Virus record (IMG/VR): IMGVR_UViG_3300031578_000072
Location: 1-47,589 of that record
DNA from: a virus
Strand: one strand, 5' to 3'
Length of the DNA stretch: 47,589 bases
The position numbers and the translations under genes were made by a program. The first letter of the stretch is position 1. Each line of letters starts with the position of its first letter. The notes below the pieces were generated by a model. It was not told where the DNA came from. It searched no databases and saw nothing but the letters and a program-made list of their open reading frames with translations. This document shows positions 1-47,589 of the stretch, in pieces.

Positions 1-127
1 TCCCTAACGGGAAACCATTGGATAGTACTTAGTGATGGGCAGAAAAGTATAATTGTCAAGCCAAGTGATGTAGTGCTAATAAATAGTGAGAAAGGTATGT
101 ACTCTATAATACTACCAAAGAGTAAGA
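1..127. repeat. Terminal direct repeat, left copy (circular overlap)
   Basis: Bases 1-127 are identical to 47463-47589. The length of exactly 127 is a common maximum k-mer of short-read assemblers, so I read this as the overlap of a circular assembly graph, not a physical terminal repeat. One reading frame continues without interruption across the join, which supports true continuity. Confidence 0.95.
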
Positions 128-210
128 AGGGCACACATAAAAGAGTGCACTGTATTATAATTGAAAGGGAAGATGTAAAGATAGTATACGAGCATTATGA
201 TAAAGCTTAG
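1..210 (+). CDS. Small hypothetical protein, 3' part of gene crossing the contig join
   Basis: Open from base 1 in frame 1 to TAG at 208-210. Joined with 47427-47589 it gives an 81-residue protein that starts MTDKINMYYP and ends in EHYDKA. It has no signal peptide or membrane segment; alternating hydrophobic residues suggest a small beta-rich fold. The gene overlaps the end of the MazG gene by 11 bases at its start and is followed 12 bases later by the next gene, so it belongs to the right-arm operon running through the join. I do not recognise a family. Confidence 0.7.
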   Translation, partial: SLTGNHWIVLSDGQKSIIVKPSDVVLINSEKGMYSIILPKSKKGTHKRVHCIIIEREDVKIVYEHYDKA

Positions 211-222
211 GAGGTAAATTAA

Positions 223-456
223 ATGCCTGAATTAGGTGAGATAAAATTAACTATACATATTTATAAGGATTTGATAACAGCTATTGATACAGAGATTTTT
301 ATAGATGGCAAGTGGGAAAAAGCTATTGCTCCAAAAGGTAGCCCTATGCCCGACAAGGATATATTTCCAGGATGGAACTATGTAATGCCTGTTACATTTG
401 ACACGGACTTGCATATGAAGATGATGATGAGGCACAAAAATATAGAAAAGAGGTGA
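223..456 (+). CDS. Hypothetical protein, 77 aa
   Basis: Starts at ATG after a strong site (AGGAGGTAAATTAA). The protein is small and mixed in charge, with a Met/His-rich C-terminal tail (HMKMMMRHKN) and no cysteine motif or membrane segment. It lies between the join-crossing gene and the DUF3987-like ATPase gene, with 4 bases to the latter, so it is probably co-translated with the replication genes. I do not recognise the family. Confidence 0.7.
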   Translation: MPELGEIKLTIHIYKDLITAIDTEIFIDGKWEKAIAPKGSPMPDKDIFPGWNYVMPVTFDTDLHMKMMMRHKNIEKR

Positions 457-460
457 TGCT

Positions 461-1699
461 GTGAGTATACCAAGAAAACTAGACGGTAGTTGGCTCAAGC
501 ATTATCTTGACTTTACAAAAGGTATGGAGTCACCAGAGATATTTCATTTTTGGGTAGGTATATCCTTGATAGCTACATCCCTCGGCAGGAACGTATATCT
601 TGACCGTGGGTATTTTAAGTTGTATCCAAATATGTTTATTGTACTTCTTGCCGAGTCAGAAGAATGTGCTAAGTCTACTGCCATTAGAATAGGTGTAGAT
701 AAGATATTAAGAGCGGATGATATGGAAGGCTGTCCTGCAATTTTCGCACAGAAAGCTACTCCACAAGCTTTAGTAGAGACACTAGTTGATGAGACTGGAG
801 TACCTGATGCGGATATGGTAATTAATAAGAACGCTGAAGTGTATGTTACTGCGTCTGAGTTAGCTGTATTCTTAGGGAAGAAGGAAAAGAACTCTGAACT
901 CCTGACCATGCTAACTGACCTGTACGATTGTCCAGATAAGTGGGCATATAAGACTAGGTTCAAGGGATGGGAGCAAGTTGTAAATGCTTGCCTTAATATG
1001 GTTGCAGGAACTACTCCCAAGTGGCTTAGATTAACTATTCCAAGTGATGCTGTAGCTGGTGGATTTGTGTCTAGACTAATATTCATATATGTAAACCATA
1101 CGGATAGGGAGTTCCCACATCCAGAGTATGGCGATGCTGAAGAGAGGCTTAGGATAAAGTTGGTACATGACTTGAGTCTTATTAGAAGGATTAAAGGTCC
1201 TTTTAAGTGGGGGCCGGGGACGAAGGAATGGTATGCAGATTGGTATAAAGTCAATGCCGCAAGATTAAGGAAGGCGCCAGAACTATATGTTAGAAGGAAG
1301 AAGGACTTAGTTCTAAAACTAGCTATGTGTACATCTGCGTCTAAGTCAGATGATAGGGTGATATCTATTAGCGACTTGGAGACTAGTGTTGCTGCTGTGA
1401 ACAAGGTAGAGGAATATCTGCCTGTAGCTATAGCCTTAATATCTTCCACGACGATGGGTGATGATACTAGGAAGGTACTTGAGATAGTGAGAAGGGAACT
1501 GAAAGTAGACCATAGCGGTTTGCTGAGAAGGTTGTGGCATGTATTGGATGCAAAGAGGTTAGGGGAGATAATTCTAACCTTGGAAGAGTCAGGACTTATA
1601 GGAACTGAACTTGATACTAAGACACATGCAAAGTCGTATAAATATATAGGTAAGGATAAGAAGGTATCGTCAGCTGACTTGATGGGACAGCTACCATAG
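461..1699 (+). CDS. DUF3987-like primase/helicase-type ATPase
   Basis: A 412-residue protein with a GTG start placed just after GAGGTGATGCT. The layout matches the DUF3987/YfjI-like ATPases found in phage and plasmid replication modules. A P-loop-like segment sits at about 61-73, but it reads ESEECAKST where a Gly-rich loop is expected; only the final K-S-T is kept. A Walker B-like strand (VYVTASELAVFL) is at about 127-138, a sensor-like VAGTTPKWL at 181-189 and GFVSRL near 201. The C-terminal third looks like a winged-helix module. No other helicase or primase candidate is visible, so this is the best one for replisome loading or unwinding. It is the last gene of the right arm. The family call is by pattern; the helicase role is inference. 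Confidence 0.6.
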   Translation: MSIPRKLDGSWLKHYLDFTKGMESPEIFHFWVGISLIATSLGRNVYLDRGYFKLYPNMFIVLLAESEECAKSTAIRIGVDKILRADDMEGCPAIFAQKATPQALVETLVDETGVPDADMVINKNAEVYVTASELAVFLGKKEKNSELLTMLTDLYDCPDKWAYKTRFKGWEQVVNACLNMVAGTTPKWLRLTIPSDAVAGGFVSRLIFIYVNHTDREFPHPEYGDAEERLRIKLVHDLSLIRRIKGPFKWGPGTKEWYADWYKVNAARLRKAPELYVRRKKDLVLKLAMCTSASKSDDRVISISDLETSVAAVNKVEEYLPVAIALISSTTMGDDTRKVLEIVRRELKVDHSGLLRRLWHVLDAKRLGEIILTLEESGLIGTELDTKTHAKSYKYIGKDKKVSSADLMGQLP

Positions 1700-1714
1700 G
1701 TACGAAGCTAGCCG

Positions 1715-1735
1715 TAAATTCATTAATTGAATTTG
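1715..1735. repeat. 21-bp dyad site S1
   Basis: Palindromic site with arms TAAATTCATT and ATTGAATTTG around a central A, in the gap between the converging arms. It is the only one of the eight full sites not followed by a gene, although AAAGGAG occurs 17 bases downstream. Confidence 0.7.
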
Positions 1736-1753
1736 CGATACTATAAAATAGAA

Positions 1754-1789
1754 AGGAGCGCTAGAAATTATTTCGACTCTAGCGCTCCT
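1754..1789. terminator. Hairpin between convergent operons
   Basis: A perfect 12-bp inverted repeat, AGGAGCGCTAGA at 1754-1765 and its complement at 1778-1789, with a 12-base loop. It sits between the end of the plus-strand arm (1699) and the end of the minus-strand arm (1827), as a bidirectional terminator would. There is no clear U-tract on either strand, so termination may be factor-assisted or this may be an RNA-stabilising hairpin. Confidence 0.6.
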
Positions 1790-1831
1790 CCTGCTCTAGG
1801 AGAAAGAAGTGTAAAAATACCTAGAGCTAGG
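1790..1831. terminator. Second inverted repeat in convergent gap
   Basis: CCTGCTCTAGG at 1790-1800 pairs with CCTAGAGCTAGG at 1820-1831 with one bulged base; the loop is A-rich. Its right edge overlaps the stop codon of the minus-strand gene, so it most likely acts on leftward transcripts. In the leftward direction the A-rich loop reads as a T-rich stretch. Confidence 0.5.
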
Positions 1832-2798
1832 ATAAGATAGGTAAGATATCTGAAGCTTTCATACCTACATCCTGACGATATTGCAGCCACTCTATATCCA
1901 AGTTACTTATAGTCCTATACGCTCTCCTTCTACATTCCTTTATACTATCCCCTCTTGCTGTTACAGCTCCTATGATACCTCCAGCAATTTTCCATTTTCC
2001 TTTCTTATCTCTATCCACTTCTCCCAACCATATGTGTCTAGCATTACCTTCACAATATCCTTTAATGTCCTTGTGGAAGGACTCAAAAGGAGGACGAGGA
2101 TATGGGTACGGAGGAACGGAGATACGTACCGCGATAGCATATTCATATCTACAGCATCTTATACTCTTCTTTCCTCCGTTAAATATATCAACTAGTGTCC
2201 TACCTATCTCCTCTTGTATAGACTCTAGGATGGCATATATTGAGTCAGTTCTAAAGTGTGGATATATGTCTATAAATTCTGTGAGTCCCTCCATAGTAGC
2301 ACAGTCTGCTATAATGAAGCCTCTAAAGTTAGCACCTCTCAAACAGCTTTTTATCCTCCATAGGGTGTCTGTGAATACTTTAGGAGGCTCCTTAAATATC
2401 CTAACTGTACTTCCCATAATGCAGGGATACCCTTTGTCCCTATCCATGAAGTAGTTATCATCCACTATCCCAAACACAGGGTACACGAAGTCTATTCCAT
2501 TAAACCAGCATCCTATAGAGAACTTAGGCTCTGGAGGTTCTAATTCACCTTCAGTTGAGAATACACTAGACACGAGTCTTATAGACTCTCTATACTCCTT
2601 TGACTTAGCTAGAAGTAAAGTAAATCTAGATACCCCTATTCCTTCTCCATTACATCGTATAGGGTCTAAAGGCTCATCACTAATTAGTAATGTACCACCT
2701 GTAGTTATATGTCCCTTATCTACCTGATGCCCTTCTTTCTGTAATCTATTCCCTAGTGAGAACAGACTACCTCTTGAGTAACATAAAACGAATCGCAT
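1827..2798 (-). CDS. PurD-like (GARS-type) ATP-grasp protein, divergent and short
   Basis: The start is the ATG at 2798, 7 bases after AGGAGG; an ATG at 2804 is too close to that site. The 323-residue protein resembles phosphoribosylamine-glycine ligase over most of its length. The N-terminal Rossmann-like stretch MRFVLCYSRG...LQKEGHQV aligns with the PurD N-domain. At 97-128, CWFNGIDFV through to IMG resembles the ATP-grasp core, and TEFIDIYPHFRTD (173-185) resembles the PurD LEFNvRfGD strand. The end (IIGAVTARGDSIKE...AYRTI...YRQDVG) is a good match to the GARS C-terminal domain. It is about 100 residues shorter than cellular PurD, and the canonical GpNTGGMG loop is reduced, so normal purine synthesis is doubtful. 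It is the last gene of the virion arm, 15 bases after a giant internal protein. Family by pattern; function unknown. Confidence 0.6.
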   Translation of the reverse strand: MRFVLCYSRGSLFSLGNRLQKEGHQVDKGHITTGGTLLISDEPLDPIRCNGEGIGVSRFTLLLAKSKEYRESIRLVSSVFSTEGELEPPEPKFSIGCWFNGIDFVYPVFGIVDDNYFMDRDKGYPCIMGSTVRIFKEPPKVFTDTLWRIKSCLRGANFRGFIIADCATMEGLTEFIDIYPHFRTDSIYAILESIQEEIGRTLVDIFNGGKKSIRCCRYEYAIAVRISVPPYPYPRPPFESFHKDIKGYCEGNARHIWLGEVDRDKKGKWKIAGGIIGAVTARGDSIKECRRRAYRTISNLDIEWLQYRQDVGMKASDILPILS

Positions 2799-2813
2799 AA
2801 ACATTCCTCCTTT

Positions 2814-5800
2814 CTATTTTCTCAACATTAGATATGGCATTATCCTATCCTTGACAGCGTTCATATCTTTATATCTTCCACTTTCTATCATTATTTCTAT
2901 AGCTCCTACAATATCTCCACCAGTTAGTAGTTTGTCTATACTAGCATCTAACTTCTCCTTCACGTATCCTTTCTTACTTCTAAACTTATATAACTTCCCT
3001 GCAACTTCTCCATATAGTCTACCTATAGCTAGGTTTCCAAACAACTCATTTACTTCCTTGGGATTAAGTGTCTGTACAAACTCTACCTTCTCTTCCGTTC
3101 TTAATGTGTTATAGCTGTTAGAAGATATACTCGACCCTCTTCTTATCCAAGTTCCTGTAAAGTACATAAGTTTCTGCAATCTAGTTTTTACCTCATTCTC
3201 TGAGTCTAGGAACTGGTCGAATGGAGTCCAAGACCACAGAGCATACTCCGCTGCATCCTTTATCTTCTCAGGTATCGGAGCGTCTGGATGCATTATCTGT
3301 CTATTTTGCCATAGACATCTATTAATTAGAAGTTCGAGAGATGTTTTCATAACAGGCTCCATCTTATTCAATAGTGTCTGTCTTGGTTGAGTTGCCCAGC
3401 CTAAGTAGTCTCTCATATATCTAAGTAGTGGCATTACTACGTACATATCTCTACCTTTGTTATCCTTAAAGTTACCAAGTTTAACATCCATCTTATGCCC
3501 TGACTCATTCTCAAGTGCCCACTTACCTGTAAATAGTTTGTTAAGTAAGTTGGTTAACATGATTAGACCAAACATACCTTTGATAAGATGCCTGATATAG
3601 TGAGGAGCTAACGCTTTCATATCTGCTGGAGACATATCCTTTCTTGTAAGTGCTTTGATAGGAATTATATTACCAAATTCACCCATAGCTCCTGTTAGGA
3701 GTCGTAAGTTGGAGATAGTCCAGTTCCTGGCCAGGAAGAAGGTAGATGCTACACCCCACTCGAAGTTGGTAAAGTACCTCTTTGGTAGTGTGCCGAGTAG
3801 GTCGTTGGTAAATGCGGCTGCTTGTTTAGGTGTAAGACCTTGCTTTCTCTTCAAAGCATAAGTATATACTTGAGCGTTCCTTACTATTGTAGTCCAGAGC
3901 ATATTATCGTTCCAAGCAAATAGCTTTCCCATTCCCTTTGTTATAATATTCTTACCTTCAATAGGAACTAAGTCATATATCTCCTCTCTCATCTGCCTAC
4001 CTAAACGACCAGTATGTGCAAGGTTTAGGTTAGCTTTCAATGACTCTCTAACCAATGCAGTCTCATTCAGGTACATCTTTGCACCTGCACCTCCAGGTCT
4101 GATAGCATCAATCGCTTTGATAAAATTAAAGTTAACTTCGTCAAGAACGTCAGAGAATATATTCCAACCATGGATGGCAGGGTTAAGGAATATTATCCTC
4201 TTAACTATTCCCTTTATCATCCTTATATTTCTCATAGGTTTGCTTAGCGTCCAAGCAGGTACTGCTATCTCTTCGATAGCACTTGCTACTTCAGGTTTCC
4301 ATCGAATAGGAACTTTTCTCATGCTACCATTTTTCTGCTTGCTTAGTATATATTGTGCAAATTCTGGATTGATAACCTGCCTATAATCTCTTGCCCACTC
4401 TTCCCTACTATCTAATCCTGTAGCAACTGCGTGTCCATTCTCATCTACCATTTCTCTCACAGTATCTACAAAGTTCTTATGAGCTACTACTTTAGATAAG
4501 GAGTACATATATTGGCTAAGCTTCAGTCCTGCTTTATGCTCAGGGATTAATCCTAGTTTCTCTGCCTCATCGTAGTTCTGTAAGTTCCTTTCTATACCAT
4601 GTGCGAATCTAGTTCCTAGAATTCCTGCTACAGGAACGCCAACGTCAGGGTTTACTTTCATCCACTCATGTATGTTCTTGAACAAGAATGGAGAGTAGTT
4701 CCTCCATATACCACCTATAGAATTTGACGCTAAAGCAACATCAGCCAGTCTCTTATACTGTCTAATCAACCAGTCAGCCTCATTTTGCAATCCTCTCTCA
4801 GTAATCTCAGCTTGATACTTACCAGGCATATCACAATACCTATCTATTAGTATCTCATCCTCTAAGTTAGGAACCATCTTCTCCCAAGTATCTCTAACCT
4901 GTTGGGACACGTACTCAGATTCGGCGATAACTCCTTCCATCTCTGCAAGAGCATCATATGTGTTCTTGGCAGATGGGTCGAGTATAAGGGAGGCTCTTAT
5001 TGTTCTAAAGAACTCCTGCATCTTCCCAGATAGAGATACTCCAGTAGGAGTATATTGAGCAGGTACCTCTTCATTAACAGCTGCACCAAGAGACTGAGCT
5101 ACATTCTGGTCAACAGGGTCTAGTTCCTTCTTCTCCATCATCCGTTTAACAAATGCATCCTTAGCCATAGTACGAACTTTGACCTTGTCATCGTTTACTT
5201 CTCCCTTCTTTTCTTTATGCTTTTTAATTACTTCTTCAGCAGTAGCTTCTTCCTCTATTCCGTATCCAGCATCTTGCAATTTCTTTAACTTATCACTTAC
5301 TTCCTCTTCAATAGGACATACTTCTATCTCACCTTTAGGTAGAGCAGTATACTTGAAGTCCTTTGGGTCTAGTCCATACTTCTCACAGGCACGAGCTTTC
5401 TCTACCTCCAGTCTTTGAAGTTCTTTATCAACTGGGTCTAACTTACTTTCTTCTATTATCTTCTCCGCAATATCAAGCTCTCCCTCTACTCTCGTAATCT
5501 CATGCTTCAGCATCTTGTCTACTCTATCTTCTGAGAAGGAACGTATAGCAGAGCTTGAAGAGCCTAAGCCTCCAAGAACAACTGACAATCCAAAACCTAC
5601 TATACCAGCCTCTATCATTTCCGGTATAGGAAGAAGAGGCTCCCTCTCACCAGAAACTATATTACTTATAGCATGCTCTATAGGAACCATAGCTACTTCC
5701 TGTAATGTCTCGGTAGCTGCACCTACAGCCCAGTCAATTCCCAACTTACCATACTTCTGCAAGAAGGTTTTAGCTCCTCTATTAATAACTCTACTCCCTC

Positions 5801-6509
5801 CAAAGACATTAAGGAACCGTTGGAATGGAATAGCTTCAGTAGCTACCTCTCCCATAGCTCCCATAACTCCACCAAATAGTTGGGCTAAGTAAGGAGCTTC
5901 CTGCCCTCGTGCTTCAAATTCTTTTTCTATCTGTCTAGCATGACTTCCAGTAGCACTAGCTGCAAATGGTAGTAAGGCAGTTGATAAATCTCCTATCTTC
6001 ATGGCAAGGGCAGGATTAGCTCCTGCTAAAGCTCCACCTGATAGAAGGGTTATAAGAGATAAAGGAACTGCTCTCCCTACTAATGCAACAATGTTCTTCA
6101 CTCTATTCTTACTTATAGTCTGCTCCCAACTCTCGTCAGCTACAGCTTCGGACTTACCTACTAACTCCGTAAGCCATCTTCTTATTCCATCCTTCTCAGG
6201 GTCATACAAGTCTTTATCAAATAGGTCTGTAACTTTATCAGTTATCTGCACACCACTTTCATATAGAAGCCTACCAAGATTTAGCATACTAGTTTGTACA
6301 TCTGCAACTCCCGCCTTGCTTGCATGAAATGTTAGGTCTACGTAAGTAGGCTCGTCATATCCTTCTTGTATAAACTGAGACAAGTCAATAGGTTTTGCTG
6401 GTGGCTGCCAAGTGGGCTTAACTACTTCTGGCTCCTCTACGATAGGTTTAGGAGGAGTCCATGTATACTTTTTCTTCTCAATAGTTGGGGGGTTCCATGT
6501 CCATGCCAC
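2814..6509 (-). CDS. Giant internal virion (ejection) protein, 1231 aa
   Basis: The GTG start at 6509 lies 8 bases after AGGAGG, and the gene overlaps its upstream neighbour by 32 bases. The N-terminus carries three W-x-P-P motifs (WNPP, WTPP, WQPP) within 40 residues, followed by amphipathic helices, two hydrophobic stretches at about 145-190 and 295-320, charged coiled-coil regions at about 330-460 and a helical C-terminus with NPAIHGWNIFSDVLDE near residue 770, a type of motif seen in large phage polyvalent or ejection proteins. Size, position after the tail genes and composition fit a podoviral ejection protein carried in the capsid and delivered with the DNA. I see no catalytic motif. 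The role is inferred from size and context. Confidence 0.65.
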   Translation of the reverse strand: MAWTWNPPTIEKKKYTWTPPKPIVEEPEVVKPTWQPPAKPIDLSQFIQEGYDEPTYVDLTFHASKAGVADVQTSMLNLGRLLYESGVQITDKVTDLFDKDLYDPEKDGIRRWLTELVGKSEAVADESWEQTISKNRVKNIVALVGRAVPLSLITLLSGGALAGANPALAMKIGDLSTALLPFAASATGSHARQIEKEFEARGQEAPYLAQLFGGVMGAMGEVATEAIPFQRFLNVFGGSRVINRGAKTFLQKYGKLGIDWAVGAATETLQEVAMVPIEHAISNIVSGEREPLLPIPEMIEAGIVGFGLSVVLGGLGSSSSAIRSFSEDRVDKMLKHEITRVEGELDIAEKIIEESKLDPVDKELQRLEVEKARACEKYGLDPKDFKYTALPKGEIEVCPIEEEVSDKLKKLQDAGYGIEEEATAEEVIKKHKEKKGEVNDDKVKVRTMAKDAFVKRMMEKKELDPVDQNVAQSLGAAVNEEVPAQYTPTGVSLSGKMQEFFRTIRASLILDPSAKNTYDALAEMEGVIAESEYVSQQVRDTWEKMVPNLEDEILIDRYCDMPGKYQAEITERGLQNEADWLIRQYKRLADVALASNSIGGIWRNYSPFLFKNIHEWMKVNPDVGVPVAGILGTRFAHGIERNLQNYDEAEKLGLIPEHKAGLKLSQYMYSLSKVVAHKNFVDTVREMVDENGHAVATGLDSREEWARDYRQVINPEFAQYILSKQKNGSMRKVPIRWKPEVASAIEEIAVPAWTLSKPMRNIRMIKGIVKRIIFLNPAIHGWNIFSDVLDEVNFNFIKAIDAIRPGGAGAKMYLNETALVRESLKANLNLAHTGRLGRQMREEIYDLVPIEGKNIITKGMGKLFAWNDNMLWTTIVRNAQVYTYALKRKQGLTPKQAAAFTNDLLGTLPKRYFTNFEWGVASTFFLARNWTISNLRLLTGAMGEFGNIIPIKALTRKDMSPADMKALAPHYIRHLIKGMFGLIMLTNLLNKLFTGKWALENESGHKMDVKLGNFKDNKGRDMYVVMPLLRYMRDYLGWATQPRQTLLNKMEPVMKTSLELLINRCLWQNRQIMHPDAPIPEKIKDAAEYALWSWTPFDQFLDSENEVKTRLQKLMYFTGTWIRRGSSISSNSYNTLRTEEKVEFVQTLNPKEVNELFGNLAIGRLYGEVAGKLYKFRSKKGYVKEKLDASIDKLLTGGDIVGAIEIMIESGRYKDMNAVKDRIMPYLMLRK

Positions 6510-6723
6510 CTGACATCCCTCCTCTTATAGCATTAGCTAAAGGATTTGTTGGAGCGAGAGGACTTGCACCCGCCCCCATTTGAGTCATACCCATTTGAGC
6601 TTCTATCTTTTTAAGATACCTCTCTATATAAGGAGTTAGAAAGTAGTTAAGAGGAGAGCCTCTCTTCTTTGCTAATTGTCGAGATATAGCGTCGGTACTT
6701 TGATAAAAATCTAGTTCGTTCAT
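6478..6723 (-). CDS. Small internal virion-associated protein, 81 aa
   Basis: The ATG start at 6723 overlaps the stop of the upstream gene (ATGA). Residues 1-45 are helical and charged; the second half is Met/Gly/Pro/Ala-rich (MGMTQMGAGASP, GGMSGGMDM) and probably disordered. It sits between two large predicted internal proteins and overlaps the giant one. Probably a minor virion or assembly component; no family recognised. Confidence 0.65.
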   Translation of the reverse strand: MNELDFYQSTDAISRQLAKKRGSPLNYFLTPYIERYLKKIEAQMGMTQMGAGASPLAPTNPLANAIRGGMSGGMDMEPPNY

Positions 6724-8027
6724 TTAGTCTCCCCCCATTCCCCTCTATATTTCTTAAAGTATTCTTTCATAACACTATCAAGTTCGTTAGAATGTAGACC
6801 ATTTATCGGTCCTTTGTACAATCCTCTCTCCTTAGCTAATGTTTGGAATTCTTTTATCTTCTCTTTGTCCCAAGTACCCATCTCTGTAATAACATCCTGT
6901 TCAGTAATCTCTCCTACTTCCTTAGCAGGTATAGGCTCTTTCACTACAGGTTTGCCTGTCCTTTTATCCTTCCACTTTTCATATGCAGGATGGAAAGGTC
7001 CTGTAACAACTGTTTCTATAAACTCTTCCAAGGTTTTAGCAAATCCTGGAGTCCTTTCAACCTTCGGAGCTTCTTCAAAAGCACCAGCTCCGCCTTTCCA
7101 TAGTTCCGCACCTACTTCAGTCTCTGGAGTTACTACTGCTCCTGTAGGATTTAATATAGACTGTATAATTCCAGCTAATCCTCCACCTTCATCTGGAGGT
7201 GGTTTGTATGCAGGTGCCATCGCTCTATATATTTCCTTCACACTATCTATAACTTCCCTAGATATCCCTGCTTCAGTTCCCAGAACTTCTATCTTTTCCA
7301 TTAACTTCTCAGTACCACCCTCTTTACTAAACATAACAGCCATCCCTGCTATATCCCCACCTATCATGTCGTCAACCATACCCATGAACTCTTCTACTTC
7401 ATTCTTTACAGCTCCTGTAGGCTTAGGTCTTGGTGCCCCAGCTCCTGGTGTATGTGCTCCTATATCTTCTAACCAAGTAAGTGGGTCATTTGGGTCTCCT
7501 ATCACTTCTCCAGTAGTACCTGGAAGAGATATGGTTCTACCTCCTGACGAAATCGTAGAGATAGGACGCTCTCCAACTTGCCCAGCTCCCTGTGTTCGTC
7601 TAGCCTCTAAAGTTGATATAAGTTCGTTTGCACTCTTTTCATCCATCTTCATTAGCATATCAATAAACTCATATCCTTTCTCCATAGTTGTCTTCTGAGC
7701 TGCAGCTACTTGACCAGCAGCACCTATTTGTGCCTGCTCTGTCCCAGCTTCCGCTCCAACCCCAGCAATCCTCTCCTTAGACATTGCTTCAGCTAGTGCA
7801 GACTCCATGTCCATCTGTTTCAAAGTTATCTCATGCTTCCTAGTCTGTTCAGCTAATATGTCCTCTCGTCTTTGCTCTTTCTCAATGTCAAAACGAGTTT
7901 TCTCTGGCTCACCCGCTCCTTGTGGTGGTCTAACTGTAGTAGTTGTAGGTTGTTGTCTAGCTCGAGATATTATATCAGCTAAGTTTACTAACCAACTATA
8001 ATCTAATCCCATTGTTTGTACTGGCAT
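6720..8027 (-). CDS. Internal virion protein with peptidoglycan-binding-like C-terminus
   Basis: A 435-residue protein. Residues 40-140 are long, Ala/Glu-rich helices, likely coiled coil. The middle is Gly/Pro/Ala-rich. The end (about 390-425: IKEFQTLAKERGLYKGPINGLHSNELDSVMKEY, split here as IKEFQTLAKERGLYKG and PINGLHSNELDSVM) resembles a PG_binding_1 repeat of the type VxxFQxxxGLxxDGxxGxxT. That fits a protein ejected into the cell wall, or one that positions a wall-active partner. The stop overlaps the start of the 81-aa gene and the start abuts the previous stop, so the gene belongs to the internal-protein block. Family by pattern; role inferred. Confidence 0.6.
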   Translation of the reverse strand: MPVQTMGLDYSWLVNLADIISRARQQPTTTTVRPPQGAGEPEKTRFDIEKEQRREDILAEQTRKHEITLKQMDMESALAEAMSKERIAGVGAEAGTEQAQIGAAGQVAAAQKTTMEKGYEFIDMLMKMDEKSANELISTLEARRTQGAGQVGERPISTISSGGRTISLPGTTGEVIGDPNDPLTWLEDIGAHTPGAGAPRPKPTGAVKNEVEEFMGMVDDMIGGDIAGMAVMFSKEGGTEKLMEKIEVLGTEAGISREVIDSVKEIYRAMAPAYKPPPDEGGGLAGIIQSILNPTGAVVTPETEVGAELWKGGAGAFEEAPKVERTPGFAKTLEEFIETVVTGPFHPAYEKWKDKRTGKPVVKEPIPAKEVGEITEQDVITEMGTWDKEKIKEFQTLAKERGLYKGPINGLHSNELDSVMKEYFKKYRGEWGETK

Positions 8028-8761
8028 TATATTAAACTCACCTCCGAACTAGGGACAGGATATCCTCCTGCAGCTACACCCCAAGAAGGAGCGATACTAC
8101 TATAAGCCTTTGGTTTCCTCATAGCTTTCTTAATAGCTGAAGGTATATACTCTGGGTCTTGATAAGCTAATATAGTAGGCGTATTAAGGTATGCAAGAAT
8201 GGATTGTATAGTATCTGAATAAGCTGGATTAGCTGCCATGTAAGCCTGTATCCAATCACTCATACCCTTTGACATTAACTCTCCATATCCAAGAGCCGCC
8301 TGCGTACCTCTACCAAGTGCTTCCTGAGCCATTCCACCTCTGGCGGCAGCTAATGCATCAGCTAACCTCATACCTTCTCTTTCAACTGACTCCGCTTTAG
8401 CACCACCCCAGAATGTTCCAGGACCTACAAACTGCTCTTGAACTGTAGGAACTATCTCTTCTCTGAACGTTCTCCCAGCAGGTCCTGCTACAGTCTTTTG
8501 GAAATACTCCTCCGATACTTTTCCAGACATAGCGTCTCTCAAGGCTTGTATCGCTTCACTACCTAAAGGTCCTCCAAAAGGACTAGGTCCTTTACCTTCA
8601 AGAAAGCCAGTTAGTCCTGATAAATAGTCTTCTGGAGATTTAACTCCAGCCAACATTTTCTGTAGCTGTTTAGCTAATGCACTCTGACCAGGGTCTAATG
8701 TTCCCATAGTAGCTATAGGTTTAGCCCCCCCTGATGTAAAGCTTGGTGCTGACATTACCAT
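8027..8761 (-). CDS. Internal virion/ejection-like protein, 244 aa
   Basis: The most likely start is the ATG at 8761 (MVMSAPSF), about 9 bases after AGGAG; an upstream ATG at 8770 touches that site. The protein is Ala/Gly-rich and helical, with GLTGFLEGKGPSPFGGPLG, a central amphipathic helical block (AESVEREGMRLADALAAARG) and no membrane segment or cysteine. It heads the block of predicted internal proteins downstream of the tail genes, in the position of a small podoviral ejection protein. No specific family recognised; the virion role is inferred from context. Confidence 0.6.
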   Translation of the reverse strand: MVMSAPSFTSGGAKPIATMGTLDPGQSALAKQLQKMLAGVKSPEDYLSGLTGFLEGKGPSPFGGPLGSEAIQALRDAMSGKVSEEYFQKTVAGPAGRTFREEIVPTVQEQFVGPGTFWGGAKAESVEREGMRLADALAAARGGMAQEALGRGTQAALGYGELMSKGMSDWIQAYMAANPAYSDTIQSILAYLNTPTILAYQDPEYIPSAIKKAMRKPKAYSSIAPSWGVAAGGYPVPSSEVSLI

Positions 8762-8773
8762 ATTAATCATCTC

Positions 8774-10750
8774 CTATACGTATGTAAATATTCGCTTCAT
8801 ATTTCTTACTGTAAGTCTCATAACTTCTGCATACTTCTTACGCATATCTTCAAGTTGCAAAATCATTCTCTTCGCGGTAGGCTGTATATCTATATACTCA
8901 AGAGTATTATAAGATATAGGTTCCTTCGTGTAATCGCTTTCATACAAGCTATTCAAGCTATTCAGTATCTTCTGAAAATTTAGATTTAAGTCATACACGT
9001 TACATACATCCTTAAGTCTAAAATCATTTATTATATCTTTAAAGCCATTTGGACTTATCTCCTCAAGATACAACGGCGTTAGCTGCTGACTTGACTCTAC
9101 AAGTTTCAAATCGCTAGGGTATACATCTCCATTTATGTAAGTAATAATATCTATAACTAGGTTCTTTAAAACTAAAGTATTATGATTTATAGTTAAAGTA
9201 AATTCATTCATGTTCTCTTGATATATTATACACTTCTCCCTCAAAGTTCTCCAATCTTTCTTAGTATCCATTCCTCTCAAAAAGGCTCCAAAGGTACGTC
9301 CAAATGTAATGCTTGGGTCAAACTCGAACGGAGGTAGAATAAAGTCAGGAGTTACCCAAGGTGGGTATACTATCTCAGGCCACTCAAATTCAGGTAATTC
9401 TTCCTCTTCTATTGGAGGTACGGGTATAGGTTCTATAATAGGAACTTCAGGACTTACGGCAGACTCATCAAAGCCAGTTGCACCATCTGTCGTGAACTCT
9501 ACCCACTCCCCATAATAAACCTCTCCATCTATTGTAGCACGAGCTCGATACGTATAAGACTCCCCTCCGAACAATCTATCATCCGTTGTTGCAGTAGGAA
9601 ATCTACCTAAATCCCCTGTAAATGCTTCCGCTATGAAGCTTCCTGTTTTAGTTACTGTCTTTATTAGTATAGCTTCCCACTTGTAGGTAGTAGTATTATA
9701 AGTCCCTATACCACCTACAAAACCAGCAATACCATGCTCTATATACTGCCAAATCGTTCCAGAGAATGCAAGCTTTACTTCAAACCCTCTTTCAGTTATA
9801 TTCTCTCCAGTTGCTGTTCCATTACCTTTAGCATGGTCTATGCCTACGCTGGAAGCTGCTTCAGTTGTTACCCCCACTTCTACAAGAAATACTGCAATAC
9901 TATATATAGTGCCACCATAACTTGCACTTTCTGCCAACTTACTCATATCGCTTGGGTTTAACTGCCAAACTTTCTGAACCGTATCTCCACCAACATAAAT
10001 ATAAGTGCCATCATTTGCAAGTGCCCAAGTAATAACTGCGGGATATGGGATGCTGAAACCAACAAGTGTCATAGTAGCAATATCGAATTGCCACACTTCA
10101 TCATTGCCCCATCCTGTGCAATACACATAGTTACCAAGGGCAGTAAGAGCATAAATAGCCCCATTATAATTTATGCTCTCCCCCGTTTTACTCATGTCAC
10201 TGGGGTTTATCTTCCATACTGTTTGTGTAGTAAAGCCACCACAAAATACATTAGTCCCATCAGAAGTAACTACATAAATAGTTCCTCCATAGTCAGCGCT
10301 CTCAGCCAATTTAGACATATTAGAGGGATTTATCTTCCAGACTTTTTTTGTTGTATCACCTCCACAATATATATAAGTTCCGTCATTTGCAAGCGACCAT
10401 ATTCTACCACCATAATTAGCACTTTCAGCCACCTTTGCCATGTCACTGATTCTGATTTTCCAAACTTTGTTAGTGGTAGACCCTGCACAGTAAATATAAT
10501 CTCCAAGAATAGTAAGAGCTTCTATCCTGCCCCCATAGTTCGCACTCTCTGCAACCTTAGACATATCACTAATCTGAATTTTCCAGACTTTTTGTGTAGA
10601 ATACCCAGCGCAATAAACATAGTCACCAAAAGTAGCAATAGCCCAGATGGTACCTCCATAGTCAACACTTTCCGCAATCTTACTCATGTCCGTAGAGTCT
10701 AACTTATATACCTTTTGGGTTGTACCTCCCGCACAGTAGATAAAAGCCAT
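8774..10750 (-). CDS. Seven-bladed beta-propeller virion protein with Pro-rich linker
   Basis: The start is the ATG at 10750, inside the upstream stop codon (TAATG). Residues 3-290 are seven near-identical repeats of about 41 residues, each of the form YxYCAG-xTxxKVWKI-xxSDMSK-xAES-xxYGGxI, the expected signature of a closed seven-bladed propeller. A fibronectin-like beta domain follows at about 300-420, then a Pro/Glu-rich linker (PIPVPPIEEEE, WPEIVYPPW) and a helical C-terminal domain rich in Leu/Ile/Asn. The gene follows the nozzle-like gene and precedes the internal proteins. A tail-tip receptor-binding or stabilising role is plausible but inferred. The DNA repeats are similar enough to recombine. 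Confidence 0.7.
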   Translation of the reverse strand: MAFIYCAGGTTQKVYKLDSTDMSKIAESVDYGGTIWAIATFGDYVYCAGYSTQKVWKIQISDMSKVAESANYGGRIEALTILGDYIYCAGSTTNKVWKIRISDMAKVAESANYGGRIWSLANDGTYIYCGGDTTKKVWKINPSNMSKLAESADYGGTIYVVTSDGTNVFCGGFTTQTVWKINPSDMSKTGESINYNGAIYALTALGNYVYCTGWGNDEVWQFDIATMTLVGFSIPYPAVITWALANDGTYIYVGGDTVQKVWQLNPSDMSKLAESASYGGTIYSIAVFLVEVGVTTEAASSVGIDHAKGNGTATGENITERGFEVKLAFSGTIWQYIEHGIAGFVGGIGTYNTTTYKWEAILIKTVTKTGSFIAEAFTGDLGRFPTATTDDRLFGGESYTYRARATIDGEVYYGEWVEFTTDGATGFDESAVSPEVPIIEPIPVPPIEEEELPEFEWPEIVYPPWVTPDFILPPFEFDPSITFGRTFGAFLRGMDTKKDWRTLREKCIIYQENMNEFTLTINHNTLVLKNLVIDIITYINGDVYPSDLKLVESSQQLTPLYLEEISPNGFKDIINDFRLKDVCNVYDLNLNFQKILNSLNSLYESDYTKEPISYNTLEYIDIQPTAKRMILQLEDMRKKYAEVMRLTVRNMKRIFTYV

Positions 10751-12198
10751 TACTTCTTCTCCCTCATAGTATGCTCTATTCCATAGAATCGTAAGAACCA
10801 TCTCTTATCATCCGTGCTATGAGTTAACTTAACCCTTGCCTTCCTATCTGTAAAGTTCGTACCTTTACTTACCCTGTCATAAGCGGTTGTTAGTGCTAAG
10901 CTAGATGAATCTGTGTAATTACTCCCTTCATCTATAGACCGTTCAAATGTAACAGTATCAGTAGCACTAGCTTTCATATCAAATCTGAAGGCAAAGAACC
11001 TCTTCTTCCGCATTATATATTCTTCTTCAGATATCACGAAGTCAGGAGACTCAATAAAGCTAGTTATAGCCTTTCCATTATCTTGCTTATCTAAATAATC
11101 AAAGTGTACCGGCGTTTTAGTTTTGATAGCCATTAAGGCTTTATATCCACTATAGTATACATAATCAGCACATATTATAGCATCTCCCAGTTGACCTCTC
11201 CACCAACTCTTATGCTTTATATCATACATGAAGTACTTAGTAACATAACTCTCCGCAGTACCTTTAAGATAGAAGAAGTACACTTGGTCTTTGTGAGCTA
11301 CATACATAGCAAAGCTAGCCTTCTCTAAATCGTCTGACTTATCGTCGAGCCACAAGTCCTTTATAGGGTCACCTATTGGTACAGGCTCCCTACCTCCATC
11401 CCAGCTATATATATTATCATGGGACATAAAGAACAACCTACCTCCAACATTTACCACAGCCCTCTGGGCGAGTAGACCCGTACTAGGTAGCTGTATAGTA
11501 AGGGAGAATATAGAACTCCCTCCTATCCAATCCATTAGCCCCGCACTCTTATCCTTAAACACAGCTATATAAGGACCTAATGGTATAGCTCCTACTATTT
11601 CAATTCCATCCCCGTCTATCCAATCTATAAAATAACCCGCACCAGTAGTATTATAAGCACCAAGGTCACTATACCTAATACGAAGAGGAGTTACTATGCC
11701 AGTCTTATACTCCCCAAAACCTATTAATCTAAACTTATAGGGAAGTATAATCCTAGGATAATAAGACGTCCAGTTCCCAGGTAATTGTGCATCATCAGTT
11801 ACATTATATATTCCCTTCTCTGCACTAGTAGCTAGGCACTTATTTTGGATAGAGCACATACTTGGATACTTGTGAGTTGTAACAAAGTCTGTGATTGCTA
11901 TACTCTCTTCCCAATTAGTAGATAGATAGTACACTCCATTAGACGTAGCTACATAAAGTGTAGTAACTCCAGCAAAGCTTGTAAACGGAAAGAAGAGATA
12001 AGGAGTACCTACCAGATTGGTATTTGTCCCATATGTAGGATACCCAAATCTCTGAGCAAGTACTCCCTTTTCAACTTGCATGTTACTAGCATTAACGAGA
12101 GCTTGAGGATTTAAGTCCGTTCCAGGTACGTTATTATATATCCCTAAAAGGGGCTTATGAATAGGGAACAATTTATGTCTGTCACTCTCCACACTCAT
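10750..12198 (-). CDS. Podoviral tail nozzle / DNA-stabilisation beta-propeller-like protein
   Basis: A 482-residue beta-rich protein. The N-terminus (LGIYNNVPGTDLNP, then NASNMQVEKGVLAQRFGY) is typical of podoviral proteins annotated as phage stabilisation protein (P22 gp10-like) or nozzle (T7 gp12-like). Repeated short strands with aromatic turns (VYYLSTNW, MDWIGGSS, MSHDNIYSWDGG) suggest a propeller platform. It has an AGGAG site and sits 16 bases downstream of dyad site S2, so it may head its own transcript. Its stop overlaps the propeller gene start. I place it in the tail; whether it is nozzle or stabilisation plug I cannot say. Confidence 0.65.
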   Translation of the reverse strand: MSVESDRHKLFPIHKPLLGIYNNVPGTDLNPQALVNASNMQVEKGVLAQRFGYPTYGTNTNLVGTPYLFFPFTSFAGVTTLYVATSNGVYYLSTNWEESIAITDFVTTHKYPSMCSIQNKCLATSAEKGIYNVTDDAQLPGNWTSYYPRIILPYKFRLIGFGEYKTGIVTPLRIRYSDLGAYNTTGAGYFIDWIDGDGIEIVGAIPLGPYIAVFKDKSAGLMDWIGGSSIFSLTIQLPSTGLLAQRAVVNVGGRLFFMSHDNIYSWDGGREPVPIGDPIKDLWLDDKSDDLEKASFAMYVAHKDQVYFFYLKGTAESYVTKYFMYDIKHKSWWRGQLGDAIICADYVYYSGYKALMAIKTKTPVHFDYLDKQDNGKAITSFIESPDFVISEEEYIMRKKRFFAFRFDMKASATDTVTFERSIDEGSNYTDSSSLALTTAYDRVSKGTNFTDRKARVKLTHSTDDKRWFLRFYGIEHTMREKK

Positions 12199-12214
12199 AT
12201 AATTCTCCTTGCCG

Positions 12215-12235
12215 TAAAATCAATAATTGATATTA
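12215..12235. repeat. 21-bp dyad site S2
   Basis: Arms TAAAATCAAT and ATTGATATTA around a central A. In the leftward direction it ends 16 bases before the start of the nozzle-like gene, just upstream of its ribosome binding site. TACTAAC overlaps its edge at 12234-12240. Confidence 0.75.
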
Positions 12236-12397
12236 CTAACTAATCGCTAATACTCTCTTAAGCACAAATACAAGCACATCATCCCACAGATTAGGGGTTT
12301 CCTTAGCACTTATCTCGAGTTCAAGAACAAACTGCACTAGTGCATCCCTTATCTCTGGAGACACCAATTCTAATATCTTTTGTAGAATAGTCCACAT
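12236..12397 (-). CDS. Small hypothetical protein in lysis cassette, 53 aa
   Basis: Runs from ATG at 12397 to TAG at 12236. The start follows AAGGAGGAAAAAGTA, a strong ribosome binding site. The peptide starts MWTILQKILELVSP and is an amphipathic helical, acidic protein ending in VFVLKRVLAIS. It has no obvious membrane segment, though the last 12 residues are hydrophobic. It follows the lysis genes and ends at dyad site S2. Function unknown; a lysis accessory role is possible from its neighbours only. Confidence 0.55.
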   Translation of the reverse strand: MWTILQKILELVSPEIRDALVQFVLELEISAKETPNLWDDVLVFVLKRVLAIS

Positions 12398-12416
12398 TAC
12401 TTTTTCCTCCTTCCTT

Positions 12417-12497
12417 TTAGAATATTGAACCTATCCACCACAAGAACTGTGCAATAATTAAAACTCCTCCTAAAAGCCAATACAGTATTGCCATCAT
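12417..12497 (-). CDS. Tiny single-pass membrane peptide, 26 aa
   Basis: Runs from ATG at 12497 (or the next ATG at 12494) to TAA at 12417. The peptide is almost entirely one hydrophobic helix (AILYWLLGGVLIIAQFLWWIG). The start lies 1 base past the stop of the lipoprotein gene, so translation is probably coupled; GGAG lies 11 bases upstream. Size and context fit a small lysis accessory peptide, but it may be non-functional. Confidence 0.4.
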   Translation of the reverse strand: MMAILYWLLGGVLIIAQFLWWIGSIF

Positions 12498-12498
12498 C

Positions 12499-13401
12499 TT
12501 AAATCACACTCCATTTATCTAAGTACTTAATGTCTTTTACTTTTGCTATCTTTCTATTAAACACGTTACTTCCTTCTAATATCTCTCCACTCTTAGCAAC
12601 CTGTATCCATTGTGCCTTACCAGTTTCCCAATGCCTACATACCACACGATATAAGCCTTCTGGAAAGGTCTCTTCACCAACGTCAAGGAAGTCCTCAAAG
12701 TTCTTATTATACCACCAGCTAGTATTTGAGAATGCAAGCAACTCTCCATCCTTTTTGTAAGCAGTGATTGCGTGTCCACCTGCTACTACCTTGTAACTGT
12801 ATTCACCTGTATCTGGATTATATACGTATTGTCTGTAATATCCATAATACTCCATCCACCATACATCAGAATACTTTGCAAATCTACCTAAACCATCAGA
12901 AGTAAGTCGAGCAAATCCATCACAGTCGACTTTTCCTTTCTCATATACTTCATCTGGCAAGTCCCAGTAGTCTCCTACTTCTGCTGTCCAAACGTAAAAT
13001 GGCTTGCCCTTGTCATCCTTCTTTATCATTTCAAGAGCCATTAAAGTATCTCTAATAATGTATGCCATCCCTGCCATATACCTTGTCCATCTATCAGTAG
13101 TCTTATCTACCAAGTGCCACTTATAAAATGTAGGGTCAGGAGGCTCAGGCTCTGGTTTAGGTTCAGGGTCAGGTCCTGGTGGATTAGGAATAATTGCCTT
13201 CTTACATCCAGATAGAAACAATGCTATTGCAGCTATAATTGCGACTATCCAATACCATTTCATACTATTCACCTTCCTTTCTATTAGAGGTGGACATGTG
13301 CCACCTCCACAATTATTATTCTTAAATGCTAAAGATATCAAAAAAGCTAGGATACAACATATGATAAGTATAGCAATACCTATAATCAATTTAGCACCCA
13401 T
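12499..13401 (-). CDS. Transglutaminase-like lipoprotein with possible dual start
   Basis: The longest frame starts at ATG 13401 (300 aa, AGGT 8 bases upstream) and begins with a hydrophobic helix. A second in-frame ATG at 13263 has a stronger site (AAGGAAGGTGA) and gives a 254-aa lipoprotein: signal helix, lipobox LSGC at residues 17-20 (Cys20), then a Pro/Glu linker. The catalytic-like region fits a transglutaminase-like / BTLCP cysteine fold: Cys114 in VDCDGFA, His164 in GGHAITAY and Asn180 in FSNTSWW (short-form numbering). It lies directly after the M15 peptidase and holin genes, so a role at the outer membrane face or wall during lysis, or in superinfection exclusion, is plausible. I favour the 13263 start, but both may be used. 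Confidence 0.6.
   Translation of the reverse strand: MGAKLIIGIAILIICCILAFLISLAFKNNNCGGGTCPPLIERKVNSMKWYWIVAIIAAIALFLSGCKKAIIPNPPGPDPEPKPEPEPPDPTFYKWHLVDKTTDRWTRYMAGMAYIIRDTLMALEMIKKDDKGKPFYVWTAEVGDYWDLPDEVYEKGKVDCDGFARLTSDGLGRFAKYSDVWWMEYYGYYRQYVYNPDTGEYSYKVVAGGHAITAYKKDGELLAFSNTSWWYNKNFEDFLDVGEETFPEGLYRVVCRHWETGKAQWIQVAKSGEILEGSNVFNRKIAKVKDIKYLDKWSVI
13264..13279 (-). promoter_or_regulatory. Internal ribosome binding site of lipoprotein gene
   Basis: On the minus strand, AAGGAAGGTGA lies about 5 bases before the internal ATG at 13263. It is stronger than the site of the upstream start at 13401 and decides the lipoprotein start. Confidence 0.55.
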
Positions 13402-13405
13402 GCGT

Positions 13406-13852
13406 TTACCTCACAGCATCCTTAACACACTTAACTGCATCTTCAAACTTCTTAAAATAAACGTAATCCTTTTCTCTATACTTGACCCATGCTTCACTAG
13501 GTATAGGTCTAAAAGTATCAGCATGTACATGCCCATCATCAGGATATAACCCTATTCTACTAAAGCCTATGTGCTTAGCCTCCTCAGCAAGTTCAATCAT
13601 GCTCATCCCAGGAGATTTAATATCCCAAGCTTTAGCAAACAGATGGGCAGAATTTCGATACCCATGTATAGATTTGTTGTATGCAGGGCACCGTATACCT
13701 CCACCTTTGGATACGTAAATAGGTTGGTCTATGTAATCTATAAGACTTTGTAATAAGTATATAGAACGTGCATCAACTGGTCTATCTTTACCACACCCAC
13801 AAGGGCATCGAACTTCAGCATATTTAAAATTCTTAGTTATGTATAATGACAT
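13406..13852 (-). CDS. Endolysin: peptidase M15 family (D,D- or L,D-carboxypeptidase-like)
   Basis: A 148-residue zinc peptidase of the M15 / hedgehog-like fold. It carries SAHLFAKAWDI (68-78; His70 and Asp77 as predicted zinc ligands) and GHVHAD (107-112; His110 as the third ligand), and an N-terminal CPCGCGKD segment typical of phage M15_3 enzymes. It would cut the peptide part of peptidoglycan at lysis. Its start overlaps the stop of the holin-like gene (TAATG) and its stop is 5 bases from the lipoprotein frame, forming a lysis cassette placed inside the virion arm. There is no signal peptide, so export through the holin is expected. Confidence 0.85.
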   Translation of the reverse strand: MSLYITKNFKYAEVRCPCGCGKDRPVDARSIYLLQSLIDYIDQPIYVSKGGGIRCPAYNKSIHGYRNSAHLFAKAWDIKSPGMSMIELAEEAKHIGFSRIGLYPDDGHVHADTFRPIPSEAWVKYREKDYVYFKKFEDAVKCVKDAVR

Positions 13853-14070
13853 TACTTTTTACCATTTATCTTCCCTACTTCTATACGAAAGTCTATGAGA
13901 GACTCTTTTATATTCTTACTATTCAGAGTTTCCTGTTCCACCAATGGTACTAGTGTAGTTATTGCTGTAGTTAGTTTATCCATTTTAGGCTCCATTCGCA
14001 CTAAAACATAAATCGCTACCGCAATAGGAAAACCAACTGTTGGTATCCACTTAAATAATATTTCTTCCAT
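13852..14070 (-). CDS. BhlA/UviB-like holin
   Basis: A 72-residue protein with one N-terminal membrane helix (PTVGFPIAVAIYVLV) after a short N-terminal stretch (MEEILFKWI), then a charged coiled-coil-like tail (MEPKMDKLTTAITTLVPLVEQE, shown in part). This is the layout of the BhlA/UviB family found in Bacillota phages and bacteriocin loci. A strong ribosome binding site (AAAGGAGATGATGTA) precedes it. It lies directly upstream of the M15 endolysin with overlapping stop/start, as expected of a holin-endolysin pair. Confidence 0.75.
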   Translation of the reverse strand: MEEILFKWIPTVGFPIAVAIYVLVRMEPKMDKLTTAITTLVPLVEQETLNSKNIKESLIDFRIEVGKINGKK

Positions 14071-14083
14071 TACATCATCTCCT

Positions 14084-14158
14084 TTAATCTAATTCTGTGG
14101 TATCTTCTTTAACACTTTTTATCATCTCAAATAAGGCTTCATTAGTTACTCTTGCCAT
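14084..14158 (-). CDS. Very small protein, 24 aa
   Basis: Runs from ATG at 14158 to TAA at 14084 with an excellent site (AAGGAGATGATGTT). The peptide MARVTNEALFEMIKSVKEDT... is a single amphipathic helix. It lies between the fibre gene and the holin gene. The ribosome binding site argues it is translated; its length gives no functional clue. It resembles the helical start of small phage proteins often found next to holins. Confidence 0.45.
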   Translation of the reverse strand: MARVTNEALFEMIKSVKEDTTELD

Positions 14159-14191
14159 AACATCATCTCCTTATACATAATTATAAATATA

Positions 14192-16192
14192 TTAACTTAA
14201 TCTATGAACTATAAAAAAATTATCAACAGCACCTTCACCTATATTAACATTAGCTCCTTGAGTATGTATAATTCTTATATCAATATATTCCGTAGCACCC
14301 AAATACATTTGACTAACTACATTAGAATCTAAAGGTGTAGTAATTGTAGCAGTAACGATGTTTTGACTTCCTGCGGCATATATTGTTCCATTTTTATATA
14401 TAACAGCTTGAAAATATTCCCCAATAGTCCACTCCGCTGAGACACTACGAACACGTGCCACAACAGAATAATATCCTGCTGTTGTCGCAGTAAATCTGTA
14501 ATTTGTTGCATTATCATATTCTCCTAAATTATCATATACTTCGGTAGCATACTGGATAATAGTCCACGTGGCAGTTGTTATTGCCTGAGCCGCTGCCTTT
14601 GTTGCTCTAATTCTTGAAGCAGAGATTGTCGGAGTAACTAAAGATGGGGAAGTATTATATACTAATTTATCCGTCCCAGTCTCATCACTTATCACCCCTG
14701 CAAGTTCAGCAGAAGTAGTTGCAGCAAGAATACTCAATGGTTCATTTATAGAAGCAGTCCCTTCAAAAGTTAACACTCCACCAGCACTAACATTAACATA
14801 ATTAGTCCAACCACCATCACCCATCTTGATATTACCTGCATTGTCTATTGCTTGGCGTAAAACAGGAGTTGCCGAACCATCAGGGCTGGTAAGAAATTCT
14901 AATCTGCCAGGCATATCCGCATTGCCAGGTGTTCCATCAACAACAGCATGAATCTTTGCACCTAAATCATATCCGTCTGTATGAAATCCAAAGAAGAGAT
15001 ATGACCCTAAATAGTCCCCACTTAAGACATTGGCGGTTGGGTCTCCATCCCTTGTTCTCTGAAAATTGAAGTATGGTGCAGAAGTAGGAGTATCACTTGC
15101 CAAAAAGGTTACAAATCCATTTGTAAATTTCCAATATCCTGTAACCGTCTCAGCCTCATCTAACATACCAATAGAAGCTACATCAGATAAGTCATCAGAA
15201 GAAATTGTATCGAATATCAAAGCGTCAGGTGTTGCATTTACCTGCAAAAATTTATTAGCTGAACCAGTATAATTGGCAGGAGTATCGGTCAAAGCCACAA
15301 ACGTAGTAGCCCCACCACCCGCTGCTACCTTATATATAGCATTACCTGTAGTAGTGTCCTTTGTCAAGACATGCTCATTAGTTGCACCCGAAACAGCAGT
15401 TAAATCATTTATGGCAGCTTGTGCAGTTACCTGCCCTGTGCCACCTTCTGCTATAGCTAAAGCAGTATCTAACGTTAAAGCAGTTCCATCTATATTACCA
15501 TCACTATCTATATTTGCTACTTCAGTATTAGTATAATCTTTAACAATAACTTTATTCGCAGCAGCACTATCTCCAAGTCTTAATACAATATCTTCACCTA
15601 CCGCTACCTCTATATGTGGGTGTGTATTTGCAAGATGTAATTGAATAGCGTCTATATTGCTACTTCCATAAAGACTATGCCCTATTTCTACAACACGCCC
15701 AACAGTAGGTTCTACATTTGTCATTCCACCAGTGGTAGCAGATAGATATAATATATCCCCCGCAGCCCAAGTTTCGTCTGCTGGATTTACTGCATTAGCA
15801 CCAAGAGTATCTACTCCTTCTAATACCCCAGCAATTCTTACCAAACCAATACCATTTTGAGAGAATGCTCCTGCCGCTAATCCAATAACATGAGCTTTGC
15901 CAGCAACATCAGCATCAGCTAATCCAACTTTTGGGAATGCTACACCAGTAGCTCCACTAATATAGAGTGGTTGTCCCTTAACTATAGCACTTGTATTCTC
16001 TTCTTTTGCATCAATAGTCAATGCTATTGCAGTAGCAGAACCAACTCCAGTTAAATTAGAACCATCACCATAAAAGTAAGTTGCGCCTACGTCCCCATCA
16101 AAGTTTGCATCAGCACCTACTTTAGCATATATTGCGAATACTTCTAAAGGCAATAATAGACATAAAAGAATTACTATTAATAATTTTCTCAT
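14192..16192 (-). CDS. Fibre-like protein with Sec-type signal peptide and C1q/TNF-like tip
   Basis: A 666-residue beta-rich protein. The first 20 residues form a classical signal peptide (positive start, Leu/Ile-rich core, LEVFA before the likely cut). The mature N-terminus holds GDVGATYFYGDGSNLTGVG, typical of fibre shafts. At about 55-205 lies a domain common in phage tail fibres (QPLYISGATGVAFPKVGLAD, DILYLSATTGGMT). The C-terminal 140 residues (AAAQAITTATWTIIQY to FFIVHRLS) look like a C1q/TNF-type jelly-roll receptor-binding tip (YRFTATTAGYYSVVARVR). A signal peptide on a virion fibre is unusual. The gene lies between another fibre-like gene and the lysis cassette. Confidence 0.65.
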   Translation of the reverse strand: MRKLLIVILLCLLLPLEVFAIYAKVGADANFDGDVGATYFYGDGSNLTGVGSATAIALTIDAKEENTSAIVKGQPLYISGATGVAFPKVGLADADVAGKAHVIGLAAGAFSQNGIGLVRIAGVLEGVDTLGANAVNPADETWAAGDILYLSATTGGMTNVEPTVGRVVEIGHSLYGSSNIDAIQLHLANTHPHIEVAVGEDIVLRLGDSAAANKVIVKDYTNTEVANIDSDGNIDGTALTLDTALAIAEGGTGQVTAQAAINDLTAVSGATNEHVLTKDTTTGNAIYKVAAGGGATTFVALTDTPANYTGSANKFLQVNATPDALIFDTISSDDLSDVASIGMLDEAETVTGYWKFTNGFVTFLASDTPTSAPYFNFQRTRDGDPTANVLSGDYLGSYLFFGFHTDGYDLGAKIHAVVDGTPGNADMPGRLEFLTSPDGSATPVLRQAIDNAGNIKMGDGGWTNYVNVSAGGVLTFEGTASINEPLSILAATTSAELAGVISDETGTDKLVYNTSPSLVTPTISASRIRATKAAAQAITTATWTIIQYATEVYDNLGEYDNATNYRFTATTAGYYSVVARVRSVSAEWTIGEYFQAVIYKNGTIYAAGSQNIVTATITTPLDSNVVSQMYLGATEYIDIRIIHTQGANVNIGEGAVDNFFIVHRLS

Positions 16193-16205
16193 AATTTACT
16201 CCTTC

Positions 16206-17477
16206 TTATGGATGGTATAGAATAGTTATATCTTCGTTCTGCACGATTGTACTACAATCTAGTGTATTGTACGTAATGTTAGCATTTCCACTAATCTCTC
16301 CATACTCCTCTGCACCATCTACAGTTTTCATATAAATATCAGCTTCCTCACTAATTGGATTAGGAAGTCCAATTATATCACCTATACCTATAGTTACTTC
16401 CTCAGGACTGATAAGAGCACTGGACACATTAATATTACTTACATATACAAACGCCTTAACTCCAGATGCAGTTCCACCATCAACTATAGTTATCGCATCA
16501 GTTGCTGATGTAGTTCCATCAACGGTTGTTCCAGTTATAGTAACAACCCCAACAGAACCAGCAGTTGATGTTACCGTAATATTCCTTCCATAGTCAGGAT
16601 TTGTAATTCCAGTATTTATATCCTGACTTGCACCAGTTCCGACAATAGCTGCGTGCACATAATCTACATCAGCAGCATCTACGTCCATTAGATGTAGGAA
16701 GTAGTTACCTAAAGGTGCATAAATAGCAGTCATTGCTACTCCACCTACAGTTGGTACGTTTGATATCTCCAAGTCTGTAAACCAACCCTTAGTTACACGA
16801 GTTCCAGTTACACCAATAGAACCACTCATTGTTATATTGTTAGCACCTAAAGCTAATGTTCCGCTAACAGATACACCTGCGGAGAATGTAACTCCACCAC
16901 TAGCTGTTATAGTCATTGTATTAGCACCAGTTCTCTGTATATGTACATCCTGACCTATTCCAAAATAGACATAACCAGTATCATCTAAATACAAGTCAGC
17001 CCACTCAAAAGTTGCAGAACCTATACTATGTGTACTAGCTGCCGCTGGGAGTAAAGCACCAGTAACTGTTAACCCACCAGAAAGGACTACAGCAGCAGAT
17101 GCTGTAATAGCTAAGGTATTTGCGTCTGTAACCTCAAGAGCAATCTCCTGTGACGTTCCCATATATATCTTCCCAGCAGTTCCTACATATATATTTCTCC
17201 ACTCATAAGTAGCAGAACCTAAGTCGGTATCGTCAGCAGAGTCTGCTATGAGGGAAGCATTAATTGCGGTAGTTCCTACATTAGCCATAGTAACACCTAA
17301 AGCACCAGTAACATTCGTGTATGCTATTTGTACATCACTAATATAGTAATTGCCAGTAGTACCAACATTACCAGTGAACTCCGTTGTCGGTCCTACGTTG
17401 ACATATGCAACAGCAAGAACACTCGAAGTTATGCATAAGAACATAATTAAAAATACTATTAGTTTTCTTATCATCAT
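16206..17477 (-). CDS. Filament/fibre-like repeat protein with Sec-type signal peptide
   Basis: The start is the ATG at 17477 (or 17474), 5-8 bases after AGGAG; an upstream ATG at 17507 overlaps the previous gene. Signal peptide MIRKLIVFLIMFLCITSSVLA, written as two parts: MIRKLIVFLIM and FLCITSSVLA. The body has repeats of the form SIGSATFEWADLYLDDTGYVYFG and ATYEWRNIYVGTAGKIYMG, as found in phage shaft or baseplate fibres. The last 150 residues (HAAIVGTGASQDINTGITNP...) are homologous to the next upstream gene (17486-18118), so the two share a module. Unlike that gene, this one carries a signal peptide. Extracellular or virion surface role inferred. Confidence 0.6.
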   Translation of the reverse strand: MMIRKLIVFLIMFLCITSSVLAVAYVNVGPTTEFTGNVGTTGNYYISDVQIAYTNVTGALGVTMANVGTTAINASLIADSADDTDLGSATYEWRNIYVGTAGKIYMGTSQEIALEVTDANTLAITASAAVVLSGGLTVTGALLPAAASTHSIGSATFEWADLYLDDTGYVYFGIGQDVHIQRTGANTMTITASGGVTFSAGVSVSGTLALGANNITMSGSIGVTGTRVTKGWFTDLEISNVPTVGGVAMTAIYAPLGNYFLHLMDVDAADVDYVHAAIVGTGASQDINTGITNPDYGRNITVTSTAGSVGVVTITGTTVDGTTSATDAITIVDGGTASGVKAFVYVSNINVSSALISPEEVTIGIGDIIGLPNPISEEADIYMKTVDGAEEYGEISGNANITYNTLDCSTIVQNEDITILYHP

Positions 17478-17485
17478 ATCATCTC

Positions 17486-18118
17486 CTATTCCATTTGATA
17501 GTACCATACTACCATATCTTGATAAACTCCCACTGTCGAGAAGTCAATAGTACTGTAAGTTGCATTAACTAAAGCTGCGTAAGTACTCGTAAGTTCCACA
17601 GCATTAACAGCTATCTTATATACTTGTCCTATCGCATCTATCTCATGCAAAAGCCCAAACTTATCGCCAAAGCCTACAGATACTGTGTCAGATGTAGATA
17701 GACCCGCAGGTAGTTGGATATTAGTAATAGTATCAAAAGGTTTATTTCCAACTGTAGTACCCCCTGCTGTTATTCCAAGAGTTTCAGTACCCTCTGTCCC
17801 CCTAACAAGTCCTGTAAGCACCACGTTACCAGAAGGAGAAGCAACATTGGTTGCAGTTATCGTAGCATTTCTCCCCTCCCCAGGGTTCGTAATACCTGTT
17901 GTTATATTCTGTATAGCACTCGTACCTGTAATTGCCGCATGTATCGCAGCTACAGCAGCTGCCGCAACGTCAGTAAATACTTCCTTCCATATACTATGAA
18001 TATTTGAAGAGTGAACTATAGCATCTAAAATGTCCCAGTTGAAAAGTAAGTTAGCAAGTATATCAGTATCATCTGTCCACTCTGGCTTCTTCATTAGTAA
18101 GTTTATGGAGTATTGCAT
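17486..18118 (-). CDS. Virion-type protein sharing a beta domain with its neighbour
   Basis: A 210-residue protein. The N-terminal 50 residues are helical (EWTDDTDILANLLFNWDILD). From residue 60 (HAAITGTSAIQNITTGITNP, then GRNATITAT) it matches the C-terminal domain of the following gene: the same GITNP-x-x-GRN motif, the same GxTxxG-K-F turn and the same closing Y-x-T-(L/I)D-x-STxxxxxD block. It lacks a signal peptide. Start codon and upstream stop overlap (TAATG-type junction). Probably a virion or assembly protein that interacts with its paralogue; the function is not known to me. Confidence 0.55.
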   Translation of the reverse strand: MQYSINLLMKKPEWTDDTDILANLLFNWDILDAIVHSSNIHSIWKEVFTDVAAAAVAAIHAAITGTSAIQNITTGITNPGEGRNATITATNVASPSGNVVLTGLVRGTEGTETLGITAGGTTVGNKPFDTITNIQLPAGLSTSDTVSVGFGDKFGLLHEIDAIGQVYKIAVNAVELTSTYAALVNATYSTIDFSTVGVYQDMVVWYYQME

Positions 18119-18399
18119 TATGCTACCTCATAGTACGTAGTATCTGGCCTAGGTATGGTGTAGAAAGTTGTATCTGGTTTAGGCACTAAATAGTAAAGAA
18201 CAACAAACCGTCCTTTAGTAGCTAACCTTTTCCACGTAGTCAAACCTAGACTCTTTAACTTATTCCACGTAGTTAATCCCTGATTTTTAAGAGACAACCA
18301 CGTACGAATACTAATATTAGGAACAACATAGAAGATAGTACTAATCGCCGGGATGGTATAGTATGTAGTCTCAACCTTGGGTATTGTATAGTATGTCAT
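18118..18399 (-). CDS. Short protein built of two tandem peptide repeats
   Basis: A 93-residue protein of low complexity. Six copies of a strand-like motif (TYYTIP, TYYTIP, IFYVVP, LYYLVP, TFYTIP, TYYEVA) flank a centre of three 10-11-residue units (TWLSLKNQGL, TTWNKLKSLGL, TTWKRLATKGR). The order is three strand repeats, three Trp/Lys units, three strand repeats. It overlaps the connector gene by 4 bases upstream and the next start downstream. The Tyr/Pro/Thr-rich repeats suggest an extended fibrous or adhesive segment. No family recognised. Confidence 0.6.
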   Translation of the reverse strand: MTYYTIPKVETTYYTIPAISTIFYVVPNISIRTWLSLKNQGLTTWNKLKSLGLTTWKRLATKGRFVVLYYLVPKPDTTFYTIPRPDTTYYEVA

Positions 18400-19352
18400 T
18401 TAACACTAGGATACATATACCCAAGCCCTTGCATATGACTACCCATATTACCTCTCGCCGGCAAGTTCGCTGACCTAAATCCTTTATCAACAAGAAACTC
18501 GTCAGGATGCCTAGCAAGAACTCGCATATGTCCAGCAAGCATAGCATTAAGTTCCTTGATGGCGTCAAGTTTCTTCTCTACTTCCTCCAACACTCTCCAT
18601 CCAAATATAGAAGCTGCCATACATATTAAGTCCTCTATATGTGATACCTCAGGTTCGCTATCATCGCCTGCCAGTGCAAGTTGCCACTTCCAGTAAACAA
18701 GTTCCCCACATAGAGCCTCACTCGGAGGATTACCTATCTCAAATATATCTCCCTTATCTATATACAAGGATGACTTATCAGATACCCTTTCAGTTATGTC
18801 CGTTACCTGCTCTACAAAATCTTCTTCCAGTACGTATTCAAGCTTCCTACTATCAGTCCCATTATATATCTCTAATATATGAGGTTCAGTTCCTGTATCA
18901 ATCAAATCTATAGCTGTCCCTGCAGTAGCGAGAGCACTAGTAGTTGCAAGCTTGATTGTTGTAGCACTTACATTAATAACGTAGTAGAACGTATTAGCAG
19001 ACAAAGGGTCTGGAGGGTCGGTATTAAGGAACTGCACTCTAGTACCAGTAGTTATATTAGTTACTACAGTAATTATATTAGTGCCTATATCTATAGCACT
19101 TAATGCAAGACTCTCCATAGTATGGTCTAGAATAGTTAAGGACTTAGGATACTTTACATCGTCAGGAAATGCATACTCGGTCTGACCTATTACAAGTGGA
19201 AATTTAACCCGCTTGCGTAAGCCCTTCAAGTCGCACTGTCTATCAAGGTAATAGAGCCCCCAGTTGAGCCAGTTAACTATATTAGTATCATATAGACCAT
19301 CTGTATGTCCTAGCATTAAAGCAATTTCTGTTACAAACTCGGAGCGTTTCAT
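18396..19352 (-). CDS. Head-tail connector (adaptor) protein, P22 gp4/T7 gp11-like
   Basis: A 318-residue protein. The N-terminal helical part (EIALMLGHTDGLYDTNIVNW, then INWGLYYLDRQ-type helix) followed by FPLVIGQTEYAFPDDVKYP is the pattern of podoviral adaptor proteins that close the portal ring. A beta insertion (about 85-165: VVTNITTGTRVQFLNTDPPD) resembles an Ig-like decoration. The C-terminal half is helical again (VSHIEDLICMAASIFGWRVL). Its start follows the stop of the signal-peptide protein gene directly. It is also possible that it is a gp11-type gatekeeper; both act at the same place. Confidence 0.6.
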   Translation of the reverse strand: MKRSEFVTEIALMLGHTDGLYDTNIVNWLNWGLYYLDRQCDLKGLRKRVKFPLVIGQTEYAFPDDVKYPKSLTILDHTMESLALSAIDIGTNIITVVTNITTGTRVQFLNTDPPDPLSANTFYYVINVSATTIKLATTSALATAGTAIDLIDTGTEPHILEIYNGTDSRKLEYVLEEDFVEQVTDITERVSDKSSLYIDKGDIFEIGNPPSEALCGELVYWKWQLALAGDDSEPEVSHIEDLICMAASIFGWRVLEEVEKKLDAIKELNAMLAGHMRVLARHPDEFLVDKGFRSANLPARGNMGSHMQGLGYMYPSVK

Positions 19353-19783
19353 TATTCCTCCTTAACTATCATAAACTTCTCATATACTCTAAAGTGTTCC
19401 ATGGTCAACTTCTCTTCATTTTCAAGTTTCTGTAAAGCACTTTTAATTATTCCAAGCAGAGTCTCTTTAAATACAAACTCTTTCTCTGGTACTATTGTCC
19501 AACCATACTGTGCTACTACTCCACCTTGGTCATTAGGCTTCAAACCTGCTATAACAGACTCTTCGTCGGTCGCACCTAACATCAGATTTGCTTCTGTCAC
19601 AATCTTTAGTGTAGCAAAATTACCTGTTTGAGGTAAGAGTCCCATGACTACTAGTCTTTCAAACAAGTTTAGCTTCGTCTTGAAGTCCTCTGCAAATACC
19701 TGTTTAGCTGTAAAAATTAGACATATGAAGAGAACTACTAAAAATAGTGCAGTAATATACTTATTCTTAAATAAAGAATACAT
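19352..19783 (-). CDS. Exported or membrane-anchored protein, 143 aa
   Basis: The start is the ATG at 19783, 6 bases after AAAGGAGG; upstream in-frame ATGs have no such site. Signal peptide: KNKYITALFLVVLFICLIF then TAKQVFA with a likely cut before EDF. The mature part is helical and acidic with a beta turn (GATDEESVIAGLKPNDQGGV). It sits between the connector gene and a signal-peptide-bearing filament gene, an odd place for an exported protein. No family recognised. It may act with the neighbouring exported fibre-like proteins. Confidence 0.55.
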   Translation of the reverse strand: MYSLFKNKYITALFLVVLFICLIFTAKQVFAEDFKTKLNLFERLVVMGLLPQTGNFATLKIVTEANLMLGATDEESVIAGLKPNDQGGVVAQYGWTIVPEKEFVFKETLLGIIKSALQKLENEEKLTMEHFRVYEKFMIVKEE

Positions 19784-19807
19784 ATCTTTCCTCCTTTCTA
19801 AAAGTTT

Positions 19808-19831
19808 GCGGCATTTTAGGTTCAATGCCGC
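19808..19831 (-). terminator. Hairpin after filament gene
   Basis: GCGGCATT (19808-19815) pairs with AATGCCGC (19824-19831), 8-base loop. Read leftward it is followed by AAACTTTT, a weak U-tract. It would terminate or attenuate the transcript after the 711-aa gene and before the 143-aa gene. Confidence 0.5.
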
Positions 19832-19844
19832 TAAACCGTTTAGT

Positions 19845-21980
19845 TTATGGATTAGTAAATGCAGTCCAAATATCGTTCTTTTTGATAAACAAAACTCCAC
19901 CACTATCCGTACAAGACATGTACAAAGAACCATCAGCTATATCAGCATCAGCACCAACCGCAGTCACTATTCCTGCATCATCAGTTGCAGCTCCAGAAGC
20001 TATAATAGTTTTATCTCCAGCTACATTATTCCTCATCTCTATCTCATTATCACCAGCAGCAAAAGTCGCACCATCCATACTAATAGCAGCAGTTGTATAC
20101 GTTCCATTCATATCTATCCCAATAGCATGGGCTCCTTCAAATAAAACACCAGTTGTGCAAGTACCATCATTGTTTATCTTAAGAGCAACAGTCATAGTTC
20201 CATCATTCTCTATCTCGATGCCATCAGCAACTGTAGCAGCAGACTGGTTGTATACTTTGATTACATCATCAGTTGTAACCACGGTGCCTGCATTAACAAA
20301 ATAACCTACAATCGCATCACCAACTACAGTTCCTGCTGTACCTGAACCAGTAATCATAGCTTGCAGTGCCACGGCTCTATCAGTAGTTGTTTCACCTGTT
20401 CCAAGGTCTACCACAGTTGAAACTGAAATGACCTCTTGAGTAACATCAGCACCGGCCGTAATATTAGTATGACACTGTATTCCATATGCGGCTTCAAGAC
20501 TTGTAGCTACATTCATCCTTAATGCATGCCCTGCTATACTAGTACTTGTAGTTGTTCCAGAAGTAGTAATTTTAGTGTAGTATGCCTGATACCAATATGC
20601 TACATTCACAGACATAGTAACATTATGCACAACTCCAAACATGTTAGCTGTAGTAGGTGCTACCGCAATACCAGTCGTATAATCCCCTACATTTATGAAA
20701 CTATTAGTTACATCTCCAGCTACTGGGTCCTCGGTAAATCTAATACCATGGTCATAAGTTCCACCTATTTGAATTGCTTCATCAGTTATTGTACCACCAA
20801 TAGTAATACCGTCTACACTAGTTCCAGAAAGTACAATACCAGAACCAACAACTAACAAATCATCTACACTTCTATCCCATAACAGGTAAGACCCGTTAGT
20901 ATGACCATAAAAAGCTACATCAACCCCCTTAGCTCCACCAGAAGCACCAAAAGCAAAGGTGCCACTAGTATCAGTAGATGGATTCCAAAATACTCCACAA
21001 CCAGTAGTATCACCATATAAAGATACTAGAACTCCCTTTGTGTCAGCACCAAAGTACCATGCACCATTTGTATCTCCATTAGCATCCCACCAAGCTTTGT
21101 AAGTAGTTACATCACCATATACAGTAAAGTCCGTACCAGCAGCATCAGCACCTACTTCTACAACTCCTGCAATAAAAGCTGCACCAGCTACACCTAAACC
21201 ACCTGCTGTATGTATAGAACCAGTAGTTGAACTAGTTGAAGCAGTCGTACCAGCTACACCTAATTGACTGGCAGTACCTACTAGTAAAAGGTCGTCAGCA
21301 CTTCTATCCCATATTAAGTAGTTTCCTGTAGTTGTACCAAATGCCTTAAAGTCCACTCCTTTAGTATCTGCACCTAAAGTAAGTGCACCATAAGTATCTC
21401 CATTTTGGTCCCAGAAGAAGTCAGCAGTTGCTTCGTCTCCATAAAAAGTTACATCAAAACCAGCACCACTAGCTCCAACCGTAATACCACCATTAGAAGT
21501 TATTACCCCAGTGACTGTAAGTGGAGGAACAATAAGTATTGCATCTGTATCAGTGTCAAATACCATCATATCAGTAGAACCACCAACAATAGATAAAGCA
21601 TCATTTACTGTATCCTTCAAGGTTATATCATAGACACCTGTTCCACTTACTGACATATCAATATCATCACCAATAAATAGTTGCTTGGCGCAAGCTATTC
21701 CACCAGGGGTAACTATCGAACCTACAGTAAGACTAGAAGCATCTGCAGTACTAGTAATTGTCATACTAGTATACGTATTAGCCGTAACTGCAGTAGCAAT
21801 GGTCACTCCATCTGTATCATCTATCTTCATAATAGATGTACCAGCTGCATCCACATAATTTATGTAGGTATTACCAGCATCCTTTTCCACAAATAAACCT
21901 GCAGCAACAGCTCCAGCTCCTATTGTAAAACTAAGTAGAGTAAATAAAATCAGTAATATTATCGAAATTCTCTTAAACAT
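19845..21980 (-). CDS. Large filament-like repeat protein with signal peptide
   Basis: A 711-residue, almost wholly beta-rich, Gly/Thr/Ala-rich protein. The N-terminus is a signal peptide (MFKRISIILLILFTLLSF then TIGAGAVA). The body has internal repeats at about 168-237, 276-345 and 346-383, built of FYGDxxTxxxFWDxNGDTxGA, LGADTKGVDF and YLIWDRSxDDLLLVG units. The second half is Thr/Ala-rich beta with many short strands. Composition suits a trimeric fibre or a surface filament. It lies between a small structural gene and the exported 143-aa protein. The very similar DNA repeats could vary by recombination. Virion or secreted location cannot be decided from sequence. Confidence 0.6.
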   Translation of the reverse strand: MFKRISIILLILFTLLSFTIGAGAVAAGLFVEKDAGNTYINYVDAAGTSIMKIDDTDGVTIATAVTANTYTSMTITSTADASSLTVGSIVTPGGIACAKQLFIGDDIDMSVSGTGVYDITLKDTVNDALSIVGGSTDMMVFDTDTDAILIVPPLTVTGVITSNGGITVGASGAGFDVTFYGDEATADFFWDQNGDTYGALTLGADTKGVDFKAFGTTTGNYLIWDRSADDLLLVGTASQLGVAGTTASTSSTTGSIHTAGGLGVAGAAFIAGVVEVGADAAGTDFTVYGDVTTYKAWWDANGDTNGAWYFGADTKGVLVSLYGDTTGCGVFWNPSTDTSGTFAFGASGGAKGVDVAFYGHTNGSYLLWDRSVDDLLVVGSGIVLSGTSVDGITIGGTITDEAIQIGGTYDHGIRFTEDPVAGDVTNSFINVGDYTTGIAVAPTTANMFGVVHNVTMSVNVAYWYQAYYTKITTSGTTTSTSIAGHALRMNVATSLEAAYGIQCHTNITAGADVTQEVISVSTVVDLGTGETTTDRAVALQAMITGSGTAGTVVGDAIVGYFVNAGTVVTTDDVIKVYNQSAATVADGIEIENDGTMTVALKINNDGTCTTGVLFEGAHAIGIDMNGTYTTAAISMDGATFAAGDNEIEMRNNVAGDKTIIASGAATDDAGIVTAVGADADIADGSLYMSCTDSGGVLFIKKNDIWTAFTNP

Positions 21981-21997
21981 TTTGTTTTTTCACCTCC

Positions 21998-22309
21998 CTA
22001 TGTTCTAAAACCTATTGCTAAATATGCCACACTCCCAAGTAAGGCAGACAAATCAGTACCATTAGCAACCTCTATTCCAGCTAAGAACACCTTTATTGTA
22101 TCAGCTGTAGAGTCATACTCAAAAGTATACCCATCCTTAGATACAAGATTTAAAAGTAACAAGTACCTAAAAAGGTCGCTTATGTCTGACGCATCTACTC
22201 CATCCGTTGCATATGTACCTAGATTTACTGTACCTACATCAATCATCACGTTCCAGGCATCTGGCATACACTTTGGTTGTGTAAATTCTGAACTTAAAGT
22301 TATAGTCAT
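21998..22309 (-). CDS. Small structural-region protein, 103 aa
   Basis: Starts at ATG 22309 after TAGGAGGAGATTAGA. The protein is beta-rich with no cysteine motif; the C-terminus has FEYDSTADTIKVFLAG and LLGSVAYLAIGFRT. It lies 20 bases downstream (leftward) of dyad site S3, so it may be the first gene of a regulated block. Its position after the capsid genes suggests a head or decoration component, but no family is recognised. Confidence 0.6.
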   Translation of the reverse strand: MTITLSSEFTQPKCMPDAWNVMIDVGTVNLGTYATDGVDASDISDLFRYLLLLNLVSKDGYTFEYDSTADTIKVFLAGIEVANGTDLSALLGSVAYLAIGFRT

Positions 22310-22329
22310 TCTAATCTCCTCCTATCTCG

Positions 22330-22350
22330 TAATATCAATTATTGAATTTA
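22330..22350. repeat. 21-bp dyad site S3
   Basis: Arms TAATATCAAT and ATTGAATTTA around a central T. In the leftward direction it lies just after a GC-rich hairpin and 20 bases before the start at 22309, ahead of an AGGAGGAG site. Confidence 0.75.
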
Positions 22351-22371
22351 CGGGGAGCATATAGCTCCCCG
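22351..22371 (-). terminator. GC-rich hairpin after capsid-region gene
   Basis: CGGGGAGC and GCTCCCCG (8 bp, 5-base loop ATATA). It lies 11 bases past the stop of the 252-aa gene in the leftward direction and directly abuts dyad site S3. It lacks a U-tract, so it may pause, process or, with S3, conditionally terminate transcription. Confidence 0.55.
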
Positions 22372-22381
22372 CAAGTTCCTT

Positions 22382-23140
22382 CTATTCTATTGTATAGTAA
22401 ACCAACACATGGGCAGCAGAATTCAGTCCATGAGAAGCTGCATGGCCTATTACAGGGCACCCTGCAGTAGCCACGCTAGTAAGTACATAAATTCCATTGC
22501 AAGTAAGTAGAGTTCCAGGATTTAGAGTCGTAGTACCTGACCTCAGACCTGGTCCTATTCCTCTCACCTGTAACCAGAAGTAATAAGCTGTGGTTACAAT
22601 TATAGGAGTAGCACCTAATAGTCTGCCTGTAAAATCTGCAACAGTAGCTACAGCGACATTATCTATTACTCCGTTATAAGGACAAGCTATTATATTTGTC
22701 CTAGCAGTAATAGGTATTGTCAGTCCTAAAGCATCCTTAAACTTAAAGGTAACCGTAGCTGCTGCACCAGTAGTAAACGCACCATGAGCCTTAATCATCC
22801 TACTAGTCCCTAATCCAGTTCCAGACTCTACTATTAAGAACCCACCTTCATAAGCGTTAACAGCAAAACTATCATGAGCTGCCGGGATAGTAACCTTTAG
22901 TTCTCTATCAATAGCTTTTCCCTCAGTCTGAACAAGATTATAATTATCATCAGCCTTATCTACTGTAGGAGCCTGAACTAACTGTCCTGCAACAAAAGTT
23001 CCACCTGCCTTGGCATACTTATACACTCTTCCATCGGCAAAAGGTAACTGATATCCTAAATCTGCCTTTTGCACAATAGACTGTTCAAATAACCCTTGTG
23101 GGGGTCTAATATTTCCTTGTATCAACGCATCAAGTCCCAT
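22382..23140 (-). CDS. Probable head accessory (decoration-like) protein, 252 aa
   Basis: A beta-rich protein directly downstream of the major capsid gene. The N-terminus (QLPFADGRVYKYAKAGG) and the block VYKYAKAGGTFVAGQLVQAP are of a kind seen in phage capsid-associated proteins. Gly/Ala/Thr-rich strands continue to the end (GHAASHGLNSAAHVLVYYTI). It has no signal peptide and no catalytic motif. Gene order (capsid, this gene, small gene) suggests a head surface or fibre-base protein. Not assigned to a named family. Confidence 0.6.
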   Translation of the reverse strand: MGLDALIQGNIRPPQGLFEQSIVQKADLGYQLPFADGRVYKYAKAGGTFVAGQLVQAPTVDKADDNYNLVQTEGKAIDRELKVTIPAAHDSFAVNAYEGGFLIVESGTGLGTSRMIKAHGAFTTGAAATVTFKFKDALGLTIPITARTNIIACPYNGVIDNVAVATVADFTGRLLGATPIIVTTAYYFWLQVRGIGPGLRSGTTTLNPGTLLTCNGIYVLTSVATAGCPVIGHAASHGLNSAAHVLVYYTIE

Positions 23141-23172
23141 TATATAATCCTCCTTCGATTTTTATAGGCTAT

Positions 23173-23203
23173 CTCCGAAGCCTCATTGGCTTGAGGCTCG
23201 GAG
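23173..23203 (-). terminator. Hairpin between major capsid gene and next gene
   Basis: CTCCGAAGCCTCA (23173-23185) pairs with TGAGGCTCGGAG (23192-23203) with one bulged A; the loop is 6 bases. It lies 17 bases after the capsid stop. No U-tract follows, so partial termination or 3'-end protection of the capsid mRNA is more likely than a full stop. Confidence 0.55.
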
Positions 23204-23220
23204 GATACTAATTAATTATC

Positions 23221-24216
23221 CTACGCATCTATACTATATATTACTCCAAGACTCTTCCGTCTATCACAAATTACTTGAAGAGCTATGCAAATCTGAGCAG
23301 CTCTATCTTTAACCTGATTAGGAATATCCTTCCAAGAAGTCAAGTCAAAGTTAGCAGCTGGGTCGATAACTAGTTTTAAGATTTGGGTATTGGCAACATA
23401 TAACTTTCCACTATTGGCGTGTTCAGACCAAAGTACAGGCAACTTTTTAAACTGTATAATTTCAAACTGCGCATCACCAAGCGTCTTATTATATATTCTA
23501 TGTTGTTCTAAAGTATTATCTTCAATACTTTCATATATACCCTGAGTAGTTATAAGTGTATCAGGTTTATATGACTTCTTACCTTTACCACAATCGTTAA
23601 TCATAGTTCTTAGCTTCTTATCTAACCATACGGAAGGCTTTAATCCAGACAAAGTCCCAGCTTGATTCTCCCACCAAGTTTTAACACTAGAGTCTACACC
23701 ACCAAGAGTTCCTCTACTACCAGTAACATCAGCAACAATTATATTATCTAGTCCATTGATGTCATCCCCTGCTCCATTCCCAAATAACTGTTGCTCTAAC
23801 TGGTCGTTACATTCGCTCTTAGCAGTCTCCATCTCTATATTCATTTGGTTAAGAATCTGATACTTACCTCTATTCTGTAAGTCTTCCTGCCAGTATCTTA
23901 CGAGAGAAATTGCCGCATACGCCCATTTGTAGATAGCGTCTGTTGCTTTCTCATCTCGAGATAGGTCAATAGTTCCACCTTTATGCATCATCTTAAATGT
24001 AGAATTCCTACCATACAGTAAAGGTCTTACTATAAACTTACCACCAGGAATATAAATAACAGCCTTCTTAGCTTTATAGAACCAGAACCACAATGGTGTT
24101 TCTACAAATATCTGGTCTATAGCTTCTTTCCTATGGTCTCTCCAAGTAGTTGTATATAGGTCATCTAAGTCTTGAGTTAACACGGAATTGGATATACTCC
24201 AAGCCACGATACTCAC
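23221..24216 (-). CDS. Major capsid protein (HK97-fold)
   Basis: A 331-residue protein. It begins with a short helical N-arm (SVLTQDLDDLYTTTWRDHRK), then a loop-like region (GGKFIVRPLLYGRNSTFKMM), a long spine-like helix (YQILNQMNIEMETAKSECND) and a beta/A-domain rich segment ending YSIDA. The order scaffold gene, this gene, accessory gene and its position after portal are as expected for the major capsid protein. Length is within the usual 300-400 range. No cleavage of a scaffolding domain is apparent, because scaffold is a separate gene upstream. Confidence 0.75.
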   Translation of the reverse strand: MSIVAWSISNSVLTQDLDDLYTTTWRDHRKEAIDQIFVETPLWFWFYKAKKAVIYIPGGKFIVRPLLYGRNSTFKMMHKGGTIDLSRDEKATDAIYKWAYAAISLVRYWQEDLQNRGKYQILNQMNIEMETAKSECNDQLEQQLFGNGAGDDINGLDNIIVADVTGSRGTLGGVDSSVKTWWENQAGTLSGLKPSVWLDKKLRTMINDCGKGKKSYKPDTLITTQGIYESIEDNTLEQHRIYNKTLGDAQFEIIQFKKLPVLWSEHANSGKLYVANTQILKLVIDPAANFDLTSWKDIPNQVKDRAAQICIALQVICDRRKSLGVIYSIDA

Positions 24217-24219
24217 CTC

Positions 24220-24942
24220 TTATTTTCTATATTTGCCAAAGATGTGGTCGAAGTTTCTTGAACCAGCTTCATCTAGAGATAAGTCCTTTTGTTCGGTCAT
24301 CTCTTTTAGTCCTTCCCCAGGCTTTACAGTTCTATTAGGGATTACATTCTGAGCAAATTGAGGAGCTTTCTTTCCAGACACAAGTGTATATATCTCATCC
24401 ATAGATACTCCCCTAACATTAGTAGCCTTAGCTTCCATAGCCTCTCCATACTTGTCAAACTCAGCTCTCCCCACTCTACCTATGAATTCCTGAACCGCAC
24501 CACTTGCAGTACTTTCTGCCTGACCAGATATAAATGCAGACATTTGAGTAGCTAACTTCTCTATCTCAGGTTTAATACCAGCGGTAACAGCCTTACCTAC
24601 TTGAGATAATGTGTGAGACAAAAACTCTTGTCTACTCATATCCTCAAGTTTCTGCTTTTCTGCTTGTATAGCTTCTGCAGTAGGTTCAGCCTTCACCGGC
24701 TCTGGTTTCATAGATTTACCTAACTTGGCGAAGAAATCAGGAGATGTAAATATCTCCATAAGTCTCTTATTACTCTTCTCAAGCCGATTCATTCTTTCAC
24801 TCGCTTCTTCTTTTTCCTTCTTTGACAGTTCTTCCTTAACAGTAGTATCGTCTACTTTCTTAGTACTCTCATCTTCAATTTCACCCGCAACAGCCTCCGC
24901 GGTCTCATCTATAATTATTACCTCTTCTTCAGGTATCTTCAT
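24220..24942 (-). CDS. Scaffolding protein
   Basis: A 240-residue, highly charged, helical protein. An acidic N-terminus (PEEEVIIIDETAEAVAGEIE) leads to a coiled-coil stretch at about 35-75 (KEELSKKEKEEASERMNRLE), then Ala/Glu-rich helices and a basic C-terminal end (NFDHIFGKYRK) of the type that binds the capsid protein in phage scaffolds. It lies 3 bases upstream of the major capsid gene. There is no protease motif, so assembly release is probably not by self-cleavage. Assigned by composition and position. Confidence 0.7.
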   Translation of the reverse strand: MKIPEEEVIIIDETAEAVAGEIEDESTKKVDDTTVKEELSKKEKEEASERMNRLEKSNKRLMEIFTSPDFFAKLGKSMKPEPVKAEPTAEAIQAEKQKLEDMSRQEFLSHTLSQVGKAVTAGIKPEIEKLATQMSAFISGQAESTASGAVQEFIGRVGRAEFDKYGEAMEAKATNVRGVSMDEIYTLVSGKKAPQFAQNVIPNRTVKPGEGLKEMTEQKDLSLDEAGSRNFDHIFGKYRK

Positions 24943-24953
24943 AATAATCCTCC

Positions 24954-25223
24954 TTATTTACTTATCGCTCTATTTCTTACAAACAAATTATATTCCAGTA
25001 TCAAATGTTTTCCAGCTAAATTTAAATCGCTTCCCGACCAATCACCTGCAAAGATGACTGATATAGGGTCATTAGGTTTCTTATCATTTATTGTAATAGT
25101 TACTTTCCTAATATGCTCAGGCACTTCCACTTCCTTTATCTCCTTCGTAAGCATCTTCTTCTTAAGCTTAGTGGACTCAGACGTACCTCCAACTATTAAT
25201 TCATCCAAAGCAGTTTCATTCAT
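24954..25223 (-). CDS. Hypothetical protein, 89 aa, head region
   Basis: Starts at ATG 25223 after AAAGGAGGGAGGAACT. The first half is helical and Lys/Glu-rich (STKLKKKMLTKEIKEVEVPE); the second half is beta (KVTITINDKKPNDPISVIF). Such charged helix plus beta proteins often precede scaffold genes, but I do not recognise a family. It is packed between the zinc-ribbon gene and the scaffold gene. Confidence 0.6.
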   Translation of the reverse strand: MNETALDELIVGGTSESTKLKKKMLTKEIKEVEVPEHIRKVTITINDKKPNDPISVIFAGDWSGSDLNLAGKHLILEYNLFVRNRAISK

Positions 25224-25239
25224 AGTTCCTCCCTCCTTT

Positions 25240-25521
25240 CTAATCTAATATCGGAGATATGCAATCATGTTCCTTGCATGCCTCCTTTAACTGTTGCTTA
25301 GTAGTTATTTCTACATTTGGTTCACCAACTTCGGTCATATGTTCCAGTACCAAAGGTTTGTTCTCTCTACCATACATAGTAGTCCGAAGTCCTATACTAA
25401 CCAGTCTTATACTTGTACCACCCCCGCATCTAAAACATTTTATCCCATTCCTATTTTCAATCTTAGCAAACTCATCAAATATATTACCACACGTTTTACA
25501 TTCAACTCTATATGTTGGCAC
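25240..25521 (-). CDS. FmdB-type zinc ribbon protein
   Basis: A 93-residue protein starting MPTYRVECKTCGNIFDEF with Cys8/Cys11 and Cys29/Cys32 (KCFRCGGG), the FmdB/CxxC-CxxC regulatory zinc-ribbon pattern. The C-terminal half (VEITTKQQLKEACKEHDCIS) is a helical tail as in phage FmdB-like proteins. The start overlaps the portal gene end by 14 bases. In phages such proteins are usually found around portal and capsid genes; the target is not known. Confidence 0.75.
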   Translation of the reverse strand: MPTYRVECKTCGNIFDEFAKIENRNGIKCFRCGGGTSIRLVSIGLRTTMYGRENKPLVLEHMTEVGEPNVEITTKQQLKEACKEHDCISPILD

Positions 25522-27214
25522 CTTGCTTCCTCCCTCTCATTTCTTTTTGTATTTGCTGCCCTAAAGCATTTCCAGGCATAGCCTGTTCTTGATTATTTCC
25601 CCAACCAGATTGATTTAGTAGTCTATCTGGATTAGCCTCAGGATACTGTTCCAACAGGAATGTAGCAAGTTCTACAGGATTAAACAGTGGGTCCTGTCTG
25701 CCTACAGCATATAGTTCCTGAGCATTCTGTTTTCTAACCTGTAAATTGTAAGGCAAGCACTCATCAGGATTTACTATATAATCATAGTCATCTATCAAAT
25801 CTCTCCCTTGATAAGTAGCCCACTTAGTCTGTCCAGTAGGAGATAGAATTGGGATTACCCCTTCACTAGTAGCTTGAAAAGTAGATACCATCTGTAGTAT
25901 CTTCTTAGCTATCTGGACTAGTAAGTCTGAAGCAACATCCCTTCTTTCATCTATACGCAGTTCTGAGGCTGCCTGAACAATGCTTGCCTCTGTAGCTGTC
26001 TTCCTACCACCAGTATATTGGGACAACTGGTTAGGTCCCATACCTAACATCTCTCTTACATCCTGTATCACCTGTGTAGACAAAATACCAAAGTCCATGG
26101 GTACTGTAGGCTGTAGGAGTAGAATTGCTTTCCTTACATCATCTACAGTTGTTTCTATAATAGGCATGACTTCTCCACTTATGAACTTCTTTTTAGCTTC
26201 AGGGGATAAAGCACCCACAGTAGTCATTGCCTTAATAGTAGCTGCCGCCCTATGTGCCCGTGCCTGCGTTCTAATCTCATTTAGCTCGTCCTGTTGAGGC
26301 ATTATAATCCTTGCGTCTGGTATACCCCAGAAGCTCGTAGAGTCTTGATTAAATATCATCTCAGCAGCAGGTAAGTCATTAAACTGCAGTTCATCTACCT
26401 CGTTAACTAGAAACTTAGGATGGTCAAAAGATATTGTATATATCTTTCTAGTCCTATAATCTCTAATCTCCCATAGTTCTACGAACTCATCTTCCTCCAT
26501 CATCTCTCTATATATAGGGTCGCTGTAAGCTCCCTCAGTCTCAACCTGTCTATTAGCCTTTAAATCCTTTCTATTAGGCAAGTATCTTTCATCTAACTTA
26601 GCATCACTCACTAACCTAATAGACCTATGCGCTATCCACGGTGTCGTAGATAACGAGACAGCACCATAAGGTACAATTGTGTCTAAAGGTCTTTCCCTAA
26701 GCATCCAAGGAGAACCAGGGAATATGTTCTTATTATACTCTATATAATTCATATCAGAAGCAAATCTATCAGTAGTTCCCTGACCTTCAAGTAAAGGAGA
26801 AGCATGGTCAGGCTTATATCCGTATTGCCCATCATATCCAAAGAAACAAATGCCAACACCGTTGGAGTAGTTATCTGCAACCATCTTTTTCATTTCTTGT
26901 TTAGTACTAAGCTTTCGTATATACCAATTCACGGTGGTTTCAGCAGCTTTAAGCTTTACATATGGTATCTGCGGGTTGTTAGGTCGCAGAGTTACTCGAG
27001 GGTTACGAGCATACACCTTAGGTATAATAGCCTTACCAAAAGCATGGATAAGATTAACAGGAATTATATCTCCCATATCATCCCAATCACATCTTAATCT
27101 TCTCTCATACATAGCCCAAGACGAAGGCTTACCATACTTGAACTGATACTTAATACCACTTCTTAGTCTATCTTTCCACAGTTGCAATAACTCAGAGTCC
27201 TTTAGTTCTGGCAT
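25508..27214 (-). CDS. Portal protein
   Basis: A 568-residue protein. The N-terminal region (IPVNLIHAFGKAIIPKVYAR, NPRVTLRPN) and YIRKLSTKQEMKKMVADN are typical of podoviral-type portal subunits. A long helical central part includes QQDELNEIRTQARAHRAA, the stem/crown transition, and ELRIDERRDVASDLL follows. The C-terminal tail is Gln/Asn-rich (NNQEQAMPGNALGQQIQKEM). Located between the terminases and the capsid genes, as usual. Its first 13 bases overlap the end of a LAGLIDADG endonuclease gene, and its ribosome binding site lies within that gene. Confidence 0.75.
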   Translation of the reverse strand: MPELKDSELLQLWKDRLRSGIKYQFKYGKPSSWAMYERRLRCDWDDMGDIIPVNLIHAFGKAIIPKVYARNPRVTLRPNNPQIPYVKLKAAETTVNWYIRKLSTKQEMKKMVADNYSNGVGICFFGYDGQYGYKPDHASPLLEGQGTTDRFASDMNYIEYNKNIFPGSPWMLRERPLDTIVPYGAVSLSTTPWIAHRSIRLVSDAKLDERYLPNRKDLKANRQVETEGAYSDPIYREMMEEDEFVELWEIRDYRTRKIYTISFDHPKFLVNEVDELQFNDLPAAEMIFNQDSTSFWGIPDARIIMPQQDELNEIRTQARAHRAAATIKAMTTVGALSPEAKKKFISGEVMPIIETTVDDVRKAILLLQPTVPMDFGILSTQVIQDVREMLGMGPNQLSQYTGGRKTATEASIVQAASELRIDERRDVASDLLVQIAKKILQMVSTFQATSEGVIPILSPTGQTKWATYQGRDLIDDYDYIVNPDECLPYNLQVRKQNAQELYAVGRQDPLFNPVELATFLLEQYPEANPDRLLNQSGWGNNQEQAMPGNALGQQIQKEMRGRKQGANI

Positions 27215-27684
27215 ATGGGATTATCCTCCATCATCTTGAATAAGTCATTGCAATCAATTCTACCTTTTGAAAGTCTTTTCTTTCTATTCGATTCCGCTAC
27301 CTCCACAGAAACGCCTCTCTTATTTAACTCTCTTAACTCTTCGGTAATAGCATTCCTCCTATTATCATCTGTATGCGGAGTAGTAACAAACTCAATCCCT
27401 AATAAAGAGTGTTTCGTTTTAACACGAAGATAAGGCAAAATGGACTTCAGAAAAACTATCATGTCCTCTCCGTATATGTACCATCTATTCATAACTTTAG
27501 CACGATTCATTTTGGGTTGATACTCGTATATAACACCCCCAAAGGTTTGTTTTAGAAACTCAAGAGGTTCTCTAACTGTATTACCTACATTTATTGAGAG
27601 ACTCTTATTAGTTATACATATACATCCCTCTCCATCAAAAAAGCCTGCAGCATATATAATATCCTCTTTACTACCATTGACCAT
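27202..27684 (-). CDS. LAGLIDADG-type homing endonuclease next to portal
   Basis: A 160-residue single-motif LAGLIDADG protein. The signature helix is YAAGFFDGEGCI at about 10-21, followed by a beta-rich body and PLEFLKQTFGG, ILPYLRVKTKHSLLGIEF and a helical C-terminus (AITEELRELNKRG). It would act as a homodimer cutting a long DNA site. It is freestanding, inserted just 5' of the portal gene and overlapping its start. The last residues (DLFKMMEDNP) resemble the tail of the protein at 38198-38584. It follows the 70-aa gene with no gap. Confidence 0.85.
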   Translation of the reverse strand: MVNGSKEDIIYAAGFFDGEGCICITNKSLSINVGNTVREPLEFLKQTFGGVIYEYQPKMNRAKVMNRWYIYGEDMIVFLKSILPYLRVKTKHSLLGIEFVTTPHTDDNRRNAITEELRELNKRGVSVEVAESNRKKRLSKGRIDCNDLFKMMEDNPICQN

Positions 27685-27897
27685 TTACTTTCTCCTCTTC
27701 TTTATAGCATTACTTAATGCATCGCTATCTGCACTACTTCTAGCACTATCATAAGCCATAGCAGAACAAATCTCCATAGCTTTCTTCTCCGAGCCTACAG
27801 AATTCCCACTTACCTTACCAGTCTCTTTCCACCTACTCATGCAATGCTTAATATTAGTACTTATAGTTTCTTTAGACGAACCTTCCTTTAGTGGCAT
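27685..27897 (-). CDS. Small phage protein, 70 aa (MPLKEGSSKET type)
   Basis: The start MPLKEGSSKETISTNIK is a pattern seen in many small phage proteins located near portal and terminase genes; their function is not known to me. The middle is helical with CSAMAYDSARSSAD and the end is basic (IKKRRK). The start overlaps the 3' end of the 44-aa gene by 10 bases, and the stop abuts the LAGLIDADG gene. No cysteine motif or membrane helix. Confidence 0.65.
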   Translation of the reverse strand: MPLKEGSSKETISTNIKHCMSRWKETGKVSGNSVGSEKKAMEICSAMAYDSARSSADSDALSNAIKKRRK

Positions 27898-28022
27898 AGT
27901 TCTTTCTCTTCTAACCTCTTTCTTAATTCTTTTCTAAGTTCCTTATACTCTTCTGGAATATCTTCAATTTTCCACCCACGCCTAATTTTCTCAAGCCAAA
28001 TATCAATGACTTTAACTTCCAT
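27888..28022 (-). CDS. Small charged helical protein, 44 aa
   Basis: Runs from ATG at 28022 to TAA at 27888. The start follows AGGAGGAACAA, a strong site. The peptide is a highly charged helix (KVIDIWLEKIRRGWKIEDIP, then EEYKELRKELRKRLEEKE). Overlapping coupling with the 70-aa gene supports translation. No family recognised. Confidence 0.55.
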   Translation of the reverse strand: MEVKVIDIWLEKIRRGWKIEDIPEEYKELRKELRKRLEEKELCH

Positions 28023-28080
28023 TTGTTCCTCCTACTCTGGCTGTCTTTTGGGAAACCCCCCTTCACTTATCATAAAATGG

Positions 28081-28254
28081 TTATTCACATATCCCGGCCT
28101 TCAGCCCCTGGCTGTGGTTCCCCCCACCCCCCAGAGACTTCTTGTCGGGATACTGATTAAACTCTATTAATATCAGTTCTGCTTTCTCCCTATCAGTTAA
28201 ATCTATATTCTTAAGGATTGTATAGACTCTATCTTCTAACTCTTTCCAAAGCAT
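28081..28254 (-). CDS. Possible small protein, 57 aa, running into a G-rich block
   Basis: Runs from ATG at 28254 to TAA at 28081, with AGGAG about 9 bases upstream. Residues 1-38 look like a normal charged helix (WKELEDRVYTILKNIDLTD). The rest (GGGGNHSQGLKAGICE) is encoded by a GC-rich stretch with two runs of six G on the coding strand, unlike its surroundings. Either the gene has been extended by a foreign segment, or only the first part is functional. Confidence 0.4.
   Translation of the reverse strand: MLWKELEDRVYTILKNIDLTDREKAELILIEFNQYPDKKSLGGGGNHSQGLKAGICE
28090..28152. other. GC-rich structured block
   Basis: TATCCCG (28090-28096) pairs with CGGGATA (28146-28152). Inside lie CAGCC/GGCTG and a C-run CCCCCCACCCCCC (28120-28132). 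The base composition stands out in an AT-rich genome. Candidate G-quadruplex on the minus strand, packaging or recombination site, or imported segment. Confidence 0.5.
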
Positions 28255-28263
28255 GTTGAACTC

Positions 28264-28575
28264 CTATCCTGGCATCACTGAATATCTTACATGGAACTTG
28301 ACAGTACCTTCAACTACGACTGCTCTAATCCCATCTGGGCATTCTATCACGCCTGTAGGATTATCCACTATACAATCTCCATCTACTGCAGGTAATCCTA
28401 ACTCGGCAACCATGTTTGCAGCTGATGGCGTTCCTGCCGCTGAGCAATCATGTATTGTCACGTTGGATATTGTAGCTGCTGCACTCATTAAGATAAGTCC
28501 TTTGTAGTAACTTCTAACCGTAGTTATCTGCCCATTACCAGTTAGTTCCCCACTATATCCCATTTTAACATCCAT
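28264..28575 (-). CDS. Hypothetical protein, 103 aa, terminase-portal region
   Basis: Starts at ATG 28575 after AAGGGAGGAACTTAA, 21 bases downstream (leftward) of dyad site S4. It is a beta-rich protein with two cysteines (HDCSAAG and GDCIVDNPTG) and no membrane segment. The pattern SYYKGLILMSAAATISNVTI recalls phage structural beta proteins. It sits between the LAGLIDADG gene and small genes leading to the portal. No family recognised. Confidence 0.6.
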   Translation of the reverse strand: MDVKMGYSGELTGNGQITTVRSYYKGLILMSAAATISNVTIHDCSAAGTPSAANMVAELGLPAVDGDCIVDNPTGVIECPDGIRAVVVEGTVKFHVRYSVMPG

Positions 28576-28596
28576 TTAAGTTCCTCCCTTATCTCA

Positions 28597-28617
28597 TAAT
28601 ATCAATAATTGAAGTTA
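28597..28617. repeat. 21-bp dyad site S4
   Basis: Arms TAATATCAAT and ATTGAAGTTA around a central A. Read leftward it lies 21 bases before the start at 28575 and just upstream of its GGGAGG site. Its downstream flank (TGAGATA) is like that of site S9. Confidence 0.75.
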
Positions 28618-28620
28618 CAA

Positions 28621-29007
28621 CTAGTCACGCTTTAACGCTCCTAACTTTGCAACAATTCGTACCTTTCGCCACTTATCAGAAGTGGATGCAAGTTCTATTC
28701 CTAGTATAGCTTGCTCTTTCTTAACAATAAAGTATGGCAGAAGAAATTTTAAAATTACAGCTGCTTTCATACCTCCTATTCTCCAATGGAACACTGATTT
28801 ACGCACAGTATCTGCAGGCTGCTCATAGATAGAACCTCCAAATATTCCTTCAATAAACTTGAGGGGTGCTACATCTGTATTCACAGCACCTATTGAGAGA
28901 GTGCCTTGCTTAGTTCCTCGTATACACCCTTCTCCATCAAAGAAGCCTGCTATATAAGCTAACTCTTTATCTCCTATAGTATACATTGTAAGACCATGCA
29001 TAATCAT
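28621..29007 (-). CDS. LAGLIDADG-type homing endonuclease next to terminase
   Basis: A 128-residue single-motif LAGLIDADG protein: signature helix AYIAGFFDGEGCI at about 17-29, then the beta platform and FIEGIFGGSIYEQP, ILKFLLPYFIVKKEQAILGI. It is shorter than its two paralogues because the C-terminal helix ends early (KLGALKRD). It lies 8 bases after the terminase large-subunit stop and ends next to dyad site S4. A freestanding homing endonuclease linked to terL is inferred from position. Confidence 0.85.
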   Translation of the reverse strand: MIMHGLTMYTIGDKELAYIAGFFDGEGCIRGTKQGTLSIGAVNTDVAPLKFIEGIFGGSIYEQPADTVRKSVFHWRIGGMKAAVILKFLLPYFIVKKEQAILGIELASTSDKWRKVRIVAKLGALKRD

Positions 29008-29015
29008 TCTCCTTT

Positions 29016-30527
29016 CTATAAACCGTAACCTCTTTTAGTTGTTGCATGATATAATCCGTGGAGCTCATCTAGTATACTATCCAAAGTAACTCCTGTCTTA
29101 ATCAACTGTGGCTCCTGCTCGTATACTGGGAAAGAGGAAAGGTTGATAGCTCCTGCAAGTGCATCCAGTGTATCTACATATTTACTCTTCTCTATCCCTT
29201 GATATTCGAGTAAGTCTGCTTCTAATCCTTTATGTGCATGCTTGATAAAGATTTGACCATTAGCAAACCTAGGCTCCATATTCTCTATTCTTGCCGCCTT
29301 TGACTGCCCATGCTTAGGATTATCTCCCACAACATTGAAGTATTCCCCTCTACGTAACATCTCTTCTCTAACTGTTTTCTCTAACTGACCCTGATATCCT
29401 ACGATTTCAATACCTATGTTCTGAGTCTTATATTCTTTAGCTATACGGAATAGATGGTTCACACTTTCGGAAAGGGACATCCCTGTCTTTCGTATTACCT
29501 CGGCGACATATATCCGTTTGTCCTCTCCACAAAATATAACTATAATTGCTGTATGGCATGCACGTTTCTTATCCGAAGTTGCTGGGTCTATGTAGGCATA
29601 AAACTTACCCCTCATGTTAGGTATAATATCACAGTAGTGTATATAGTCTGGCTTGAATATCATTAACTCAAGCGGAACAGGTTTGAGTAGATACTGCGTG
29701 GAGAAGATATAAGGACCTTGAATAATTCTTACCTTCTCTATAGCCTTTAGTCCGAAGCGAGATGGATATATAGGCTCTCCTTCATCTACCATCTTCCCCA
29801 AAACTTTTTTGTAAAGGTTCTGTTCATATATAGACCAAAATGGTTCATTCTTCCGTATATGGTCTACTGGGTCATTAGCACACCATCGAGTTGCAGTGTG
29901 GTATGTATATCCTCCCTCAAGACTATCAAAAAGGGAAGGCACAAGTCTATGCCAACCAATTGCTTTATTTATCTCATCCTGCGAAGGTGCTATCTCCCTA
30001 TCTGATACATCATCCTTTGTTGCAGTGACAATATCATCTTCTCCAACTCTACCATAATGTCGAGAAGGCAAATTAGTCCCAATACCTGCAGCTTCAAATG
30101 TTCCTTCTCCCAAACCTATTTGTGTACGTGGAAGGGTAACTGAGAACTCAGTTGACCTATCCCTCTTGTTCTTTGGCATCCTTTCTGGAAAGAGGACATG
30201 CAATAGTTCGTTACGTTCAAGTTGACTACGTATTTTCCTCAAGTGATTTGCTGCGTTAGTCATACTATTACATACGATTAGATATCGTAAGTTACAATCC
30301 CGCATGGCTAGCCAAAGAGGTAGCGCTACAGATGTCAGTGTGGACTTAAGAAAGCCACGAGGAAAAAGTAACATCTTATCTTTAATTGTTTCATTAGATA
30401 GAAAGTTACATACTGGTAGATGCACTTCCTTCTCTATATAATCATAACCTAAAACGCCGAGAGACATAAAATAGAAATTATTTAGAGCATGCCTCCTCAT
30501 GTTGTCTATCTGTTCGTTTGTTACCAC
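29016..30527 (-). CDS. terL: Terminase large subunit
   Basis: A 503-residue packaging ATPase-nuclease. The start is GTG at 30527 with GGAGG 9 bases upstream. Walker A-like PRGFLKST at 56-63 and acidic Walker B-type GEDDIV around 163-165. The nuclease domain has RNase H-like acids: Asp314 (AYIDPATSD), Glu374 (NIGIEIVGYQ) and Asp455 (VDTLDALAGA). The Walker A form P-R-G-F-x-K-S-T is common in podovirus-type terminases. It overlaps the small-subunit gene by 50 bases. Together with the portal it drives DNA into the prohead. Confidence 0.9.
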   Translation of the reverse strand: MVTNEQIDNMRRHALNNFYFMSLGVLGYDYIEKEVHLPVCNFLSNETIKDKMLLFPRGFLKSTLTSVALPLWLAMRDCNLRYLIVCNSMTNAANHLRKIRSQLERNELLHVLFPERMPKNKRDRSTEFSVTLPRTQIGLGEGTFEAAGIGTNLPSRHYGRVGEDDIVTATKDDVSDREIAPSQDEINKAIGWHRLVPSLFDSLEGGYTYHTATRWCANDPVDHIRKNEPFWSIYEQNLYKKVLGKMVDEGEPIYPSRFGLKAIEKVRIIQGPYIFSTQYLLKPVPLELMIFKPDYIHYCDIIPNMRGKFYAYIDPATSDKKRACHTAIIVIFCGEDKRIYVAEVIRKTGMSLSESVNHLFRIAKEYKTQNIGIEIVGYQGQLEKTVREEMLRRGEYFNVVGDNPKHGQSKAARIENMEPRFANGQIFIKHAHKGLEADLLEYQGIEKSKYVDTLDALAGAINLSSFPVYEQEPQLIKTGVTLDSILDELHGLYHATTKRGYGL

Positions 30528-30975
30528 TCGAGGTATCCTCCAATGCTCTTGCTATGTTATCTGCTTGCTTCCCTTCCAGTATAAACGTCAGGCTACGAGC
30601 ATCTATCCCAGGTCCTGATTTAGGCTTACGTCCATCTATGTCAAGTAACTCCATTGCCGATGTTTGTGATATACGCTCATCTTTAGAATCAAGTAGACCT
30701 ACCATCTTCTTCGCTGCAGGAAGTGCTCCCTCCTTCAATACTTGTGATACTGGGTCTATTTCTTTAGCAGCAATCATCCTGATAGCTTCCTGACGAATTT
30801 CATCTTGCATTTTATTCTTCTCTTGTATAAAGATGGTAGAACGAATGACACGCTCGTATTGCGACTCTCTTATCCCTGTTTGGTCGCAGATAAATTGGCG
30901 TGAGCGTCCTGCAAGGATAGCACGCATGACCTGTCTATGTCGTGAGTTTAACTTCTTGATTTCTTTCACTTTCAT
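30478..30975 (-). CDS. terS: Terminase small subunit
   Basis: The best start is ATG at 30975 (MKVKEIKKLN), 7 bases after TAAGGAGGAAGCAG; an upstream ATG at 31020 lacks a site. The 165-residue protein has an N-terminal helix-turn-helix (SRHRQVMRAILAGRSRQFIC, then DQTGIRESQYERVI) for DNA binding, a helical oligomerisation core and a C-terminal charged tail that would contact TerL. The position directly upstream of terL fits. It overlaps the 71-aa gene by 41 bases. Confidence 0.75.
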   Translation of the reverse strand: MKVKEIKKLNSRHRQVMRAILAGRSRQFICDQTGIRESQYERVIRSTIFIQEKNKMQDEIRQEAIRMIAAKEIDPVSQVLKEGALPAAKKMVGLLDSKDERISQTSAMELLDIDGRKPKSGPGIDARSLTFILEGKQADNIARALEDTSSGNKRTDRQHEEACSK

Positions 30976-31150
30976 CTGCTTCCTCCTTAGTCCGTCTCTC
31001 AAAAGCAATATCCCTTTCAAACGCTAAATGGTCATATCCACTTGCCCAGCGTACAAAACCAATACTTGCAAAAAATTTTTCTATTCCCTTATCCAGCTCC
31101 ACATCTACTTCAGGACTTTTGTAAACTACTTTTAATCTTGATACTGACAT
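30935..31150 (-). CDS. Conserved-type small phage protein, 71 aa
   Basis: A small protein with FFASIGFVRWASGYDHLAFE and RDIAFE, a pattern I associate with widespread small phage proteins of unknown role. The C-terminal tail is acidic and helical (RTKEEADESERNQEVKL). The start is ATG at 31150 after AAAGGAGGAAATC. It runs 41 bases into terS, so the two are translationally coupled. The gene may belong to the packaging unit. Confidence 0.6.
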   Translation of the reverse strand: MSVSRLKVVYKSPEVDVELDKGIEKFFASIGFVRWASGYDHLAFERDIAFERRTKEEADESERNQEVKLTT

Positions 31151-31164
31151 GATTTCCTCCTTTC

Positions 31165-31554
31165 TTACTTAAATCTTTCTTTAATTAGTTTATTATCTTT
31201 TGCCCACAACTCTCCATTGCGTCTATGATACTTATCTCCCTTTTCCATATTGCACTCTTTACATGCTGGAACGATATTATCCTTTGAATTAGTTCCGCTC
31301 TTACTTATTGGTATAACATGGTCTTTGATAGGTATATTATCAAGAGTAAACTTAACACCGCAATAGGCACATTTGTATTTGTGTAACTTCAATATATCCA
31401 TCCACTCTAACCAAGTAATAGTATTAATGGTCTCTTTCATTCTTGCATATCTAACATTTAACTTATTTATAACCACTCCATACTTATTAACTTTAAATTT
31501 TGATATATTGCTTAAACTACTCTCTGTACAGTAGCACTTATCTTGCATATACAC
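31165..31554 (-). CDS. HNH endonuclease
   Basis: A 129-residue HNH protein. The core is CAYCGVKF, then KDHVIPISKSGTNSKDNIV, then PACKECNMEKG: two CxxC zinc pairs and the D-H-x2-P / N / H-type catalytic layout. It is the first gene of the leftward arm, directly after dyad site S5 and the minus-strand promoter. An HNH gene next to terminase may serve packaging in some phages, but that partner function is usually for a gene adjacent to TerS/TerL with a different context; a homing role is also possible. The second HNH gene (42568-43122) has the same core. Confidence 0.8.
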   Translation of the reverse strand: MYMQDKCYCTESSLSNISKFKVNKYGVVINKLNVRYARMKETINTITWLEWMDILKLHKYKCAYCGVKFTLDNIPIKDHVIPISKSGTNSKDNIVPACKECNMEKGDKYHRRNGELWAKDNKLIKERFK

Positions 31555-31558
31555 TCCT

Positions 31559-31579
31559 TAACTTCATTAATTGAATTTA
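31559..31579. repeat. 21-bp dyad site S5
   Basis: Arms TAACTTCATT and ATTGAATTTA around a central A. It directly abuts the AAGGAG site of the HNH gene on the minus strand, between the -10 box and the start codon, where a bound protein would block the leftward arm. Confidence 0.8.
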
Positions 31580-31614
31580 CAAAATTTTAAAAATGATTGA
31601 ACTTATAATAATAC

Positions 31615-31643
31615 TTTATATATTAGTAAACATAGTATCTCAA
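31615..31643 (-). promoter_or_regulatory. Promoter for leftward (virion) arm
   Basis: On the minus strand: -35 TTGAGA (31643-31638), 17-base spacer, -10 TATAAA (31620-31615). It points to the HNH and terminase genes. Dyad site S5 lies 36 bases downstream of the -10 box. Confidence 0.6.
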
Positions 31644-31682
31644 GTATATTGTATCACGAAATTTTACTATATACAAATATGC

Positions 31683-31703
31683 AAGTTAGATTGATTGAAT
31701 TTA
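31683..31703. repeat. Dyad half site S6
   Basis: The right arm ATTGAATTTA is intact; the left arm (AAGTTAGATT) has diverged. In the control region upstream of the leftward promoter. Confidence 0.5.
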
Positions 31704-31786
31704 CAATATAAGTGTGTTAGTAACATGTATGTATGTAAGTAAAATTTTTAAAAAATTTAGTTACACAACGGATGTTATATATATAA

Positions 31787-31811
31787 GAGGGTGGCGTGGG
31801 GGGTTGGTGGG
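31787..31811 (+). other. G-rich block, candidate G-quadruplex
   Basis: Five G-tracts (GGG, GG, GGGGGG, GG, GGG) within 25 bases on the plus strand, in the middle of an otherwise AT-rich region and ending right at the first TACTAAC repeat. Confidence 0.5.
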
Positions 31812-31957
31812 TACTAACATATACACGATATACTAACATATAACAAGTAAGTAAGTAAATATATAATATATACTACTAACATTAATTGCTGTTAGTTGTA
31901 AGTATTGCATACTAACGATTACAGTGTACTAATATATTAATTATATGTAAGTAAAGC

Positions 31958-31986
31958 TTGACAACATACATCATCTATGATATACT
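31958..31986 (+). promoter_or_regulatory. Promoter P1 for rightward arm
   Basis: TTGACA (31958-31963), 17-base spacer, TATACT (31981-31986). The bases before and in the -10 box (ATCTATGATATA) are identical to those of P2 at 32812-32823. It drives the 109-aa gene. Confidence 0.85.
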
Positions 31987-32093
31987 AAAAGAAAAAAGAT
32001 AGTAAGTAAGCACCTTGATAATAAAATAAGGATATCAGATACTAACAAGTTAAACGTTAGCACTCATAAATTTAATGAAAGGAGTAAATTAAA

Positions 32094-32423
32094 ATGATTA
32101 CTAACAAAAAAGCAAAAGTTAGTACAGGCGGTAAACAAGTCGGAGAATGTACCATTCCACTATATCCTGAAACAGTAGAAGATGTAGTAAAGGTATTCAA
32201 AAGCACTCCAGCAATAGCGTTAAAATGCTTACAAAACGGATTAACGATTGAGTACCAGCGTATTTTACGAAATGAGTTTACAGTACGTACATCGAAACCA
32301 AGTAAGCAAAAAACAGAACTAATTGCTAAAACTAAAGTACAAGGATACTATAAAGAGGAATACGAGGATATGAATGTACGTAGTATAATGCTCGATGTAC
32401 TTGCAAGTTTACCAAGTAAATAA
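32094..32423 (+). CDS. First early gene: hypothetical protein, 109 aa
   Basis: Starts at ATG 32094 after AAAGGAG, 107 bases downstream of promoter P1, and is followed by its own strong terminator, so it forms a single-gene transcript at the control region. The protein is basic and helical (PETVEDVVKVFKSTPAIALK, LQNGLTIEYQRILRNEFTVR) with RTSKPSKQK in the middle. A helical, DNA-binding-sized protein with this position is a candidate regulator of the dyad sites or of the TACTAAC repeats, two of which lie inside its first codons (32099, 32118). No clear helix-turn-helix; the role is inference. Confidence 0.7.
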   Translation: MITNKKAKVSTGGKQVGECTIPLYPETVEDVVKVFKSTPAIALKCLQNGLTIEYQRILRNEFTVRTSKPSKQKTELIAKTKVQGYYKEEYEDMNVRSIMLDVLASLPSK

Positions 32424-32441
32424 TATGTACTAACACAAAAG

Positions 32442-32477
32442 AAAAGAGAGAGTATTAAAATATACTCTCTCTTTTTT
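32442..32477 (+). terminator. Rho-independent terminator after first early gene
   Basis: AGAGAGAGTAT (32445-32455) pairs with ATACTCTCTCT (32462-32472), extended by A/T pairs; a run of six T follows directly. A textbook terminator. Confidence 0.9.
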
Positions 32478-32611
32478 ATTCTCTATTTATTCTTTTTTAT
32501 ACTAACATATTATTTATAATCAAGCAATATATAATTCTTATGTTACTTGTAATTTATTGTACTTGTGTGTTACAGGGGATAGTAACATAAAACCTATATG
32601 TACCAATGATT

Positions 32612-32632
32612 TCATTGATTTTATTGAAGTTA
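32612..32632. repeat. Dyad half site S7
   Basis: The right arm ATTGAAGTTA is intact; the left arm (TCATTGATTT) is partly conserved. In the gap upstream of promoter P2. Confidence 0.5.
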
Positions 32633-32774
32633 CATTACATTGTTGTCAATAGTATATCTATACATATATATTATATATATATAATATATTAATATATAAA
32701 TACTATTTTATTACTGGCGAGTCTGTATTTATTGTAAGTATGAACGATTATTCATACGTTTTTAGATCCAACTT

Positions 32775-32792
32775 TGTTAACAATTGTTAACA
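32775..32792. promoter_or_regulatory. 18-bp perfect palindrome upstream of P2 (operator candidate)
   Basis: TGTTAACAATTGTTAACA, perfect dyad, ending 4 bases before the -35 box of P2. The size and position fit a dimeric regulator site that activates or represses P2. It is unrelated to the 21-bp family. Confidence 0.65.
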
Positions 32793-32796
32793 TAAT

Positions 32797-32825
32797 TTGA
32801 CAATAAATTCAATCTATGATATAAT
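32797..32825 (+). promoter_or_regulatory. Promoter P2 for rightward arm, consensus, with dyad half site in spacer
   Basis: TTGACA (32797-32802), 17-base spacer, TATAAT (32820-32825), a perfect sigma-70/sigma-A consensus. The spacer contains TAAATTCAATC (32804-32814), a left arm of the 21-bp family, so a bound protein would cover the promoter. Confidence 0.9.
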
Positions 32826-38588: not shown

Positions 38589-38927
38589 TTGTTAGATACA
38601 AGAAAACTAATAGGAAATTTAGAGGCACATGGTGGTAGAGTAATGAGCGGAAAAGTATTACTTGGTGCTCACGTTCCATGCTTAGAAGATGCTATAAAAG
38701 TAGTAAGGATGTGGGAAGCATTGCAACACACGTGTAACAAACATGCTATATCTGATGACATTAAAAAGGGGATTAGATATATAGTTTCGCATATTGAGGG
38801 TACATACTTCCCATCAATAATAAAACAAACTGTTACTGTTGAGATACAGGGGGCAGATGAGCAAAGACTTCGTAATACAATATCTACAATAGAATGTGTA
38901 GATGGAGTAAAAGAGGTGAGAACATGA
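38589..38927 (+). CDS. Hypothetical protein, 112 aa, TTG start
   Basis: TTG start at 38589, 6 bases after AGGGAGG. N-terminus DTRKLIGNLEAHGGRVMSGK; middle helix (CLEDAIKVVRMWEALQHTCN) with two Cys; C-terminal small beta part (QTVTVEIQGADEQRLRNTIS). Overlaps the nuclease gene by 4 bases, so it is translationally coupled to the recombination module. No family recognised. Confidence 0.65.
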   Translation: MLDTRKLIGNLEAHGGRVMSGKVLLGAHVPCLEDAIKVVRMWEALQHTCNKHAISDDIKKGIRYIVSHIEGTYFPSIIKQTVTVEIQGADEQRLRNTISTIECVDGVKEVRT

Positions 38928-39790
38928 GATACTTTGACTATACTGTGATGAGTGATTTCTTAAGATGCCCATACTATTATTACTTTCGTCATATAAAGCA
39001 TTTGGTTCCACTAACTAAGCCCCCTGCACTATCATTTGGTTCTGCTTGGCATGCAGGCTTAGAAGTCCTGCATAAAGACGGAACTCTTGTAGAGTCTAAG
39101 GTTAAGTTTGGGGAAGTGTACCATGATAGTCCAGACGAAACTATGAGAACGGTAGCGAGAGGGCAGAGGATGCTGGAACTTTACACGGAGATATATAAAC
39201 ATGACCCTTATGAGATTATATATGCTGAGACTCCATTCCACGTAGCACTTGGCAATTTTATTCTTTGCGGTAAGTGTGATGCTATAACTAAACACAAGAT
39301 AGATGGACATATATATTTAAAGGAAGTAAAGACAGCATCCAGAACGGGCGCCTCATACTTTAGAAAGTTCGCTTTCAACTATCAGATAGATATATATACT
39401 ATAGGAACGTTGGAGCTTATCGGCGACTGTGTTGGGGCTTTGATAGATGTAGCTAAAGTTACTACATCAGCTCCTACAAGAGACCATTTTGAAAGGGATA
39501 TGGCATCTCGTTCATTTGTAACCTTGGATGTAGCTAAGAAGCATATTATAAACATAGTAAAGTCTATTGAAGCTTTAGAGACTTACTTTAAAGTCCAAGA
39601 TGGTGAAGGTGTACCTTGGAATGCTCCAGACTGGTCAGTTGGATACTTTGACAAGGAACGTTGCTATGACTATGGAAAGTGCGTGTACTTTGATATATGT
39701 AGGACTAACATGGATGCAAGGGCACTTAAGATGTTTAAGAAAGTAAAATGGAACCCTGAAAGGGGGGAGGAGGAAGAGATAATTGATTAA
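38924..39790 (+). CDS. PD-(D/E)XK nuclease with predicted 4Fe-4S cluster (Cas4/AddB-like)
   Basis: The ATG at 38924 overlaps the previous stop. The 288-residue protein carries Cys15 (FLRCPYYYYF), His43, Asp119 (GKCDAI), Glu134-x-Lys136 (KEVKTAS) and Gln154 (FNYQIDIY), the RecB/Cas4-type nuclease motifs in the right order. Cys247, Cys253 and Cys259 (RCYDYGKCVYFDICR) with Cys15 form the four ligands expected for a 4Fe-4S cluster. It would be an exonuclease that resects DNA ends. The Sak4-like ATPase and SSB-like genes follow, forming a recombination set. No Cas1/Cas2 and no helicase partner are nearby. Confidence 0.8.
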   Translation: MRYFDYTVMSDFLRCPYYYYFRHIKHLVPLTKPPALSFGSAWHAGLEVLHKDGTLVESKVKFGEVYHDSPDETMRTVARGQRMLELYTEIYKHDPYEIIYAETPFHVALGNFILCGKCDAITKHKIDGHIYLKEVKTASRTGASYFRKFAFNYQIDIYTIGTLELIGDCVGALIDVAKVTTSAPTRDHFERDMASRSFVTLDVAKKHIINIVKSIEALETYFKVQDGEGVPWNAPDWSVGYFDKERCYDYGKCVYFDICRTNMDARALKMFKKVKWNPERGEEEEIID

Positions 39791-39863
39791 GAAGGAGTGG
39801 CTTGATAGCATATTCGCTCTTAATCCTTGGTACTATGAACTTAGAAAGGAGGTGAGAAAAAGA

Positions 39864-40196
39864 ATGGCTATTGATTATAGAGAAGAGTGGGAGAAGTTTA
39901 GAGTATATTATGGAGGGCGTCGTGTAGAGTCCAAACAATCGGAAGTGGGAGCAGGAGTATCTCTAACCTTAGGTAGCTTAATGAATGGTTGGATAAGAGA
40001 TATCATTGATAGTAGAGAAAAGCTAATGGAAGAGTTCGTGAAGTCGAGGATGAGCACTGACATTGTCGAAGGTCGAAAAGATGGATACTTGGTAGGAATA
40101 TGGTTTAAAGGAGGACCTATGTATGGTAAAGTATCCGTAACTAGAAAAGAATTTCATAGTTGGCTAAAAAGAGAAAAAGGAAAGGAGGTGAAGTAA
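39864..40196 (+). CDS. Hypothetical protein, 110 aa (or 137 aa with TTG start at 39783)
   Basis: I favour the ATG at 39864, because the full site AAAGGAGGTGA (39845-39855) stands before it. A TTG at 39783 gives 27 more residues (KKEWLDSIFALNPWYYELRK) overlapping the nuclease stop, also with an upstream GGAGG. The protein is basic and alpha/beta with DYREEWEKFRVYYGGRRVES, TLGSLMNGWIRDIIDSREKL and WFKGGPMYGKVSVTRKEF. It lies between nuclease and Sak4-like genes. No family recognised. Confidence 0.6.
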   Translation: MAIDYREEWEKFRVYYGGRRVESKQSEVGAGVSLTLGSLMNGWIRDIIDSREKLMEEFVKSRMSTDIVEGRKDGYLVGIWFKGGPMYGKVSVTRKEFHSWLKREKGKEVK

Positions 40197-40901
40197 ATGC
40201 CAAACACTAAAGACTTAAAAATATCTAAACTAAAGATATTAGTATGGGGTAAACCCAAATCAGGGAAGACGTTCTTCTTCAGAACGTTCCCTAAACCTGC
40301 GAAAGCTTATATGTTCGACCCTAACGGTATATTGTCGTTAAGAGGAGAGGATATAGAGTTTGAGGAATATAACGGACCTTCAGGCTATCGAAAATTTAGG
40401 AGAGACTTAGAGAATGATATGAGAGCTGGAGTAATTAGAAGTACTATGATAGACAGCTTAAGTACTATTCAACAATGTATGATGAAGGACGTGCAGGAAG
40501 AGAACCAAAAGGCTACTGAAAATTATCAAATTCAAGAGTACAACATATACTTTAGCAGGCTTAGGTCTCTTCTTATAGACCTAGTTAACTATCCAGTTCA
40601 TCTATTGTTTACTGCTCATGAACAGATTGTGGAGAACAAGCTTACTGGCGACGTAGCTATACTTCCAAGTATATATGGCAAAGACATGCCAAATGAGTTT
40701 CCTATGTTCTTTGATGAAGTATATCACACAGAAGTGGTACCTCATCGCAAAGAATCTTCTGAGTATTTCTTACGTACCCAACCTACAAACTTACTAATAT
40801 GTGGTGGAAGAGCGGATAAAGATAATGTCTTGAATAATTTGGAGGTACCTGACTTTAAGGCTATACTGGAGAAAATATTAAAGAAACCTATATTAAAGTG
40901 A
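40197..40901 (+). CDS. Sak4-like (AAA_24) RecA-fold ATPase
   Basis: A 234-residue NTPase. Walker A GKPKSGKT at 18-25, Walker B-type STMIDSLST with Asp near 86, FTAHEQ near 138-143 and a C-terminal basic tail. The length and motif order match the AAA_24/Sak4 group of short RecA-like proteins, which act with SSB in phage single-strand annealing recombination. In this window it follows the Fe-S nuclease and precedes the DUF669 SSB-like gene by two genes, the usual order of such sets. The start follows AAAGGAGGTGAAGTAA with no gap to the previous gene. Confidence 0.8.
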   Translation: MPNTKDLKISKLKILVWGKPKSGKTFFFRTFPKPAKAYMFDPNGILSLRGEDIEFEEYNGPSGYRKFRRDLENDMRAGVIRSTMIDSLSTIQQCMMKDVQEENQKATENYQIQEYNIYFSRLRSLLIDLVNYPVHLLFTAHEQIVENKLTGDVAILPSIYGKDMPNEFPMFFDEVYHTEVVPHRKESSEYFLRTQPTNLLICGGRADKDNVLNNLEVPDFKAILEKILKKPILK

Positions 40902-40913
40902 AAGGAGGATAGA
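40901..40913 (+). promoter_or_regulatory. Ribosome binding site of frameshifted gene
   Basis: AAAGGAGG at 40901-40908, 5 bases before ATG 40914. The contrast with the poorly spaced AGGAG at 41044-41048, 2 bases before ATG 41051, is the main reason to treat the two ORFs as one gene. Confidence 0.6.
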
Positions 40914-41197
40914 ATGGCAAAGAAAGAAGTTAGGAAAAAGTTGAAGGCAGTTGATACGAGGAGTGCTCAAAAAAAGTGTGAGGAGATGTTTGGGGTACTA
41001 GGCATTAACATAGATATTGGGAACTCGGCAATACTGCACTAGCAGGAGAAATGAAAAAGTCTCTGAAGCCTATGAACGCCCTTGCAGATAGAGCTGTTGA
41101 GTACTTCAAAGATAGAATGGATGATGAGCATACTCCTATCTTGTTCGCTGTGTTCAGCTTGATATTTGCTCGGATACTATTCGACCCCACCGAATGA
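40914..41197 (+). pseudogene. Apparently frameshifted gene (two ORFs, -1 shift)
   Basis: First ORF 40914-41042 (42 aa, MAKKEVRKKLKAVDTRSAQK...) starts after AAAGGAGGATAGA. The second ORF 41051-41197 (48 aa) has AGGAG only 2 bases before its ATG, too close to initiate well. In its frame the bases before that ATG also read as credible protein (WELGNTALAGEMKKSLKPMN), back to a stop at 41011-41013. A -1 shift between about 41015 and 41042 would give one protein of about 94 residues, ending FARILFDPTE and overlapping the next start by 4 bases. Programmed frameshift, natural mutation or assembly indel are all possible. No canonical slippery heptamer is evident. Confidence 0.5.
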
Positions 41198-41469
41198 CTA
41201 GTTTACAATTAAAAGAACTAGGAAAGGTTATTAGACGCTTAAGTCCTGTAGATAAATTGCGTATGACTATTTATAAACATGGACTGACTGAAGAAAAAGT
41301 TACTAAATTTATGAAAGGACTTCCAAAGAAATTTTGCATAAAAACAAGTGTTGAAGCACAATCTACTTGTGATTCTTTATGGCAAGAAGCTACAGCAAGT
41401 AAAATATATGGACTGGGTGATTTAGAAATAACAATGTTCTACCCTAAAGAGGAAGGAGGTGATAAATAG
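41194..41469 (+). CDS. Hypothetical protein, 91 aa
   Basis: Start ATG at 41194 overlaps the preceding stop. Basic helical protein (LQLKELGKVIRRLSPVDKLR, EEKVTKFMKGLPKKFCIKTS) ending in a beta segment (GDLEITMFYPKEEGG). The GTG of the SSB-like gene overlaps its stop. Part of the recombination set by position. No family recognised. Confidence 0.65.
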   Translation: MTSLQLKELGKVIRRLSPVDKLRMTIYKHGLTEEKVTKFMKGLPKKFCIKTSVEAQSTCDSLWQEATASKIYGLGDLEITMFYPKEEGGDK

Positions 41470-41858
41470 TGAAAATTAAGTTACCTGTAGGTATTAACTT
41501 AGATGAGATAAAGGAACTACAACCAGTTCCAACCGACCAGTATGTATGCCAAGTTAAGAAGATAGAACCGAAAGAAGCAAGGGAAACAGGCAATCCTATG
41601 ATAAAGTGGCAGTTCATGATAATGGAAGGGGAGTACAAAGGTATGGCGCCTTTCTTCTTTAATACAGTCTTGTTAGAGCAAAGTGCTTTTAGCTTGAAGG
41701 ACTTACTTACCAAGCTTGGTGTTGAGTGGGAAATGGAAGGAAAGGTCTGTGTGTTTGAAAGTACTGATTGTATGAAGAAGGACATAGTTGTAATTGGTAG
41801 ACTGAGAGATTTCAAGGGGAAACCTGGCAATGAAGTAGATGGTTTCTTGCCAGCGTAG
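41469..41858 (+). CDS. DUF669-type SSB-like protein
   Basis: A 129-residue protein with a GTG start at 41469 overlapping the previous stop, after GGAGGTGATAAATA. The pattern PVPTDQYVCQVKKIEPKEA, then GNPMIKWQFMIMEGEYKGM, then FSLKDLLTKLGVEWE is that of the DUF669 family, often found next to Sak4-type ATPases and regarded as single-strand-binding. It would coat ssDNA during replication and annealing. A terminator-like structure follows. Confidence 0.75.
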   Translation: MKIKLPVGINLDEIKELQPVPTDQYVCQVKKIEPKEARETGNPMIKWQFMIMEGEYKGMAPFFFNTVLLEQSAFSLKDLLTKLGVEWEMEGKVCVFESTDCMKKDIVVIGRLRDFKGKPGNEVDGFLPA

Positions 41859-41864
41859 TTAAAA

Positions 41865-41908
41865 CAGGGTAATTTAGTCTGCAGAGACTATCGTCGACCA
41901 TTACCCTG
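41865..41908 (+). ncRNA. Nested hairpin after SSB-like gene
   Basis: Outer stem CAGGGTAAT/ATTACCCTG (9 bp, 41865-41873 with 41900-41908); inner hairpin TAGTCT-GCAG-AGACTA (41875-41890). It sits directly upstream of a terminator, as in attenuators or processing signals. Confidence 0.55.
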
Positions 41909-41910
41909 AC

Positions 41911-41955
41911 AGCGAGGGGTGTTTCATTAGCTCTGTACATCCCTCGCTTTAAAAT
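41911..41955 (+). terminator. Rho-independent-type terminator after recombination set
   Basis: AGCGAGGGGTGT (41911-41922) pairs with ACATCCCTCGCT (41937-41948; one G-T pair), followed by TTTAAAATTT. It separates the recombination set from the HHxD endonuclease gene. Confidence 0.75.
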
Positions 41956-41985
41956 TTATGATTATCTAATACATGGAGATGAAAC

Positions 41986-42483
41986 ATGACTGAAGATGAA
42001 TTCATACAAGAACTCATTGAGGAGAATGAAAAACGTCTACGGTACAATGAGCACTATAGACAGTGGCGTGCAGAACATCCAGAATTGATGAAACTCAGAC
42101 GTAAGCGGTATCATGCAAATCACATTAAGCACGAAAAACAATATAATAAGCAATATCGTAAATCTCACTTTGAAGAGCGAAAAGTCCTTGCGAAAAAATG
42201 GAGGATAGACAATCCTGAAAAGACATTGGAAATATCCAAGAGGGAAGGCAATAGAAGACGTCGCAATCTAGGTTTTATACCTCTAAATAACTATTTTAAG
42301 GGCTCTGCGGCTCATCACTTGGACAAGAGTTATGTTGTTTACATACCCGAGGAAGTGCATAAAAGTATTTATCATTGCTTAGAGACTGGTGGGGGTATGG
42401 AAGAGATAAATAAGTTTGCTATAGATTTTGCTAAGAAAGAAATAATAGAATGTTTAGAAAAACGCGGGCTGGGGCTTTCGTAG
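41986..42483 (+). CDS. HHxD-type HNH-like endonuclease, long form
   Basis: A 165-residue protein. The N-terminal 95 residues are basic and Tyr/Arg-rich (YRQWRAEHPELMKLRRKRYH), resembling the DNA-binding arm of HNH homing enzymes. The C-terminal part, FIPLNNYFKGSAAHHLDKSY and EVHKSIYHCLETGGGMEEIN, is about half identical to 32884-33231. The start follows ACATGGAGATGAAAC, a weak site, and the gene is isolated between a terminator and an 84-base gap, as expected for a mobile insertion. Confidence 0.6.
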   Translation: MTEDEFIQELIEENEKRLRYNEHYRQWRAEHPELMKLRRKRYHANHIKHEKQYNKQYRKSHFEERKVLAKKWRIDNPEKTLEISKREGNRRRRNLGFIPLNNYFKGSAAHHLDKSYVVYIPEEVHKSIYHCLETGGGMEEINKFAIDFAKKEIIECLEKRGLGLS

Positions 42484-42567
42484 GGGGTGCCTCCATATGT
42501 TACTTAAGTGTTCCCTGAGCTTTGCTCCAGTCCGCTTATTAAATATATTAAGTAAGGAGGAAGATGT

Positions 42568-43122
42568 ATGTCTGAAGATGATTTTGTGCAAGCCGGTAGA
42601 GAATGGCTTAAAAATGATAGACTAAAGAAACTGGAAAGACAAAGTCAATATAACGTGCAGTATAAAGTGAATAATCCAGATATTACTGTAAGCCGCAATA
42701 AGGAGTTTCGTGAAAGTCACCCTGACTATATGAAGGAATATAGGGAGAAGTATGGGGATGAACTTAGAGAGTGTGTGAATGCTTACCAAAGTATATATGC
42801 AAAGACTAAAAAAGGTAAGGCTACTGCACAAAGAGGGCAATTTGCAAGGCGGCATAGATTAGGATTAGGGCTTAATACTTTAACGTCTAGTGAGTGGTTA
42901 GATATATTGAAGAAATATAACTACAGATGCTTTTACTGCGGCGCCAAATTAAATGCTGATAATGTACCACAGAGAGACCATATAATACCTGTAAGTAAAG
43001 GTGGGGGTAACATAAAAGAAAACGTGGTACCTGCATGTAAGAGTTGTAACTCAAAGAAGAGTATGAAATTAGTAAAAGTACTTATTTTGGATGAGGGGAG
43101 GAATGAAAAGTGTCTAAAGTAA
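42568..43122 (+). CDS. HNH homing-type endonuclease
   Basis: A 184-residue protein. The basic N-terminal arm (NRNKEFRESHPDYMKEYREK-type composition) is followed by SSEWLDILKKYNYRCFYCGA, QRDHIIPVSKGGGNIKENVV and PACKSCNSKKS: the two CxxC pairs and D-H-x2-P...N core of the HNH fold. A strong site (AAGGAGGAAGATGT) precedes it. Its 3' end overlaps the ParB-methyltransferase start by 13 bases. The core is very similar to that of the HNH protein at 31165-31554. Confidence 0.85.
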   Translation: MSEDDFVQAGREWLKNDRLKKLERQSQYNVQYKVNNPDITVSRNKEFRESHPDYMKEYREKYGDELRECVNAYQSIYAKTKKGKATAQRGQFARRHRLGLGLNTLTSSEWLDILKKYNYRCFYCGAKLNADNVPQRDHIIPVSKGGGNIKENVVPACKSCNSKKSMKLVKVLILDEGRNEKCLK

Positions 43123-44369
43123 AGATAGAGGATATTAAAGTAGGTCGACGATGTAGGGAGGACTATGGAGATATAGAAGGGCTTGCTCTCTCTATCCAGC
43201 GATTTGGCTTGCTCCACCCGATTGTCGTTGATGAAGATTTGAACCTACTAGCTGGTGAACGTAGACTACGTGCTCACAAGTTCTTGGGCCTGAAGGAAAT
43301 AGAAGTAACTTACAAGAAGGATTTAGACCCTGCAGAGAAAAAGGAACTTGAGTTGGAAGAGAACATAAAGCGTAAAGACCTCAACTGGCCTGAACTAGTT
43401 ATAGCTAATAAGGAACTATATGACATTCGGGTTAAACTATATGGGCCTAGAATAAAGGGACACGAGAGTGATGGATATGGTAGGCAAGACCATGCTATGG
43501 CTTTAGGCAAAAGTCAAGGTATGATATCTCAAGACCTACAACTGGCTGAAGCACTTATCCAGTTTCCTGAGTTAGCCAAAGAGAAAACTAAGACCGTAGC
43601 ATTTAACAAGTATGTAAAGATGAGGGATGACTTAGACATGAAGGAGTGGGGCAAGAGAGGGAAATTTAATACTGACCCGAGGGTAATACACGGAGATAGT
43701 TATGTGGAAGTTAAGAATATGAAGGATGAGTCAGTAGACTTCGTAGTAACTGACCCCCCATTTGCTGTTAATATAGATGAGAAGGCAAAGCAAGATAAGG
43801 CGGTGAAGGATGCAGGATATAAAGATGACCCTCATGTAGTTATGGAGAACATTAGGTTGACGGTAGGGGAACTGTATAGAGTATTGAAGATGGATAGCCA
43901 TATGATTATAGCCTTTGCGTCAACTCACTACACGCAGCTATTTCAGATGTTAACTGAGGCTGGATTTACTGTAGACCCTACCCCCTTGATATGGAATAAG
44001 ATTACAGGTAGTACTCCTCATAGTGGTAAGTACTTCCCATATGCCTATGAACCTGCTTTCTGGTGCCAAAAAGGTAAGAGAGAACTATTCTCTACCGCCT
44101 GTAACATGTTCACGTATAAGCGAGTCCCCGATAAATATAAGAAACATCCTTTAGAACGCCCTCAGGCTTTATTATGTGCCTGGATAAATGCTGTGTCGCT
44201 CCCTGGTGAAGTTGGACTAGATGCATATGCCGGAGGAGGCTCTTTCCTAGAAGCCTGCATGTCTTTAGGTAGAAAACCTATATGTATAGAAAAAAATGAG
44301 AATCACTATCTAAGTATATTGGATAGAATTGAAGAGATTAACGAAAGGGGGAAACCATTAAGTGAGTAG
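43110..44369 (+). CDS. ParB/Srx domain fused to DNA methyltransferase
   Basis: A 419-residue, two-domain protein with GTG start at 43110 (GGGAGG 8 bases upstream). Residues 1-150 are a ParB/Srx-type domain: LSIQRFGLLHPIVV, LLAGERRLRA (GERR 49-52), LELEENIKRKDL (84-90). Residues 190-405 are an amino-methyltransferase of the beta-type order: DPPF (215-218, catalytic motif IV) first, then HPLERPQ and AYAGGGSF (372-379, AdoMet-binding motif I). It would methylate A-N6 or C-N4 in phage DNA, perhaps for anti-restriction. ParB-methyltransferase fusions occur in phages and mobile elements. It stands between an HNH and a LAGLIDADG gene and overlaps both. Confidence 0.85.
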   Translation: MSKVKIEDIKVGRRCREDYGDIEGLALSIQRFGLLHPIVVDEDLNLLAGERRLRAHKFLGLKEIEVTYKKDLDPAEKKELELEENIKRKDLNWPELVIANKELYDIRVKLYGPRIKGHESDGYGRQDHAMALGKSQGMISQDLQLAEALIQFPELAKEKTKTVAFNKYVKMRDDLDMKEWGKRGKFNTDPRVIHGDSYVEVKNMKDESVDFVVTDPPFAVNIDEKAKQDKAVKDAGYKDDPHVVMENIRLTVGELYRVLKMDSHMIIAFASTHYTQLFQMLTEAGFTVDPTPLIWNKITGSTPHSGKYFPYAYEPAFWCQKGKRELFSTACNMFTYKRVPDKYKKHPLERPQALLCAWINAVSLPGEVGLDAYAGGGSFLEACMSLGRKPICIEKNENHYLSILDRIEEINERGKPLSE

Positions 44370-44760
44370 AGAAACGGACTCAGCATATATTGCTGGCTTT
44401 TTTGATGGCGAAGGTTGCGTAGGAGTACATACTGACTCACGGAATATGAAGCCTTATCTTATGATAAGAGCAAATAATACTGACAGAGTAAATCTTCAGT
44501 TTCTTGCCGATAAGATAGGCGGGCATGTTCAGAAAAATCCTAGGTCCGCAAGACGTAAGCCAATTTATTTGTGGTTAGCTTGCGGAGTAGAAGCAGCAAT
44601 GATACTGTCTAGACTATTACCATATCTTATCGATAAGAAAGAACGTGCAGAACTTGGGATTGAGTGTATGACTACTCCGTACATGGCACGCAAACTTGAA
44701 ATAGTTGACAAAATGCGTGAATTAAATAAGAAAGGAGTTGATGTAAAAAGTGATAGTTAA
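44362..44760 (+). CDS. LAGLIDADG-type homing endonuclease next to DNA polymerase
   Basis: A 132-residue single-motif LAGLIDADG protein, GTG start overlapping the previous stop. Signature helix AYIAGFFDGEGCV at about 7-19, VNLQFLADKIGGHVQKNP, AAMILSRLLPYLIDKKERAE and C-terminal helix (EIVDKMRELNKKG). Similar to the enzymes at 27202 and 28621. It is inserted just upstream of the DNA polymerase gene with an 11-base overlap, the third essential-gene neighbour of this endonuclease family. Confidence 0.85.
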   Translation: MSRETDSAYIAGFFDGEGCVGVHTDSRNMKPYLMIRANNTDRVNLQFLADKIGGHVQKNPRSARRKPIYLWLACGVEAAMILSRLLPYLIDKKERAELGIECMTTPYMARKLEIVDKMRELNKKGVDVKSDS

Positions 44761-47074
44761 GGGAATAGGTCCTCAAGATGCTAAGATTATGTTCGTGGGA
44801 GAAGCTCCGGGAAGAGAAGAGGAAATATCTGGTACGCCTTTTACTGGAGGAGCTGGTAAGGTACTAAATCAATTTTTATCCCAAGCTATGATTACAAGAA
44901 ATAATTGTTATATTACTAATATTATGCAGGATAGGCCAGTCAACAACGACTTCGGGCAGTTCTACGAAGATAAAAGTAGGAAGGTTCCTTCTAAATTCCT
45001 TCTTGAAGGCATAGAAAGACTTAAGAAAGAAATAGAAAATATAAACCCGAATGTAGTGGTAGCACTCGGCAATGAAGCACTTAGAGCTATCACGGGACTA
45101 AGAAGTATTACTAAGTACAGGGGCTCAATTCTATTTTCTACTCTTGTCCCTGGCCAGAAGGTAATTCCTATTATTCATCCAGCTGCTTTAATGAGAAACT
45201 GGGACTGGGCTCCACTTACTTTAGTAGACTTGGAAAGGATTAAGGTAGAGGCAGAAAGTCCTACTCACGAATTCACGCCAAGACTATTTCATAAGATTGA
45301 GAGTATATCTGCATTAGAGACTGAAGTGAAAGCCGCTATAGAATTTGGAGAATACTTATCCTTTGATATTGAAACTTGTAACAACCAGATAAGTTGTATA
45401 GGCTTTGCTACTAGTTCTACTTATGCTTTTGTAGTACCAATTCATATGTTTGAAACTTCTAACTGGTCTGCTACAGACGAGAAGATTATTTGGAGACTCG
45501 TAAAGAAACTACTTGAAAGTGATTTGAAAAAGATAGGGCAGAATGTCAACTTCGATATGTTCTTTATCCTAGATACTGTAGGAATTAGAGTAAATAATCT
45601 TTGGTTAGACACCATGTGTGCTTTCCACTGCGTCTACCCTGAGCTTCCAAAAAGTCTAGCTGTCTTATGCTCTATATATACTGACCAACCTTACTACAAA
45701 GACATGATTAAGACTGACTACTATAAGTACAATGCTCTTGACTCAATGATAACTCTTGAGTGTGCTTTAAAGATAAAGGAGGAGTTGATAGAGTTTAGGA
45801 CTTGGGCTGTGTATAGGAATATAGTTCATCCTGTACTAAATATACTTCTTGATATGGAGTCAAATGGGGTTAGAGTAAATTTAGAAAAGAAAGAACTAGC
45901 TACATTATCTACTAATGAGGAGATAAAAGCGCTCCAAAGTAAATGGGATAAGGCAGTAGGGCATCCACTAAATGTAAACTCTCCTGTAAAGATGTCTGAG
46001 TTCCTATATGAAGAACTAGGACTACCTCCACAGTATAAGAGGACAACAGGGAAGGTAACTACTGATGTTAAAGCTCTTCATAGACTTGCTGCTAAATATC
46101 CAAGTATAGTATTTGATTACATAGAAAGATTGAGGAAGGTAAGAAAAGTATACTCTACATATCTAACTGCTACTGTAGATAGTGATAACAAGATAAGGTG
46201 CTCCTATGTACTATATGGAACTGAGTCAGGTAGACTTGCATCTAAGATGAGTAGATTTGGCTCTGGCATGAACTTGCAGAACGTACCGAAAGGTATATGT
46301 AGAGAGATGATAATTCCTGACGAGGGTTGTATGTTTATATCTGCTGACTTATCCCAAGCAGAGATGAGGGTAGTAGCTTGGCTAGCTAATGATACTATCC
46401 TTATAAATACCTTTGAGTCAGGGGAAGATGTATTTAATGTAGTAGCTAGTATCGTGTTTGATATTAGAGTGGAAGATGTTACTTATGAACAGCGGGATTT
46501 AGCTAAGCATATTAGTCATGCCTGTAACTACGGCATGGGACCTATGACCCTTAGTGAGATATCAGGACTTAGCTATGCTGATAGTAAAGAGAAACTTAAC
46601 TCGTATCATATCAACTTCCCACGAATACGGATGTGGCAGATGGAGATAGAGGCTAAGCTTAGGAAGGTCAGGATGCTCGAGACACCTATGGGGAGAAGAC
46701 GTACTTTCTTCGGTAGATGGAACAATGCTCTTATCAGAGCAGCATATAGTTACATACCTCAGTCAACCGTGTCAGACGTGATACTTATGGGTATGATAGA
46801 GATGGATAGAAGATTGCCAAAGAGTTGTAAGATACTTCTAAACATACATGATGAAATAGTTATACAGGCACCTATAGAACCTAAGAGATGCTCCGTAATA
46901 AATGTAGACCCTGTTATTATTAATTATAAGTGCCCTTCGTTTAGAACGAATTGGGTACAGCATATAAAAGAACTAATGGTCGAGTGTATGACAATACCTA
47001 TTCAGATAAATGATAGGATATTAAAAATACCTGTGAATACGAAGCACGGATACGATTGGAATGAGGTGAGTTAG
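44750..47074 (+). CDS. UDG-like domain fused to family A DNA polymerase
   Basis: A 774-residue fusion with GTG start at 44750 and AAGGAGTTGAT upstream. Residues 1-170 form a uracil-DNA-glycosylase-like domain: GEAPGREEE (17-25), GNEALRAITG and IHPAAL (142-147). Residues 200-345 are a 3'-5' exonuclease: FDIET (205-209), QNVNFD (264-269), YNALDS (327-332). Residues 360-774 are the polymerase: TESGRLASK (491-499), motif A SADLSQAEMR (531-540), motif B R582...K586...YG595, motif C NIHDE (698-702). It is the replicative polymerase. The UDG-like domain may not cut uracil; in such fusions it may be structural. Confidence 0.9.
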   Translation: MIVKGIGPQDAKIMFVGEAPGREEEISGTPFTGGAGKVLNQFLSQAMITRNNCYITNIMQDRPVNNDFGQFYEDKSRKVPSKFLLEGIERLKKEIENINPNVVVALGNEALRAITGLRSITKYRGSILFSTLVPGQKVIPIIHPAALMRNWDWAPLTLVDLERIKVEAESPTHEFTPRLFHKIESISALETEVKAAIEFGEYLSFDIETCNNQISCIGFATSSTYAFVVPIHMFETSNWSATDEKIIWRLVKKLLESDLKKIGQNVNFDMFFILDTVGIRVNNLWLDTMCAFHCVYPELPKSLAVLCSIYTDQPYYKDMIKTDYYKYNALDSMITLECALKIKEELIEFRTWAVYRNIVHPVLNILLDMESNGVRVNLEKKELATLSTNEEIKALQSKWDKAVGHPLNVNSPVKMSEFLYEELGLPPQYKRTTGKVTTDVKALHRLAAKYPSIVFDYIERLRKVRKVYSTYLTATVDSDNKIRCSYVLYGTESGRLASKMSRFGSGMNLQNVPKGICREMIIPDEGCMFISADLSQAEMRVVAWLANDTILINTFESGEDVFNVVASIVFDIRVEDVTYEQRDLAKHISHACNYGMGPMTLSEISGLSYADSKEKLNSYHINFPRIRMWQMEIEAKLRKVRMLETPMGRRRTFFGRWNNALIRAAYSYIPQSTVSDVILMGMIEMDRRLPKSCKILLNIHDEIVIQAPIEPKRCSVINVDPVIINYKCPSFRTNWVQHIKELMVECMTIPIQINDRILKIPVNTKHGYDWNEVS

Positions 47075-47437
47075 ATGAAAAAGATAACTAGGTTGGATGA
47101 ATACCAGAAAGCTGCGATGTCTACAATATATCCTTTTAAAGATAAGGGAAGACAACTAGAATATGCAGTACTTGCTCTATGCGGTGAGTCAGGAGAATTG
47201 GCGAATGTAGTGAAAAAGATAGTACATTATAAAGACCCACTAGTAGATGGAAAAGATGTACTTAACGAATTGTCTGACGTTCTCTGGTACGTTGCCTGTG
47301 TCGCTGACGCATTAAATTTAAAGTTATCTGAAGTGGCTACTTTTAATATTAGAAAAGTATTCGCAAAGTTGGGTACTAAAGCTAGAGCAGGGACTGAAGC
47401 TAGAATGAAAGGTGGGGGTGAGTTATATGACAGATAA
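47075..47437 (+). CDS. mazG: MazG-like nucleotide pyrophosphohydrolase
   Basis: A 120-residue single-domain MazG. GESGELANVVKK (37-48; Glu38, Glu41) and NELSDVLWYV (65-74; Glu66, Asp69) are the four metal-binding acids. It would hydrolyse (d)NTPs or an alarmone-like nucleotide, and phage MazG proteins are thought to keep nucleotide pools or blunt the stringent response. It follows the polymerase gene directly (ATG right after TAG) and overlaps the next gene by 11 bases. Confidence 0.85.
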   Translation: MKKITRLDEYQKAAMSTIYPFKDKGRQLEYAVLALCGESGELANVVKKIVHYKDPLVDGKDVLNELSDVLWYVACVADALNLKLSEVATFNIRKVFAKLGTKARAGTEARMKGGGELYDR

Positions 47438-47589
47438 AATAAATATGTACTATCCCGTATATTCCCTAACGGGAAACCATTGGATAGTACTTAGTGATGG
47501 GCAGAAAAGTATAATTGTCAAGCCAAGTGATGTAGTGCTAATAAATAGTGAGAAAGGTATGTACTCTATAATACTACCAAAGAGTAAGA
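47427..47589 (+). CDS. Small hypothetical protein, 5' part of gene crossing the contig join
   Basis: Begins at ATG 47427, overlapping the MazG stop, and runs off the end; the frame continues at window base 128 to TAG at 208-210. GGTGGGGGTGAG acts as a weak site. See the entry at 1-210 for the remainder. Translation likely depends on coupling to MazG. Confidence 0.7.
   Translation, partial: MTDKINMYYPVYSLTGNHWIVLSDGQKSIIVKPSDVVLINSEKGMYSIILPKSK
47463..47589. repeat. Terminal direct repeat, right copy (circular overlap)
   Basis: Second copy of the 127-base terminal identity. Joining the copies gives a 47,462-bp circle and restores an 81-codon gene. Confidence 0.95.

Follow-up and report, generated by a model that had tools for sequence, protein, structure and literature searches.

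Why would fibre-like proteins encoded among the virion genes of a tailed phage begin with export signals? The question is raised by a lytic, tailed phage of environmental-metagenome origin, whose whole IMG/VR virus record, 47,589 bases long, is referred to here as the window. An earlier note on this DNA had described Sec-type signal peptides on four genes of the virion region and gave three possible interpretations: that the proteins are exported to the host surface, that the virion is assembled by an unusual route, or that the hydrophobic N-ends serve as anchors in the virion or membrane. Our analysis confirms, at the level of sequence, that all four proteins carry genuine and conserved Sec leaders of the signal-peptidase-I type. 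Export is well supported by these sequences and fares best among the three readings, because the leader format is conserved, the leader of S19352 diverges fast, neighbouring genes carry leaders together and the controls agree.

Four leader-bearing genes in the structural block

All four genes lie in a tailed-phage structural block on the minus strand of the window. The block begins with the terminase, a portal-type and a scaffold-type gene (both assigned by position), the major capsid protein (23221-24216) and a decoration-type gene. Close behind the capsid genes follow F19845, a 711-residue fibre-like protein with a Sec leader and internal repeats (19845-21980), and, directly downstream, S19352, a leader-bearing partner protein of 143 residues (19352-19783). 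The second half comprises an SU10-type adaptor protein (18396-19352; PF24175, E 4.4e-8), a 93-residue gene, the leaderless 210-residue protein P17486 (17486-18118), the leader-bearing fibre-like protein F16206 (423 residues, 16206-17477), the leader-bearing mosaic fibre F14192 (666 residues, 14192-16192), a YvrJ-family small membrane protein that is probably the holin (13852-14070; PF12841), an M15 peptidase that is probably the endolysin (13406-13852; PF08291) and more virion genes. Because the holin and endolysin genes come directly behind the fibre cassette, host cells are presumably lysed in the normal way.

Elsewhere in the window, two small minus-strand genes with a homing-endonuclease-like motif (27202-27684 and 28621-29007; YIAGFFDGEG and YAAGFFDGEG) sit between the terminase and the portal-type gene, and a plus-strand gene (44750-47074) fuses a uracil-DNA-glycosylase domain to a family A DNA polymerase. 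A 3D-domain protein with a hydrophobic N-terminal segment is encoded at 36260-36640 on the plus strand (PF06725), and similar genes with such a segment occur at the ends of the related contig L007 and also in L005. The YvrJ and 3D-domain genes, and these alone, hint weakly at a monoderm, Bacillota-like host, given the usual taxonomic range of such genes. Searching a genome collection with a profile of S gave one match, a leaderless form of S on a contig of a Dehalococcoidia metagenome-assembled genome; it was the only match in 400 genomes of that phylum, and a host assignment on this basis was set aside.

Strong Shine-Dalgarno sites precede the leader starts of all four genes. With a slash marking the likely cut, F14192 begins MRKLLIVILLCLLLPLEVFA/IYAK (leader residues 1-20, cut EVFA/IYAK), F16206 begins MMIRKLIVFLIMFLCITSSVLAVA/YVNV (residues 1-24), S19352 begins MYSLFKNKYITALFLVVLFICLIFTAKQVFA/EDFK (residues 1-31, cut QVFA/EDFK) and F19845 begins MFKRISIILLILFTLLSFTIGAGA/VAAG (residues 1-24, cut at about GAGA/VAAG). 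Each leader combines a positively charged n-region, an uncharged hydrophobic core and small residues at -3 and -1. None of the four proteins contains a lipobox, so they do not resemble the small lipobox proteins of the Llp/Cor type. Nor do they resemble sortase- or membrane-anchored adhesins: no C-terminal LPxTG or other C-terminal anchor was found in any of them, the sole LPQTG, in S19352, being internal. No strong hydrophobic or transmembrane segment was found in the mature parts.

Leaders were called by a purpose-written rule set covering n-region charge, the uncharged hydrophobic core, the -3/-1 rule and the lipobox. This home-made caller was controlled on known phage proteins and on nulls. 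It recognised the positive controls lambda Lom, Bor and Rz1 and called none of lambda J and Stf, T7 gp17, the P22 tailspike, phi29 gp12 and gp8.5, and the S-CBP1 fibre. Among the nulls, 1.0% of the shuffled protein bodies and 0.3% of the internal segments were called, falling to 0.13% and 0%, respectively, at a core strength of at least 3, a range that covers all four window proteins (core scores 3.5-3.9). Among about 64 genes of the window it called these four and one more. Applied to the window together with its relatives, where gene starts outside the window were called automatically, it was positive for 4.5% of 1,506 non-identical complete gene calls, many of these positives being similar fibre-like genes. 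The Shine-Dalgarno sites, the calls, the controls and the nulls together bear out Sec-type leaders on each of the four genes.

The fifth call in the window (12499-13401, minus strand) has two nested starts, of which the outer gives a membrane segment and the inner ATG (13263) a lipobox leader, MKWYWIVAIIAAIALFLSGC/KK. Inspection by eye shows transglutaminase-like residues in this gene product, and its homologues in L071, L007 and L005 are leaderless.

Could the leaders be artefacts of wrong starts or chance hydrophobic N-ends? The longest-ORF list did place two starts too far upstream: the Shine-Dalgarno sites put the start of F16206 at 17477 or 17474 rather than 17507, and that of S19352 at 19783 rather than 19933. 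Against an artefact stand the strong Shine-Dalgarno sites at the leader starts themselves, the low false-positive rate and the recurrence of leaders in many independent contigs, and we consider this explanation extremely improbable.

Conservation of the leaders and the S family

Leaders are kept at the same place in orthologues of F19845 (L071, L072), F16206 (L071, L075, L007) and F14192 (L071, L007, L075), and in eleven non-identical S proteins. Leader-bearing fibre-like genes also occur in the less related contigs L011, L023 and L035. In L011, which is not closely related to the window, three consecutive large genes (4338-11185; 1045, 465 and 772 residues) are all called leader-bearing, and one of them has collagen/fibritin-like matches.

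How the leaders diverge is informative. Between the window and L071, the S leaders are 23% identical and differ in length by 10 residues, whereas identity over the first 100 residues of the mature part is 91%; both cut sites nevertheless read VFA/EDF. Fast divergence with the format kept is how signal peptides behave, and a docking helix should not evolve in this way. For F19845 the contrast is mild (leader 71%, mature part 91% identity), and for F16206 and F14192 the comparison says little, since the mature N-terminal part diverges too.

These comparisons bear on two readings in which the leader stays on the protein. In the first, the protein is never exported, and its hydrophobic N-end lies buried in the virion as a docking peptide. 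The position of the genes in the structural operon fits this, as does the annotation of processed, non-Sec N-ends on virion proteins such as lambda B and P22 gp7, but those N-ends are not hydrophobic. The divergence of the S leader, with its change in length, is unlike a packed interface, and the leader is wholly missing from homologues in other phages. The virion anchor of the earlier note is disfavoured on these two grounds, and we consider it improbable. In the second reading, the leaders stay uncleaved and tether the fibres to the outside of the cytoplasmic membrane. Cut sites are weak or absent in some relatives (L139, L008), and the uncharged stretches of F16206 and F19845 are long; on the other hand, -3/-1 sites are good in all four proteins and most orthologues, and the cut motif of S is conserved despite the divergence of its leader. 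Such uncut anchoring is unlikely, if somewhat less so than burial in the virion.

Neighbouring genes carry or lack leaders together. We compared 33 non-identical members of the S family, both leader-bearing and leaderless. Complete fibre genes that precede a leader-bearing S are leader-bearing themselves (8/8), and the genes that precede a leaderless S are leaderless too (19/19, with every start codon tried). In a tree of mature S, the leader-bearing members form one clade (100/98), so these 27 pairs are not independent events. Members of this clade come from at least two virion types, namely window-like genomes with the SU10-type adaptor and HK97-type loci, and the fibres ahead of S in these two groups have only a C-terminal stretch in common.

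S19352 itself is not fibre-like. Its structural model, in which the leader forms an N-terminal helix, is of high confidence (pLDDT 92) and matched no solved structure in the PDB at E<=0.001; its best viral structure matches are uncharacterised proteins. The leaderless form of S had no match among 50,697 phage records. S probably serves F19845 as partner or chaperone, a role that would account for their joint export.

Fibre modules and a recurring cassette

The other three proteins are fibre-like by homology or repeats. The fibre-like repeats that the earlier note had seen are detectable as internal repeats in F16206 and F19845; none are detectable in F14192, whose fibre character comes from homology, its middle and C-terminal parts matching tail-fibre families (PHROG) and also cyanophage fibres. 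F16206 had no match among the 50,697 phage records, and only part of its C-terminal domain was modelled confidently, with no significant structure match. This domain is common to F16206 and the leaderless P17486 encoded just upstream.

The N-terminus of P17486 is instructive. In L003 and L072, the stretch immediately after the leader matches residues 1-48 of P17486, and in L003, L004 and L072 the leader is followed directly by the motif with which P17486 begins. Because of this arrangement, the leader in these contigs looks like an add-on ahead of an existing N-terminus. The motif itself could be a virion-docking module; a blast search with it against phages returned nothing useful.

In a rival reading, which corresponds to the unusual assembly route of the earlier note, the exported fibres and S would mature beyond the membrane and dock on virions only once lysis has released these, as true virion parts. 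This is the main rival to a role away from the virion, ahead of uncut anchors and virion-packed helices. The genes do lie among virion genes, leaderless relatives of F and S are found behind capsid genes in other phages, which is the usual position for a virion role and counts against a role away from the virion, and a leader placed directly before a motif that otherwise opens a leaderless protein would suit docking. Dilution after lysis, however, would make docking inefficient, nothing would be gained by export, since leaderless fibres with the same modules work well elsewhere, and no precedent was found in the literature searched. We regard docking after release as a minority possibility, with a chance of about a fifth, and favour secretion for a role outside the virion.

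A profile scan showed that a related cassette recurs elsewhere, in the order leaderless domain protein, small predicted-exported protein, and exported fibre with the P17486/F16206 domain, often accompanied by further exported fibres. The small protein is absent from the window, and a scan with it found no loci beyond those already known. Pairs of leaderless and leader-bearing proteins with a common domain are present in the window, L071, L075, L007/L135, L133, L134 and L136. The cassette occurs in podovirus-like, long-tailed and HK97-head loci, lying behind the tail genes in the long-tailed L133, L134 and L135 and behind the head genes in the HK97-type L136. The domains borne by leader-bearing relatives at this position are of lectin-like, F5/8C, beta-helix, beta-propeller or C1q type. 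In L136, an 801-residue leader-bearing protein with a tailspike-like right-handed beta-helix domain (6530-8935; PF13229) adjoins the head genes.

Among cultured phages, Microcystis phage Mwe-Yong1 has the F16206/P17486 domain in a short protein whose gene comes immediately after the capsid gene. Two leader calls in the Microcystis phage record look like false positives and were set aside. Homologous lectin- and fibre-domain genes of cultured phages (Rhizobium, Pelagibacter, Methanoculleus, EBPR) carry no leaders.

These observations suggest, with a little less than even confidence, a portable cassette used in several virion types, in which fibre modules and their partners bear Sec leaders and are secreted before lysis for control of the cell surface, with leaderless copies of the same domain encoded alongside.

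A possible role outside the cell and known systems

For the window, we put at about even the chance that the four proteins leave the cytoplasm before lysis and work outside it as fibres that bind sugars or receptors, masking receptors and aiding release from debris. The Sec machinery of the host would translocate F19845, S19352, F16206 and F14192 from the cytoplasm late in infection, and signal peptidase I would cut off their leaders. The mature proteins would fold outside and, as they have neither a strong second membrane segment nor a C-terminal anchor, would be soluble or wall-associated beyond the membrane. The fibres may then bind surface glycans or receptors, with S travelling with F19845 as partner or chaperone, and may occupy or clear the sites by which the phage itself attaches, both on the infected cell and on debris. 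Masking of these sites would exclude superinfection and keep progeny from being trapped at lysis. We regard masking of the phage's own attachment sites as the likeliest job because this phage also encodes the F16206 domain without a leader.

As a matter of routine, fibre genes are taken to encode the receptor-binding proteins of the virion, and host range is predicted from them. Should some fibre-like proteins be exported as a class, this annotation would be wrong for these phages, and a secreted set of fibre modules would represent a novel means of controlling adsorption near an infected cell. Since neighbouring genes have or lack leaders in pairs, the idea can be tested directly.

Exported phage proteins are already known (Lom, Bor, T5 Llp), as are surface-located ones (PblA/PblB); export signals on phage fibres are unexpected. 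In the literature searched, mainly open papers with a few under subscription and no preprints, we found no Sec-leader fibre cassette in tailed-phage structural operons. Soluble phage depolymerases, the free tailspikes around plaques, are spike- or fibre-type proteins that act outside the cell. They recall the beta-helix protein in the related cassette of L136, but known free tailspikes are leaderless and released by lysis, and the P22 tailspike had no leader under our rules. The head-fibre gene of phi29, gp8.5, lies directly behind the major capsid gene, a position comparable to that of F19845 and S, which closely follow the capsid genes; the likeness rests on gene position, and gp8.5 is leaderless. 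Lambda Lom is an exported protein encoded between tail-fibre genes (PMC12309495) and is called by the same rules as the window proteins, but it is an outer-membrane beta-barrel, not a fibre, and lambda's own fibres are leaderless. PblA and PblB of streptococcal phage SM1 reach the host surface as adhesins through permeabilisation by holin and lysin (PMC2920869), whereas the window proteins have Sec leaders. The superinfection-exclusion lipoproteins of the T5 Llp and Cor type are exported, are encoded beside the receptor-binding protein gene and target the phage's own receptor (PMC9586334). Like Llp, the window proteins are phage-encoded and, by prediction, exported; Llp, however, is a small lipoprotein that works from the periplasm, whereas here the leaders are of the signal-peptidase-I type, lack a lipobox and stand on large fibre-type proteins.
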